64,000 nt of DNA. Source: Ceratodon purpureus (Eukaryota; Streptophyta; Bryopsida; Pseudoditrichales; Ditrichaceae). A program made the translations under genes and the position numbers. Every line of letters starts with the position of its first letter. Within the stretch, counting starts at the first letter, position 1. Shown here piece after piece: positions 1 to 64,000 of the stretch. The notes beneath the pieces are model-generated. The model made no database searches and had not been told where the DNA came from. It worked only from the letters and a program-made list of their open reading frames with translations. The DNA is taken from the NCBI GenBank assembly GCA_014871385.1, contig CM026427.1, positions 7,011,909 through 7,075,908 of the forward strand. The letters run 5' to 3'.

Positions 1-2499
1 TTTTGAGATTATCAAAAAAATAAATTATATTGTGGAAGATTTTCATTCTATAACGAGCCAAAGTTTTATCACTTTTTTTAATCAAGTATAAAGATGACCA
101 TATTCGTTATTTTGAGACAATTTCAGAACTTTGAGACTTATTGCCTACAATTTCAGCAATTGTTTTTAGACAATTTGAACTTTTTTTTGACTTTCTAATT
201 ATAGATTATCCTCGACTCGAGGATAATCTTCCCATATATAGTCAAAAAGTTTTTGACAAATATAGAATCAATCAAGAAATCAATGAAAAAGCTATAGTCA
301 AGCATTAAATTGAGACTTTGAAAAGTCTCGATATAACGAATATGGTGTTAAAAGAAGCTTTTTCTCCATTGCATATAAGATAGAGATTTTATTCTTTTTT
401 CCTCTTTTTTATTTTATTATTATTAATTTTTTTTACTTCAAGAATAGATAGAGACCTTTGTTTTGACCGCATGGATTTTTATTCTAACAAAAAATGGTTT
501 ATCAAAAAAACAGAATGAGTATTAACAATAACATGAAGCCGTGTTCCTCGTGCAATGTTTTTCACAATGCTACGCCTTTTTTTGTTAAATCTTAAATTTG
601 ATGCACAAGTAACTAACTCCGTGTACATCATTTTAGTACAAAGCCTCCAACATGTATAGTGCAAAAATTTACTCAAAGAGAAGTCAAAGTCAACTGTTCT
701 TGTTTTGAAAGGATAAAAAAGAACAATGTTTCTTACTTCAAACTCTAAATTCTTCTGAGCCACGAGGTCAAATTTATTGATATTTTCTGTGCATGATCTT
801 TTAGAAGTGTTAAATTAGATCCTAGGGTTAGAGATCCAAAAACAATTTTATTTTTTGTTTGTTCACTCTTGCTTCTGAAATGATAGTTTTTGGAGTGTTT
901 TTGGTGAGAAATGGTCAAAGCCAATTCTTAAACGACATAGGTTGTCCTGATACCACACCCAATATCTGTTTTAAACTTCACTTTAAGCACAATTCTGTTT
1001 TCAATTTCCTTTACTTCTATTCTGAAGAAGTATAGATCTCTTTAAGGTGCTTGGTTTGGCATTTTGAAAACACCATTTGGTATAATGGAGTGTAAGTTAT
1101 GAGCAAGATTCTCCCAAAAAAAACCAAGCCCGAGGGGCTGGGGTTGACGTTTAAGGGTTAAGAATTGGAAGGATATAAGTAAGAATGAAAAGAGCATACT
1201 CTTTGAAAAGGAGTCATGGCTTCTTTTGGTTTTTTGAGTGCTGTAAGAAAAGACAATTAGAAAGAAAAAAAACACTAAACCAAGCCTGTGTTAATCATAT
1301 CATGTAAAACTTTGAAAAATTATAAAATTCCAAGTAATTTTGAGTACAATACTGGTGCTGAATTTGTCTAATTGATATGCTTTCTACTTGTTGAAGTTTA
1401 TTTCTGGAGTTAAGTTGAATATGAATATAATCTGAGTGGATCTAGTCAAATTGAATTTAAGAAAATTATTAAAACAAAAATAGTAATTATAGAGATGATT
1501 GCTGGATTTTATTTGTAGTCAATTTTATGATTGCATACATGGTGTTTGTATTTGATGTCAATTTGACATTGATGATGAGTAATATGTGCGCATTCATATT
1601 ATCATGTGTATTCATGTGTGAAGTGAAATTAAAAATGTAGAACTTAATATCAAATATGAAATTGTGAAAGGTGTAAAGAAAAAAGAACTAATGTATATTG
1701 GTATTGGAGGAAAACCACTATACAAGAGGTCAATTTTATTAGACAAAGTATTGCATAAGTTAATTATAATAATTGATGAAGGAACAACATTTAGTCTAAT
1801 TGACAACGAAGAGGTAGGAATTGAGAGAGTCACTTGGAAAGTGAAAAGAGAAAGAATGAAAAAATTATATCACAATGTATAATTAAAGATTTAATGAATA
1901 TTACATTATATTAAATCAAAAACATGATGGTGAAAGTATTTTGTAAAACTGGAATAATTCTCCATCATACTTTAAAAGATCCTTTGCTTAGATTAGCTCC
2001 ATAGACAAATAGAGAGTAGATGAGTCTAGATTTACAAACAAAATATAATATAATAAATGTGTAAATGAGTGAATTTTACAATTAAAAATCTAGGGATTGA
2101 TCACCATTAGTTGAAGATGGGATTTACTTTGAGAGAATTTATTATAGTCATTATAGAATAATTCTTAGTATCATTGTAGTAATGAAGAAGAGTAATTTTA
2201 TAGAGGATACATACTAGAGTATTGTAAATATCTTATGAACAATTATTATATAGTGAAAACTTAAAAGGAGATGTCATTATAGATTCACTGGAGATACAAT
2301 GAAATGACAAAGAAAGACAAAGATTAATTGGAAGTTAGCTCAAGATAAGTGATTTCTTTACAACATTACTTGAGCATCAATTCTTGGTTTACATAGAAAA
2401 TATGATTTTTCTTAACCTAGTTAATATATAAACTTACATTTATTTAAGCACATGCTGTTCAATTTATCATGTAAGAAAGTCATGGCAATACTTTAAGAG
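1..2499. other. AT-rich intergenic stretch
   Basis: No gene can be supported here. The open frames are short, AT-driven and resemble no family I know. The base composition matches the old repeat-filled intergenic DNA elsewhere in the window. Confidence 0.5.
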
Positions 2500-2615
2500 G
2501 TTGAAGATCCAAGCTGCTGTCTGATGAGGGTTGTACTTTAAATTCTTTGCAATGGAATTTGTTCTACAAACCCTAAATCCTAAACCCTATATTCGTTCAT
2601 TTGCAAATTTAGGGG
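2500..2615 (+). mobile_element. LINE-like 3' tail fragment with a telomere-like insert
   Basis: The stretch from 2521 (CTGATGAGGGTTGTAC and onward to about 2565) matches the reverse complement of about 4400-4445, which lies near the A-rich end of the retroposon at 4342-5090. The two are therefore 3' ends of one retroposon family. Here the tail is split by about 25 bases that include CCCTAAA-type telomere-like motifs. Short similar octamers, ATTTGTTC and ATTCGTTC, border the insert. Confidence 0.5.
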
Positions 2616-3895
<1,280 letters not shown>

Positions 3896-4341
3896 ACTAA
3901 AACGATTGAAATGATTGAGATGATTGACCAAGATGAGCAACATGACTAAGAATATATGGTTGAAATGCCTAAAATGACTCAGATAATTGAAATGACCAAG
4001 AATATATGGCTAAATATATGACTGAGCAGACTAAGACAACTACAAATATGTGGTGAGATGCTTGAGATGTATTAATGACTACATTGGACCAAGTCTAGGA
4101 CATGAACAGAGACTAACTACTAGAATGATTATGAATATTTGGCTAGACAAATGATTGTGAATATTTGGCTACAATGCCCGATGACTAAAATTATACAACG
4201 TGATTGATACAATTAAGTATATTTGACTTGGGATATCCAAGATGATTGAGATGAGGGAGTGCTTGATATGACTGAGATGCTTGATGTGATTTAGAGCATT
4301 GAAATGTTTTCAATGGAATTATAACTAAGATACTTGAGATT

Positions 4342-5090
4342 TTTATTTTTATTTTATTTTTAATTTAATTTTTAATTTTTCTAATCTTTTTTTGAAGCAA
4401 ATGAACGAATTTCATTGCAAAGAATTTAAAGTACAACCTTCATCAGACAAATTTCCAGGGCGACGATAGACTTCGGACTTTTAATCCAAGTGATCTAGAG
4501 GAAACATTACAACCAATTAGGAATTATACCACCTGGAGGGATTAATTTCCGTCTAATTGTATCTTGTAAGACCTGTTCTGTAACCAAATATGTGTCTATT
4601 GAGCCATTTAGAGTCAAATGCTCTAAGTATACTCTGAATATGCCATTTAGAGTCAAATGCTCTAAGTGTACTCTGAATCTGTGCTTCTGACTGAGATCTA
4701 GAAACTACTTTCAGGGTGCGTCTCCAGCCAATCCTTCTAGTCAAATGCTCTAATTGTACTTTGAATCTGTGCTTCTAACTGGGTTCTAGAAACTACTTTT
4801 AGAGTGCATGTACTTCTCACTTAGCTCTAGAAATTACTTTCAGGGGGCGTGTACTCTGAAATATGCTCTAAGTGTACTCCGAATCTGTGCTTTTGACTGA
4901 GATCTAGAAATTACTTTCAGGGTGCGTCTCGAGTCAATCCTTTTAGTCAAATGCTCTTAGTATACTCTGAATACGCTCTAATTGTACTATGAAGTTATGC
5001 TTCTGACAGAGCTCTAGAAACTACTTTTAGGGTGTGTCTCCAGTCAATCCTTCCATAATCCAGCATTGATTCCCAAATGAATTGCCTAAC
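4342..5090 (-). mobile_element. Non-LTR retroposon with 15-bp target duplication
   Basis: The element is flanked by the exact direct repeat AAGATACTTGAGATT at 4327-4341 and 5091-5105. Its left end is T-rich with regular A interruptions, so on the minus strand it is a 3' A-rich tail. The sequence next to the tail matches the LINE-like tail at 2521-2565. The body (about 4560-5060) is a degenerate tandem array with units containing CTAGAAACTACTTT and TCAAATGCTCTAA. No reverse transcriptase frame remains, so this is a SINE-like or 5'-truncated non-autonomous copy. Confidence 0.7.
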
Positions 5091-5359
5091 AAGATACTTG
5101 AGATTCAGACTGAGATGCTTACAATGATTGAGATGTTTGACATAACTAAGATGCTTACAATGATTATGATGCTTGAGATTCAAAATGAGGTACTTGATAC
5201 AATTGGAATGTTTATAATGACTGAGATGTTTGACTTATCTCGGATACTTACAATAACTGAGATGTTTAAGATGTTTATAATGACTCAGATGCTTATCATA
5301 TCTGAGATGCTTACAATGATTGAGATGCTTCAGATTGAGATTGAGATGTTTGATATAAC

Positions 5360-5537
5360 TGTTGTTTATTCTATGTTAGATCTGGTCTCACTGTTACGTG
5401 GAAGCATGTTCCCCCTGACGTTCCGATTACTTTCTGGTGACTTGTTCTTTTGGCCTTGAACTTTCGTCCGAGGAGGGCTTGTACTCTATTTTTCTTGCAA
5501 TAAATCCTCTTTTATTGTTCCAAAAAAAAAATAAAAA
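5360..5537 (+). mobile_element. 5'-truncated LINE insertion (3' end only)
   Basis: A 178-bp block unlike the surrounding array ends with an AATAAA signal (in GCAATAAATCC) and an A-rich tail at about 5521-5537. ATGTTTGATATAACT (5345-5359) precedes it and ATGTTTGACATAACT (5538-5552) follows it, as expected for a target duplication, although the host array is itself repetitive. The 3' sequence resembles plant L1-type LINE ends (TTTTGGCCTTGAAC, GGCTTGTACTC). It is a different family from the element at 4342. Confidence 0.6.
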
Positions 5538-6189
5538 ATGTTTGACATAACTGAGATGCTTATAATGATTCACATGCTTGAGATTCAGACTGAGATGCTT
5601 GACATAACTTGGATGCTTATAATGATTAAGATGCTTAGGATGATTGACATGCTTCAGAGGACTGAGATGATCCAGATGACTAAAATGATTGAAAATATAT
5701 GGTTGAAGATATACCAGGAAAGGTATGTAGCTTAAGATATATAGCTCAAGGTATGTGATGTCAAAGATGATAGAAATGATTAAGAAAGAAACATCTCATA
5801 CATCAAGAAAACTTGAAGGATAAATTCCTATCTTGAACTAAATTATCATTATATTTTGAATTTTTTCCAAACAACTCCTCAATTATTTACTTCAAGTATG
5901 TGAAATATGTATTATTTGAAATGAAAATATGTATTACTTGGTTTAAGTTATAAAATATTTTATAGCCTAAAATAAGTTGTTTACAATATAAATAATTTAC
6001 CTATAATAAAAATATTTGATCAAAGACAAATACAAATCATTAGCTAGGATAGTAAAGGTTATTCTAAAAACCACATGACCCATTGTCATTGGACATGAGA
6101 GCATGAACTTCTAAATTTTTGCGCCATTCATTCTTTAGTCTACCCTCATATACAGACAATGATCACCTTACTCAAAAGTTTTTGACCGA

Positions 6190-6410
6190 AGGCCACTGGC
6201 TGAGGCCTTTGGCTCTGTCTTACAAGGTCCCAAATTCAAAACCAGGACTCGACAACGAGGAATGTAAAACCGGGCGATATGTTCAACAAGCTTGCATATA
6301 AGTTGAAAGGCCAGATACTTGCAAGAGCAATGTAGTTAGTGTAATGTGTGGTAGGCTGCAGTTGGTAGTGGGCGCTGCACTACCCTAGTCCCATAGCAAA
6401 ATGATTTCAA
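6190..6410 (+). mobile_element. Possible tRNA-derived SINE remnant
   Basis: TGGCTGAGGCC at 6197-6207 resembles a polymerase III A box. AGGTCCCAAATTCAAAACC about 20 bases further on resembles a disturbed B box. The segment ends in an A-rich tail after about 6400. I see no clear target duplication, so this is tentative. Confidence 0.3.
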
Positions 6411-6796
6411 AAATTTAAAAAAATTAAAAATAGAAAATCATGAGGAAAAAAATTTAAAAATAGAATAAATTAATTTTTGCAATACTTTGTTAAATCAATA
6501 AATAATTCTTTGACCCAATTCTCCAAATCATTTGTTTTCTTTCTAGAAAATCGTAAATATAAAAATCATCATATTTTTATAAATTAAAACTTTCATTCCC
6601 AACGAGTACAGTAATCCTGTAATGCAGGATATGAGCAGGCTATGTTTCTACACACTCAGTCTGCCTATAATCCGGTGCACTCCAAAACTACTATCTCCAT
6701 ACCACCGCAGAAAACTACCGCAAAGCTGGTCGCAGAAAACTACGGCAAACTTGGTCGCAGAAAACTACTGGAGAGTTGGAGCACTTAACAAGAACC

Positions 6797-7395
6797 TCAA
6801 CCAGATGGGTCGTAATGGGAGCCATCAGACCCGCTAGCGCGCTCATGAGAAGGGTACACATAGACCCGGAAGTGGGAGAACCCGATCAGCTGGAAGACCA
6901 GGAGGTCACCGATCTGGAGCTGGTTTTCCATGAAGAAGTCTTTCCACCCCCCCTCACCGTAGGCGAAAACCCGCTTCTTGTTATTTTGCTGAAAGTTTCT
7001 CACTGTGACCCTTATGGGCCACTGTTTGGTGGAGTCCGGGTCCACGGCCTTGCATTCGAAAGTTGCGCACTCAGAGAACTGGTGGGCGTGGTCCTTAAGG
7101 AAATGGAGAGGGAACTCCTGCATACCGCAGATAAAGATACACCATGTTGCATCAGTACTGTGACTACAAGGGATACACCATGTTGCATCAGGACTGTAAC
7201 CAGAAGGGATTAAAGCTCACAAGGTCATGGTTAGGAGGACTGAAGTAAGATTACCATCTGATAGGCAAACGGCCCCTTTACAATTTCGGTGAGCATTACC
7301 CTCGACATAATTTTAAAAAAGAACGCAACATCGGCGTCCTCGAACTTGGCGACGAACGCCGCTTGTTCTGGAGTCAGCTTCTGAGCCCACACCAT
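6797..7395 (-). CDS. Small single-domain B3 protein (REM/VRN1-like)
   Basis: This encodes a plant-specific B3 DNA-binding domain, expected to act in the nucleus as a transcription factor. Two exons fit: 7395-7255 and 7117-6797. The 137-bp intron has GTAATC at its donor and TATGCAG at its acceptor, and the join keeps the frame and a continuous B3 domain, giving 153 residues. Visible B3 features in order are FFKIM near residue 26, FPLHFLKDHAHQF just after the junction, then WPIRVTV, GGWKDFFMENQL and GDLLVFQLIG, ending at FRVYVYP. The ATG at 7395 is the first true ATG in frame. A tandem repeat of about 40 bp (GATACACCATGTTGCATCA) lies in the intron. The protein is short; most REM proteins have more sequence or more B3 domains, so a missing upstream exon is possible. 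Confidence 0.75.
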
Positions 7396-8622
7396 CGCTT
7401 CGCTGCGTGAGTTGCACGTATGGATACCAAAAAAGTTCTGTTGCAAGAAACCAGCACCAAAGCAATGTCAAGGTGGAGAGTTGCATAGGTGCGTTCTGTA
7501 ACAGCACCGGAAAGTAGAAGAGAAAGAGATTGAAGTACGAATCTATCAAGACCTACGAGAGCAATCCAGTTGAAAGAAGGTTTTCAGGTGAGCAGTATCA
7601 CAAATCGTCTGCGCAGGTAGTCAGGCAATGCAAGAGGCGAGAGGACAGCGGAGTCATAGCAGAACCAAATAAAAACAAATCACATACACAAGGAAAAAGA
7701 TTGGCGCAAGCTCACCAGACGAGAGTTGGTCGATAGAGCAGCTTGGAGCAGAAAGTGAGGAATTCTCCCGGGTCCTGACTCCTTATGTAATTGGGCTGGC
7801 AGCCTCGCGGCTAGGGTTAAAGAGCTCAAGGGGGAAATATCTTCATCAATTCCCACCCCCTCTTCATGCAGAGAGTTGGTGAAGACGTTGCTGCTGATGG
7901 CGACGGCCTTAGTAGCAATGCAAGAGGCAAGAGGACAAGTGCACAGTGTCAGGATATGCAAGATGTCCATTTCAATCTGTCGCACTTATTACTGCCCTCG
8001 CAGTACAAATTACGATGACCCCCGGGAGTCTCAGATCCTTGCGGATCCAAGCCCTGTGCTTTCTTCGTCTTGAGGAGCCCCTCTTGCATAATGACATTGT
8101 ACTCATGAATGATCTTCGCTCAAACGGTATGCTCTCTACCGTATTCGTCTTCTGGTTCCGGAGAGTACCTGCGTAGAATACACAAAAGCGGCCATACAAA
8201 ACAGGTACAAGAGCCTGAGTCCTTCCCGTGTGAAGGACGATACATAATTTCCCACACTCTGTACAGAAGGTATGTAGTACATGTAGCTTGCCAAGTACTC
8301 AACAAGAAGTACAAAATTGGAACCGGTTAAAACCTTATCCCTGGTTAAAGCTAAACCCTGGTGTTAGAACCGGTTAACCCTGCAGTTAAAGCTAAACCCT
8401 GATGAAATCCATAATTTAAGAAGTTAATACATCACAAGAACATCTTCAAACATAGCAAAATATTCATAAGTCACGGAGTCACCTCCATTCACTCCATATT
8501 GGTCCAGTGCTCACACAAGAGGATTCTGGTATAAAAGAAAAGAATGCACAAGGAGTGGCTCAATTGGTTTTTCAAGACGATTGATATCAAAACTTGCTAC
8601 TCAAAGAGAGTAAGGCCTATGC
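7396..8622. other. Intergenic stretch between the B3 gene and Hsp33
   Basis: This lies upstream of the B3 gene and downstream of Hsp33 (both on the minus strand). It is less AT-rich than most intergenic DNA here and contains several open frames on both strands, none of which I recognise. AACCGGTTAA-type and GCTAAACCCTG motifs repeat at 8320-8405. AGTGGCTCAATTGG at 8563 is a near inverted complement of part of the last Hsp33 exon, so the Hsp33 3' UTR could pair with its own coding end. Confidence 0.5.
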
Positions 8623-11600
8623 CTATGATGACGACTGCAAAACTTGCTGAAGGTCGGCCTCACTAAATTGAGCCACGTCGCCACAATATTCACATCTTAC
8701 TTCAACAGAACCTGCACATATCGGAGTTAACCATTCATGAGCAACGTCTGATATAGGAATATCATGACTAAAAATTTATTAAAAAAAATTAAAAAAAATA
8801 AAAAAAATAAAAATAAAAATAAAAATAAAAAAACATTATTTTGTGTTTGGCCCTGTCTATAAAATCGAACGCTATTGCAGCCTAACACAAGTGTGAGACA
8901 CAAGACGAAAACTAAATAGAGCCGACTTCATACAGTGGTACTGAAAAGCAAGAAAAATCTCAAATATGACGAAATTGTAGGACTTCTCAAAACAACTGCT
9001 GAAAACCTAATATACTGTTTCAAGGTAAGGTGCAAGTAATTGTTGAAGCAGGGCAGCTCTCACCTTGCTCATCCAGAATCTGCTGGACTTCAACAGGCCC
9101 CAAGGATGCCACAGCACGCATCATGCGAGGTTTCAGCAACTCTACTCCACATGGTCCGTACCTGGGAATTATCTGTTATGACCACCCATAATATTAAACT
9201 AATCAGGTGTATTAGTTTAATTAGGTGTACAATAATTAATTTCTTGGCGACTGTTAATTAATTGCTAAATACAGTTCACCCTCTATAAATGTTACACTCA
9301 TAAGTGTTAACCCTCTCTAAATGTTAACTTTCTTCTACTCCCCACATATTGTACATTATAAATGTTAAACATGTTGACTGTTAGCAAAATGGTACTCCCT
9401 TCTTTGTAAATTTGACTCTATAAATGTTAACAAATGAAATATAACCATAATTTGGATGATAAAAACTACACGTTCAGTTACATTCCTCTTTCTCTACATA
9501 TTACTTGATATTGAATAAGTTTTGACTGGGTTTGCAATTTTATGAATATTATTCTCTCACACGGACTCTTCTCAATTGCTTGTACTTATAAATGTTAAGA
9601 TTTGTATATTGCTCAAAAAAATAATTTATAAATGTTAACTGTTAACACCTTTATAAATGTTAGCTTTGATCCACTCCCGAGGATTAACATTTATAGAGAC
9701 TGGAGGTGTACAATAATTAATTGCTTGGCGACTGTTGGCTTAATCAAGCTAGCAATCGCCAAGCAAAGATCATGATCTCTTAAAGTTAGAAAAGAACTCA
9801 CTCCATTATTGTAGTCACCCACACCAATACCATCGAGTATTGCTTCCACTATGTCCGATGCCTTACAATCACTTGGAGCTTCGGCAAGAGGCTTCATTTT
9901 CAAAATATTTTCTTCAAGCTTAGCTAATGTCTCGTCTGAGCAGAATGGTAAAATCTGCATAAAATGTCAATTTTTTTCTGAATCAGCATCCTAGTCAACA
10001 CCAAACAAGTAAACACCAAACAAGTAGGACAAAACAAACCTCTGTCCTAGTTATAATCAACAAGGGAAACTTAAAGATTTCAAATGAAAAAGCTAAAGAT
10101 AAGAAATCTAGAGCATGTAAACAAAGTAACTCTTCACCAATACTACTTCAATCTTCTAGCTTGCAGGTGCAACATATACAATGCTAATGTATAGAAATCT
10201 GAAAGAGACATGGTTGTGCGCTAGCTATGCTCTACATATCTGATTTTGCCACGACCTTAGTACTAGACACACACCCATTAGGTTTGAGCTCCCAGTGATA
10301 AATGTGACCTGAGAATGAATTGCACATTGAACCGAGTACAAAGAACACCAAGTAAATTCAAGCTTACCTGAACTAAGAAGCCTCCAGCAAATTTAATTCC
10401 TACTTCCTTGTCAAACCCAACGCCTAATCCCAATGCAGTGTTCATCTGCAATAAGCAAAAGTATCAATATATACACCTGACGTTCCAAATCTACATGTGG
10501 GAATTTGAAATCCTGATTTACTTCTCGATCAATAAGATACTTGAAACAAACACTAAGACTACTCAATAAACAAGCCTTTTATTTGCTTCAAGTCTAGATG
10601 AGACGAATATTGTAAAGACAGCAAATCTTTAGAACACCTACTGTAGGACGAGTTTCACATTAGATAATACAGACAGAGGTAGAATATGAGGCTTTGGGTT
10701 TGTGGCCCTAATCCATGTGGAACAGTTAGTATCACTGATTATCACTTGCAACTTTGATTTGTTTGGAGCCTTCAAATCTGTGATGTCGATCAAAAAAAAA
10801 AACGACTAAAAAGATAACCTAAATGATCAATACTAACCTGCTCACTGTCGGCCAGATAGTGTGCTATATCTTCTGCAACTTCACCAGAGTAAATAGGTAT
10901 TGTTCCTCTGCAATCAAGCGCAACATTTCATGTTGAGTAGCTGAACAATACTCTCACGATCTTTGAATAACATGGTCTCATCAACTATACAAGTGCACTC
11001 CATCAACGACAATACTTTGGTCTACATTCAGAAGTTACAGAAATCTGGGATAACTACAGGTTGAAGCAAATGCCTGATGTGGACTTTACGTGTAAGGTTG
11101 CTTCCATTTGCGATTGTTTCGTACCACACTGAGTACACCAGATCCAACAGCTAATCCTACACTCAGCTGCAAATACAATCACCAAAGATATTAAAAATTC
11201 AATCGGTCATAAGAATAGGACTCAATAGCCAAAAAACAAAAACTCGTCATAAAACGAATTTTAGCTTAAGGTATGCGAAACAGGGCTTTCCAGTACCATG
11301 GAACTTGTCTAATTAAATTCTACAATTACGTAGACGGTGTTTCGATTTACACCAACCAATGTTACTATCCATGCGTTGCAGCTTTTAAAACAATGAACTA
11401 TGTATCAGCAAATTACAACGCAGTTAACATAATAATTACTTCTACACTGAAACTGGTAGCAGGAGATCGTACCTTGCCGTTTTCCTTGTAAAGAGCATCA
11501 CATAAAGGGTTTCCGACAAATCCTTTTACATAACCTCCATCAGAGGAAATTGCGGTCATCTGTCCCAGTGGACCGTCTCCGAGGAAAACCACCTGAAACA

Positions 11601-13185
11601 GACACGAAAAATCAACACTAGAACTTCTGTAGGATCCATAAGAAAGTCCCTGAAATATGCCTGAGAATATTTTGTAAGTAGTTTAGCGCAACAAAACTAT
11701 TCTATCCAACTCCATCAATCGTTACAATCTCTGTTGTAAAACAAATTTACAACCAAATTGGACCAAGTGAACGAGTAGCCATACCTGAACGGTTTCTGCA
11801 TCACCTTTAAGTGCCCCCAGGAGAAGAGTACCCATCAGCGTCCGACCTAATGCTGCAATAGCCTTCCCTTCGAAGACCAGATTACTGATCAGTTCAAAAT
11901 GACAGAATGAGCTTTGAATCATTTCACTACTAAAACAGGCAACATCGACACGTAGAGATATGAGAAAACCCCAAAGTAACGCAAATGAGGTGACGATTGC
12001 AAGAATTACACCACGGTGACCCTCGTCTACAAGCAAGCAATTCCCACGCTTACATAGTCGATGTGAAAAACAACATGACGAAGAGGATAGTAGGCTTTTA
12101 GGTCACGGCACTTACAATTGGAGAAGTAGAATGTCGTTGCTGAGCCTCTCTCACAACTTCTGTGGCTACAAGACTTAATACTGATACCTGTTCCCCACAC
12201 GTCATTCCAAAGCAAATCCATCAACATAAATAGAATTCATTATCAGGACTTGCACCTTGATAGAATCAAAATTCACCCACGCTAAACCCTGGGGTTTAAT
12301 CCCCGTATATTCCAAGCGCATCCAGACAACCGAATGAAGACCTGAACGAACCTAGAAACAATCTCTAAAGCTCAAACCGGAAGCTACAAACCTCGGCATC
12401 CTTCGAAATAACCCGCACGAGCTTATCCCCACCCTCGCGTGGATCCAGCTCCGCATCAGAGCCATTCTCCAAAGCTCGAGCCCGTACTGCATCCTTCGAA
12501 ATCAACCTCCGTTGCTTCGAAACCAACACCGGTGCTATCCTACCCGCAATCCGGCATTCACTTCTCCCCAGCCTCGAAAAACCTCCCCTAACCCCCCTCA
12601 CCGCAAAACTCCTACACAACAGGGAACCCCCACTCAAAACACCTCGCAATTCTTCACCTCTAGCACCTGCAAACACCCACAGCACTCCTCAACACACCAA
12701 AAAAAAAAAAAAAAAAAAAAAAAACTCCTCCTCCTCAACCTCAACCTCAACCTCAACATCACCAAACCACCAAAACCTCCCCAAAACCCATCCCATCAAT
12801 CCCATCCCATCCTACATTCCCTGAAGAAAAATTCCCACAATCACCCATCCCTTCCAACATCCTTCCCCCAACGCTCAACCCCTAGCACTCAAAATCTCAC
12901 ACAAGAGTTATCCTAACAACACCAACAATCAGAAGCATTCCCCCTGAATTCTTCAAAACAGAAGGTAGCTAAATTCTGTGACAACTACCCTTCTCTCAGA
13001 TACTGATTTGACTACACCACTGAGCTCAAGGAGACATTGTGAGATATGATATGAGCAGTCTCTCCCTGTAAAACTGAATCGAATACAATACATGGAGGCA
13101 TATGGAGAGAGGAGATGAGAGAGCACTGACATGAGAGGACGGTGGCGAAGGCGGCCAAGCGGTGTGAGAGCACTGCGGTAGTCAT
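8623..13185 (-). CDS. HSP33: Hsp33-type chaperone, plastid-targeted, 11 exons
   Basis: Hsp33 is a redox-regulated holdase that binds unfolding proteins under oxidative stress. Exons on the minus strand: 13185-13131, 12666-12392, 12187-12116, 11862-11785, 11592-11473, 11166-11090, 10907-10838, 10445-10368, 9954-9802, 9172-9064 and 8711-8623. They total 1176 nt in one frame (391 residues) with GT-AG borders. Exon 1 (MTTAVLSHRLAAFATVLS) and the Arg/Ser-rich exon 2 look like a transit peptide. Family motifs follow: VISKDAEVSVLSL, QRHSTSPIAIAALGRTL, ALKGDAETVQV, GDGPLGQ, GYVKGFVGNP and the zinc-region motifs PRYGPC (Cys334) and VRCEYC (Cys369, Cys372). Bacterial Hsp33 has CxC plus CxxC, so the first pair has only one Cys here. 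The first intron carries a 26-base A/T tract that acts as its pyrimidine tract. The least certain join is exon 1 to exon 2 (donor GTCAGT). Confidence 0.92.
9224..9737. mobile_element. hAT-like MITE in an Hsp33 intron, between long direct repeats
   Basis: Within the Hsp33 intron between exons 9 and 10 lies an AT-rich block with TATAAATGTTA repeated about eight times. Its ends, CAGTTCACCCTCTATAAATG at 9272 and the reverse complement of a matching CAGTCTCTATAAATGTTA ending at 9702, are imperfect inverted repeats of the CAGT...CTCTATAAA kind seen in plant hAT-type MITEs. A 32-bp direct repeat (9224-9255 and 9706-9737, one mismatch) brackets it, much longer than the 8 bp a hAT would make, so a local duplication may also be involved. 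Confidence 0.5.
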
Positions 13186-14135
13186 TGCAAAGGTGAGGAT
13201 GAGTGTGAGAATTCTCGCAACTAGTGCAAAAGGGAGGGCAGAGTGTCTAGAATTGCAATTCCGGAGAGAGTGATGAGTGAGGGTGGTGGTGTTGGATAGG
13301 GCACTCTAAGTTTGAGTTCACCTACACACAGACTTCAATAGCAACTTCATTTTGACAGAGTGACTTGACACTGGGGCATTTTTTTTAATTTTTTGATTTC
13401 AGTTTTGGAACCCATTTGATCTGGGCTTCTCAGGGCTAAGTGGATACCTTAACTTAATACCATAGCAGTTTTGTCCAAAAATAATTTCAACAATAAAAAG
13501 AGTAAAAAAATAAAAAATTATGAGGATGGAAAATAAAAATAGAATAAATTAGTTTTTGTAATAGAATAAAATTTAGAATTTCGGTTTTTGAGGGGTGAAG
13601 CTTATTTTTTTGGAAATAATAAATATTTGTTTGTTAGATGACAAACCTGCTATGGTGTTATAGTACAAGTTCTACCTATCTTAGTTTTGGCTGAAGTTGT
13701 GAGTTTTTGGGTGTTTTGGAAATATTATCTAGGTGGATTTTTGTTAATGTGTGGAAAAGTGGGAACAAAGACATGGTGTTGTAGAAGATAATCAAAAGTT
13801 CAAACCAAATTTTGAATTGTATGACACTGTAGATGAACTTTTGTTGGATAATTTAATGTGCACCATTGCATAGTACATATTTCAAATTGTATGTTTTTCT
13901 TTACTATATGTTTTAGTACAAATGATAAACAAAATATAAATTCTTATAAAATCATAGATATGTAGGAAAGGCTATAAAATAAAAATATGACACATATACG
14001 CCAACGTATACAATTTTAAAAGCACAAAGAGTAAGCTAAAAAAACTTGACATTTTAAATGATTATTAAATGAAGAAAACATGAAATCAATGAATATGAAA
14101 TTGAATTTCAATTGCTTTCATATTACTTTTAGAGG
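13186..14135. other. Hsp33 promoter side and AT-rich spacer
   Basis: The first 150 bases upstream of the Hsp33 start contain CT/GA-rich sequence that probably serves as its 5' UTR and promoter. Beyond about 13380 the DNA becomes AT-rich and shows no gene. Confidence 0.45.
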
Positions 14136-14141
14136 TCGTTT

Positions 14142-14231
14142 CTATGTTTTAACTTACTAAATGACTTTAGATATGTTTTAACTTACTAAATGACTTTAGA
14201 TGTGTTTTAACTTACTAAATGACTTTAGATA
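14142..14231. repeat. Three tandem copies of a 30-bp unit
   Basis: The unit TGTTTTAACTTACTAAATGA plus CTTTAGATA is repeated three times with very few differences. The near identity of the copies implies recent expansion. Confidence 0.9.
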
Positions 14232-15579
14232 AGTTAGTTTAAATAATTCATGGCCTTATTTGTCATTTATGACCACCTATTTTATTTGTTTCATGCGTGA
14301 TTGAATTCATAAAATTCATATTAGAAATGTTATAGAGCCATGTATATTATTTCGAGAATGGTTTTGACAAGAGATTCCTAAACACAGCAATATTAATCTT
14401 TGTCTGGCAATGGAAATACTGTATTAGTATTTCCTAATATTTAGGACTCTCTTTGTTGCATTAATTTGAGGTGTAATTGCAAGCTTTACTTCTATGTAAA
14501 CATTAGTAGCAAACCTGATGCTTTTAACTGTAAATATGTAATCTTTCACTAACTAAAAATGAGAAAAATTCCTCTTCTTTCTTTGTCTATTCTATCACTT
14601 CCGACTCCCTAACTTTTGCAATGGGCTCAAAATAGAAATTATAAGCGACAAATTTGCTAGCAGTGAAAGCTTGAGCGAATCGCAGGAGACATGCAAATTT
14701 GTAGTAAACCTGCGAAGGCTCTTCAACTGAGAGCATTGTGTTGCTCATGCTCTCAGTTGTCACAATGCTGTAATTGGTATTGCACATATATAGTTTCAGT
14801 TGGTCATAACCTTCACCAATGCCACAGATTTCAGATATGGCGCTGGGACGCTAATTTTATTGCTCCTGACAGGTCTTGTTCACAGACTCTTCTCCTTCAA
14901 AATGGTGATCTAAGCTTCAAATTCAAAGGAGATAGTCTCCAGATTGACAGGATATTGAAAACTTTGCTTCTAAGATGGCATGATAACGTCGTTTTTCAAG
15001 ACAACTCTTGTCTATAACATTTTCTTGACACTATACCCTTGAGCTATGAGCAATGAAATTGACCCAGAGCTTGACAAATTTGTGAGAATTCGCACTAAAC
15101 CTCCAGAAAGTTGTTGAGCTGAGATCACCAGTAAAGGATACTTATCAAATATGCAAGAGAGATGAAAGCCACTTCTTTAGCAAGCTACGGCAGAAGCCAT
15201 AAACTGTTGGAAAACACAAAGCTCCCACCTCAGGGTTGTATCATTATTCAGACTTTCTCCAGACATTGCACATGTTTCAAAGAACATTTTGCTAAACTCC
15301 AAATTCTCACCAACAGGAAAAGCCTTGCAAATTGTATATCCTCGGAAATTGAAACATCTTCTCTTCAAACATTTGTCTGTACATTTATTTATTTCCAGAA
15401 TTCTGGCATGGATCACCCACTGCAACAGTTTTGCATTTGTTTTTTTTTTCTTCCTGGTCGATTCAATCTGGGTTGTCGATCAGTGTGTAAATGAATCCCT
15501 TCGATTCGACAATTGCTCACTCCAAACTAGAAAGCTCAGGGATTCATTCACCGATCACCTTCACTGATGACACAAAACA
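14232..15579. other. Spacer downstream of the P450 gene
   Basis: The part next to 15579 is probably the P450 3' UTR. Further left, short open frames occur on both strands at 14587-15017 and 15162-15567. None resembles a known family, and none has a convincing exon structure. Confidence 0.45.
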
Positions 15580-17526
15580 TTAGTGGTACAAGGAGACATG
15601 GGGACGCGACAGTGCTCGCAGGGTCAATGCGTTGATGGGGCGGCAGTTCAGCCCTCCTGCTGCTTCGACAATAGAAAGCTCGTGCCCTGGAATCGCTTCC
15701 CAATCAAAGGCATGGACAAGAGCTGCCAACGTCAATGCAATGCCGCGCACAGCAATTTGCCTTCCGGGACAGATCCGTCGTCCAGCTGAAAACGGAAGAT
15801 ACTGCAAGTCAGACGATCCCAGGACATTCACATCCTTCGTGAGAAACCTGTCCGGGTTAAACTCCAATGCGTCCTCTCCCCAATCCGCTGGGTTCCTCTG
15901 AATTGCATAGAGATCTGTGATTATACTTGTGCCGGCAGGGATGAGATAGCCTCCTATCATCGTGTCTTCCGTATTGTAATGTGGAATCGAGAGCGGAGCG
16001 GGATGATGAAGACGGAGCGTTTCCTTCACCACTGACTGCAAATCAGGTCACAGCAAAGTTGAGGTTACACGCACAGACGTCTGCAATTTGAACACGATCT
16101 ATAGCTGTTATTCACAACCAGGGTGCAGGCAAAGCTCAATGTGCGATACCTGGAGATAAGACAATTCGACCAAAGACTCCTCTTCCACGGGTGAAGAATC
16201 TCCAAACTTGCCATCGATCTCTGCACGCAATTTTTGCATCATGTCCGGGTGGCGCAGGAGCTCCAGCAATGACCATTCCAAAGTCACAGCGTTTGTGTCG
16301 GCCCCCGCTATCATTACTTCCTGCATCGTCAGAAGTCCAAGCCATCACTCTAAGTACTTCCAGAAACCACAAGTGTAGAATCATTCGATCGTCACATAGA
16401 ATTAGTGCAGTAGCACTTCAACTTATCCGAAGATCGAAGAAACCCTAAGCGAGGACATGAAATGCCAATTTCCATATGACTTATCAGTCGATATGATTCG
16501 CTTTCACAAAATCATGTGCACTGGTTTTCAAGGCTTGGTTTCTTGCGAATCTTAAGAGGAAGGCAAGCTAGGTGAACTTACAACGTTCTGTTCGTTGACG
16601 GCACTTTCGGGGACAGAGCCTTCTTTAGCCTTCCGCATCAACACTTCCAGGTAGTCAAGATCCAACTCATCCTCAACATCTGCGTTGTTGGGTGCATTTT
16701 TCCTGTACCAATCCTGAAGTCTGGAAGAACTTTCGAGAAAAGGGAAGTAGACATCCTGCCATTTCTTGTTTACACCGAAGACATCCCCGAGAGGCTTGAG
16801 GAAGGGGATGACATCTGAAGGATTCTGCTCCACGAGGAGCTTCGAATGTTCCCTACCCAGCCTCCAGAACACATCCGAAGACAATGTCGAATCCCCCGAC
16901 TTTTCCGAACCGACGAAGGCTTTGTTGAAAGCTGAGCGGCAACTGAGACGGAGGGCCAGTTCTTCCAATTGGTGTCGCAAATCGATCGGCTTCCCGGCTT
17001 GAGCTTGCTTCTCGATCAATCCGACCGTCCGCCACACCTCCTCCATTCGGCTGCTTCGTGTCGCCTCCACCCTCCGAGGCAACATGAAATGCCGGTCGCA
17101 GATTTGCCGCATTTCACGAGCTTTAGGACCCCAGAGTCCACACGAAAAGGAGGAGTCTCCATCAGGATTCAGGTACTTTATGCATGTGTACATCAGATCA
17201 TAGATTGGCCGGTGGGCGAATTTCGCGTCCTGCACGAGCAAAACCTCTTTGGCCAAGGCGGCGTTCGTCACTACCACTAATCTGGCGCTGCCGATGTACA
17301 AGGTGAAGATGTCCCCGTACTTTTTCGCCAGATCGACGTATGTCTGATGAGGGTGCGTCCCTACCGACGGGATGTTCCCGATGATCGGCCACGGAAACGG
17401 ACCCGGAGGGAGTTTCCTCCTCTTCGCGTTCATCGTCACCCCATACAGAAACGCTGTCAAGGTTATGCACAACACCGCGACAGCAGATGCCTTCAACAAA
17501 ACCGGGTAGGATTCCAGGTCTTCCAT
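15580..17526 (-). CDS. Cytochrome P450, A-type (CYP71 clan-like)
   Basis: A membrane-anchored haem monooxygenase, expected on the endoplasmic reticulum. Three exons fit: 17526-16582, 16320-16150 and 16035-15580, all in phase 0 with GTAAGT and GTATCG donors, giving 523 residues. An N-terminal hydrophobic anchor (residues about 10-30) is followed by the proline hinge LPPGPFPWPIIGN. The I-helix oxygen-binding motif AGADT is at 320-324, the ExxR motif (KETLR) at 377-380, FNPDRF at 431-436, and the haem loop FSAGRRICPG with ligand Cys461. All catalytic landmarks are present, so it is probably active. The substrate cannot be told from sequence, and I cannot place it in a numbered CYP family. The coding sequence is clearly richer in GC than the flanks. 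Confidence 0.93.
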
Positions 17527-19430
17527 CCTGCACCCACTCCCGCAAATCTATGCCACTACCCAATCAACCCTTCGCCTGCCAAAGTCCGTCACTGCAAACA
17601 CAACCATCCCATCATTTTTTCTCTCAATGAACCAAACCAATGAAAGAGTTCACCCAAAGCCAAAACAATCCTGATTCACTTCATCACAAATCCCAAATCT
17701 GATCTAGCTAGTCATCTAAAAACAAAATCCTCACAAGCATCATGCTAGCGATAGAATGGACTCAAACCTGCTTGATCGCAACTGATCACTCACATCTCCA
17801 GCGCGCTCGACCGCCACCAACCCACACAGAAAGTGATCCAATCCTGGAAATATACAAGTAGACATGAACGCTCCAAGATGGAAGGAGAGGATGAATAGCA
17901 GATCAGTGCGCCGATGTAGCCGATATTCGAAGCGAGAGCCCGGGCGAGGGTACGATGAGAATGATCCCGCATCTCCATCGTCGCCCTTGCATCTCCCGTG
18001 GCGAGAGACGTATCTGAGAATCGAATTCCATGGGCAAGCAGGAACAGGACAAGGATTCACTGTGCATTCCGGAGTTTCAGTCAACTGGGCCATAACTTCG
18101 GCCCATAGTTGACGATGTGTCGTACTGTGTCGTCAGGATGCGCGCTCCGGAATAGTTTATATTTAAGCAAACTTTTGCGGAGACTGGGACACTGGGATTC
18201 TCCTCCCAATGGTGGGGACTGCAAACTAACTTTGGCTTTTATCTGCAACTTGATCCTTGACAATTGCGTATGTTGGTGACAGATTTCGGAGCATGGAATA
18301 TGCATTGAGCGATTCGCAAGTTGGGACGTTGTCGTACGCTGTCTTTTCACCATGTCCTAGGCGAATTTCACAAGTGTCCAATGTAATGTTATCATGGATG
18401 GGCAAAAGAATTCTTTGTAAACTCACCTACTTTCTCACCCAAGATGTCACCTATGATCTCACTTTCTTCTTTACCTTATACATATACATGTTTGGAACAC
18501 ATCCTTGAATGCCAATGTGGTGTTTGACCCACTTTGATCGGAGCAGTACATGTTTTGATGTAAGCATTTTGAGTTTCAAGGCATGCATCTTGGGTCACTC
18601 TGCACCCACTTTCTAACAAACATGTGAGTTAACAAACAACTCTGATATTGTGTCACAGCTCTCACCACATACACATCATTTTTGACACAAGGATGGCTAT
18701 GTTGACCAGTTCTATCGCTAAACGGGCGATGCATATCTTGGTTGCTTTGAGTCTTCAAGTCTGACTCTACTCCACTGCTTGTTTGGTTAGGGTCAGTTTT
18801 CTGGAAATCCTTACCCTATACCACCTGAAACCACGTTGCTGCAAAGCCTAAATTCAACAAACAGTGCAGACATAGTGTATACAATCCGAAGGCGCAGTCT
18901 TTGGTAATCCAGGTCATGCCCATGATTGGTCTCCATGTAAGCATGACAAAACCTTTCAATTTATCACTTGTTTCAGCGCAATCTGGACTGCTGAGAGACT
19001 CATGCACAGATCTCAATTGGTGACATGAAGTCTTGATCGAGGCATGAGGTCTGCCAAAAGCTCATCCCCGAACTCATTACTGCTCCATCGATGGTATGCT
19101 AAAGAGACACAACTCACGCTGGTCCCAGGAAAGGGACAATAAAAAAATACTGGTTTTCTCCAGGGTACCTGCGCGGCCTCTCGGCCTTCATTCGCTTGAC
19201 TTTGAGCATTCCAGCATTTTGGTTGGTCCAAGATGTTGGCCTCTCAAAGTTTGGCCATAACCTGAACCGGCCCTGAGGGTACGTCTGGTGGTTTTTCTGT
19301 CATGTACCATTTTCTGTGCGTGTGTCGCAAGTAACCATTTTTAAGAATCTGCGAGCGAAGGTACCTTGAGAACCAGCTATGATAAACTCAATAGCTTTTG
19401 AGCACCATTACAAGCTAGCCCAGGGCAAGA
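17527..19430. other. Divergent promoter region between the P450 and the hydrolase
   Basis: These two genes diverge, so this 1.9-kb spacer must hold both promoters. Open frames at 17740-18112 and elsewhere resemble no family. A short inverted repeat, AACTGGGCCATAACTTCGGCCCATAGTT, centred at about 18094 (two stretches of the sequence pair as GGGCC and GGCCC), is the only notable motif. Confidence 0.4.
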
Positions 19431-20969
19431 ATGGAGACGACGAGTGCGATGAGAGTGATAGCAGCAGCGCAGACAGCTCCGATCGGCGGGGACGTGCACG
19501 CCAACATAAAGCAGCATGTGGCGATGATGCAGGCAGCGGCCAGGCATGGAGTGCAACTGCTGGTGTTTCCGGAGCTGTCCTTGACGGGGTATGAACCATC
19601 ACTGGCTCCAAAGCTGGCCGTGCATGCGGACGACGACACTACCCTGCTGCTGCTGCAGCCGCTTCGAGAGCAGGCGGCAATGAGTGGCATGACGGCAGTG
19701 GTGGGTTTGCCGCTCTCTCTCCCTGGTCGCCCCGGTTGTGTCTTCATCGGTGCGCTTGTGTTGGAGCCGAATGGTGGCGTTTGTGTGTACACGAAGCAGC
19801 ATCTGGCTCCGAGCGAAGCCTCCGTGTTTGAGGTCGGCATGGGTGGCGCACACGCACAGGTCACTTCCTACTGCACCCTTGCCATTGTAATAAATTCATT
19901 CAACAATAGCCTTGTTTTTCTTCTCAGAAAGCTTCTAGTGTGATTTAATTAGTGAAATTCGCTAAGTAGTCCCCAATTTGGACCTCGGTTGGTCCCCAAT
20001 TTGCCGGTTTTTGCCCAATTTTTTCTTATCCACTAAGTAGAGTAGAGTAGGGATCGTATGCACCAAACTAGGAGTTCTAGATGTAAACTGGGGACCAAAT
20101 CAGTCTTTTAGAGGTTGGATTGGGCACCAAATCAAAGTGGGCACCAAACCTAGAAAACCATCACAATTGGTGCATTTCTGAGTTTAGTCCCAAGTTCAAT
20201 TCTAGTGTAAATAGTTGGTGCCCAGTTTGATGTTTGTCCCCAGTCGGACCAAAACTAGGTATATTAGTCCCGAGTCCAACTAAAACTAGGCATATTGGTC
20301 CCCAGGCCACACTACTTAACGGATTTTTCTTATGTTTGGTACAGTTTAGGACTCCATTTTTTTACTCTTCACACCCCCTTGACTGAAATGAGTTCCTACT
20401 ACCTCTGCCATTTCTAGAATTTCATAGCAACAACCTTCTTTCGTTTCTCAGGATATCTCGTTTTGCATTAGTAGTGGGGTTTAATATGTTTGGCTTTCAA
20501 GGAGTACTCAATCAGTTGGTGCAGTTTATGCCCCCATCTTTGCACGCATGAAATTCTCTATTAGCTAAAATATTATGTGCACTTTGTGGGCTGGAGCGAG
20601 CAGGTGGCTGGTCAGCAAGTGGCAGTGGCAATATGCTATGATACGGCACACGCTAGCCATCCTGCTGCAGCAGCGGATATTGGGGCCTCGATCTACGCCG
20701 CGGGGATTTGGAGCACCCCAGAAGAGGTAGACATGATCAAAGCTCGGTTTGAAGGGCATGCGTTGCGACATCATCTAACAGTGGTGGTGGCCAACTACGG
20801 CGGTCCCACTGCAGGTGGTGCCCCCTCAGGTGGTGGAAGTGCAATCTGGTCTGCACTTGGCACTCTTGTTGTCAAGGCTCCCAAGAGTGGAGTCTCTCTT
20901 GTCGTTGCTACCCACGTTGGTTACCAGACTTGGTCAGGAAGTGTGATTCACGACATTCCTCTCTCTTGA
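19431..20969 (+). CDS. Carbon-nitrogen hydrolase (nitrilase superfamily)
   Basis: Hydrolyses a non-peptide C-N bond (amide, carbamoyl or nitrile). Exon 1 is 19431-19859 and exon 2 is 20604-20969, with CAG/GTCACT donor and GAGCAG/GTG acceptor in phase 0, giving 264 residues. The Glu-Lys-Cys catalytic triad is complete: Glu48 in VFPELSLTGYE, Lys122 in VYTKQHLAPSE and Cys154 in VAICYDTAH. Length suits a free-standing member of the superfamily, and no transit peptide is evident. A second in-frame ATG (19449) just before RVIAAAQ could be the true start. The coding exons are strongly GC-rich (Ala-rich protein) compared with the AT-rich intron and flanks. Its 745-bp intron holds a MITE-like element. 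The substrate cannot be stated. Confidence 0.9.
19956..20325. mobile_element. MITE-like element in the hydrolase intron
   Basis: A 370-bp block within the intron begins with AATTCGCTAAGTAGT and ends with ACTACTTAACGGATT, an imperfect 15-bp terminal inverted repeat (13 of 15 match). Inside, TGGTCCCCA-type words recur many times. No target duplication could be assigned with confidence. Confidence 0.5.
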
Positions 20970-21051
20970 GTTGTGGTAGTATGAACACCTATTCTTGTGC
21001 ATTTAAGGAATTTTGCGTATTTCTAATGGGATGTAGATGTTAATTTTTTAA
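20964..21051 (+). repeat. Segment shared with methyltransferase-like pseudogene 1
   Basis: From the hydrolase stop codon onward about 88 bases closely match 29551-29637 (shared words include CACCTATTCT, GTGCATTTAAG, AATTTTGCGTATTTC and ATGTAGATGTTAATTTTTTA). At 29.5 kb the same stretch is open in frame; here it contains stops and is 3' UTR. Confidence 0.75.
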
Positions 21052-22211
21052 TAATACCGTTTTAGCAAATTATATTTTTTTCATTCTATATGAATAAATT
21101 ATGAAATTTCAAAGTTTTGTATGGTTAAACACCTATTTGTATGTATAGAACCTTTCTAAAAGTGTGCACAAGGACAACTCACCTTTTGGTGGCTTGTGCA
21201 GGTCAATGAGTGCCTTTGTATTGAAAGAAATAGAATCTTGTGTGCACAATAATAGGTGAGGCACAAGTATGAGTGTTCTTACCTTAATCTCCTTGCAGGT
21301 TTGTCTTTTGAATTTGTTGAAGAAATGGTAATATTATAGCTTGGTGCCATTATGCACTTGCAACTGTGGGTAACTTGGAGAGGATTAGTTTGAGACTCGA
21401 GCTCCATGTGCACAATTATGAATGTTTATTGTTTTCCTACTCATGTATCTCTTGATTGATTTAGATGTTGGATGTTGCATGCAATTTAAACCCTAAAACC
21501 CTAAAGCGACTCGATTGATGTTTTTGATCAATCAAGGTGCACTGCCATAATTGGTCCGTTGCCATCAAAAATTCTAACTACGTCACATCATTCAAGTATC
21601 CCGAGCTTTGGAACTATGCCACAAAGATGATTGCCAACATGCATGATACTATTGGTAATATAGCTAGAGTAGAGTCTCATCATTCTAAAAGGTAAATCTC
21701 TTGGTTATTTCATAATCAGTATGCCTATGTTAATGAGCAATTAGTATCATCATCCAATAAGGTAAAGGTTTAATGTGCAAGCAACAAAGATTAAATTCAT
21801 CAATGTGAAAACAATTGATTCACAACACTTCACCTACGCAAGCAAATTTCACAAGCAAATTGAATTTGGATACATCGTGCTGTAATGTAATGACGAAGCT
21901 TCAGAGACCTAATAAGAAGGTATCTTCATCAATGTTTAGAGCAAGTAAGACTACCATATATAGACATCTCTAAACCATAAAAGTTAAAAATTATGTCACT
22001 TGCTTGCAAGTCATTATCTAACCTTGAAACTGTAGAAGGACCAAACATGTAATCTGGTAGGCAAGCTACAATCTAACTTGACACCCATTGTTTAATAGCG
22101 AAGTGATCACAACAACTACATATATTTAGAAGAAAACAATTTTAAAGTAGCGATCACAATTCTCCAATTTACCTTTTTTGTAAATCAAACAAGCACTAAT
22201 CAAAACAAAGC
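21052..22211. other. Intergenic stretch with a telobox
   Basis: No gene is supported. AAACCCTAAAACCCTAAA at about 21491 is a double telobox, a telomere-like motif common in plant promoters and at interstitial telomere scars. Confidence 0.5.
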
Positions 22212-22662
22212 ATTAGGGGAAGTTTGGGGTCTCCAGAAGGCCTTTGCCATGAAATATATCTGTGCCTGAATTTTTGCCATGCCCGTGCACTTTACCTGCT
22301 GGCACCAATGGTGCCAGCAGGTCGCCAAATGCTGCTAGCAGTGCCAGCAGTTGGCATTTGGGGGGTCCAGCCAATCGCTTCCCTTCCCCACCCCACCCCA
22401 CCCCACCCCACCCCCCCATTGGACAATACAAGCAGTAATGACACTGTCACCGAGCGTGTCCCACTGTTGTCACCCCATTGGATAGTACTTACTGGATCCT
22501 GTTGTCAGCGGGGCGAATCCTGTTGTCAACGGGGCGAATTTTGTTGTCAGCGGGCAGGATATCCACCAATGAGATTTCGCAGAGAAGTGTCAGCGGGCAG
22601 GAAGCTCACCTAATTCAGGCTGTCTTACGAGGCCTTCTAGAGACCCCATTTTTCCCCTAATG
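22212..22662. mobile_element. MITE with 32-bp inverted ends and probable TA target
   Basis: The ends are near-perfect inverted repeats of about 32 bp: ATTAGGGGAAGTTTGGGGTC and onward at 22212, and the reverse complement at 22631-22662, differing at about four positions. TA lies next to GGGG on both sides, which suits a Tc1/mariner-type TA duplication. The interior has a (CCCCA)n run at 22386-22417 and three diverged copies of CTGTTGTCAGCGGGGCGAA at 22498-22555. It encodes no transposase. Confidence 0.75.
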
Positions 22663-22699
22663 AATAGAATAAATCAACAACTCTTTCTTCAAAAAGCGA

Positions 22700-23370
22700 A
22701 ATGAGGAACCCAATGATACATACATTCTCCATAGACACGGACTTCCCATATGGCAAACCAACACTATCAAACTCAAACACATGAATCAATCCTTTCTTTA
22801 AAAAGCAAAATGAGTACTTACACTCTCCATCTAGATACGGGCTTCCCATCTTCAACCATAATCTTGACAATTGTTCCTGATTGATCAACCTCCACACAAA
22901 CCATGAAATGTTAAACTACCACCAACACTAATATCACAAAATCACCATGAGAATGGTGGCACTAATATCACAAAACCAACAAGAGAATGGTGACGATTTG
23001 GCTCACTTCAATCTTGTTCATCAACTTAATTGCTTCAACGATAGAACGATTTGGCCTTCTATAACCTTGTCTCTAACCTGTGAGAAAAACAAAAGGGTGA
23101 GCAAGCAATGTTGAGGAAGAGACAGTATACGGAGAATGAGAATGGGGGAGAAATGGTGGTGACCTTGACATATGGGGGTTTGCCAGGGCCAGTGCACTTC
23201 TAGAAAGTGCCAGCCATGGGGGAGAGCATGGGCGGGTGCTCGGCAGCCAAGGGAATGGCATCGGAAACAGCAGGGGCAGTAGTAGCGGCAGTAGGAGTGA
23301 AAGGAGCAGTAGAGGCGGCAGAGGCTTGCTGTTCAGGGAGAGGTATCCGGAGAACATGGTATGCGCCATC
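22700..23370 (-). pseudogene. Broken plastid acetyl-CoA carboxylase biotin carrier (BCCP)
   Basis: BCCP carries the biotin arm of heteromeric acetyl-CoA carboxylase in plastids. On the minus strand an Ala/Pro-rich linker leads to LSPMAGTF, then an in-frame TAG (23202-23200), then KCTGPGKPPYVK ending at 23164. A second exon (23077-23007) reads VRDKVIEGQIV and, after a 1-nt frameshift, IVEAIKLMNKIE, the biotin-lysine motif (usually EAMKLM). A third block (about 22893-22824) reads GTIVKIMVEDGKPVS, again out of frame with the preceding bases. The last part is duplicated about 100 bp further on (GKSVSMEN). Introns are retained, so this is a decayed gene copy rather than a retrocopy. The family assignment rests on the order of these four motifs. 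Confidence 0.75.
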
Positions 23371-23586
23371 ACATGCGGTCCCTACCAGTGTTGTTCGGGT
23401 ATCAGAATTTAGAGATACCAGCCGGTTCCAACTAACAGAGATTCCGTAGAATCCAAGAGAGGGCGGGTGTAGGGTATTTGAAAACCGTATTTTTTAAAAT
23501 CATTACCAATATCAATCTAAACGTTTCCTGTGAGTAATAGCAAAATATCAATAGCTCAATATCACCACAGCTAATACCAGGGCAAT

Positions 23587-23930
23587 ATGCACACGAGTAT
23601 GGTATTAAAAATCACTCATACAAAAATCACTCAAAAATCACTCATACAAAAATCACTCAAAAATCACTCATACAAAAATCACTCAAAAATCACTCAAAAA
23701 TCACTCAAAAATCACTCAAAAATCACTCATACAAAAATCACTCAAAAATCACTCATACAAAAATCACTCAAAAATCACTCAAAAATCACTCATACACATA
23801 TCACTCAAAAATCTCTCAAAAATCACTCAAAAATCACTCAAAAATCACTCAAAAATCACTCATACACATATCACTCAAAAATCACTCATACACCATACAA
23901 AAAACTCATACACCAATCAAATAATTCGCA
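23587..23930 (+). repeat. Minisatellite of AAAAATCACTCA units
   Basis: About 340 bases of 12-bp units (AAAAATCACTCA) mixed with a 14-bp variant (AAAAATCACTCATAC). The open frame across it is a repeat artefact. Confidence 0.93.
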
Positions 23931-24722
23931 GATCTATCTTTGATTACACTGTCGAACAAAATTGACACATTTCTTAAGCCAGATCATTCTTCTCCAGAAA
24001 CCTAGCAAACCGTTACGAACCTCGCAGTTTCATTACAAGAATTGCAATCACTCGACTGCATACGATATTGCAATCACGGAAGAGGTTGAAGCAAATGCGG
24101 CAAAAATGTATTGAGTGAACTAACTTCTCAAAATGTACAAAACTCATGGAGCCATTATTGGCCTCCATGCTACAAAATATTCCTGTCATATACCGTAGTC
24201 CATCTGATGAACCAAAAAAACCGTCGAAGCGTTGCGGACATACCTTCACATAGACCTCAAAAATCAAACTTCCACTGAAACAATGATGTATTCAGAACCT
24301 GGTGATCACCCACTCCTAACTGAACACCAACTGACCCTCTTACATCGTGCATTTCAAGTCCAGGCAATGCAGATCTTCCTGCAAGACTAAATAGCTGCCA
24401 CAAGCTATTACAGACTACATGTAAAGGAAAACTCCAAAAACCATCCTCCACTGCCATCAACACATACCCACTTCTGTCTCAAAATTGATCGTCTCTGCAC
24501 AGTCATTCATGCTCGCCACAAGCAATATCGCACCAAATTCCTCGCCACAAGCAATATCGCACCAAATGCCAAAAACCAAACGTTGTCCCCATACATTTCC
24601 TGCTCTAGTACCAAGGCATAGCTACCGATTGCTTGCAGAAAACACTAAACACTAAAGCGAGGAAAAGAGAAAAGAAGTGATTGTCCTAGGCAACCTGGAC
24701 CAACAGCAACAGCGGCAACCAT
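23931..24722. other. Region 3' of the hAT transposase
   Basis: This is probably the 3' UTR and end of the hAT element. GCAATATCGCACCAAAT occurs twice in tandem near 24520-24567. I could not identify a convincing terminal inverted repeat. Confidence 0.4.
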
Positions 24723-27700
24723 CTACTCCTCACAGTCGGAATCTTTGGCAGCTTCAAAAAAACCAGCATCTTCAAGCTCATCTTCGGCAGCATCAAGTAA
24801 ATCAGCCTCCCTCCTGTAGAACTCCTGTACGTCCTTTGCAACAACCTCACACTCATGACGCGCATCATCAGGCCAATTTTTGAAGATCATGATCAAAGAG
24901 TCTAAGTTGTCCAGCCCTAGGCGGCAACGACGAAGGCCTGTAAGCACGCCAGTAATACTGAAGATGCGCTCAGTTTCAATTTGCGATCCTGGAATTGCCA
25001 GAATCTGCCGGGCCAAGAATGCCACAGATGGAAAACGACTTCCATTCTCCTTCCACCAAGTCAAGGGCTTCTCTACATCTGCAGGAACCACAGTCAAGTG
25101 TCAGAAAAGGGACAGTTCAGCTGTAAGGATGCCCTCGCAAGCTTCCTCCGTTGATGCTGCATCACCGAACAGTACGTTGGATGACCTCGGAGCAGGAGCA
25201 GGGGCTGGAAATCCGCCAGGGTTCAAGACTTTGTGTACCTTGATCAGAAATGGAATCAGCACCGCCGTATCACAGCTCTGTACAATCTCCTTCGCCTTCG
25301 CAACGCCGATGTACTCAATGATGCACTCCAAGCCCTTGAAGCGTGGGTCTAACATCAGAGCCAACATGTTGTGAGCCTTGGACTCGTTGAACACATCAGC
25401 AAAGGCAAGAAAGGGTTTCAGAACTCCAATAGCCTGGCGGGCCATCTTCATCTTCAGCATCTCAATCTCGGACTCGAAGTCGCCAACTCGGAGTGCAGGA
25501 ATAGCCAACGCACACTGGTCATGGACATCCTGTAACTCCACCGAGACTCGAAACGCCACAGCAAGGGCATCAGAGAGTAGCCAGTACCCACGAGTCTGGT
25601 TTAAAATGCACTGCTTCACAATGGCATTCAGAGTCCCGGTAACAGTCCTCGCTACTACCCACGTGAGTCCACTGGGAACACGTTCCTGCAATTTAAGAGA
25701 CTGCCGCCTGTAGCAGATGTTGATGGCGTCCACGTGCTCCAACGTTTCTTAGAATAGCACCACCTTCGAAGCAAAACGAGTCTTCACAGGGGTTTTGAGT
25801 TTCCGACTAGGCACTCCAGCCTCAATGCACGCCTTGTTCCATTCACTGCGACCTACGCCAGACTTCTTGGTCCAAGTGATACACGACTGCAGCGATTTCT
25901 GAGCAGTCTTCAAGGAGACCTTCTTCATACCCACACACACCTTCTCCTCGGTGGTTGCGTACTGGCAGACCTTCGACATGATGTGCCAGAAACAAGCTCC
26001 ACTGTAGGGTTTGGTAATGTCGAGAACCGCACGGGACACCGTTGTCTGCAGAGCATGGTGGAGTGTGGCCAAATTGGCACCTTCGTCTTTCACACAAGCG
26101 ATTACCTTATCTCGCAACTGAAACTTATCCAATAGAGGCTTCACGATCTCAGCCAACGCAGCACCAGATGTATCTTGCGCTTTGAAGAGGCCCACTGTAA
26201 CGTGCCGAGGCACCCAACCCTCGTCGATGAAATTAACAACCACCGCAAAGGTATCCCAACCGCACCTGGACATCCACAAATCGAAGGTGATGGTAACTGT
26301 AGCACAACTTGCAATTGCAGGCAACACATACCTGCACATCCCAATTCACAACGTTCAGAATAATCTTGCTTCCCTTAGTCCCAACACATACCACAGAAGT
26401 AGTCATGCATTTCTGAGCACACATCCTAACAGTACGAGGCATGACAAACCAACTCAAGAGAAAACAAAAACGAGCAAACCAGATCACAGAACAAACTCAT
26501 AGGCAACTCGCTTAACTAGATGTGACAGTTCAGGTTCGTTGCAACGACATCAAATTCTAAACATGAAGACACTCGGTCAGCACGAAATCTGTCAACGTTA
26601 TGAAGCCACACACTGATCATTGACAAATATTCATGTGTCTGCATCCAAAACATTTAAAGCCCATCTCAAGAGAATACTCACACCTTGTAGCTCAAATTAC
26701 GTGAATCAAACCAAAGTGATCCTAACATTTCACTGCTAACTGAGATCAATATTTGCACCTGGTTTATTGTCAAGAAAGAACATCTAGAACTAAGGAAAAA
26801 TTTACAAAAAACTGAGCTGTGCAAGATCCAATGATGAGCCTCAGATTCTCTAAAAACTCTTCAGCTAAGTTACATCCAAAGCATACCAAAATCAGATCAC
26901 TTGTTGAACCATCATGAGTTACGATCAGCTTTCCTAGTGAGTGCGGCAAGAAATCTAGATAGAATGGAAGCAGCCTGGGATCAGTACAAATGATGTTTAC
27001 CGATGGGCATGTAAAATTCGAACTGTTTTCAATGCAACAAGCAGTCAAAGAATTACACATTACAAGCGACGAGTGTAGTACTACCATACATGCGAGGGTC
27101 GATGGCCATTGCTGGACCAAAACTATAAATTAATTTACTTGTAGACAACAAGCATAGACTACTCCTGCTCTCCGCAAGTTACTACTGATGCACAGTCTGT
27201 TACTGGGGTTTGTAGTGCAGGATTTTAGGGGCGTGGTTATTGAATTGGGGGCGTGGAGGAGGGGGGGAAGAAAGAGCTGTTTTTTTGAGTGTATGGGCCA
27301 GAGGGTCTTGCCGGCCTCGGAGGGGACGCCCCGGAAGCTGTTGGTGCGAGGAGGTTGAGGGGGGGAGCGGGGGAGGTGGAGGAGCCGCTCATGCGGTGGT
27401 GCGGCAATCATGTCGAAGAACAAAGCCAAGGAGATGTACTGGTGAAAATAATCTTGGAAACATCGAAACTCTGATCAGCCTCGGATCTGTCGACTAGGTG
27501 CTACCTGAAATTTTAAAAAAGAAATTTAAAAAAAAAAAAAAATTAACTAAACCTCGAACAGACCCCAGCACCTTGTCCTCGGGACCCCAACACCTCAATG
27601 TGCTCGGGACCCCAGCACCTTTTCCTCGGGACCCCAGCACCTTGTCCTTGGGACCCCAGCACCTTGTCCTCGGGACCCCAGCACAGCCCCAAACTCAAAC

Positions 27701-28673
27701 AGCGATTTATGACTCTGGCCTTTAAGACTACTTTCCACTCAACAGACTGACATACATCAACCTTTAGTTGCAAGATTAACAACCAATGCTGCTGGCACAA
27801 TCCCTCCAAACCTCTCTCCAATTCTACATGCAAACTCCCATTGAGCACACTCCCTCCCTTCGACAAAACACACTCGTCGCAGTGCATCAACATATAGGCA
27901 ACTCGTAATTTAACAACCCAAATATACCTCTCTATCGTCTTCGCAAACATCGCGGGAATGTGATCATTCACGAGCTGCCTCCGACTTGGGTACACCATAC
28001 GTGGATCCAAGCGCATGACAAGACGGCGGAACCACGAACTCTCCACGGTGCTCAAAGCTTCGTAATCCTTGGCAATAAACAGGACCACATCTTCAATGAA
28101 CCGCAACTGCTGCACATCGTTCTTGTTGTAGGGTTTGTTGTTACCAAAAAATGATGTGATATCAGAAAGGGGCACCACCTTCCTTCTCTTCGACTTCTGT
28201 CTGGAACTCTCTGCCTCTGCTGTCTGCAGCTTATACCTCTCCAAGTCGCTCGGGTGCTCATTCGTCAAATGCTTCTTCAGACTTGTGATTCCATGGTTAG
28301 GGTTATACTGCACGTAGCCCTTTCGTGAACGAGTGCTGCTGCGGGAGTTGCTGGACTCCGCATGTCCCGGGTGGCATACTGTGCACTTCATCGTTTGGGT
28401 CGCCTTCACGTCAACTCCGTTCTCCGAATCTCTTAGGCGAAAGAAAGCCCACACCGCAGAGTTGCGATGATAAGGTACCCAAAATTTTGCATTCGCCATG
28501 AGCCCACCGTAGCGTACTTCCCACGCCGCCTCATCTTCGGCAGCAACAGTCTCCTCAATCGGACGCAGAATGTCGCCGTGTCTCTCCTTTGCAGCTTCGT
28601 CACACTCAAGTTCAACAGAATCTTCCTGCAACAAACTTGTGTCGTCATGACTAGGCTGGTAATCGGACGACAT
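24723..28673 (-). pseudogene. hAT-family transposase, two exons, two in-frame stops
   Basis: Exon 1 is 28673-27928 and encodes the N-terminus with a BED-type zinc finger (CTVCHPGH, then LKKHLTNEH). It joins in phase 2 to 26331-24723 across a 1.6-kb intron (AGAGAG/GTATAT donor, TGTGCAG/G acceptor). Exon 2 carries the RNase H-like core (TFDLWMSRCGWDTFAVVV, CVKDEGANL) and the C-terminal hATC dimerisation domain (GSQIETERIFSITGVLTGLR, near 24950). Two in-frame stops break the roughly 785-codon frame: TAA at 25751-25749 and TGA at 25103-25101. Exon sequences on either side of each stop remain in the same frame, so the copy died recently. The ends of the element were not found. Confidence 0.88.
27562..27683. 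repeat. Short minisatellite (GGGACCCCAGCACCTTGTCCT)n in the hAT intron
   Basis: About five copies of a unit of 21-25 bp built around GGGACCCCAGCACC. The repeat sits within the intron of the hAT transposase gene and produces a Gly-rich open frame on the minus strand that I treat as an artefact. Confidence 0.85.
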
Positions 28674-29550
28674 ATAGTGATGCTTCGGAAAAGAAACCCT
28701 GGACTACAGCAAGTACTCACCCAAACATGCAAGCAAGCAGATCAACTCGCATGGTATTTGCAATTCTCACACAGATAATTGGAAGCTTACATGCCCAATA
28801 CCAAAACAATTAACGTTTAGAACAAAACAACAATTGATTATCGTACCTCACTCACCAAGCCGTCAATAACACCGCGCCTTCAAAGTGCAGCAAGGGCAGC
28901 CCCCACTCCGCCCCTCAACATAACACCCACGATCTCAGCCAATGCCGCTCACAATTACACAGACTCTAACAAACCCTACCTTGCACATCGTACCCTCACA
29001 CAGGGAATCCAAATCTAAATATCAATTAAGCCCCTACAAAATCACCGCAGTCGGGTACACAATGCAGTATCTCAGAGACGCAGTGAGGGGCAACATACAT
29101 AAACCCTACTTTGAAGCCCATGCACGTAACCCTGTATTGGTTCCGTGAGACCCGGTTCATACCCAGTATTGATACCCGGCTAAACCCCCTACGTCAAATG
29201 CTGCAGTGCTAGAGGTGGAGGCAGCGCTTCCTTCTTGCGAATGATCACCTCATAGTCCTTTTGATTCAATTCTAATTACTCCACTATGTCCCTTGTGTCC
29301 ACTAACATGTACCAACATTCTCCAAAAGCATAAGCTTCCAATCCTAGCCCAGGACAGTCTTATCATGCTAGAATTGGCTCATGCAAAGCAAGCGAGATTC
29401 CACTCAAGACTCTTTATTCTGCAGTGATAGTCTAGGCTATTGAATCAGTTGTAATAATCCATTGAACTGTGTTATGCAGCCTCAAAGCTCCACTAAATGC
29501 AAGAAAGACACCTTTATGACGCCGACATCTCTTACAATGAGGTCATCATC
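28674..29550. other. Region 5' of the hAT transposase
   Basis: It probably holds the hAT promoter and 5' end. CCGGGTATC-type words at about 29150-29190 resemble those near 23386, and might be remnants of the hAT termini, but no clean inverted repeat or duplication can be drawn. Confidence 0.35.
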
Positions 29551-32222
29551 TCTTCAGTTGTGGTAGTGGGAACACCTATTCTCGTGCATTTAAGAAATTT
29601 TGCGTATTTCCAGGAGGATGTAGATGTTAATTTTTTAGATGCAGATGTAGACCTCATTTCTTACAGTGTCTCATATCTTGAATTAAAAGAAAGTGAAAAG
29701 TGTCTTGATGAGGAGAGAAGTTTGAAACCAAGTTGTGACCTTCAGATGAGACAAAAGATACATCAGAGGTTGGTGACAACATCTCTTTGGTCAACTAACA
29801 AGCAAAGGAAAAAGTTGGCTGATAAGAGGGCAAAGCTGGAGGCGCAATTGAAGGACAAGGAGGATAAGAAGAAGGAGAGGGAAGAGGAGCTCAGGTTGAA
29901 GAAGGAGGTTTCAACACGGTGTTTTGAAGACTTAGCAAAGCTTGTTTTGAAGGAAGGACCAGAGAAGCTGCTTTTCCATGTTGGTATTTCTCCTTCTCGC
30001 AACAGCATGCCATCAACCATGGCTCCAGTGATTTCTGAAGTACATCTTTCTATTGCTCCCATTCCTTTGCAGATGGTTTTACACCATCCCTGCATCTAAG
30101 TAGAAGATGTACAGTGTGGGGTAGAGGTCATCAATGATAGTCCATCAGGAATTCTGGAGTTATTTACCAATATCACCGGGGGTAACAAGCTACAGATTTG
30201 GTTGAAGATTCACGAGTAGATTATGGATCACTAGAGGAATAAGATTTGTCACTTTAGGGGCGTGTGATTAATACAATCATGGTCGATCTTAATTTATTTG
30301 ATGTGCCAGTGGATTTACCAGTTCGTGGCATTAGCCTTTATGAGGAAATTACTTAATGGAATCGCCACCCAAAAAGACTTGTATCTGGCGTGGAGGGGAA
30401 GTATGAGTCTCATTGGATTGAGCATTATTTTGATTTTGCTTCTCATTTTTTTCAAAATGATGGAGCGGTCATAGTTTTTACTTCAATTCAAAGTTTATTT
30501 CTAACGAGCTCTTGTCTTGGGCGGATTGGGCGGACTTTGGAGAGGAGAGTAGGTGCTTTGCAATCAATGGCCTTCCATTGACTATACCAAATAATCCTTC
30601 GTGTATTCACAAGTGCTTTATGGTGAAGTCCTTTGTCTGGAGAGAGAACGTTCGTGAAGGTGTCCCAACATCTAGTTTAGTTCTCTATGATAAGCGAGAA
30701 TTGGTAGCTCAAGGCATCCAATTGTCATCTGATGGTCATCTCACAAACCTCATTAGTGTGGATTCTCTCCCAGTTGAACCAGGAAATTGGCCCGGGGGAA
30801 GCACTAGATGTTGTGTTTGAGGATCACGTGCGTTCAAAACTTCAAGCCCCTATTACATGGGGGCTATGTATGTAAATTTTTTGGATTATCGTAGGCCTAT
30901 GTTTACCTAAATTTCTAAATTCTGATCATTTCATCTGCCCTACCTTTCATTATAATTTTTTTGTTGGACTAATTATTTGTAGGCTATCTTCATTATAAAT
31001 ACAACAGCAAACCCTATTTTCTAGAGGTGTAGACATAAATTAAACAAAATTGCACAATATTGAGTCTACAGAACAATGTATTGAGTCTATAGAACCCTAA
31101 CGCGGAATGCCGCAGTTCATCCTTAAGATGACATTTATTTCATCCACCATTATTCATTAGCATATTCGGACACTGGATCCCAATAAACCACCCTACTTTA
31201 CTTCCAAAAATATTGAAATCTAATTTTATTTTTTGGCAAGCCTATTGTAGATAAAATATTCTACTAAAATTTAGTGTTATCATCTACCCTTCATTATTTA
31301 TAAAATCCCTAATACCCATTTTGAGATTGCTAATTTACTTCGAAGCCTTTTCTAAATTTTAAGACCAAGGCAATTATAATACCCCTTCATTTGATTGCAC
31401 GTTAACAAAAAAAAAGGGGGAGTGCTCTCCCCGGGGAAATTGGAAGCCATTTAGAGAAGCTCGTGAGAAGACTGCCAATCTTCTCCAGGCTCTTATTGAC
31501 CTTTGCACCGTAGAGAATGATATTGTCATGGACATCACCGCATCAACAGGTATATTGTATATCCTTTTACTTAAAATTAACATGTTTATTTATTTCCAAT
31601 GTTTTATGGTTTACCAATCTTTTATTTAATCTTCAAGTGCATCCATTCGTGCTTGCAAAAGCATCAACTGACATGTCATTGCCTTTGAATATGACTATGT
31701 CTTGTGCAAGGAAGTACTGGTTCCCCTCCTTCCATAGCTTGATAAAGTCTAGTCAGAGCAGGCCTTGTTTGCCTTTTCCAGGAAGTGTCCCTTGGAAGAT
31801 GGCGATGAGACTGAGAAGAAGACAGCTCCTAAGCGCTCTGTAAGTAAGTCTATACTATGAGTTTTCATTGTTTCTAGCAATTTTTTGTTAGATATAAATT
31901 GTTTTCGTATTGCCTCCTATTTTTTTGCTTCAGATGGAGGTCAAAAGCGTTGAAGTTCCAAGGAATTGTCTCAAGGTATCTGAGCAAGATAAGAAGTCAG
32001 GCTATCCGTCCTTTGAAGCTTCCTTACCACGCAAAGAACCTTGCACAGGCAATGGCAGCGGCTCCTTCACCACTATCTTCTCCAAAGCATTGTAGTCCAA
32101 ATCGTGATGCAAAGCAATATTTTGAGTTATTTGCAAAGGTAGATAATATGGTACTATTTGATGAAAGTGACTTTGATCATGGGAACATTGAGGCAACTAG
32201 TGATAACAGTTCTTCTAGTTGA
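29551..32222 (+). pseudogene. Methyltransferase-like coiled-coil gene, copy 1 (decayed, transposon-interrupted)
   Basis: A relative of copy 2 at 59214-61875. From about 29650 it encodes ELKESEKCLDEERSLK, then a Lys/Glu coiled coil (DKRAKLEAQLKDKEDKKKER), VLKEGPEKL and, further on, the methyltransferase-like part. The DPPY position reads LFDVPVD near 30297. A 1-nt deletion near 30480 shifts frame before SWADWADFGEE and CFAINGLPLTIP. At 30791 a 645-bp transposon interrupts the gene; coding resumes at 31444 with PFREAREKTANLLQALIDL and motif I (VMDITASTG), ending at 31549. Two more exons follow at about 31638-31850 and 31934-32222 (RYLSKIRSQ, stop TGA). The block around 30200-30400 also has stops. 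It cannot make a full protein. Confidence 0.8.
30791..31435. mobile_element. Non-autonomous 645-bp transposon related to the 40.2-kb element
   Basis: The insertion is flanked by the 8-bp duplication GAAATTGG at 30783-30790 and 31436-31443. Its ends are inverted: CCCGGGGGAAGCACT on the left and, as reverse complement, CCCGGGGAGAGCACT on the right. The left 150-200 bases match the reverse complement of about 46575-46772 (for example GGATCACGTGCGTTCAA and GGGGGCTATGTATGTAAATT), and the right 100-200 bases match the reverse complement of 40219 onward (GCAATCAAATGAAGGG). It has no coding capacity, so it is an internally deleted relative that needs a transposase from elsewhere. Confidence 0.92.
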
Positions 32223-32224
32223 TT

Positions 32225-35200
32225 AATCCTGTTATTCAAAGATGTGTGCCTTTTCATATTTTAATCTATTTTCATTTCTTATATTTGATTCTTACTTTAT
32301 TATGTATGAAATTTAATTGTGTATGATTACTTCTATTTTCATGACTTTGGACTTTATTTATAGTATATAGGTGCCGTATGAAGCCTTTTGCAATAATAAC
32401 ATTTACACTTCAAGTATTCTCTAGGCAATAGTTAAAAAACTTGACTCTAATAACCCTCACGGAAATAGGGAATGTTCATGTGATCTAATGCAATTAATGG
32501 TACATTATTCTTAAAAAATATTGAAAAAATTAACCATGGTCACAGGACTTTGTTCTCAATTTTAATGAAATTCTAATGATTTTTTTTTCCAAATTATTAA
32601 AATTTTGCGCTTGTTGCTTACCGCTTGTAAGATAGCATTCCTGCAATTTTGTTATGTCATTAGTTCAAAGCATGTTCAATACAAATGAGGGATATCTTGC
32701 AAATATTGAATCCATTGATTCTGTAGCCTTTTAGAATAGAAAGTAGGGTGACTACAACAAAGACTAAATAAATAAATGAATAAAGTAGTGCACAAATAAA
32801 AAAACCAAAAAGACCAAAAGAAGTGCACTTTGATTCAGTTACATGTCCACCGAAGCAAGTTGTGTTGTTGCAATTAGTATTTTGACGCATGCTTAAGCAA
32901 ACACAAGAAACATGTGGACCTAAATATGAGAGTGGGTTCTAAGACAATAACAATCCACATATTTTTTAAATGAAGTATTGTAAAGAATTACAAAGAATGT
33001 TATTTCTATTTGTATTTTCTATACTTAAAAGTATCCAATTTTTATCATTTTTATCATAATGAAAAGGACGTCAAGAGAAGATTCATCACTAGTATATAGA
33101 ATTAGGAAATTTTGTTGTTGGATATGGATCCTATTTTGTAAAATTTGTCAATATGTTGTAGAGGGTTCTACACTAAAAATGACTATAAAAAAGATACATT
33201 TGAAAGGTATACAAAATGAATAGATGAACATTATTCTTTGTATATTTAGACAAGGGCCATTGATGCTAAAGACCTTAATGGAATATATGTATTGATTAAG
33301 AAGTATATTTGGATTTTTGCGCTTAGAAATGAAGATAGAAATAGGAAGATACAAAAAGCAACACCTGTAAGCAATATGACCTTCTTGTACACAAATAATA
33401 ACAAAAGATAACTTAATTTGGAATATTTTGACAACAATATGTATTTTTAACCTAAACTTCATATAATTTGAATTAAAAATTTGGAAAAGAAAACCAGTTA
33501 ACCTTATCAACAAATGTATACCAACAAGGATTAAAAGCCATCTTCCACATGTTAACTTTCAAGTTCATGATGTACTTTACTATTGTCTAGTGCTAATAAT
33601 GGAATATCATTGGAAAATTTTAAAATACAATGATATAAGATGTTAAAATGACAGGTAGCATGATATATTCAATTAACTATTTGATTCAAAACAGTAATAG
33701 AAGTCACATCCTTAATCATTTAACCCCTAAGTGCCCAAGCATGTTTTGGATCTCATTGTCTCAAAACCTTAAAAACAGTGATTTTTGACCACCTTGTTGG
33801 GATTGAGGTATGGTCAAGTTTTTTAATAATTTCTTCTACTTTTAACCGTAAGATCTTGAACCTAAGTATTGTCAGTACTCCCTCAAAAACATTCAACCGT
33901 TGGATCTTTATCAATAGTGAGATAATAACGTTCAAAGTTGATGCTTTTTTTTTTTTTTTTTTGCCTTGGCCGAAAGACATACTCAACTTTGTGCCAAGGG
34001 GGACTTGGTGATCATTACTCCAAACATTTTGCTCATATTTTTATCCATGTAGGTAACTAAGTTGGGCACCTCCATGCAAAATTTTGGAGACTCATTTTGA
34101 TTTTTTGGCCTTCATGCAAATTCTTTTCCAGAAGGAGGTATAAAATCCACAAATATGGTCAAACTTAAATAACGTTAAAGATTTTTGGTTTGCAAAAAAA
34201 ATGAACGGTAAAAAGTTACATCTATGAGTTTTTGAATTTTGGAAAAAAAAAATTCTGAAAAATTCCTAAATCTCAAATTTTGACAATTTTTGAAAGGAGA
34301 AAATGTAAAATTACAAAAAAAATTGAAGCTTGTTCATGTGATTTTGGAGGCTGCCCTTCTAAAATTGGTAAATTTTTTTACTTGGGTCACTTTGGATTTT
34401 GAGTAGTGATTTGATTATGAACATTATTCAATTTTTTTTTTAAAAAAAGACCTAATTTTAGACTGCCCGTTTTGGACTTGAAACCTAAAATTTCTAGTTG
34501 AAGGTTCTAAAATTGGAATTTGACTTTTAAAATTTTACCACGTACACATTGCGGTAAAGGGAGCATCCAGTAAATTTTTTAGGCAAAAATATTAATTTTA
34601 ACCTCTTCATCTAAGCTGCCCGAAACTGCAAAAAGCTAGTTTGGCTTTCTTGGGCACTTCGGGGTTAAAATCTACAGGGTTGTTAAACTAGAAGTCCGAC
34701 CAGCCCCACGTCATGTTTTGGAAATGAAATCATGGCCCATGGGCCTATAGAAGAGGGAGGTATATAATGGAGGATTACAACTTAAAAGGTAATGAGAAGC
34801 TAACAAAAAATAATATACTTTAATTTGAAGGCATTATTTTGTTACCTAATAAAATTGAAGGAGAACTCGACATGGAGTTCACTTACATTAATATGACAAG
34901 TTTGTATATTTTTGGCTTTAATTTTATATTGCAAGACAAACCTTATATTTCATGGAAATGCTCTTTTCCTAATTACTTGACTCTTTTGGTATTCAAAATT
35001 ATGTCCATTGTAGTTTGTTTATCTTTTCATGTACCATCATATTCTATGTAATTTCAATTAACTATTTTCTAATTGTTGTCTTTTGCTTTATCTAATCCTC
35101 TAATCTTTAATTTTTTTTCCCTTCCTATGATATTATTTTTATTTAGTTTCTTCTTTTGTCATAATGTTATTACCATGACATGATTTTCTCTATTCACTTC

Positions 35201-36990
35201 AATGTACTCCTTACTTCTTCGTATATCTCATTTCCACTTTTGCAATTTTTTTTATATTTTTATATTTGATCTTTTATTCTTATTCTTTTCTTGATTAATT
35301 ATTCCCTCTCATATATTTTTTAAAATTTTTATTTTTACTCTAAATATCTATCTTTTCTATACACATCTATTTCCTTTGAACCTTTTCCCATTGCAATTTG
35401 TCTATCTTGCGGTTATTTGTTATGTTTTCATTTACCATCATATTATTTTTTATTCCAATTGTTTGTTTTTTTTATTACTGTCTTGTACATAATATAATCC
35501 TTAATCTTTAAATTTTTTTTTCTTTCTTCCAATAAATAAAAAAAATAAGATAGAATGGGAGACAGATTGGAGGAATATTAAATAAATAAGTAAATAATGG
35601 AAGAGGAATGGAAGAAAAGGAAAATGAGCAGATAGAATGGAAGAAAAATGTCAAAATAAAAAAATAAAGAGAAGATAGAATGGAAAAATAGTGTAATAAT
35701 AAAAAAATAAAATGATAGAATGGAAGACAAATGGAAGAATACAAAATAAATACATACTTAAATAGATAAATAAACAAATATAAATTTTCCATTACTTCTT
35801 TTTATTTTTCGTAGAAGCATTCTGTAGTGATACTCTATCTTTTACATTAGCTAGGATCCAGAACAACAGAATACTAAAAATGGAATATTAATATGAATGA
35901 TAATGATTTTAAAGAAGTGAGTTGTTTAATCTCTATAGATATTATTTTTGGCTATGAAGTATGTGTTTATATATGCACATTTAGATTCCATGTATTATGT
36001 CTTTCATCCATAAAAGTAATGATTTTGAATCTCCTTTAAGTTGGAAAAAATTCATAAATCTCAGAATAAAAAATCGACCAGATTTGTTAAAGTCTAAGCT
36101 ATAGGGACTCAATGGTTGTCTAAAAGGAATGGAAGGCAAACAATGAAGCATTCACTAGCCCAAGTACTCAAATGTAATAGCATATGGTCATTCCAAAAGA
36201 AAGAAACATTTCTCTTAATGTCTACTCCCAAACCTTCAAAATTCACCCACCCTTCTAATTAAACCTCCACCCTTGTCATATGGCTTGATTTTTTAATTGA
36301 TTAATTGATTAATTAATTAATTATTATTAGAGCTATAATTCATTGTATTTAAATTTCTATCTTTTATCATTTATAATGAAATTTTTGTCTACCATCTCCA
36401 ACTTCTAATTCAAATTTACAAGGTTCCTAAATTCTAATCAATGTGTCCTCCAACCTCCCTCACACAATTTCAACCTCCATCTAATTTTATTTGAATTCTA
36501 ATTTCTAAGTGTTGCCTCCTCTACAACTTACCTTCTATATCCTCCCATTTTTAAATTCCAAGTTTATCCCTTATTTAATTCCAATGTTTCATCTTTGATT
36601 CATATTCTCTATATATCACCCTCCGCTCCCTACCCAATCCAATTTTCATTCCTTTGATTTTCTCCTATAACTAAAGTTTCCACTACCATCTTTGAACGTC
36701 AACTAAAAACTTCAATCCGGAACTATTAAATACAATAGTTTAAAACTATTCCCATTATATCCCCCCAAGATAGATAAGATCCAACTCTCCAAAGAATCTT
36801 TTGGACATTCTTCAGCCAACTAATGCATGTGTCAGAAACCTCTTCATTTGGACTGCATGAACAAAACTACATGTCCAAAAATGGAAGGTCTAGGACTACT
36901 TTGGTTTTGCTAAAGAGGGAGGGTGTGAGGAAGGGAAGAGAGTTAGGGAGGAGAAGAAGTTGTTGAGAGAAAGGAGAGGGGAGAGTACTA
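32225..36990. other. Long AT-rich gene desert
   Basis: No gene is supported. A minus-strand frame at 33148-33513 contains CVQEGHIAYRC, reminiscent of a retroelement zinc knuckle with one Cys lost. Imperfect tandem units (GATAGAATGGAAGA plus A-rich spacer) fill 35550-35740. A (TTAAT)n run lies at 36290-36330. Part of 33770-33960 resembles 48250-48420 (both contain AACCGTAAGATCTTG and AATAACGTTCAA-type words), so an old interspersed repeat is present. Confidence 0.45.
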
Positions 36991-36999
36991 GGAGAAGGA

Positions 37000-37560
37000 G
37001 CGGCCATCCCCCTCGGATAAAGGACGGCCAATGGCTTTAGTTTTACAAAAACATAATGGAAACTTTAACGCCCCATATCTTCTTCAAAACTTGTCCAAAT
37101 TGGGTTTATGACATGTTTTTTGGCATCTACAGGAAATGTAAATTCCCAAAAAAAACCTCATAAGCCCAGTTTGAACAACTTATGAAGAAGTTATGGACAT
37201 TTTAAGATTTGGGGCGTTTTCTCAAATGTGGTGGCCAACGGAGCGGACAGCCTAGGCGACCGCGTGACGCGCCAAGGGCCCTTGTGGCCAACGGCCTTTC
37301 GCGACCGCCCCGATGGCCGCTCCTACACAGTCCGATGCGGGCCGTCCGCTTTGACGGGGCGCGAGGTCGGCCACGGCGGTCCTCGCTAGTGCCACTCCGC
37401 CTCTACGTGAGAGTGGCGGAGCCGATGCCACCCGCAGCCGGAAGCACTCCTGCCACTCCCACTCCAATTTAACTTCGGGGTGAAACTTGTATGTGTGATT
37501 TATTTTTTCTAAGTCACAAGACATCCTAATGCCCTTGCGGACGTCGAGCGTCCTGACAAC
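37000..37560. other. GC-rich island in AT-rich DNA
   Basis: Between about 37209 and 37480 the DNA is sharply richer in GC than the flanks, with recurrent GCGGCC, GGCCAACGG and CGACCGC words. Open frames exist on both strands but resemble nothing known. It could be part of a mobile element or an unrecognised exon. Confidence 0.35.
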
Positions 37561-37799
37561 CCAGAATATCTAGTATATTTGTTGCAATAATGTAGGCAAT
37601 TATCCACTACTTAACAAAATAAATAAGAAGTTGGTTTAATTTATTAGTTTCTTTTACTTTATTTTGAAAATTACTAAAATAATCCTTAAATGGCTAAGAA
37701 ACAATCTAATATCATGAAAAATAATTTATTCCATTTTTGTGTTTTGCCTCCAAATTTTGTAATTTCTTAAATTTGATTTTTTACAATAGTTCTTTGACA

Positions 37800-38395
37800 A
37801 ACCAACAATTTTACTACAATATCCATCCAAGTTGTTGGAAAGTGAGTGCAATTTTCTATTAATATTGTCTCAAAACTTGCTTATTTTGCAATCACAATAT
37901 ACATGACTAATACAAGCAAGTGAGATTTGTTGTACGGTTATATTTGCCTTAACCTTGAAAATATTCTAAATTTCTTCTTTTGAAATCTTTGCTTTATGAA
38001 TCCAATATAACTTTATTTGTTGAGGATTGAAAAATTTCGACTTCCAAAGTTAGAACTCATTTCAATTTTGAATAAGAAGGTGTCCATTCCTTGTGTGCCA
38101 GATTTTGGTTGTGGTAGATGTGCTTGGTATTTCCAAAATATTTTGGTAATGGTAAGAGCTCAAATTAAAAAATGCTACAAACATTTTATTTCAAGTGAGC
38201 TCAAATTATAATGAAAATTTCATCCAAATAGCCATACAAAAGCTTATAACTGTTACTTAAGTAGAAAGATACAAAAAAATAAAGAAAAAATAAATTCTAA
38301 GACATTTTAAGTCATAGAGATTTTTTTCATTGTAATGGAAGCCTTGACTCTTCTTGGAATGCAATATTTTCTTTGTAAAAATTCTTTTAAGTTTT
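37800..38395. repeat. Interspersed repeat, left part (matches 57090-57715)
   Basis: This block aligns along nearly its whole length with 57090-57715 in the same orientation. Shared words include TTATTTGTTGAGGATTGAAAA, GTGCTTGGTATTTCCAAAAT and ATGCTACAAACATTTTATTT. I find no intact frame. It stops near 38400, where a hairpin and GC-rich segment begin. Confidence 0.8.
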
Positions 38396-38410
38396 ATGGG
38401 ACCTTAAGGA

Positions 38411-38560
38411 AGCGTCTACACTCCCAACACTGGGAACGTAGACGCTCCCTGAGATCCCATGAGGCGGGAATGCCAGGATGTCCCCGGAGAGACCACGGTT
38501 CGAATCCTTGTGGCCCTAGAGTCGAAGGCAACGATTTGGTACAGTGAACCAGTTCTGGCG
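38411..38560 (+). other. Strong hairpin followed by a polymerase III B-box-like motif
   Basis: AGCGTCTAC (38411-38419) pairs with GTAGACGCT (38438-38446), with an inner TCCCA/TGGGA stem, forming a perfect nested hairpin. Fifty bases further on, GGTTCGAATCC at 38497-38507 matches the tRNA B-box consensus. No tRNA cloverleaf can be folded around it, so a tRNA-derived SINE is more likely than a tRNA gene. Confidence 0.45.
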
Positions 38561-40210
38561 CGGTTGCTTTTGAACATGATTTTCACATTAAGTTTTTTCC
38601 CTTTTTATTATGCTTTTATTCTTTAACCCTAATTTTGGAGAATTGGAAAGTTGGAGTCGTGTGCAACTTGATTTCCCAGAGTTCTTCATGCAGGCTATGG
38701 AAGACACCAAGGCTGCTACAGAAGTCCCTTATCCTCCCACCTCTCCGAGCAGCGAGAATGTGGATCCAGACAATGCAGAAAGCATGTGAACAAAGCAGAA
38801 ACCCAACGAGCAGACTAATCAATACAAATTCACATCAACACATACACCACACACACATACACACAAAGACTGGTTGCCAAGCAGCTGCCCCCATGAGTGA
38901 GGACTCGAACAAATCAAACCACTCGAACCAAGCATCGACACCTATGCTCCAGAGAGCACTACTGGAAAGGCACAGCACTCAGAAATCCTAATTAATTACA
39001 GGTGTATTTAGCAATAGTGATCACATTACAAAGTAAATGCATTACTCACATTGGTATAATATTCTCGATCCGAAAGTCACCATAAACAATGTTCGGTAGT
39101 ATCGTAGACTCTCTGGCAGACAAATGAAGAAACTCCTTCAGGTAGTTCAATGCCTTTCCGTAGAAATGCGACTTTGCATGGATGCCTTTGATCTGATTTC
39201 TCCGATTGTTTTGAGTGTTTGAGGCCTGTGCAGGCCTTTGCAAGTATTCTTTTTATGACCTTTGCGTGTGTTTGGGGAGCTAATGTGGTTTGTAGCTTTG
39301 GGAATTTAATGTCCGTTTTCTTTGTTCTGTGGCCATGGTTTTGTCATAAGGACTGTGAAATAGAGACGTATGAGTTTAGGAGGTTTTGTACACTCAGTTT
39401 TGCATGAGGGGGTTATTGCTTTATGATCTTTTCACCCTTAAAGTGGTGTTGGTGTTTAGGAATAGAATTGATTTTGTTCTTTTTCTTTTCTATGATTCAT
39501 AGCTGTTGTGGGCTGTTTTTATTCTGCTTATCATTTAGCTTCTCCATGTAAGCCCCTGTGCCCCTGTTGTTTCTGTTAGCAGTGCACATCACGATCTTTT
39601 TCTTGCATTTCCACTAAACTCTTGGACATATGCATCTTCATTGGAAAAAACTTCAAAAAAACTAAATGCAAAATTGGCATCATAGCCACATATCTAAATT
39701 CTCAAATGTCCTCTACATTGAATATAGTACATTCACTTCATTGGTCAAATGGTTTTATTAGAAATGAATTTTATAAAGCACAATTCAAAATGTGCATTAA
39801 TTTTTGAAAGATTGAATATTGCAACTTCTAAGGATAACCTAGAATTTTTTTACTAACTAGAAATTCACTATCAAGTGCACAAGGCATAGTGGAAGGTTAA
39901 GTTACTACTCTTGGTTTTCAAAGTAAAATAGACACCTACACTAAAACTTGATGAAATATTCCAAATGCGTTTTGATTATTGAATTTGAACCTTATGAATT
40001 TGCAGTAGACTCGATTGTACAATAACCCGAAATATTTGAAAAAAGCCAAACCAATGGATACAAATATTATAATGTTAATCAAGTGAGAGATTGTAAAATT
40101 TAGCTATCAACACAAGAAGTAACAACTTTGGGATGCAATTTCTTGTCGTATGAATGTTGGAATGTTAATTATTCTTGAATAGGAAAATATGTAAGTAAAA
40201 AATAAGCCCA
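38561..40210. other. Intergenic stretch left of the 6.55-kb transposon
   Basis: No gene is supported. Open frames at 38616-38991 and 39219-39407 resemble no family. Confidence 0.45.
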
Positions 40211-40944
40211 ACAAATTTCCCGGGGGGGGGGGGCACTCCCATTTTCTTTAGCGTTTAGATGCAATCAAATGAAGGGTTATTTTAATTACCTTGGACCTAA
40301 AATTTATAAAAGATTTAGAAAAAAAATAGCTTCTACAGAATAGGAAAAAAAAGGTATAATGAATGAAGGGTATAGAATAATCCAAAAATTTAAGTCTTAT
40401 TTAGATATAATATAGCATTGCTGAAAATAAAAATGGGAAACCAAGGGAGTATTTAACATGATGGATTGTATGGTTGTGGGCAATTTGACCAAAGAATTTT
40501 AATTAAACTCAGATCTTAATCTTAATGGGAGATGGTAATGAGGTAGATTTGCCTGCAAGGATCCAACGCAGTGGACTTCTGGATCCAAGGTGAAGCAATA
40601 AACGACTTCGGATGAATTCTTGGGATGGAAAGAGTGTACGTGACCTAGTTCCAAGTGTGTGCATGTTAGGGTTTAGGGATTTTGTGCGCGTTTTTTGGAA
40701 TGGGTTGTTGCTGGGTGTTGTTTCCGTGATGCTTGCGGCAGTGGTGACGGAAATTTGTAGGCATCTTGTTGGTTGAGCGAGTTGGGGTTCTTGCTGGGTC
40801 TCCGACTAAGCGAAACGGTTTAGGGAAATTGGGGACTCTGCAGCAGTGATCAGGCGAAGGGAGAAACGATGCAGGCTCATTCTTTTTTTCTGTTTCGCTT
40901 CTAGGTTAGGGTTCTGATTGGAGCAGTGGTTCATCGTCGTTTCA

Positions 40945-43900
40945 GATTGGAGGTAGTGCCGGGAGCCCTCAGAATAGGATCACGGTGTGGACGTTGGAGG
41001 GGGAAGATGCGGAGGCCGAGTATTTTGGTAAAGTCGACACTGCCGAGGCTTCGACCTTGGAGAGTCTGCGCATCAAGCTGGAGATCAATGACATTCTTGA
41101 GTGGCCATTCAAATTTTGGGACCCTTAAGTCCGCAGGCGCGTGAGGAAGAAGTTGGAGCGGCTCACTACAATTTCTGTGGAGGTGTACGTGATTCGGGTC
41201 GAAGAAGGAGAGCCCGAATGTCGCAAGAAACGCAGGCTGGAAGAAGGGTCCGCTACCATTACCGGGGATAATGTTGTGGAAGCTGTCGAGGTTGCTGCAG
41301 ATGGCTACTTCGAAGCCGAAGACCCCACGCTCGTGGCTGCTGGTTCGTCGAGGGTGAGCGGTACAGGAGATGGGAGCGAGGTGGATGAGATTCCCCTGAA
41401 GTCGTTGTTGTTGCCCACGGAGGTGATGGACCGCTACCTCGAGCGAGCGAAGAAGATGCGGACTAAGTTGAAGAAGGTGGCGATGTCCGACCACGAATGG
41501 TGGCTGAAGACCTTCGACCTCAATGGACAAGGAGTTGTGAAGTTATGGTGCAAAGAATGCAAGAAAGACTGTGGCGGTGGTAGCAGGGATCACACGAAGG
41601 CTCATATCGACAATCTGTTCAATAACTTTCGAAGATCCCACATAATCAGCGCAGGGCATGTGCGGAATTTCTGTGCGGGAAAAGGGGTGGACTTCGACAA
41701 TCATCCGCTGAGTGCTGGAAAGAATGGGAGGTCTGCCATTGTGACACCAGACGATCATAAGAAGTTGATTGCTGAAGGTGTGGAAATTGTGCACTCTGTG
41801 AATGCGACTCTTCCACCTAGGCACAAGCATTTCACCATCCTCGGAAATCTGGAAGCTGATGACACTAGGTGCTACTGGTTTAGGGTTAAGTGCCACTACT
41901 ACCGAGATCTCTTGGTGTTGTGCCCGATGAAGATGAACCTGGAAGTGAACTTGCTGAATCATATTGGGGCGCCAAAGCACAAGAAGGCTGTGCAAGACGC
42001 TGAGAAGGTCATCACCCAGCCAGCAAGATCGGGGCGGCCAGGGCGACCTACTTCCTCGGGTACCACGAGTTGCCACTCCAGCCAAGGTGACCTCCATACA
42101 TGGTTGATGCGGGGTACATCCAGTCAACAAGAAGGTATGTCTCGAAGCATGTGTGAGAAAATGGGAGCTCGTATGATGTGCTACGGGTTTAGAGGTCCAG
42201 CAGTGGAATACGGTGGAAATTCTTACTTGGTATCTGCCTTGCTGAATGATCCTCACTCTGGTAGACAGTGGTACCCAGAGCCACATCTTTCTGCTATTGT
42301 CGATATGGGGGATGGTGTCGTTCATGTTAGTGGCTCGTTTCGGCATAGAGAATGCGCTCGTTTATCTCTTACTCTGAATCCGTTCTTAAATCTGACATGC
42401 CCTCTCTGTGCTCAGATTCCTCGTCTTCACGATTTCAGAATGAGGATTCGAAGAGAGGACCAGGCAGTGGTCAAGAGGGGCCATAGAAGTACTGCTGGTG
42501 GAATCCGCATAGGGTATTTGTCTGTACACGAACTGTCAAAATTTACAAGAGACTTAAATAGAAAATTCAGATTAGAGAAACTTCATTACTGGCATACTAG
42601 AGTGAGGATTGTACAATTAAAGGTTAGGAGGCCTACTTTGCGTGAGAGTGCAAAAAATGCCACGGCTGATGGAAATGTCATTAAGTTCTGCAATGATATT
42701 ATTTGTGCCCACAGGACAAGTGCATTCGGGGGCAAACCTGGACTGTGGGACTTCATGAAAGATGTAGCAGCGAATCTGAATAGGCAGGGGAATGGGAATC
42801 GTTATAGCCAGAATACAAAGTGTTTTGCTCGAGCTATGCGCATCTATGGGGGACGCCGTCTCTGTGATCTGTTTGCTCTGAATTATGCAGGGCCAAGTTT
42901 TGACACAATTCGGAGAGAGTGTAGGAAAGGGGTCCAGTTTGTAGCTGGAGAGCACGCGGATATTTTTAAGTCAATAGCTCTGATTTATGTGGATGCCAAG
43001 GCAGCTCTTGGCATTACAGGCCCTGTTCGAGTTATACTGGCCGAGATCACGCAAGACCTCCATGTCCCCGTCCTCGCCACGCACTGGCTTTGTTGACGAT
43101 GCAAACGCAAAAGACTCCTTGTCTGAAAGCTCCGCAGACCACGGTTTCTTGAACCACTGCTTGCTCTTCGAGGGAGCCTGAGGACTCGGTGCCATGTTGA
43201 GACTATTGATTAGTCTCTGTGCCAGTTTCAGACCCTCCTTCAAGGCGTCTACCACGGCCTCGTTAGTTGCCACCCCGCTATAGTCTCCGAGATCAGGTGC
43301 AATTTCTCCCTCATCTAACCCATGCAGCTTACCCCATATATTATTCATTTTATTGTGCGCCCTCCCGAACTTTATGCCATTTCCACCATATTCTATCTGG
43401 GACAGATGATTAACTGTGTTTGCAGAGGACAGCAGCTCATGGAAATCATATGCTCTCTCCATGCCCACCATGCCCCCTACTTTACTGAAGAAAATTTCAC
43501 AAGCATCCAAACCAGTTAAATGGAACGGAACACTTAGGTGAGGGTAATTATCTCTGAAATGACATAGAAGTAGAACAATGAAATGACATGACAACTGTAT
43601 GTCCAGGAAACATTGCTGACTAACGAAATTCACGTTTGCATTCACAGGTTCAGTGTTTCCCATTACCGCATGATTACCATGCTTCATCCACAATTTCCAA
43701 ATTCTGAAGAAAAAAAAGACCTTCGCAGCCTTCACAACTCGGGCACGTAAGTCATGCCTAGGAGAGAGGAATATGTCTATGTAATCTGCACATATCTCCA
43801 AATACACCTCAATACCGAGTGTGCGTTCACGGTGCACATCTTTAGTTAGTCTTAAATTTCTTAAACAATCTCTTACCTTCTGCAAACAGAGGCGCTGCGC

Positions 43901-44761
43901 ACTAGCCCAGTTCTGGCAAGGACGGGGACATGGAGGTCCGACGCCCTAGCTGATCAGGCCCGTGCTGAGGCTGGTGAGTCTGATCTCCCCCAAGGTGAGC
44001 CAGAACTCCTCGACGATGGATCACCGCTTCTTCATGTGCTGGAGAGTGAGGCTCGTGATGCCATTTCAGACATGTTAAGTGCACATGAGAATCAGGTAGC
44101 CGGTACCTTGGATAGGCAGAAAGTTGAGCCGTTTGTCTAGTTTGATGGGAATAAAAATTTTAAGTCTACACTAGTTGGGCAATTGAATGGAAACCCTTTT
44201 TTATCAAAAGACCGCCTAACCCGTGTGAAGAATTCATTGTATTTTAATAATGCTGATGTTTATCTTAGTGCTGCTCAGTCGTCGAGTACTTGTTTTGTGG
44301 GCATTGGTTCGGATGTCGGGATTTTTTTTGTACAGCGTTCAACTCTATCAAGACCGTCGACAGTAGCAGCCGCAAAGAAGAGGGGTAGGTCACGAGCTTC
44401 CAACCGTGGTGCTGCTACCTCTGTTTTGCAGGGCGTAGACGAAGGTACTTGGTGGGTAGGCCGGATACAAAAGATGAGAAGGCATTTAGGCGGTACCTCA
44501 TGGGGATGTTTGAAGCATCCAGTGGACCTGGCAAACCGCGACCCCTCGGCCGGTAAAAATCCGAACCCTGTTTGCAACATTCAAGTGATGTTGCACTACT
44601 TCACGCGTGCACCAGGACAGCATAAATTTAGGTATGATCTAACCGATTCTAAGTGGATAGACCTTGACTCCATAATCACGAATGTTACTCTATCGTTCAA
44701 TTCTGCCACTCAAATATATACTCTAGATGCTGGTGACGCAGCACGCTCAGAACCTGAATGA
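40945..44761 (+). pseudogene. Transposase-like gene of the 6.55-kb element, inverted and broken
   Basis: Coding similarity starts just after the acceptor-like TTTCAG near 40945 (ITVWTLEGEDAEAEYFGKVD). An in-frame TAA at 41126-41128 follows, then an open frame to about 43054. This has a Cys/His cluster (LWCKECKKD, KAHIDNLFNNFRRSHI), a second one (NLLNHIGAPKHKK), an AT-hook-like SGRPGRP, a CPLC motif near 42400 and ends with GPVRVILAE. From 43055 to 43938 the coding sense switches to the minus strand: NWASAQRL, ERTLGIEVYLEICADYIDIF, then HLTGLDACEIFFSKVGG and MERAYDFHELL. Plus-strand coding resumes at 43940 (DQARAEAGESDLPQ), has a TAG at 44138-44140, and ends with WWVGRIQKMRRHLGG and WIDLDSIITNVTLSF. 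D-x2-E-x2-F in DACEIFF recalls the last catalytic region of P-type transposases, but this is inference. Confidence 0.7.
43055..43938. repeat. Inverted segment bounded by 25-bp inverted repeats
   Basis: GACCTCCATGTCCCCGTCCT plus CGCCA at 43055-43079 is repeated in inverse orientation at 43914-43938 with one mismatch. Both copies encode, in their coding sense, the same peptide end (EDGDMEV). Between them the coding sense is reversed relative to both flanks. The simplest reading is an internal inversion that copied its breakpoint sequence; roughly the coding stretch expected between VILAE and NWASAQRL is missing. Confidence 0.75.
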
Positions 44762-45318
44762 CTATGTGTCCAATAATCCAGTTTAATCCTGAATGAGCAT
44801 GCTGATCTCCAGTAAATCTCCCCTTCTATTTTTGCGCTCTCCTCTTGGTGCTCGATTTTTCTGCTGCAGATTGCGGTGGCTGATGTTGACAGCAGCCTGT
44901 CAAATCAGTGACATATGATTAGCTCAAAGAATCCCTTATTGTGTTCAAGGGCGTACGAGATCATCATGAACATGCACGGTGGTGGAGGTATGATCACCCT
45001 AATCCTTTCACTCTAATCTACAATTTCTAGTGATTAAAAATGACGGCTGATGCGACTTACCTCTAATCACCATCATCTCCCTTTGTGCAGGCTGCCCAAG
45101 CTGTCAGTTTTCCATTCCCCTGACAGGCCCGTCACCATCTTCTTCCCCAACCTCCTTCCTACAAATCCCCTCCCCCCAGCCCAAGGTACGCACCCTCACT
45201 CTTGTGTTCGTATCGAGTTTTCCGTTCCGCTTCCTTCTTGCACACAGCCGCTCTTCCTCCTCGTCCTCGCAACCCCCATCTTTCTACTCATCTTCTTGTT
45301 TGTAGTCGCTCGGTTAGG

Positions 45319-45753
45319 ATGTCAGACCTCGTGTGGGCTTTGGTGTCTGCGCAGCGCCACAAGGGCTGCTTCGATCAGGTCGCCTCCCACGTTCTGATCG
45401 AGCATGTCCTGGACTTTGTGTGTGCTCCTGCAGATCCATGGACCTGCATCGACCGCCTGCACATTGACAGGAAGGACTTGTTGGGACTCATTCCGAAGTT
45501 GGCGTGCGTGTCCAAGGAGTGGAACGCGGCGGTTCGCTCCCGAGTTGAATATGCCGCTCTTCGTGCTGCTCCTTCCCTTCGTAGGAATGCACCTGCCGGC
45601 TCAAATTGGCTTCGCCAACGTCGCTCTTACCCTGTGGCGGAGTTTGACAGGGTCTGCGCCATCCTCTCGAAGTCATGGAGCTTCTCCAAGCCGTTGGCGA
45701 TGAGACTCCGAACAGCACCCTTGGGGGACCTCTCAAATACGGAGCTGGTTTAG
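45319..45753 (+). pseudogene. F-box-like reading frame carried by the transposon, with an in-frame TAG
   Basis: Starting at the ATG at 45319 the frame encodes 144 residues. LIEHVLDFV, then LACVSKEWNAAVRSR, look like the two halves of an F-box-type helix-turn structure (F-boxes link substrates to SCF ubiquitin ligases). The frame ends with TAG at 45751-45753, but the same frame stays open for 38 more codons with protein-like content (MAEVSVTPGDGQELLETVW) up to TGA at 45868-45870. I read the TAG as a recent nonsense mutation. The frame lies wholly inside the 6.55-kb element on the same strand as its main gene, so it is either a second element gene or captured host DNA. The F-box call is moderate. 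Confidence 0.5.
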
Positions 45754-46780
45754 CTCCTCACATTCCTCAGGAGCGGGTGGATGGCGGAGGTCTCCGTCAC
45801 CCCGGGAGACGGGCAGGAGCTACTGGAGACCGTGTGGGTGACTCCTACACAGCGCATGAGGCACCTGTGAAGGTATGATTCTTCCTCCGTTTTCTCCCTT
45901 TCTTACTCAAGTAGCAAATTGGGGTCTCATTGTTCGCATGGTCTGATTCCATCTCCCTTCCTGCATGTTTACATTCCCTCCCGCGATGTGTTTGTCCCCA
46001 TCCTGTTTTCTCATGTGATGCTGATTTTCTTGACACAGGTTCATTGGGGGATTGGCCTGGAGGATCGCACAGAGGGTAGATGATTTGTTCTGTGCAGTTT
46101 TTTGATGTGTTTATGAACACAATTTTTTTTTCCATGGATCCAGCTAGGTTTGCTTTTCGAAGTTCGCCACATGTTGTCGTTACTGAACCATCTTGGCAGT
46201 TGCCAACTTTGTTTTGAACCTTAAGTTCGGAGTAATTCATGAGGTGCTTGGTTTGTGTGTTGTGTTGTAACTGGTGCCGAATCCCATTGAATTACTTTGT
46301 ATGCAGTTGCGCTTGTCATTGTGGACCTGAACCCTGCTTGTTTTATTTTTTGATCTCCTCTTCTTTGGCATGTTTACAACTTTGCAGCAGAACCGAAAGC
46401 CTACGAATTCCAACTTCTCTGTTGTTTGTTGAACTGATGAGTTTTGCATCGTCTTCAATTCACACCCTTGCAGTTTCAACAATGGGCTGTAATGCTAAAT
46501 TCGACGCATGGAATCTCTCACCTCCAATTAACTTTGTACAATTCTGTAGGTTTGAAGAGTTTATAAATAATGTAGCCTAGATTTAATTGGAAATTTGGAC
46601 TGCATATTTGTTTAAAATGAAAGATAGGGTCATTTTAATTGCTTCACTTTAGAAATTTAGGTAAATGAAGCCCTGCACATATTGCCAGAATTTACATACA
46701 TAGCCCCCCTCTAATGGGGCCTTGAACGCACGTGATCCATAACCACCATGGATAGTGCCCCCCCCCCCCGAGACAAATTT

Positions 46781-49700
46781 AAGACTGAATAGAGAAATAC
46801 CGTAAGAGATATGCATTGTTGAATAATGAGACGTCGTGACAAAAATTGGGCACATTGTAATTTTTTGTTGCCCAACGGTCTCCCATGCAGTTAAATTTTC
46901 TCCTAAGCAGTTTTTCATCGTAAAAAAACAAGTGGCAAATTTTTTATTGGATTTGTTGATTACCTAAGGGAAATGATTGATTAATTATTTTTTCCCAAAA
47001 CTTGTGAAAAAATTTGACTTAATATTTTCATGCAATCAAGCATGCCATCCATTAAAAAAACATGTAAATTTAGGCAAAACTATTCTAAGACGTGTAGGAC
47101 CTCAAGGTTCACCTACAAATACAAAACTTGGAGCAAGTTGAAACTAAAGTATAGGGTTCAAGGTAGGAGTATGAGCATATACAAGTAGAAAAAGAAGTGC
47201 ATTAAGCCTAGAACTTACGACTTTGCATTATGGGGTTCCATGGTCACGGAATTTTGGGACAATTTTGAAATATGAATACAGGTTTCACCGTCAATGCATG
47301 TTCTGGTACCTTACCATTATGATTTTTTCACTTGTGAATTTATAGTAGTGTACATTTTAACAATTTTGTCGCAATTAAACAATTTTGTTCATAGGTTTGT
47401 GAAGATAGATAATCCAGCATTGTGTTGATGACTCAGAGCTATAGATACACTACTTATGCTTCTTTTAGCTCTAGTTATCAAATTCATAATATCCAAGGTG
47501 AAATTTATGTTGAACTTTGTATCATATGAACTACAATTTATGATTACCTTGTACATTATTCTTGTGAAGATGCTCCAACCCCCACCTTTAAATCGATATC
47601 AAAAGTTCGACCAATATCTACATCTTTTTCAAAGGAAATCATTCATGTACTCCACATTTTTTATCAAGCATTTACCTTAACTATTCTTACATTACTCGTA
47701 CAGATTTTGTCAATAATTTGCTTCAACTATCATAATGAACCACTATTTTTATAAACTAGAAAGTTATGTTATGTAATGAAAAACAACTTAGCTAGTTATA
47801 TACCCAGTTGAATTTCTCAAGTGGTATATCAAATGCATAACTAGACTAAATGTTAAATGAACACTTTCTCCGTATCTTTGAATAGATTTTGTATTTTCAA
47901 TCACACTGTTTTACAACCTTGCACAAGAGAATTTTCAATTGTATTAGGGCCTTCCAAAATGATAAAAATTTTATATGTCTTAGCACTTTTGGCTTCGGAA
48001 CAGGGGGATCTCTCCACACTTCAATACTAATATTCCAAAATCACATATCCGTAGAAGATGAAATAAAATACTTAAAATAGATGCCAAAAGAATCTAATGT
48101 GTAAAGTTTTACCTTGTTTTTGATCCCGTCTAAAATTTCTGGTGAATCATCAACTTACCAAGCCTACCAATTTAAAACGTTGTACAACTTAACCCCCAAA
48201 GTTCTGAGGGTATTTTTCATCAAAACTGCCTCAAATCAGCCCCTCTTCAAAGCAAGGTGGATTTTGCAAACTTGGGGTCTTTTTTAGTACATCTAACCGT
48301 AAGATCTTGTTACTAACTTCTATGTCTACATGTCCACCAAATCTCACACACTCATTCCTCACCAATTGCGAGATCATAACGTTCAATGTAGAAAAACAAG
48401 TTTTTTTCCCTTGCGAAAAAAGGAGACAGCGAAGTTTTGAAGGCCCAAAAAACCATTTTCAAAAGTAGATATGGAATGAATCTCTCCTTACTATTGTTCC
48501 TAAGTGAGTTAGGTACATGTCTAAAAAATATCATATTCAAAAAAGTTGTGGAAGGTTTCCAAAAAAATCATTTTCCACTAGGGGGTATGCTGAAATTCAC
48601 ATACAAAGGCTGTTTTTTGACAATAAAAACAGCATATGAAAAATTCTTGAATTGAAAATCGGAACAGATGAAACATGCTCTACTGCCTTCTCTATAAACA
48701 GAAATTTTTAATTTTGAAAAATATCAAAATCTCAAATTTTGGTGGAATTTCAAAGTTTAGTCTTTGGGCAGATTTTGGCAGATTTTGGCAGTTTTGGGCA
48801 GTTTTGGACAGTTTTGGGCAGAATTTGCTGCATTCACACTGGCTTAAACTATTTCAGCAGCTGCCCAACGAGCAGCGTTTGACACTTAAACCATCATAAC
48901 TTTTGATCCCGATGTTGGAATTGAAAAATAAAAATATGCACACAGAGCTCTCGGAACGACACACATCCATTTAAAATTTCAAAAAATCTCAATTTAAATT
49001 GAAGTTGTAGGTACATGCCCAAATTCTAAAAAAGCCCAAATGTGGAAGATTGTCCTTTAGGGGTTAAAAGATGAAGAATAGAATGAACTATCTTTTGAGC
49101 ATGCCCAACTTCTTCTTAAACAAATGGACAAATCAAACACTATATCATCGATGCAAGAAACTACACCAATTCCCGCTACAACTTCTTTGATAAATTTTGT
49201 AAACAATTTTGTATTTGTGACTTGTGATGTGTAATTCCTACCTGTGATGTTCCACTTCTAATTCTTTAAACACAAATCTATTGCTTTGCTTCAATTGACT
49301 ATGCTACATGATTTTGCCCTTATTTGATTTTGGTTGGATGCACTCCTACCTTGAACCCTCATAATTCTCATAATTAGAAATATTTCCATATTTCATTTGG
49401 TTCTTTTCTTTATTTGATATTATGTGCATTCTTGAATTCTTGACGGATTCGGATGTACACTGCTAAACTTGCTTTCCAATAGTAAAAAACAAAAGATAAT
49501 TGTGTTACGAGTAAATTTAAACTATCTATGTTACAAAACTCACAATCCGTCCAACAATAACAAAGTTACCAATTAAAGTTGAATATACCAATCCTAAGTA
49601 AAAGTAGCAATATAAACAACATCTCTGTCCAACAGTGGGCATGTTGATGCCACATAAGTACATCAAAATAATTGTGAGAAAAATGCGTCACAAGAATCCC

Positions 49701-50227
49701 AAGCGCAAAGTAAACGTGGCATTAAGACGGAATTGTGAAGAAAAAAAAGCAATTCCTTTGAAGGTTTACATTGAGCTGCAAATTAAGCCTACAATCACTC
49801 CACTCGTCACTAAAAACAAAGTCACAATAATAAAATTCCCTTCAAACTAGACTAAACACTTAAAATACAACATGTGCAACCAAAGAAACTTGTTCTAATG
49901 CTAGGATTATCGTGCAACAATCTCATCACATTTGACTCAATGCCAAAATGACTTACAATCTATCTATAAGATCCTACTATTTCACCATAACTCACCGCAG
50001 ACATAGACGTTTGAGTTCTTGTAAACCCAATCAGACAAACCTACATGTGAAATAGATATTAATATTTTAAATTCAAACAAATTGTATAAATGCAAGATTG
50101 TAAATAAAATTAACCTGACAACATAATTCTTTCACAAATAATCATATCAAGGTGTTGATATTTCAAACCCATTCCACTTGATCTTAAAAATAAAATGTCC
50201 CTGCCTCCACAAAAAGTTGCAGCCTCC
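46781..50227. other. AT-rich intergenic stretch
   Basis: No gene is supported. Part of 48250-48420 resembles 33770-33960, an old shared repeat. Short open frames throughout are composition-driven. Confidence 0.45.
48766..48826. repeat. (TTTTGGCAG/TTTTGGGCAG)n microsatellite
   Basis: Six imperfect 9-10-bp units beginning GGGCAGATTTTGGCAGATTT. The unit pattern is clear but diverged. Confidence 0.85.
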
Positions 50228-50264
50228 GACATTAACTTTTGTTTTCATGTTTAAATTTGACACG

Positions 50265-50309
<45 letters not shown>

Positions 50310-50334
50310 CGTGACATTAACTTTTGTTTTCATG
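50228..50334. repeat. A40 tract between identical 22-bp direct repeats
   Basis: A 22-bp sequence starting GACATTAACTTTTG is present identically at 50228-50249 and 50313-50334. Between them lie 18 unrelated bases, about 40 A residues (50268-50307) and a few more bases. This has the form of a very short retroposed poly(A) RNA with a long target duplication. Confidence 0.8.
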
Positions 50335-50589
50335 AGAAAAAAGCTAAAGGTGAAGAAAAGATCCAACTCAGAATTGCAGCCCAGATGTCATCTATGCAAA
50401 GTCATCCATTATAATTTTACCACTCCTTTATCCTAAACGAGATAAAAAATAAGGAAATATCTTTATACGTTAGATTCTTTTTACATCTACTTCAAGGATC
50501 CATAGAGATTAGAATAAGTTTTGTATACAAACGTTGTGGTCCCACACGTCTTGTTTAATTTTTTAATGCTAGCCAATCTAAAAAATCCT

Positions 50590-50945
50590 CTTCATTGTTT
50601 TTATTAAAAACCTCACAAATATTAAAAGAGTGTAACTATGTTTTGAGCTTGAATCCAACATTTGAGAAATCTATCATAGATAGTTCTTTTCTTATTTTCT
50701 AAAGGAAAAATCATGACTTTGTAAACTTGTAGCCCTTCCATCTCGCATTTCAATGAAGTGTGTTTAGAAGTTTGCAATCACGTTTTGGAAAGCTACATGA
50801 ATTTTTCCAAGCTACATGAATTTTACTAAAACCCACCTTATTGGTTGGTTTTCATTATGTATTGAAGATTTTAAAAAACAAAAATTGCATCAATAAAGCA
50901 CTCTGAAACCTTTTCTTACGCTTATGCCATGATTGACTATATAAA
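50590..50945. repeat. Interspersed repeat, right part (matches 57745-58095)
   Basis: This block aligns with 57745-58095 in the same orientation: shared words include GTGTAACTATGTTTTGA, ATGACTTTGTAAACTT and AGCTACATGAATTTTTCCAA. With 37800-38395 it defines a roughly 1-kb repeat whose full form is at 57090-58095. Confidence 0.8.
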
Positions 50946-51153
50946 AAATTATATCCAAAGAGAAGTAGACTATGACATTTATAAATATAAACTATATTAT
51001 AAACATATCATAAATTTACAAATTTGTGTATTATGTGGTTTTAATGTACAATAAGAAAGAAAAATATTTAATTACCTTAGACATCATTCTATATTGTAAT
51101 TTACCTTAAATTTTGATTCATTGTGATGGAAGCTATTAAATTATTAGTTAATC

Positions 51154-51468
51154 GTGGTCGGGATTTCGAATCCCTATGCCAACGTGGTGTCTACTACCAT
51201 AGTCCACCCAACTATGGTGGGGGGTCTTGAGACCTTATTGCATGGGTACCCAAAAAGACCTTGGGAGGGATGACACGTCGGTTGTCTTCAAGGCACTTAG
51301 AATAGAGGCACTTAGTGTAGAAAAGTGTTTACCTTCAAAACGGGGGTTACCATGTTCTAGATTCATTATCCTTTGTCCAGCTCAGGCCATTGGATTAGTG
51401 AATAGAATGAAGAAACACTATATTCACGACGGCCCCCTTCGAGGCCGAAGTTCTTCTTCTTCTTTTTA
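51154..51468 (+). mobile_element. Probable SINE fragment with B-box-like start
   Basis: The block begins with GTGGTCGGGATTTCGAATCC, which holds a B-box-like motif, and ends in a TTC-rich then T-rich tail (51451-51468). TTAGTTAATC (51144-51153) and TTAATTAATC (51469-51478) bracket it as a possible target duplication with one mismatch. The A-box part is missing. A short hairpin, CCATAGT/ACTATGG, lies inside. Confidence 0.45.
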
Positions 51469-51479
51469 TTAATTAATCA

Positions 51480-53828
51480 TAATTAGTTTCTGGCTTTTGA
51501 AAGATATTCAAACATGTAGTTTGTCTATTTTTGGAACTATGGTTGTAAAAACCTCAAAGAAATGTTTTTGTTCTATCCATAGTCTAACTTGGTGAGATTT
51601 GTCAAGAATCAAATTTATTTATAAATTCAATTTTACCATATGTAATAAGTTAATAACCTCATATTAAGAATTTGACACTTTTAAAGGTTTGATAAGTAAA
51701 GTTGTATATAAGGATTAATTTCTATTGTATTTAATGAGATTCTATGTTTTTGTTTGATAGATTCAAAGTTTTTCTTTGATACATTAATATTTTCCAATAC
51801 ATATTTTTTGGATCTAATATGTAATGTTTGTACTTTAATTGAGTTATAAATTAAACTTCATTTAACTTACATAGGTACATTAATAGGATTTCAACTGTAA
51901 TGTACCACATAACAAACTTGAAGATATTTTTACAGTAACATATTGAAATTTGATATTTTTGATCCATGATCCATAGTGATTTTCAGTCTTATCAACTTCA
52001 ACAACAATAAGTTTATGACAAAGTAATATGGTTGAGATTTCATTGCTATTTAGACTTATGATTGTTCAAAGAAAGATAATGTTTTTGAATTGAAAGTAAA
52101 CATGGGCCTTTAAATGCCAACCAAAAGTTTAAACATCCATATTTCTTAATCAACTTCAAAAGATTGTTTACATGCATATGTTTTGTATTTATACACAAAA
52201 TTCTGTTTTTGAACCTCTAAAATCCTAGTATTGCAAGAAAACAAAGAATCTTTAAACGGTTGTAAAGATTTTTCACCTCATGCTCTAGGTTAAAACGAAA
52301 ATGACAAAAACAAATAATCCCCATTATATAACGGGCTTTCATTTCTTGAATTAATAGAATCCATAAAGTTCAAAGTACAAGTTTGGTTCCACCAATTGTA
52401 ATCATGGCTAGATTTAGATCTTTTATAACTTTAATTTATTTTTCAAATTTAGGTAGTAAGTACCATTATTATTTTTTAATTTTTATTCATATGACAACAT
52501 AATAGCAGTGACAGGTTATATATTTGCATCCACTATTTATAAAGTTTGCAATAGCAAGAACAACAAACGAAATAAATGATGAAAATTATGCTATCCATCA
52601 TACTATATCTGGTTTTCTACATAATTGCAAATTTGAAAACAATCAACTACTACCCAAGCTACATTTATATGAGTTGTCAAAACTCGCAAAAATGTTGAAA
52701 AACACCAAAAACAATAATAATAACCACTAGCATTATATAATGGTCCTAACCACCACTCTTGTATCTAGTTGTGTACTACATCAATCAATGCTTTTACTGG
52801 ACCTCAAAGTATAATGTACATCTAGACCTTGTCTGGGCCATATAAATTAATACAACAGTCAATTACAGTGGCAAACATTATTGCTAAAGAAAACTAGGCT
52901 AACTCTTACCTTCCCTAGTAGACATGACAAATAAACATCTTGCTAAGTAGAAATAATCTTAATTTTACGGTAAGTGAATATTAAAAGTAGCTGAATTACC
53001 AGCTTATCATTGGTCTTTAAATTACATGTGCATCAATAATAGAAGAATATACACCTATGGTTGATTTGTCTTTTTAACAAAGAAGATCTTCAAAAACTTG
53101 TGTTATTTATGCAAAAATTTCATCCAGTAATTATGGATGATTGACTAATTTTGAAAAAATACTTCAATAAGAAATCTCGAATTAGATTTTGCCCACCACC
53201 TTATACATGCAAAAAATCTCTATGGTGGCTGTGGTGGCAATCGTGGCAAGTAGTGGCTGTCATGGCAGTAGTAGCTGTCGTGGCAATAGTGGCACTCGTA
53301 CTGCACAGACAACTTATGCTACAAGCAACCTTCACGTACCTACTAGACATTATATTACATGTGGGCCAGCTCGAGATACAAAGTTACCAGAAACTTCACA
53401 TCTACAAGTTACCGCACTTTAACTGTTAGTTTTCCTAAGTAAATTTGACCAGCTTGACCAAGTTGACCAGGTAAAGGTTGATGCCAAGATGTACACCTAC
53501 AAAACATATTGCACAACAATACCTACTAATCTTCACACTAAGAAGATCTGTATTCCCAAAAATGGTCATTTTACTTCATCCTACTTCCAAAACTCATGCT
53601 CTCACCAACACCAAGTCACTACCCTCCCATTACATTGGCTCTCCACAGCACACCTCCAGCAGCCTCAACTAGTGCCTCAACTCCTCACTCTCCACCATCA
53701 CTCTTGCAATTTCTCCACCGTCGCCAATCTAGTGTCTTGAAGGTTGTTGCAGTGTAGGTTGTTGCAGCGTCTCCTCACAACACCTAGTGTGACTTGGATA
53801 GTGCTGCTAAAGATCTTTAGTAGCAACG
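51480..53828. other. Intergenic stretch and BTB promoter
   Basis: No gene is supported. A TGGC/GTGG-rich imperfect repeat (GTGGCTGTGGTGGCAATCGT) lies at 53224-53300. The last few hundred bases upstream of 53829 are CT-rich and should hold the BTB gene's promoter and leader. Confidence 0.45.
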
Positions 53829-55449
53829 ATGAGCTCGAGAGATGAGAGTAAGATCAATTGCTACGGCAATCGATCCACCAGCGATGTAGTGATCTCTTTG
53901 GTTAGAAGTGCTGCCCCCGTTCTAGTTGACGAGAAACCTGCAGCAGGAGAGATGGTTCTGCCGAGTCTGCCTTCTGCTCATGACAAGGGCAAAGGTCCTG
54001 TAGAAGAAGAGCCTACGGCAGACTGCTTGACGACGAAGCGCAAGCGAGACGCAGAGGAGGAGAATAAGGAGGACTGCTCGAAGGAGATTCCGGATACCAC
54101 CTTGGCGGAGTTCCATGTTCACAGAAAGCGGCTGTGCCGGAGCAGCCGGTACTTCGAGGCGTGCTTGAGCGAGAGGTGGTCGGGTGGGGAGACCAGTGAC
54201 GGAGTGCAATCTCCGAGGCGCCTATCTCTTGAAGCTCACGTGCCGGTAAAGTATTACAAAGAATGCATCCACTACATGTATGTTCCGTGCTTGGGGGATG
54301 TTGACGTTCGTCAGTGTTTGAAGCTTGTGCGAGCGGCGTTGCAGATAGATTACCAGGCGCTTGTCCAAGAGTGTAGGGACTACTTGGCCGGCATAGAGTG
54401 GACGAGCGAGGACGAGTGGAGGATACGGAGGTGTGCATCGACCTCGCACTTCCCCATCAGTTGTGCAGCGGACGGCCTCTCCTCTCGGCTAGGGTCCAAT
54501 TTCTCTGCAAGCATGCGGAAAAATGTGCTTGACCATTATGAGAGTGTGTTATCCGCATACTTCGGGAAAGATGTTCCAGTGAGCTTGTTTACTACCACCT
54601 TTCAACGGGTCGTGAGAGGCCGGTGCCATACTATTTCAGAGGTTTTTTTCGGATTTCTGAATAACAAAATAAAGAAGGGCATCTCGAACGCAGTGGGAAC
54701 TGCAAAGCTGAGATCGGAGTGTGCTGATGAAGCTACCGAGGACATGCTTAGCACAGAACGCTACATGCTTCAACTCCTTTTGCTTAACAAGAGGGCCAGA
54801 GAGGTGGTAGAGTATATAGTAGAGGAGTCTGATTTGCACGAGGCCTTGAAAACGAAGCAGTTTACACCTTGGGATATGGATTGGGCGGGGATGATTGATG
54901 GCATAATGAGCGACCTCATTGAAGGGCGTTTGGTGCTCGGAGCATCGACGCGATATAAACTGATCACAAATTATACGTGGTTACTCGTTGTGAGATTCGA
55001 ACAATATCTAAGGGCGAGAGAAACTGTAGAGATCTTTTGCAAGTTTATCATGACCTTCCCGCGAGAGGAGCAATTGAAGTTGATGAATCTCGAGGACCTA
55101 AGGCGGAATGTGGCTTTTTACCATGAAGCGAACGAAATGTGGATCAAGGGCTTCGAATACAAGATTTGTTCGCTCGAGGAGGAGACAAAATATTGTGTAG
55201 ATTTCCCGGAGGAGAGCCAATCCATACCATCTGTGTCAGGTAAGGGGCAGATTTCCAGTCGTCTGGTTTTGTTCAATTGTCGATTCTTTGTGGTGGGGCT
55301 TAATCATTGCTTGTTCTGCAGACGCTTCCGGAGATTCCAGACTTTCTGATGATGGAAGTTTTCATTCGCTCGAATTCAACTCCACAGATGGAGCACATCC
55401 TGATGCTGGATGGCCTGAGGTAGAGGTCACCAGTAGCCATCTCGGTTGA
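53829..55449 (+). CDS. BTB/POZ domain protein
   Basis: A BTB protein, probably a substrate adaptor for CUL3 ubiquitin ligases. Exon 1 is 53829-55239 and exon 2 is 55322-55449, with GTCAG/GTAAGG donor and CTGCAG acceptor in phase 1, giving 512 residues. The BTB fold starts with TSDVVISLV (residues 17-25). It is then split by an acidic/basic low-complexity insert (about 27-90) before FHVHRKRLCRSSRYFEACLS, LEAHVPVKYYKECIHYMY and QCLKLVRAALQIDYQALVQE. The C-terminal 300 residues are alpha-helical in appearance and match the general layout of the land-plant BTB group without NPH3 or MATH domains. GC content is above that of the flanks. The exon 2 tail is acidic and Ser-rich. Confidence 0.88.
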
Positions 55450-55910
55450 GAAAACCAAGCTGGGCATTTATTTCGCCACACTGTGTTTGTGAGTATCTTG
55501 ACAAATTTCATGACTGCTCTTGCATAGAGATCATTACCACATCAGGCTATGGTGTGAGCTTTCAGGAGATGTCTAACCTTTCATTGCCCTAAGTAGTATT
55601 GGAAGACACATTTTCTTTCATTCGAGTTATGGAGTAAATTTCAGTCTTCAAGTCGATGCTGAACAGTGCTATCCCCAGTTAAATTTCGGCCGAAATTCCT
55701 TGTTGGCCATTGACGTGCATATGGTTGCTGCTGATACAAGAAGTTGAGTGGGATCGAGATTTGTTGCGTTGCAGTGATGCTTGCTTAATAAGTCTTATAG
55801 CTTGTCAGAGATGGTGTGTGTATTCAGAAGGATCTTGATTATTTCTTTTCCTGCAGGCACCTCCAGAATGAATCTCGCAGAGTTTCCCTTTACTCCTCCA
55901 CTGATAGTGA

Positions 55911-56066
55911 GATTCGGCTAGCCACTTGGAGCTGGTGATCCCCCAGAAGGTTGACAAGATCAAAGTCGTATGCGGCGAAAATCGTGGATATACTGGAAAG
56001 CTCGTGGATATTCGTCAAGCAGACAGGGCTGTGAAGATGGATGCCATGCAAGTGAGAAAGATTTGA
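55911..56066 (+). pseudogene. Orphan KOW-motif exon (SPT5-like)
   Basis: A 51-codon open stretch ends in TGA at 56064-56066 and reads LVIPQKVDKIKVV, CGENRGYTGKLVDI and then DRAVKMDAMQVRKI. This is the pattern of a KOW motif, as at the C-terminus of transcription elongation factor SPT5. A stop lies directly upstream (55908-55910), so it would have to be a terminal exon, with CTAG at 55922 as one possible acceptor. I find no other exons of such a gene in the window, so a fragment is more likely. Confidence 0.4.
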
Positions 56067-57085
56067 GTCATGAGCAGTCTTGGCAAGATTTTCATGTTTT
56101 ATATATAAAGTATCTTTCAGATTTGACATCACCGTACTAGAATTCGTTGCGAAATGCCCTCACAGCTGTGTAGAACACGTCTGACGATTTCCAGAACGAA
56201 TGCGTGGGATTCATTGCAAAATGCCCCCATAGCGGTGCAGAATGTGACAGAATGCAGAATCACAAATACTGATTGTGCATATTCATGGAGACAAGAATGA
56301 GAATGTTGCACATGGGATTAGTTATTTCGTTTAACTTGAGCATGTGAATTCCTCTTCTACTTGCGTGTATATTGCACAACTACCATAGTACGATCCACTT
56401 GTGCTCCAGGCTGTGAGAGCTGGGGTGGCATGGGGTGTGAGCGAAGTTTGCATGGGCATGAGCCCGGTGATGGCGAAGCTCTGTCGATGTCCTCGCACTT
56501 CTGGCTATGGCCGGGTCCCTAGTGGAAGCTCTAGACGAGAGTGGCCACGCACAAGAGCACCAGAGTGGATCCCAACGCATGTGATCCGCTATCCCGCATG
56601 TGAGAAAACCACGTTCCTCTGAGAGCTTGTGGGGACGAAGTGAGGCATATCGCATCTTTGTTTCTGAGTGAACCAGTGATCATTCTGTTAGAGGAAGATG
56701 CAACAGCGAAATAATTCAGAATTGGATTTGAAAACCATCTCATGTTCAACTGGCTTTTCTACAAGCAATTGTTCATATATTTCGGAACACAAGGAGTACT
56801 GCACATTGGACAAAGAAAACACGAAGACCACACAATGAGCGTCCTTCATCCAGCCTACCAAGCTGGGGGTTAAGCTGGAGATGACTCAAGTGTTTCAAGA
56901 GGGAAGGATCGGCACCAAGTTGATGCTGAACATGGTTGAGAAGGATGAGACGGACACCAGTAGACTTGTCTCTCCTCAACTGGAATGTCAAGATGCAATT
57001 GCAAGCTGCAGCTAGATTCACTGCTATTCTTGAGTCTTGAGAGAAGTATTCTAGGTCCAAAAGTCTATATTTTTTTTTAATTTCA
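56067..57085. other. Intergenic stretch
   Basis: Nothing recognisable. The plus-strand peptide GVKLEMTQVFQEG near 56865 looks superficially like the start of ribosomal protein L3, but nothing after it fits. AATGCCCTCACAGCTGTG and AATGCCCCCATAGCGGTG (about 56152 and 56220) form a diverged local duplication. Confidence 0.4.
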
Positions 57086-57089
57086 TTGT

Positions 57090-58095
57090 TTACAATAATT
57101 CAAGTGGACAATCAACTTTGTCACTACAGTATCCGTTCAATTTTGTTGGAAAGTGACTACAATATCCTATTAATGATGTGCCAAATCTTGTTTTGCAATC
57201 AAAATATTCATGGCTGATAGAAGCAAGTGAGGTTTGTTGTATAGTTATAAATGCCGTAACCTTGAAAATAATTTATATTTGTTTTTTGGAATTCTTTGCT
57301 TTATAAATCCAATATATCTTTATTTGTTGAGGATTGAAAAAATTTCAACTTCCAAGGTTAGAATTTTGTTAGAATTTTGAATAAGATACGTCAGTTCCTT
57401 GTGTGCCAAATTTTGGTTCTAGTGGATGTGCTTGGTATTTCCAAAATCTTTAGGTAATGGTAGGAGCTTAAAATAAAAGATGCTACAAACATTTTATTTT
57501 ACGTGACCTCAAGTTCTAATGAAATTTTAATCCAAACAACCATACAGAAGCTTATACCTTTTGTTTGAGTAAATAAATACAAAAAAATAGAGAAAATATA
57601 ATAGAATATATAAACTCTAAAAACATCTTATTTTATAAAATATTTTTTCCATTGTTATGAAAGCTTAAATTCTTCTTGGTATGAGATATGAATCTCTTTG
57701 TAAAAATTCATTTGCTTTTTTTATTCTTTTATGCTAATCATTCTTGAAAACCCACTTCATTGTTTCTAATAAAAATCTCGCATATAGTAGAAGGGTGTAA
57801 CTATGTTTTGAACTTGAATTCATCATTTGACAAATCTATCAAAGATATTTTTTTTTCTTTTTTCTAAAGGAAAAAATATGACTTTGTAAACTTCTAACTT
57901 CCATCTCATATCTCAATAAAGTTTGTTTAGTCTAAGTATGTAATCAAGTTTTAAGAAGCTACATGAATTTTTCCAAAACCTACCTAATTAGTTGGTTTTT
58001 CATTATGTATAATGTATTGGAGATTTTAAGAGCTGAATTTGCATCAAAAAAGCAATCTCAAATCTTTTCTTACAATTATGCTACGATTGACTACG
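57090..58095. repeat. Longest copy of the roughly 1-kb interspersed repeat
   Basis: Its left 625 bases match 37800-38395 and its right 350 bases match 50590-50945. No intact coding frame is visible in any copy, so its class (LINE, LTR or DNA element) is undecided. Confidence 0.8.
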
Positions 58096-58108
58096 GGAAT
58101 GCTATCTT

Positions 58109-58157
58109 GTGAGCGGTGAGCGGTGAGCAGTGAGCGGTGAGCAGTGAGCGGTGAGCA
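58109..58157. repeat. (GTGAGCG/GTGAGCA)n microsatellite
   Basis: Seven units of the 7-bp word GTGAGCG or GTGAGCA in alternation. The block is GC-richer than its flanks. Confidence 0.95.
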
Positions 58158-58810
58158 CTAAATTTTCATTTTTTTGACTATTTATTTGATATTTTGAGAT
58201 GATTTTGCATGACATGGCATATATGGGACCTATGACCGTGGAAGGTGATTTAGGGTATATTCCAAAAAAATGGCTTCTAAACTAATAAATGTAGAAATTT
58301 ACACCCGATTCATACCCGAATAAATTGTGATTATTTTTTCATATATCTTATCAATTCCACGCCATGAAGACCAAGAGGAAAAAATTAAAATAAAGGAAAA
58401 AATTAAAAAAGAAAAAAAATTAAAATAAATAAATAATGAAAATAGGGAAAAAAATTAAAAAATGAAGGAAAATAAGAAGAAAAGAAAGAAAAATAAATAA
58501 AACAACGAAAGAAGAAAAACAAAGAATAAATAAATAAATGAAAAAAATAAAAAAGATAAAACATAAAAAAAAATTAACAAAAAAAGATTAAAAAAAAATG
58601 AATAAGTACATATAGGAGAAAAAGTGGAAAGATAAAAAAAAGTAAAACAAAATTAGGTGAATAAGAGATATACACAACGGCTATTGTGGCTTCTAGTTTT
58701 TAGGGATGGATATTTTTTCATCCAATTGTTGGATGACTGATTTAAAGGTGCAGAATTAATTAACTGAGAGTTAATTACTCCTAAAACGGACTTGGGATTT
58801 GTGTTCGTAG
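58158..58810. other. A-rich spacer
   Basis: From about 58380 to 58650 the plus strand is almost pure A with scattered T and G (AAAATTAAAAAAG-type words). No gene is supported. Confidence 0.6.
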
Positions 58811-58813
58811 GGG

Positions 58814-58930
58814 ACCCCAAGTAATTACTAGGGGTGCCCAAGTACCCCAAGAAATTACTAGGGGTGTCCAAGTACCCCAAGAAATTACTAGGGGTGTCCA
58901 AGTACCCCAAGTAATTACTAGGGGTATTTG
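58814..58930. repeat. 30-bp tandem repeat, about four copies
   Basis: The unit CCCAAGAAATTACTAGGGGT plus GTCCAAGTAC repeats with only a few substitutions between copies. The minus-strand open frame across it is a repeat artefact. Confidence 0.93.
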
Positions 58931-59213
58931 CATAATAGTGAAGGGAAAAATACATGAGAAAGGTTTTAAGAAAATCACATTTTATTGTGGTGCCTTCAAG
59001 CTGTAACCAAGGAATATTCAACTTCTAAAAAAATTAGTACCATCTTTATAATTCAAGCATGTATGAAGTCAATTTAAAACATATGGCCGGTATAGAAATT
59101 CATACAGAAGTAGAATAAAGTAAGGTTAAGGCAAAATATAAAATCCAAAGCCAAAGCTATCATATAATATATAAGTAGGGAAAACATAACAATATAGAGT
59201 AAGTATGCAATGA

Positions 59214-61875
59214 TCAAGAAGACATCTCGTCATCGCTACAAGTACCAATCCAACCATGATAAGAATCGCTATCACTAGATAATACCACTCTGGCAACTTC
59301 TGCAGCTATGTCAAGATAAATCTTAGCATCACGACAAATGCTATCTCTATCAGATGAAATAGATGGAGAAGGAGCAGCTAAATAAGCTTGAGCTTGCATC
59401 TCTGTATAATGTGGAAGCTCTAAAGGTCTAACTGGACTCCTTATCTTGCTAAGATGGCGCGAGATAATAGAGCCACCAATGTCATTCTTCAACGCTTTCT
59501 TCCGACTGCACATGACAATTTTACACTCTAATAAATATTGAACTAAACTTTTTTTTAAAAAAATAAACAAATGACAAATGAATGTAAAGACTTACTTACA
59601 AGAACGCTTGGAGGCAGTCTTCCTCTCAGGCTCATCGTCTGACTCAACCGAACGCTTCTTCTTCGGTGAAGGCACAGGAATTGGAGTAGGCTCAACCTCC
59701 TCCGTGCTAGGAAGAAGAGGGAGCAACACCTGCTTGTACAAGGTGGTGTCAGACTCAAAGCCTATGACATGATGCCGGAGACTCTTGGAAGCTCGAATGG
59801 AAGCACCTGCACAGAAATTAGCACACCAAAATCTAAGTAAAAATTATAAAATGAAATACAAAATTCTTTTAATAAAAAAAAAAAACAAATTAATACCTGT
59901 AGAAGCTGTGAGATCCATGACAATGTCATTCTCAACCGTGCACAAATCAATTAGAGCCTGCAAGAGGTTAGAAGTCTTCTCCCGTGCTCCTCTGAATGGC
60001 TCCCCAGTCTCTGAATTAATTGTCAGAGAATCTGCAGTAATCAAATTAGTGCAATGTCCATCAGAGGAGAGCTTGATGCCTAGGGCACCAAGCTCAGCCC
60101 TATCATGAAACTGAAACATAGACCTTGGAACCTCCTCCTCGACATTCTCCATCTTGATGAAGCACTTGACCATAAAAGTCTTGTGCTGGCGTGGATAACG
60201 GTCTGGAATAGTCAATGGCAGGCCATTGATTGCAAACCACTTGGCCTCCTCCTGAAAGTTAGCCCACTCTGCCCAGGAAATAAGCTCATTCGAAATGAAC
60301 TTTGAATCAGGGTAAAAAACAATCAAAGCTCCATCATCCTGCAGAAACTACATAGCAAACTCAAAATGGGCCTTAATCCATGAAGACTCCATCTTTTTCC
60401 CTGCTGAAATCTTGGGGTGCTTGTTCCAGGAGGGAATCTCACCATCTTGCCCTAAACCTGGAACTCGTAAATCCTCTGGAACATCAAAAATGATGAGGTC
60501 CACAGCAGCCTTAGCCTCCTCACCCCCAAAATTCCTAGCCTTGCTACCGAGATGGTCCTGGATCCAATCCTTGATCTTTCTATAAATCTCAGGCACATCC
60601 CCCTCCGATAAAGAAGTAAACAAATCCAAAATGCCCATAGGGCAATCATTGATGATCTCAACACTAGTGTCTACCTCATCCAACTGCGAGCATGGAATCG
60701 TGTAGATAGTCTGAGAAGGCATGGGGGTAGAAAAATGAGGCACCTGAGGAGCTACAGGAACTATGGCAGCCTGCATGCTACTGCCTGAAGGAGAAATGCC
60801 AACATGAGACATCAACTTCTCTGGCCCTTCCTTCAAAACTAACTTGGCGAATTCCTTGTTCCTTGCTGCCACTTCCTTCTTGAGCTTAGCTTCCTGCTCC
60901 TTCTCCTTCTTCTTGTCTTCCTTCTCCTTCATCTTTGCCTCTGTCTTTGCCTTCTTCTCAGCCACCTTCTTCTTCTGTCTCTCAAAAAGAGCAACATCAT
61001 CACCAACCTGCGAGGTATCCTCCTCCAAACCCATCATGTTCTCATCCCCAAGCTGCTTCATTAAATTCTCACAACTTGCCTTAAGACCTCTCTCTTCCCC
61101 GGGGCATTAATCATTCTCCTTGAGCTCAAGGTACCAAGGACACTGCAGGAGATGAGGAGCTCCAAAATGCCTCCTCTGATAATCTGTAAAAATGCACTCA
61201 CTGCTAGAGACATCCACTCACTTCTTAAACCTCTGAGGAATATCCTTCTTGTCAATGGCACCCTTAACAACCAACTCCCTCCAGAAATACCTCAAGATAG
61301 CCCGCTTCATAGCATTCTCAGCACCAGCCTGGTGGAAAAATGGCTCTTTCTTGGTAAAGGTTCCAGCCTTAGGGAAAAAAGGCTTAAAGGCCCTGCCCCA
61401 CAAAGTGATGGAATGAGCCTCAATCCATGAGCCAATATCATCTACAGGATTAGGTAAATCCTCTGTCCTCAAAACTATGATATCCTCCTCTACAATCTTG
61501 GCATAACGAATGACTGCCTCCTCCTCTAGCTGCAAATACAATCAATTAAAAAACACATAAGAATACGTGACCAATTTTATGATGAAGCGTTATGTTAAAC
61601 TGCAATAAGCAACAACTTTGAAATGAAATGCAATGGCTTAAGAATTAGAAATTTACCCCAGCCCAGAATGCAGCCTGATCAACCCAAGGCCGGAGAACTA
61701 GATCAGAAGCTGGATGTGGAGGAAAATTGTACTCCTGCCTACTCTCCTTGCTCATGTTCCACCACCTCAACCACCTCTCTTTCTACTTGGGAGAAACCTT
61801 GGCACTTGAAAAAAGTTGCAACTTTTCAGGGGTCATCTCAGCCTTGTTATAAAATATGTTAAAGTGCCGGATGAT
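59214..61875 (-). pseudogene. Methyltransferase-like coiled-coil gene, copy 2 (fuller, three in-frame stops)
   Basis: Five exons fit on the minus strand: 61875-61657, 61529-61222, 61183-59897, 59806-59596 and 59505-59214, with GT-AG borders and matching phases (about 770 codons). The N-terminal part has RPWVDQAAFWAG and WIEAHSITLWGRAFKPFFPK. A Lys/Glu coiled coil (near 60890-60990) is followed by VLKEGPEKLMSHVGISPSGS. The last part has beta-class amino-methyltransferase order: DLIIFDVPED where DPPY is expected, FLQDDGALIVFYPDSKF, then motif I (IVMDLTASTG) and motif II-like SIRASKSLRHHVIGFESD. The usual catalytic [DNS]PP[YFW] is DVP here. A nuclear-localisation-like KKKR and an acidic tail follow. 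In-frame stops are TAG at 61785, TAA at 61109 and TAG at 60350. The same residues are open in copy 1 at the second and third positions, so these are mutations, not introns. Confidence 0.82.
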
Positions 61876-62361
61876 CTGCAAATAAGTCAAGCATCATCTT
61901 AGAATAAGATCATATCATCTCTAATGATCTTATAGAAATTAAAGTTCAATTATATTGAACTTCACATTCTGATTATAAGGGAAAGTGCACAAAGATAAAA
62001 AACAAACTGGAAATGCAAAGCTCTTGACTGCTTACAAAAATCCAATACAGATTCCTCGTTAGAGACTGTACCCACAGTGACTCACAAGCGATCCCACACT
62101 GAAGTTCAAGCGACAGGCAACACACAGTCAACCACATATGACTCAAACGCAACCCCAAGCATAAGAAGCACTTCAAGCAAAACCAAAGCACAATATATAT
62201 CACTTGCAGGGTAAAAACTGAATCAATTGATACCTACGACAGTTCCTCCTTAGTTTGATATCGAACAAGAACTGAAATGCAAAGCTCTTGACATCATCCA
62301 AATGACTCCAGGTGTCTCACTTTACTTTCTATATCACTACAAGGGAATAGTTCAAATATAC

Positions 62362-64000
62362 TCACCTCGGATCCGAGGACACACCCTGCGGGGACGCACA
62401 GTTTCACAAAAAAAAAGAAAACACTGTGGAACCGCAAGCCTCCAAGTGAGGCTTGCACAAACAAAAAACTAAACAGCAAGTCCTTGCCTGCATCAGCAGG
62501 TACTTTCTCTCGTGCTCACAGGTCAAGCGTATAGCTCAGTCTCACCAAAAAAAAAAAAGACAAGAGTCTCCAGCACTGGGCTGGAGATCATTGCTCAATA
62601 AAAGTGAATTGAGATGAGGGCAAAGGGGCACCCCTCGGATCCGAGGCATGGGTCCGGGGTGCCTCCTAACCTCACTTTTCCCATGCACATACTCAAAAAC
62701 AGCAAGCCTCCACGTGAGGCTTGCACAAACAAGAAAATTAAACAGCAAGTAATCAGATTGAAATCAACAAGCTGAATCCAACTAACCTCAAAGGTCAAGC
62801 ACAAGCTCCGCAAAACGAACATGGAAATTAACACAAAGCCTTCCCATGCATCCAGCAAGCTGTAACAACAGCGACGCAAAACCAACGAAGAAGCGACTCA
62901 AACACAAAGCCCAGGAAGATATCCACGAAGTGCAAATCAGGGAATATTTAGAATATTCTCACCTCGGATCCGAGGACACACCCTGCGGGTACGCACAGTT
63001 TCGCAAAAAAAATAAAATACTCTGAAACCGCAAGCCTCCAAGTGAGGCTTGCACGTACAAAAAGCTATCAAGTACTTGAATATGAACCATAGCCATACGG
63101 TATCTTGGTCAAAACTTTGCACAGATACGCATTTGAGTTAAATCACCAATCTAATATTCACATAACTGAACTAACAATATACATAGATGTCAAAAATAGA
63201 GAACCTGATCTGACAAACAAAAGTGCTTCATCAGGAAGGCAAATCCAGCAAACTACACAATAAAAAATAAAATAGAAATTAAATCGGAATGAAGGAAGCA
63301 AGAGGGATACCATCGAAGAAGCCAACTCAAAAGTCAAGAGCAAAAGAGCTCACACTAACTGGGTAAAAAACAGAGAATGCTGCCTGCATGTAGCAGGTAG
63401 CACCTGACATACATGATCGCAGGAGCTCGATCAGAGCTCGTCCGTAGCTCACAAGTGAAAACAAAGTAAAAAATGCCGTGACTCCAGCTCTACTCGACTC
63501 GAGCTTAGAAAATAAAATTTAATCAATTTAAAACTCCAGCATGAAGCTGGAGCTCAAGGGTGCAAAAAAGCAAAGCAAATTGCTCAGGCCGGGGCACCCC
63601 TCGGATCCGAGGTATGGACCAGGGGTGCTACCAAACCTCACTTTTTTAAGATACTTGACAAATTTATCAAAACATTACATACACTACAAGTCCAAGATGC
63701 ATCAAACCACTAAGCAACAGGCACCGCTCGAACTAAGCAATTAAACTAAAAAATAATTGAGACTCCAGCACGAAGCTGGAGCTCAAGGTCAGAAAAAAGC
63801 GAAGTAGATTGCTTAGGTCAAGGCACCCCTCGGATCCGAGGGATGGTCCAGGGGTGCCGAGGTCGTTCACGTTTTTTGGAACAGTGTGAGAGAACTTGGA
63901 AGTCTTGGTGAGAGGCATAGACAAAAAAAAAAAAAAAACGAGGAAAATGCTCCCTGCTTCAGCATGCAGCAGTTGACATTCATGATCGGAGGAGCTCGAC
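62362..64000. repeat. Array of repeated hairpin modules, running off the window
   Basis: Several perfect inverted repeats recur in fixed pairs. CCTCGGATCCGAGG (62365 and 62962) is followed 68-69 bp later by GCAAGCCTC-loop-GAGGCTTGC (62434 and 63030, and alone at 62702). CTCCAGC-loop-GCTGGAG (62568, 63534, 63763) is followed 59-60 bp later by a GCACCCCT-loop-AGGGGTGC hairpin (62627, 63594, 63822) that again contains CCTCGGATCCGAGG. A third type, CCTGC-loop-GCAGG (62488, 63383, and a variant at about 63950), is interspersed. Loops and spacers differ while stems are kept. No coding frame is credible here. Confidence 0.8.

Follow-up and report, generated by a model that had tools for sequence, protein, structure and literature searches.

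A degraded DNA transposon with G-tract termini in the moss Ceratodon purpureus and the probable remote kinship of its transposase with that of the P element

Architecture of the locus

The window analysed here, a stretch of 64,000 nucleotides of the moss Ceratodon purpureus (contig CM026427.1), contains a 6,554-bp transposon at 40219-46772, with inverted CYC-G12-CACT ends and perfect 8-bp duplications outside them. The two matching copies of the target-site duplication, ACAAATTT, occupy 40211-40218 and 46773-46780. By direct reading, the left terminus is CCC-G12-CACT (40219-40237, plus strand), its Gn-CACT form being the same in the copies fetched from the rest of the genome, and the right terminus is CTC-G12-CACT (46754-46772, minus strand; AGTG-C12-GAG on the plus strand), which was also recovered by an inverted-repeat search of the window that gave the two ends as a 20-nt pair with 95% identity. 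The duplication and the inverted termini are as the first-pass annotation had described them, and the assembly gaps that it had considered for the G12 ends do not occur in the window, which has no N gaps; the only runs of eight or more G or C in the window are those at the two ends of this element. Aligning five elements of four subfamilies at their 5' and 3' ends further brought out a 3' subterminal motif, ATCACGTGCGTTC (46724-46736, minus strand), and a 5' motif, GATGCAATC (40258-40266, plus strand), a degenerate counterpart of the 3' CACGTGCGTTC. Both are candidate transposase-binding sites.

The description of the element as complete holds for its ends and fails for its interior. The N-terminal half of the transposase, with its zinc clusters and an AT-hook-like stretch, is encoded at 40994-43045 (plus strand; tblastn of the relatives P0001 and P0029, and open reading frames) up to the Glu that precedes the first catalytic Asp, and is interrupted by a stop codon at 41126-41128. 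It is followed by an inverted 870-bp segment (43046-43915, minus strand) corresponding by tblastn and protein alignment to residues 293-582 of P0029 and bearing the D-x2-E-x-F-F motif with the catalytic Glu, and then by the C-terminal part (P0029 residue 586 onward; 43937-44761, plus strand; tblastn and open reading frames), which has an in-frame stop at 44138-44140. For residues 71-292 of P0029, the span with the two catalytic Asp and with D(2)H, tblastn found no match in the window copy. The inverted-repeat search places the arms of a 25-nt inverted repeat (43055-43079, plus strand; 43914-43938, minus strand) at the rearrangement boundary, and a Pfam scan of the window's open reading frames recovered no transposase family. 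Its frame is interrupted by stops, the segment bearing catalytic Asp 1 and 2 is lost and the Glu segment is inverted, so that the window copy is, as read from its sequence, dead and cannot make the enzyme.

A second gene at 45319-45753 (plus strand) is F-box-like at a sub-threshold level (Pfam F-box E=0.16 in the window, 0.13 in the L017 copy); its product has 37-40% identity to that of the other subfamily, and in L010, L012 and L013 a related open reading frame follows the transposase. Two further genomic copies, L017 and L019, have the duplication and the damage of the window copy as well as its near flanks (68-89 bp of flank compared). Separate jumps are rejected for these twins by the identity of all three features, and hence the most likely origin of the window element is duplication along with its surroundings.

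The window also contains the second, short insertion with subterminal similarity that had been noted earlier, and it proves to be real: a non-autonomous relative of 645 bp (30791-31435, minus strand), recognized by its end similarity and its 8-bp duplication, with the ends CCC-G4-AGAG-CACT and CCC-G5-AAG-CACT and the duplication GAAATTGG at 30783-30790 and 31436-31443. Its terminal stretches of some 165 bp are about 73% alike to those of the 6,554-bp element. A paralogous gene without the short element provides an empty site (59893-60290, minus strand): the joined flanks of the 645-bp element align with it through the insertion point, with 289 of 402 columns identical (72%).

A transposon family in the host genome

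The first-pass annotation had proposed a genome search for G-run ends with 8-bp duplications, and this search, over the 362 Mb of the host genome, was positive at every close pair of ends. The pattern GGGGGGGGCACT occurs 105 times, as against 16 for a reversed-pattern control; 100 of these places were listed, and the counts of pairs and single ends refer to those 100. Besides the window pair, they include 14 pairs of convergent ends with a spacing below 8 kb, all of which were fetched (two pairs on C6, with spacings of 18 and 23 kb, were left out of the set), and an 8-bp duplication lies outside the Gn-CACT ends in 14 of 14. Twelve of these duplications were found to be perfect by script, while those of L021 (GGACTTTG) and L022 (ATAATTAT) were read by eye because an A interrupts their G run; the other end of L021 is TCC rather than CYC. 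At L009, L011 and L016 the duplicated match exceeds 8 bp, and the CYC end fixes the register. As L013 duplicates L012, and L017 and L019 duplicate the window's insertion, the 14 pairs represent 11 insertions distinct from that in the window.

Among the 70 single ends in the places listed, 20 loci were examined, and five of these have a clear partner end and an 8-bp duplication: L028 (ATTTGGTT), L033 (TCCAATTT), L036 (GTTTTGGT), L037 (AGTTTGCA) and L039 (GTCCCAAT). The partner end of L038 is ambiguous and the apparent partner of L027 is not credible; no partner with a duplication was found at the remainder of the 20, several of which look like chance G runs. The genome holds at least 52 transposase copies, some of them partial, eight of which have no stop within the match and lie in open frames of 1,493-1,527 aa. 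The inverted ends, the duplications of constant length at independent loci and the conserved D, D and E establish that this family of cut-and-paste DNA transposons, with target-site duplications of 8 bp, is real.

The transposase

Unbroken copies encode a single transposase of about 1,490 aa, in open frames of 1,493-1,527 aa. The zinc clusters claimed from the window alone are present: the unbroken frame of L010 contains three C-x2-C groups, and H-x5-H follows two of these. The AT-hook-like motif fared less well, the one Pfam match being sub-threshold and in the relative P0016. Across an alignment of 42 proteins, D71, D190, D237, H240 and D429 are conserved at 90% or more and E432 is invariant; the catalytic candidates in L010 are D698, D817, D864/H867 and E1059. 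We take the catalytic domain to be RNase-H-like, and its probable layout, as part of the best explanation given below, is D-D-[D(2)H]-E, D2 and E being separated by a long insertion; a long C-terminal domain follows. The D-x2-E region to which the first reading had drawn attention likely holds the catalytic Glu, albeit inverted on the minus strand in the window copy.

Named relatives of the transposase come from liverworts, a fern and a brittle star. The view that this is a poorly described lineage is borne out by the lack of a Pfam model for the family (42 members) and of an NCBIfam model (four proteins tried). Sequence searches of the PDB with P0001 and the profile A3 gave no matches, and those with the profile A2 were at chance level (E>=0.16). 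The peptide patterns had 27 hits in IMG/VR, none of them to a relative, and literature word searches yielded no recognized description of the family.

The G tracts at the ends

That both window ends have exactly twelve G is correct, but G12 as a fixed length is rejected by the range of 8-83 across the family. Run length differs even between duplicates that are 99.9% identical, and the notion that long G runs are peculiar to this element is likewise rejected, for the genome contains 2,451 runs of 20 or more G where base composition predicts about 3e-6. Given this hypervariability and the abundance of long G runs, the number twelve is accidental. These same observations favour the proposal that the G runs are meaningless for the element, being homopolymer expansions or assembly artefacts at its ends, as does the lack of a G8 in nine of 27 judgeable 3' ends. 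We consider this proposal to have an appreciable chance, well short of even. Against it, the runs stand at one fixed place adjoining CACT, at both ends, in four subfamilies whose sequence inside CACT differs, and a pure run of G8 or longer is present in the other 18 of the 27 3' ends, which were located by an inner 16-mer anchor, making no use of the run. Hence, a short conserved seed with drifting length is the likely explanation: the G tract would probably, as part of the same best explanation, be a conserved feature of the terminus, subject afterwards to the same drift in length as other G runs of the genome.

Affinities of the transposase

Our best reading of the sequences is that the family is a lineage related to P, which may amount to a separate superfamily. 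Taken as a whole, we put at about seven in ten the probability that the window element is a degraded copy of a family with 8-bp duplications and CYC-Gn-CACT ends, whose transposase is distantly related to that of the P element and THAP9. The P transposase triad, its D(2)H motif and its essential D444 are described in PMC8230255. In two collinear hhalign alignments, D230, D303 and E531 of the Drosophila P transposase fall on D71, D190 and E432, whereas the D(2)H correspondence was placed by eye. The top score against P alone was reached or beaten by one of 200 shuffles; a profile of P plus THAP9 scored 41.2, as against a mean of 18.4 and a maximum of 30.5 for 100 shuffles. The profile of the hAT transposase Hermes, which with the shuffles formed our controls, scored 17.4, at shuffle level. 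The similarity to P thus exceeds chance, though its strength is modest. The hhalign probabilities are 4.6% for P alone and 36.7% for P plus THAP9, with D2 improperly aligned in the latter. PF21787 is the sole Pfam family that matched more than one of the 42 members (three, best E 2.6e-4), and PF21788 matched one (E<=1; judged by E-values only). The placement of the element, left unassigned at first, thus narrows to a distant kinship with the P superfamily, although no P domain model is passed. Of the superfamilies P, KDZ and hAT, P lies above shuffles and below the Pfam cut-offs, and neither KDZ nor hAT appears at E<=1.

An alternative of lower standing, to which we would give perhaps one chance for every three against, is that the transposase forms its own superfamily, at least as far from P as from hAT or KDZ, the likeness reflecting a common plan of a catalytic domain plus an insertion. 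In the scans with bit scores no member passes a P gathering cut-off, the one PF21787 match among 19 members scanned singly being that of P0122, with 16.3 against 24.6 bits, and the family consensus sequences match none of PF21787, PF21788, PF21789 and PF12017, although P and THAP9 sequences, used as positive controls, pass the P domain models. A THAP domain is absent from the Pfam tables, including those of the near-full-length P0016, P0021, P0054, P0055 and P0058, several others of the 42 members being devoid of their N-terminus, and the hhalign probability is weak in absolute terms. For the P reading itself there is also the point that, among the eight GTP-binding residues of P enumerated in PMC7776569, clear counterparts are seen by eye only for D528 and D444 (as D or E), with none for N447, K400 and V401. 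Against a separate superfamily, the whole triad is collinear with P, a stretch of the form T..(F/Y)L...(F/I)DIF.S around P D444 also matches, and the shuffle-level Hermes score and the preference for PF21787 also count against it.

That the family belongs to hAT, to KDZ or to some other well-known superfamily with 8-bp duplications is highly improbable. KDZ (Kyakuja/Dileera/Zisupton) makes 8-bp duplications, and such duplications are typical of hAT (PMC12730594), but no hAT, KDZ or MULE family was matched in Pfam at E<=1 by any of the 42 members, the Hermes comparison is at noise level, and the absence of hATC noted earlier holds in the scans of both window frames and members. A quite different possibility, only somewhat less probable than its opposite, is that the family, though real, has been catalogued before, for instance in Repbase as P, Novosib or under another name, and so is not new. 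It has many relatives (447 proteins at E<=1), and among the 120 listed P0076 carries the source label 'Transposase'; the missing Pfam model, the missing NCBIfam model for the four proteins tried and the lack of a recognized paper argue the other way.

Implications and comparison with known systems

On the preferred reading, of a remote P relative, the most probable mechanism is one modelled on P, wherein the N-terminal part of the transposase would bind the subterminal sites about 20-30 bp inside CACT, the enzyme would pair both ends and cleave at the CYC terminus, and the ends would be joined to target strands 8 bp apart. Donor cleavage by the P element has a 17-nt stagger and depends on GTP. 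Were the stagger similarly long here, the tract might be re-synthesized at each insertion, with a chance for slippage. More tentatively, and we regard this as doubtful, the family could be an unrecognized superfamily or deep sister of P whose range takes in seedless land plants as well as one animal or more. A G tract would then be obligatory at its ends, perhaps because a long staggered cut bares it as a single-stranded overhang that is re-synthesized at every insertion; if so, end length would change with every jump. Pfam misses the family despite its unbroken copies and named relatives, and annotations will mostly call its products 'hypothetical' or 'uncharacterized' proteins. The family is a candidate link from P/THAP9 to the other DDE enzymes, and it offers a natural way to test the role of a homopolymer G tract at a transposon end, a question made testable by the uninterrupted frames on several contigs.

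Within the family, L020-L022 (275-276 bp between G runs) retain only the ends of an L011-type element; like the 645-bp window element, they resemble MITEs in being short and in sharing only their ends with the long elements, and differ in having G runs of 8 to 83 at these ends. KDZ is comparable in its 8-bp duplications, but no KDZ family was matched by the 42 members, the comparison being by Pfam profile only. hAT, represented by Hermes, likewise combines 8-bp duplications with a DDE enzyme that has an insertion domain (also named in PMC7776569), whereas the moss family has neither an hATC match nor profile similarity to Hermes. From P and THAP9 it differs in having zinc clusters instead of a THAP domain, a protein of about 1,490 aa (L010) as against 751 for P with a large extra C-terminal domain, G-tract ends, and an F-box-like second gene in some subfamilies; P Pfam cut-offs were not seen to be passed, and most GTP-contact residues are unconserved by eye. 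With them it shares an 8-bp target-site duplication (given for P in PMC7776569), a D-D-E arrangement with D(2)H in which a long insertion separates D2 from E, an Asp (here D or E) within the DIF.S stretch, putative binding sites that lie internally rather than at the extreme tip, and a collinear profile alignment that stands above shuffles.

A dispersed transposon family with G-run termini

The main element (40219-46772; 6,554 bp) lies between perfect copies of the 8-bp target duplication ACAAATTT (40211-40218 and 46773-46780), and its termini read CCC-G12-CACT at one end and CTC-G12-CACT, inverted, at the other, a direct reading that confirms the duplication and inverted CYC-G12-CACT ends described in the first-pass annotation. 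We scanned the host genome (362,488,568 bp in 151 contigs, with the window at C7:7011909-7075908) for this end pattern: GGGGGGGGCACT gave 105 matches against 16 for the reversed pattern, and pairs and single ends were drawn from the 100 of the 105 matches listed. Besides the pair in the window, these include 14 other convergent pairs spaced by under 8 kb, every one of which was fetched. The proposed search for such ends with 8-bp duplications was borne out in all 14 close pairs: a perfect duplication lies outside the G-run ends in 12 by script, and those of L021 (GGACTTTG) and L022 (ATAATTAT) had to be read by eye from the sequence, their G runs being broken by an A. The ends of the fetched pairs are mostly CYC-Gn-CACT, the exceptions being a run with one changed base in L014, one TCC end in L021, and one CTT end each in L015 and L017. 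We also fetched 20 of the 70 single ends: the loci L028, L033, L036, L037 and L039 have a clear partner end with an 8-bp duplication, and L038 has an ambiguous one. With the loci L012 and L013, which are one insertion, duplicated, merged, and with L017 and L019 assigned to the window's insertion, there are 11 distinct insertions other than the window's. We conclude that the main element belongs to a family that also has uninterrupted copies at other loci of the genome.

The terminal G tract

Across the 30 ends of the 15 pairs, the tract ranges from 8 to 83 G, with exactly 8 in 9 ends and 8 to 10 in 15, the floor of 8 being artificial because this sample was selected by G8. A fairer sample was anchored on an inner 16-mer that adjoins CACT in one subfamily; it gave 30 ends, and the reversed control gave none. 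Among the 27 ends within the listed matches (three lie beyond), at least eight pure G adjoin CACT in 18, and the other 9 lack eight pure G there. Partner ends found via the duplication have 6-7 G and one changed base before CACT (L028, L033, L036 and L039) or, in L037, G5 with three changed bases. Moreover, L012 and L013 are 99.9% identical (7,659/7,667) and share the same duplication, yet their tracts measure 42/36 and 70/45 G. Hence, of the G12 ends originally claimed, the tract stands as a genuine terminal feature, but its length does not. These length differences may be assembly error in homopolymers. Runs of at least 20 G number 2,451 in the genome (both strands) versus about 3e-6 expected from base composition; long G runs are thus not special to this family, and reflect either a general G-tract expansion in the genome or an assembly effect.

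Decay and probable spread of the window copy

Although annotated as complete, the main element is a dead copy. Protein-to-genome matches place residues 1-70 of its relative P0029 at 42836-43045 (plus), 293-582 at 43915-43046 (minus) and 586-853 at 43937-44740 (plus); nothing in the window copy matches residues 71-292, the part that contains the D(2)H motif and both catalytic Asp. The segment with the catalytic Glu lies in reverse orientation, a 25-nt inverted repeat has its arms at the boundary, and stops lie at 41126 and 44138 (from ORF limits). L017 (contig C6) and L019 (C11) share the arrangement and duplication, are 98.6% and 97.9% identical to the window copy inside the ends, and have flanks matching the window's over the 68-89 bp fetched. 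The three are therefore most likely copies of one insertion that was carried along with its surroundings or within a larger repeat; three separate jumps are improbable, given this common arrangement, duplication and fetched flanks. The 870-bp inversion (43046-43915), the loss of the neighboring segment and the 25-nt inverted repeat, common to all three, look like a template-switch or microhomology event.

The short element (30791-31435), flanked by copies of GAAATTGG and opposite in orientation to the main element, carries G4 and G5 in its end tracts, and the subterminal similarity first noticed between the two holds, at about 73% at both ends. It interrupts the first member of an oppositely oriented paralogous gene pair (29497-31600 and 59847-61106). 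Its site is empty in the paralogous gene, where the joined flanks align straight through (289/402 columns identical). By eye, other ORFs in the window resemble cytochrome P450 (15583-17547, minus), carbon-nitrogen hydrolase (19419-20966, plus), hAT-type transposase (25104-28703, minus) and a BTB-domain protein (53811-55346, plus).

Relatives and gene content

Protein database searches recovered 13 relatives with the window ORF, 43 with the catalytic part of the relative P0001 (itself included), and 447 at E<=1 with an alignment. Among the 43 and the 120 listed of the 447, the sources named are three liverworts (Riccia sorocarpa, Riccia fluitans, Calypogeia fissa), a fern (Adiantum nelumboides), a brittle star (Amphiura filiformis) and a single EukProt record. 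In a midpoint-rooted FastTree of 41 sequences, the named land-plant sequences form one clade; P0029 sits next to the liverworts, and the fern falls outside them. Pfam scans with bit scores of window ORFs, relatives and the consensus gave no family above cut-off, in keeping with the suggestion of a poorly described lineage, which is new to Pfam. Word searches recognized no paper on it, though a report in other wording, or in a source beyond the library searched, could escape them. The P0029 protein has at least 52 copies in the host genome (58 rows; a lower bound, 52 of 264 candidates being scored), many partial or broken; in 8 the match is free of stops and the open frame spans 1,493-1,527 aa. 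C6, a single 110.5-Mb contig that we take to be possibly a sex chromosome, holds 33 of the 52, though it is 30.5% of the genome (binomial 1e-6).

A second, F-box-like ORF (45319-45753; Pfam E values of 0.16 here and 0.13 in the L017 copy, both below cut-off) has 37-40% identical counterparts 3' of the transposase in L012, L013 and the unbroken copy L010, where the counterpart protein matched no Pfam family. L015 and L016 have short ORFs at this place (compared by eye), and in the part examined of L009, L011, L014 and L018 no ORF of at least 60 aa was listed on that strand. Any role of this second gene in protein turnover would be guesswork.

Proposed mechanism and relation to known transposases

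The ends, the 8-bp duplications, a conserved catalytic triad, several uninterrupted copies and short end-only forms are established for the family. The zinc clusters might bind a candidate subterminal motif near CAC[GC]TGCG, recognizable in the 3' ends of four subfamilies and more loosely in the 5' ends, whereupon the paired ends would be cut and then joined 8 bp apart. Purely as a hypothesis, a P-like stagger of 17 nt (PMC7776569) might be linked to G-tract slippage.

P transposase has a THAP domain; the proteins of this family have no detectable one, fall short of the P domain-model cut-offs in the scans with bit scores and, by eye, have no clear counterpart for most of its GTP-contact residues. 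In profile comparisons of the kind proposed in the first-pass annotation, hAT found no support, Hermes scoring 17.4, at noise level; the Drosophila P transposase scored 31.2 with the 42-member profile, above a shuffle mean of 19.0 (1 of 200 as high). Adding THAP9 to the P profile raised this to 41.2, with no score above 30.5 among 100 shuffles, in an alignment where D2 is not properly aligned. PF21787, which models the first RNase-H portion of P transposases, is the only Pfam family matched by more than one of the 42 members (three; best E 2.6e-4), and in the relative P0122 the match spans the EDET motif. Two P-transposase alignments place D230 on D71, D303 on D190 and E531 on E432, the conserved catalytic residues of the 42-member alignment.
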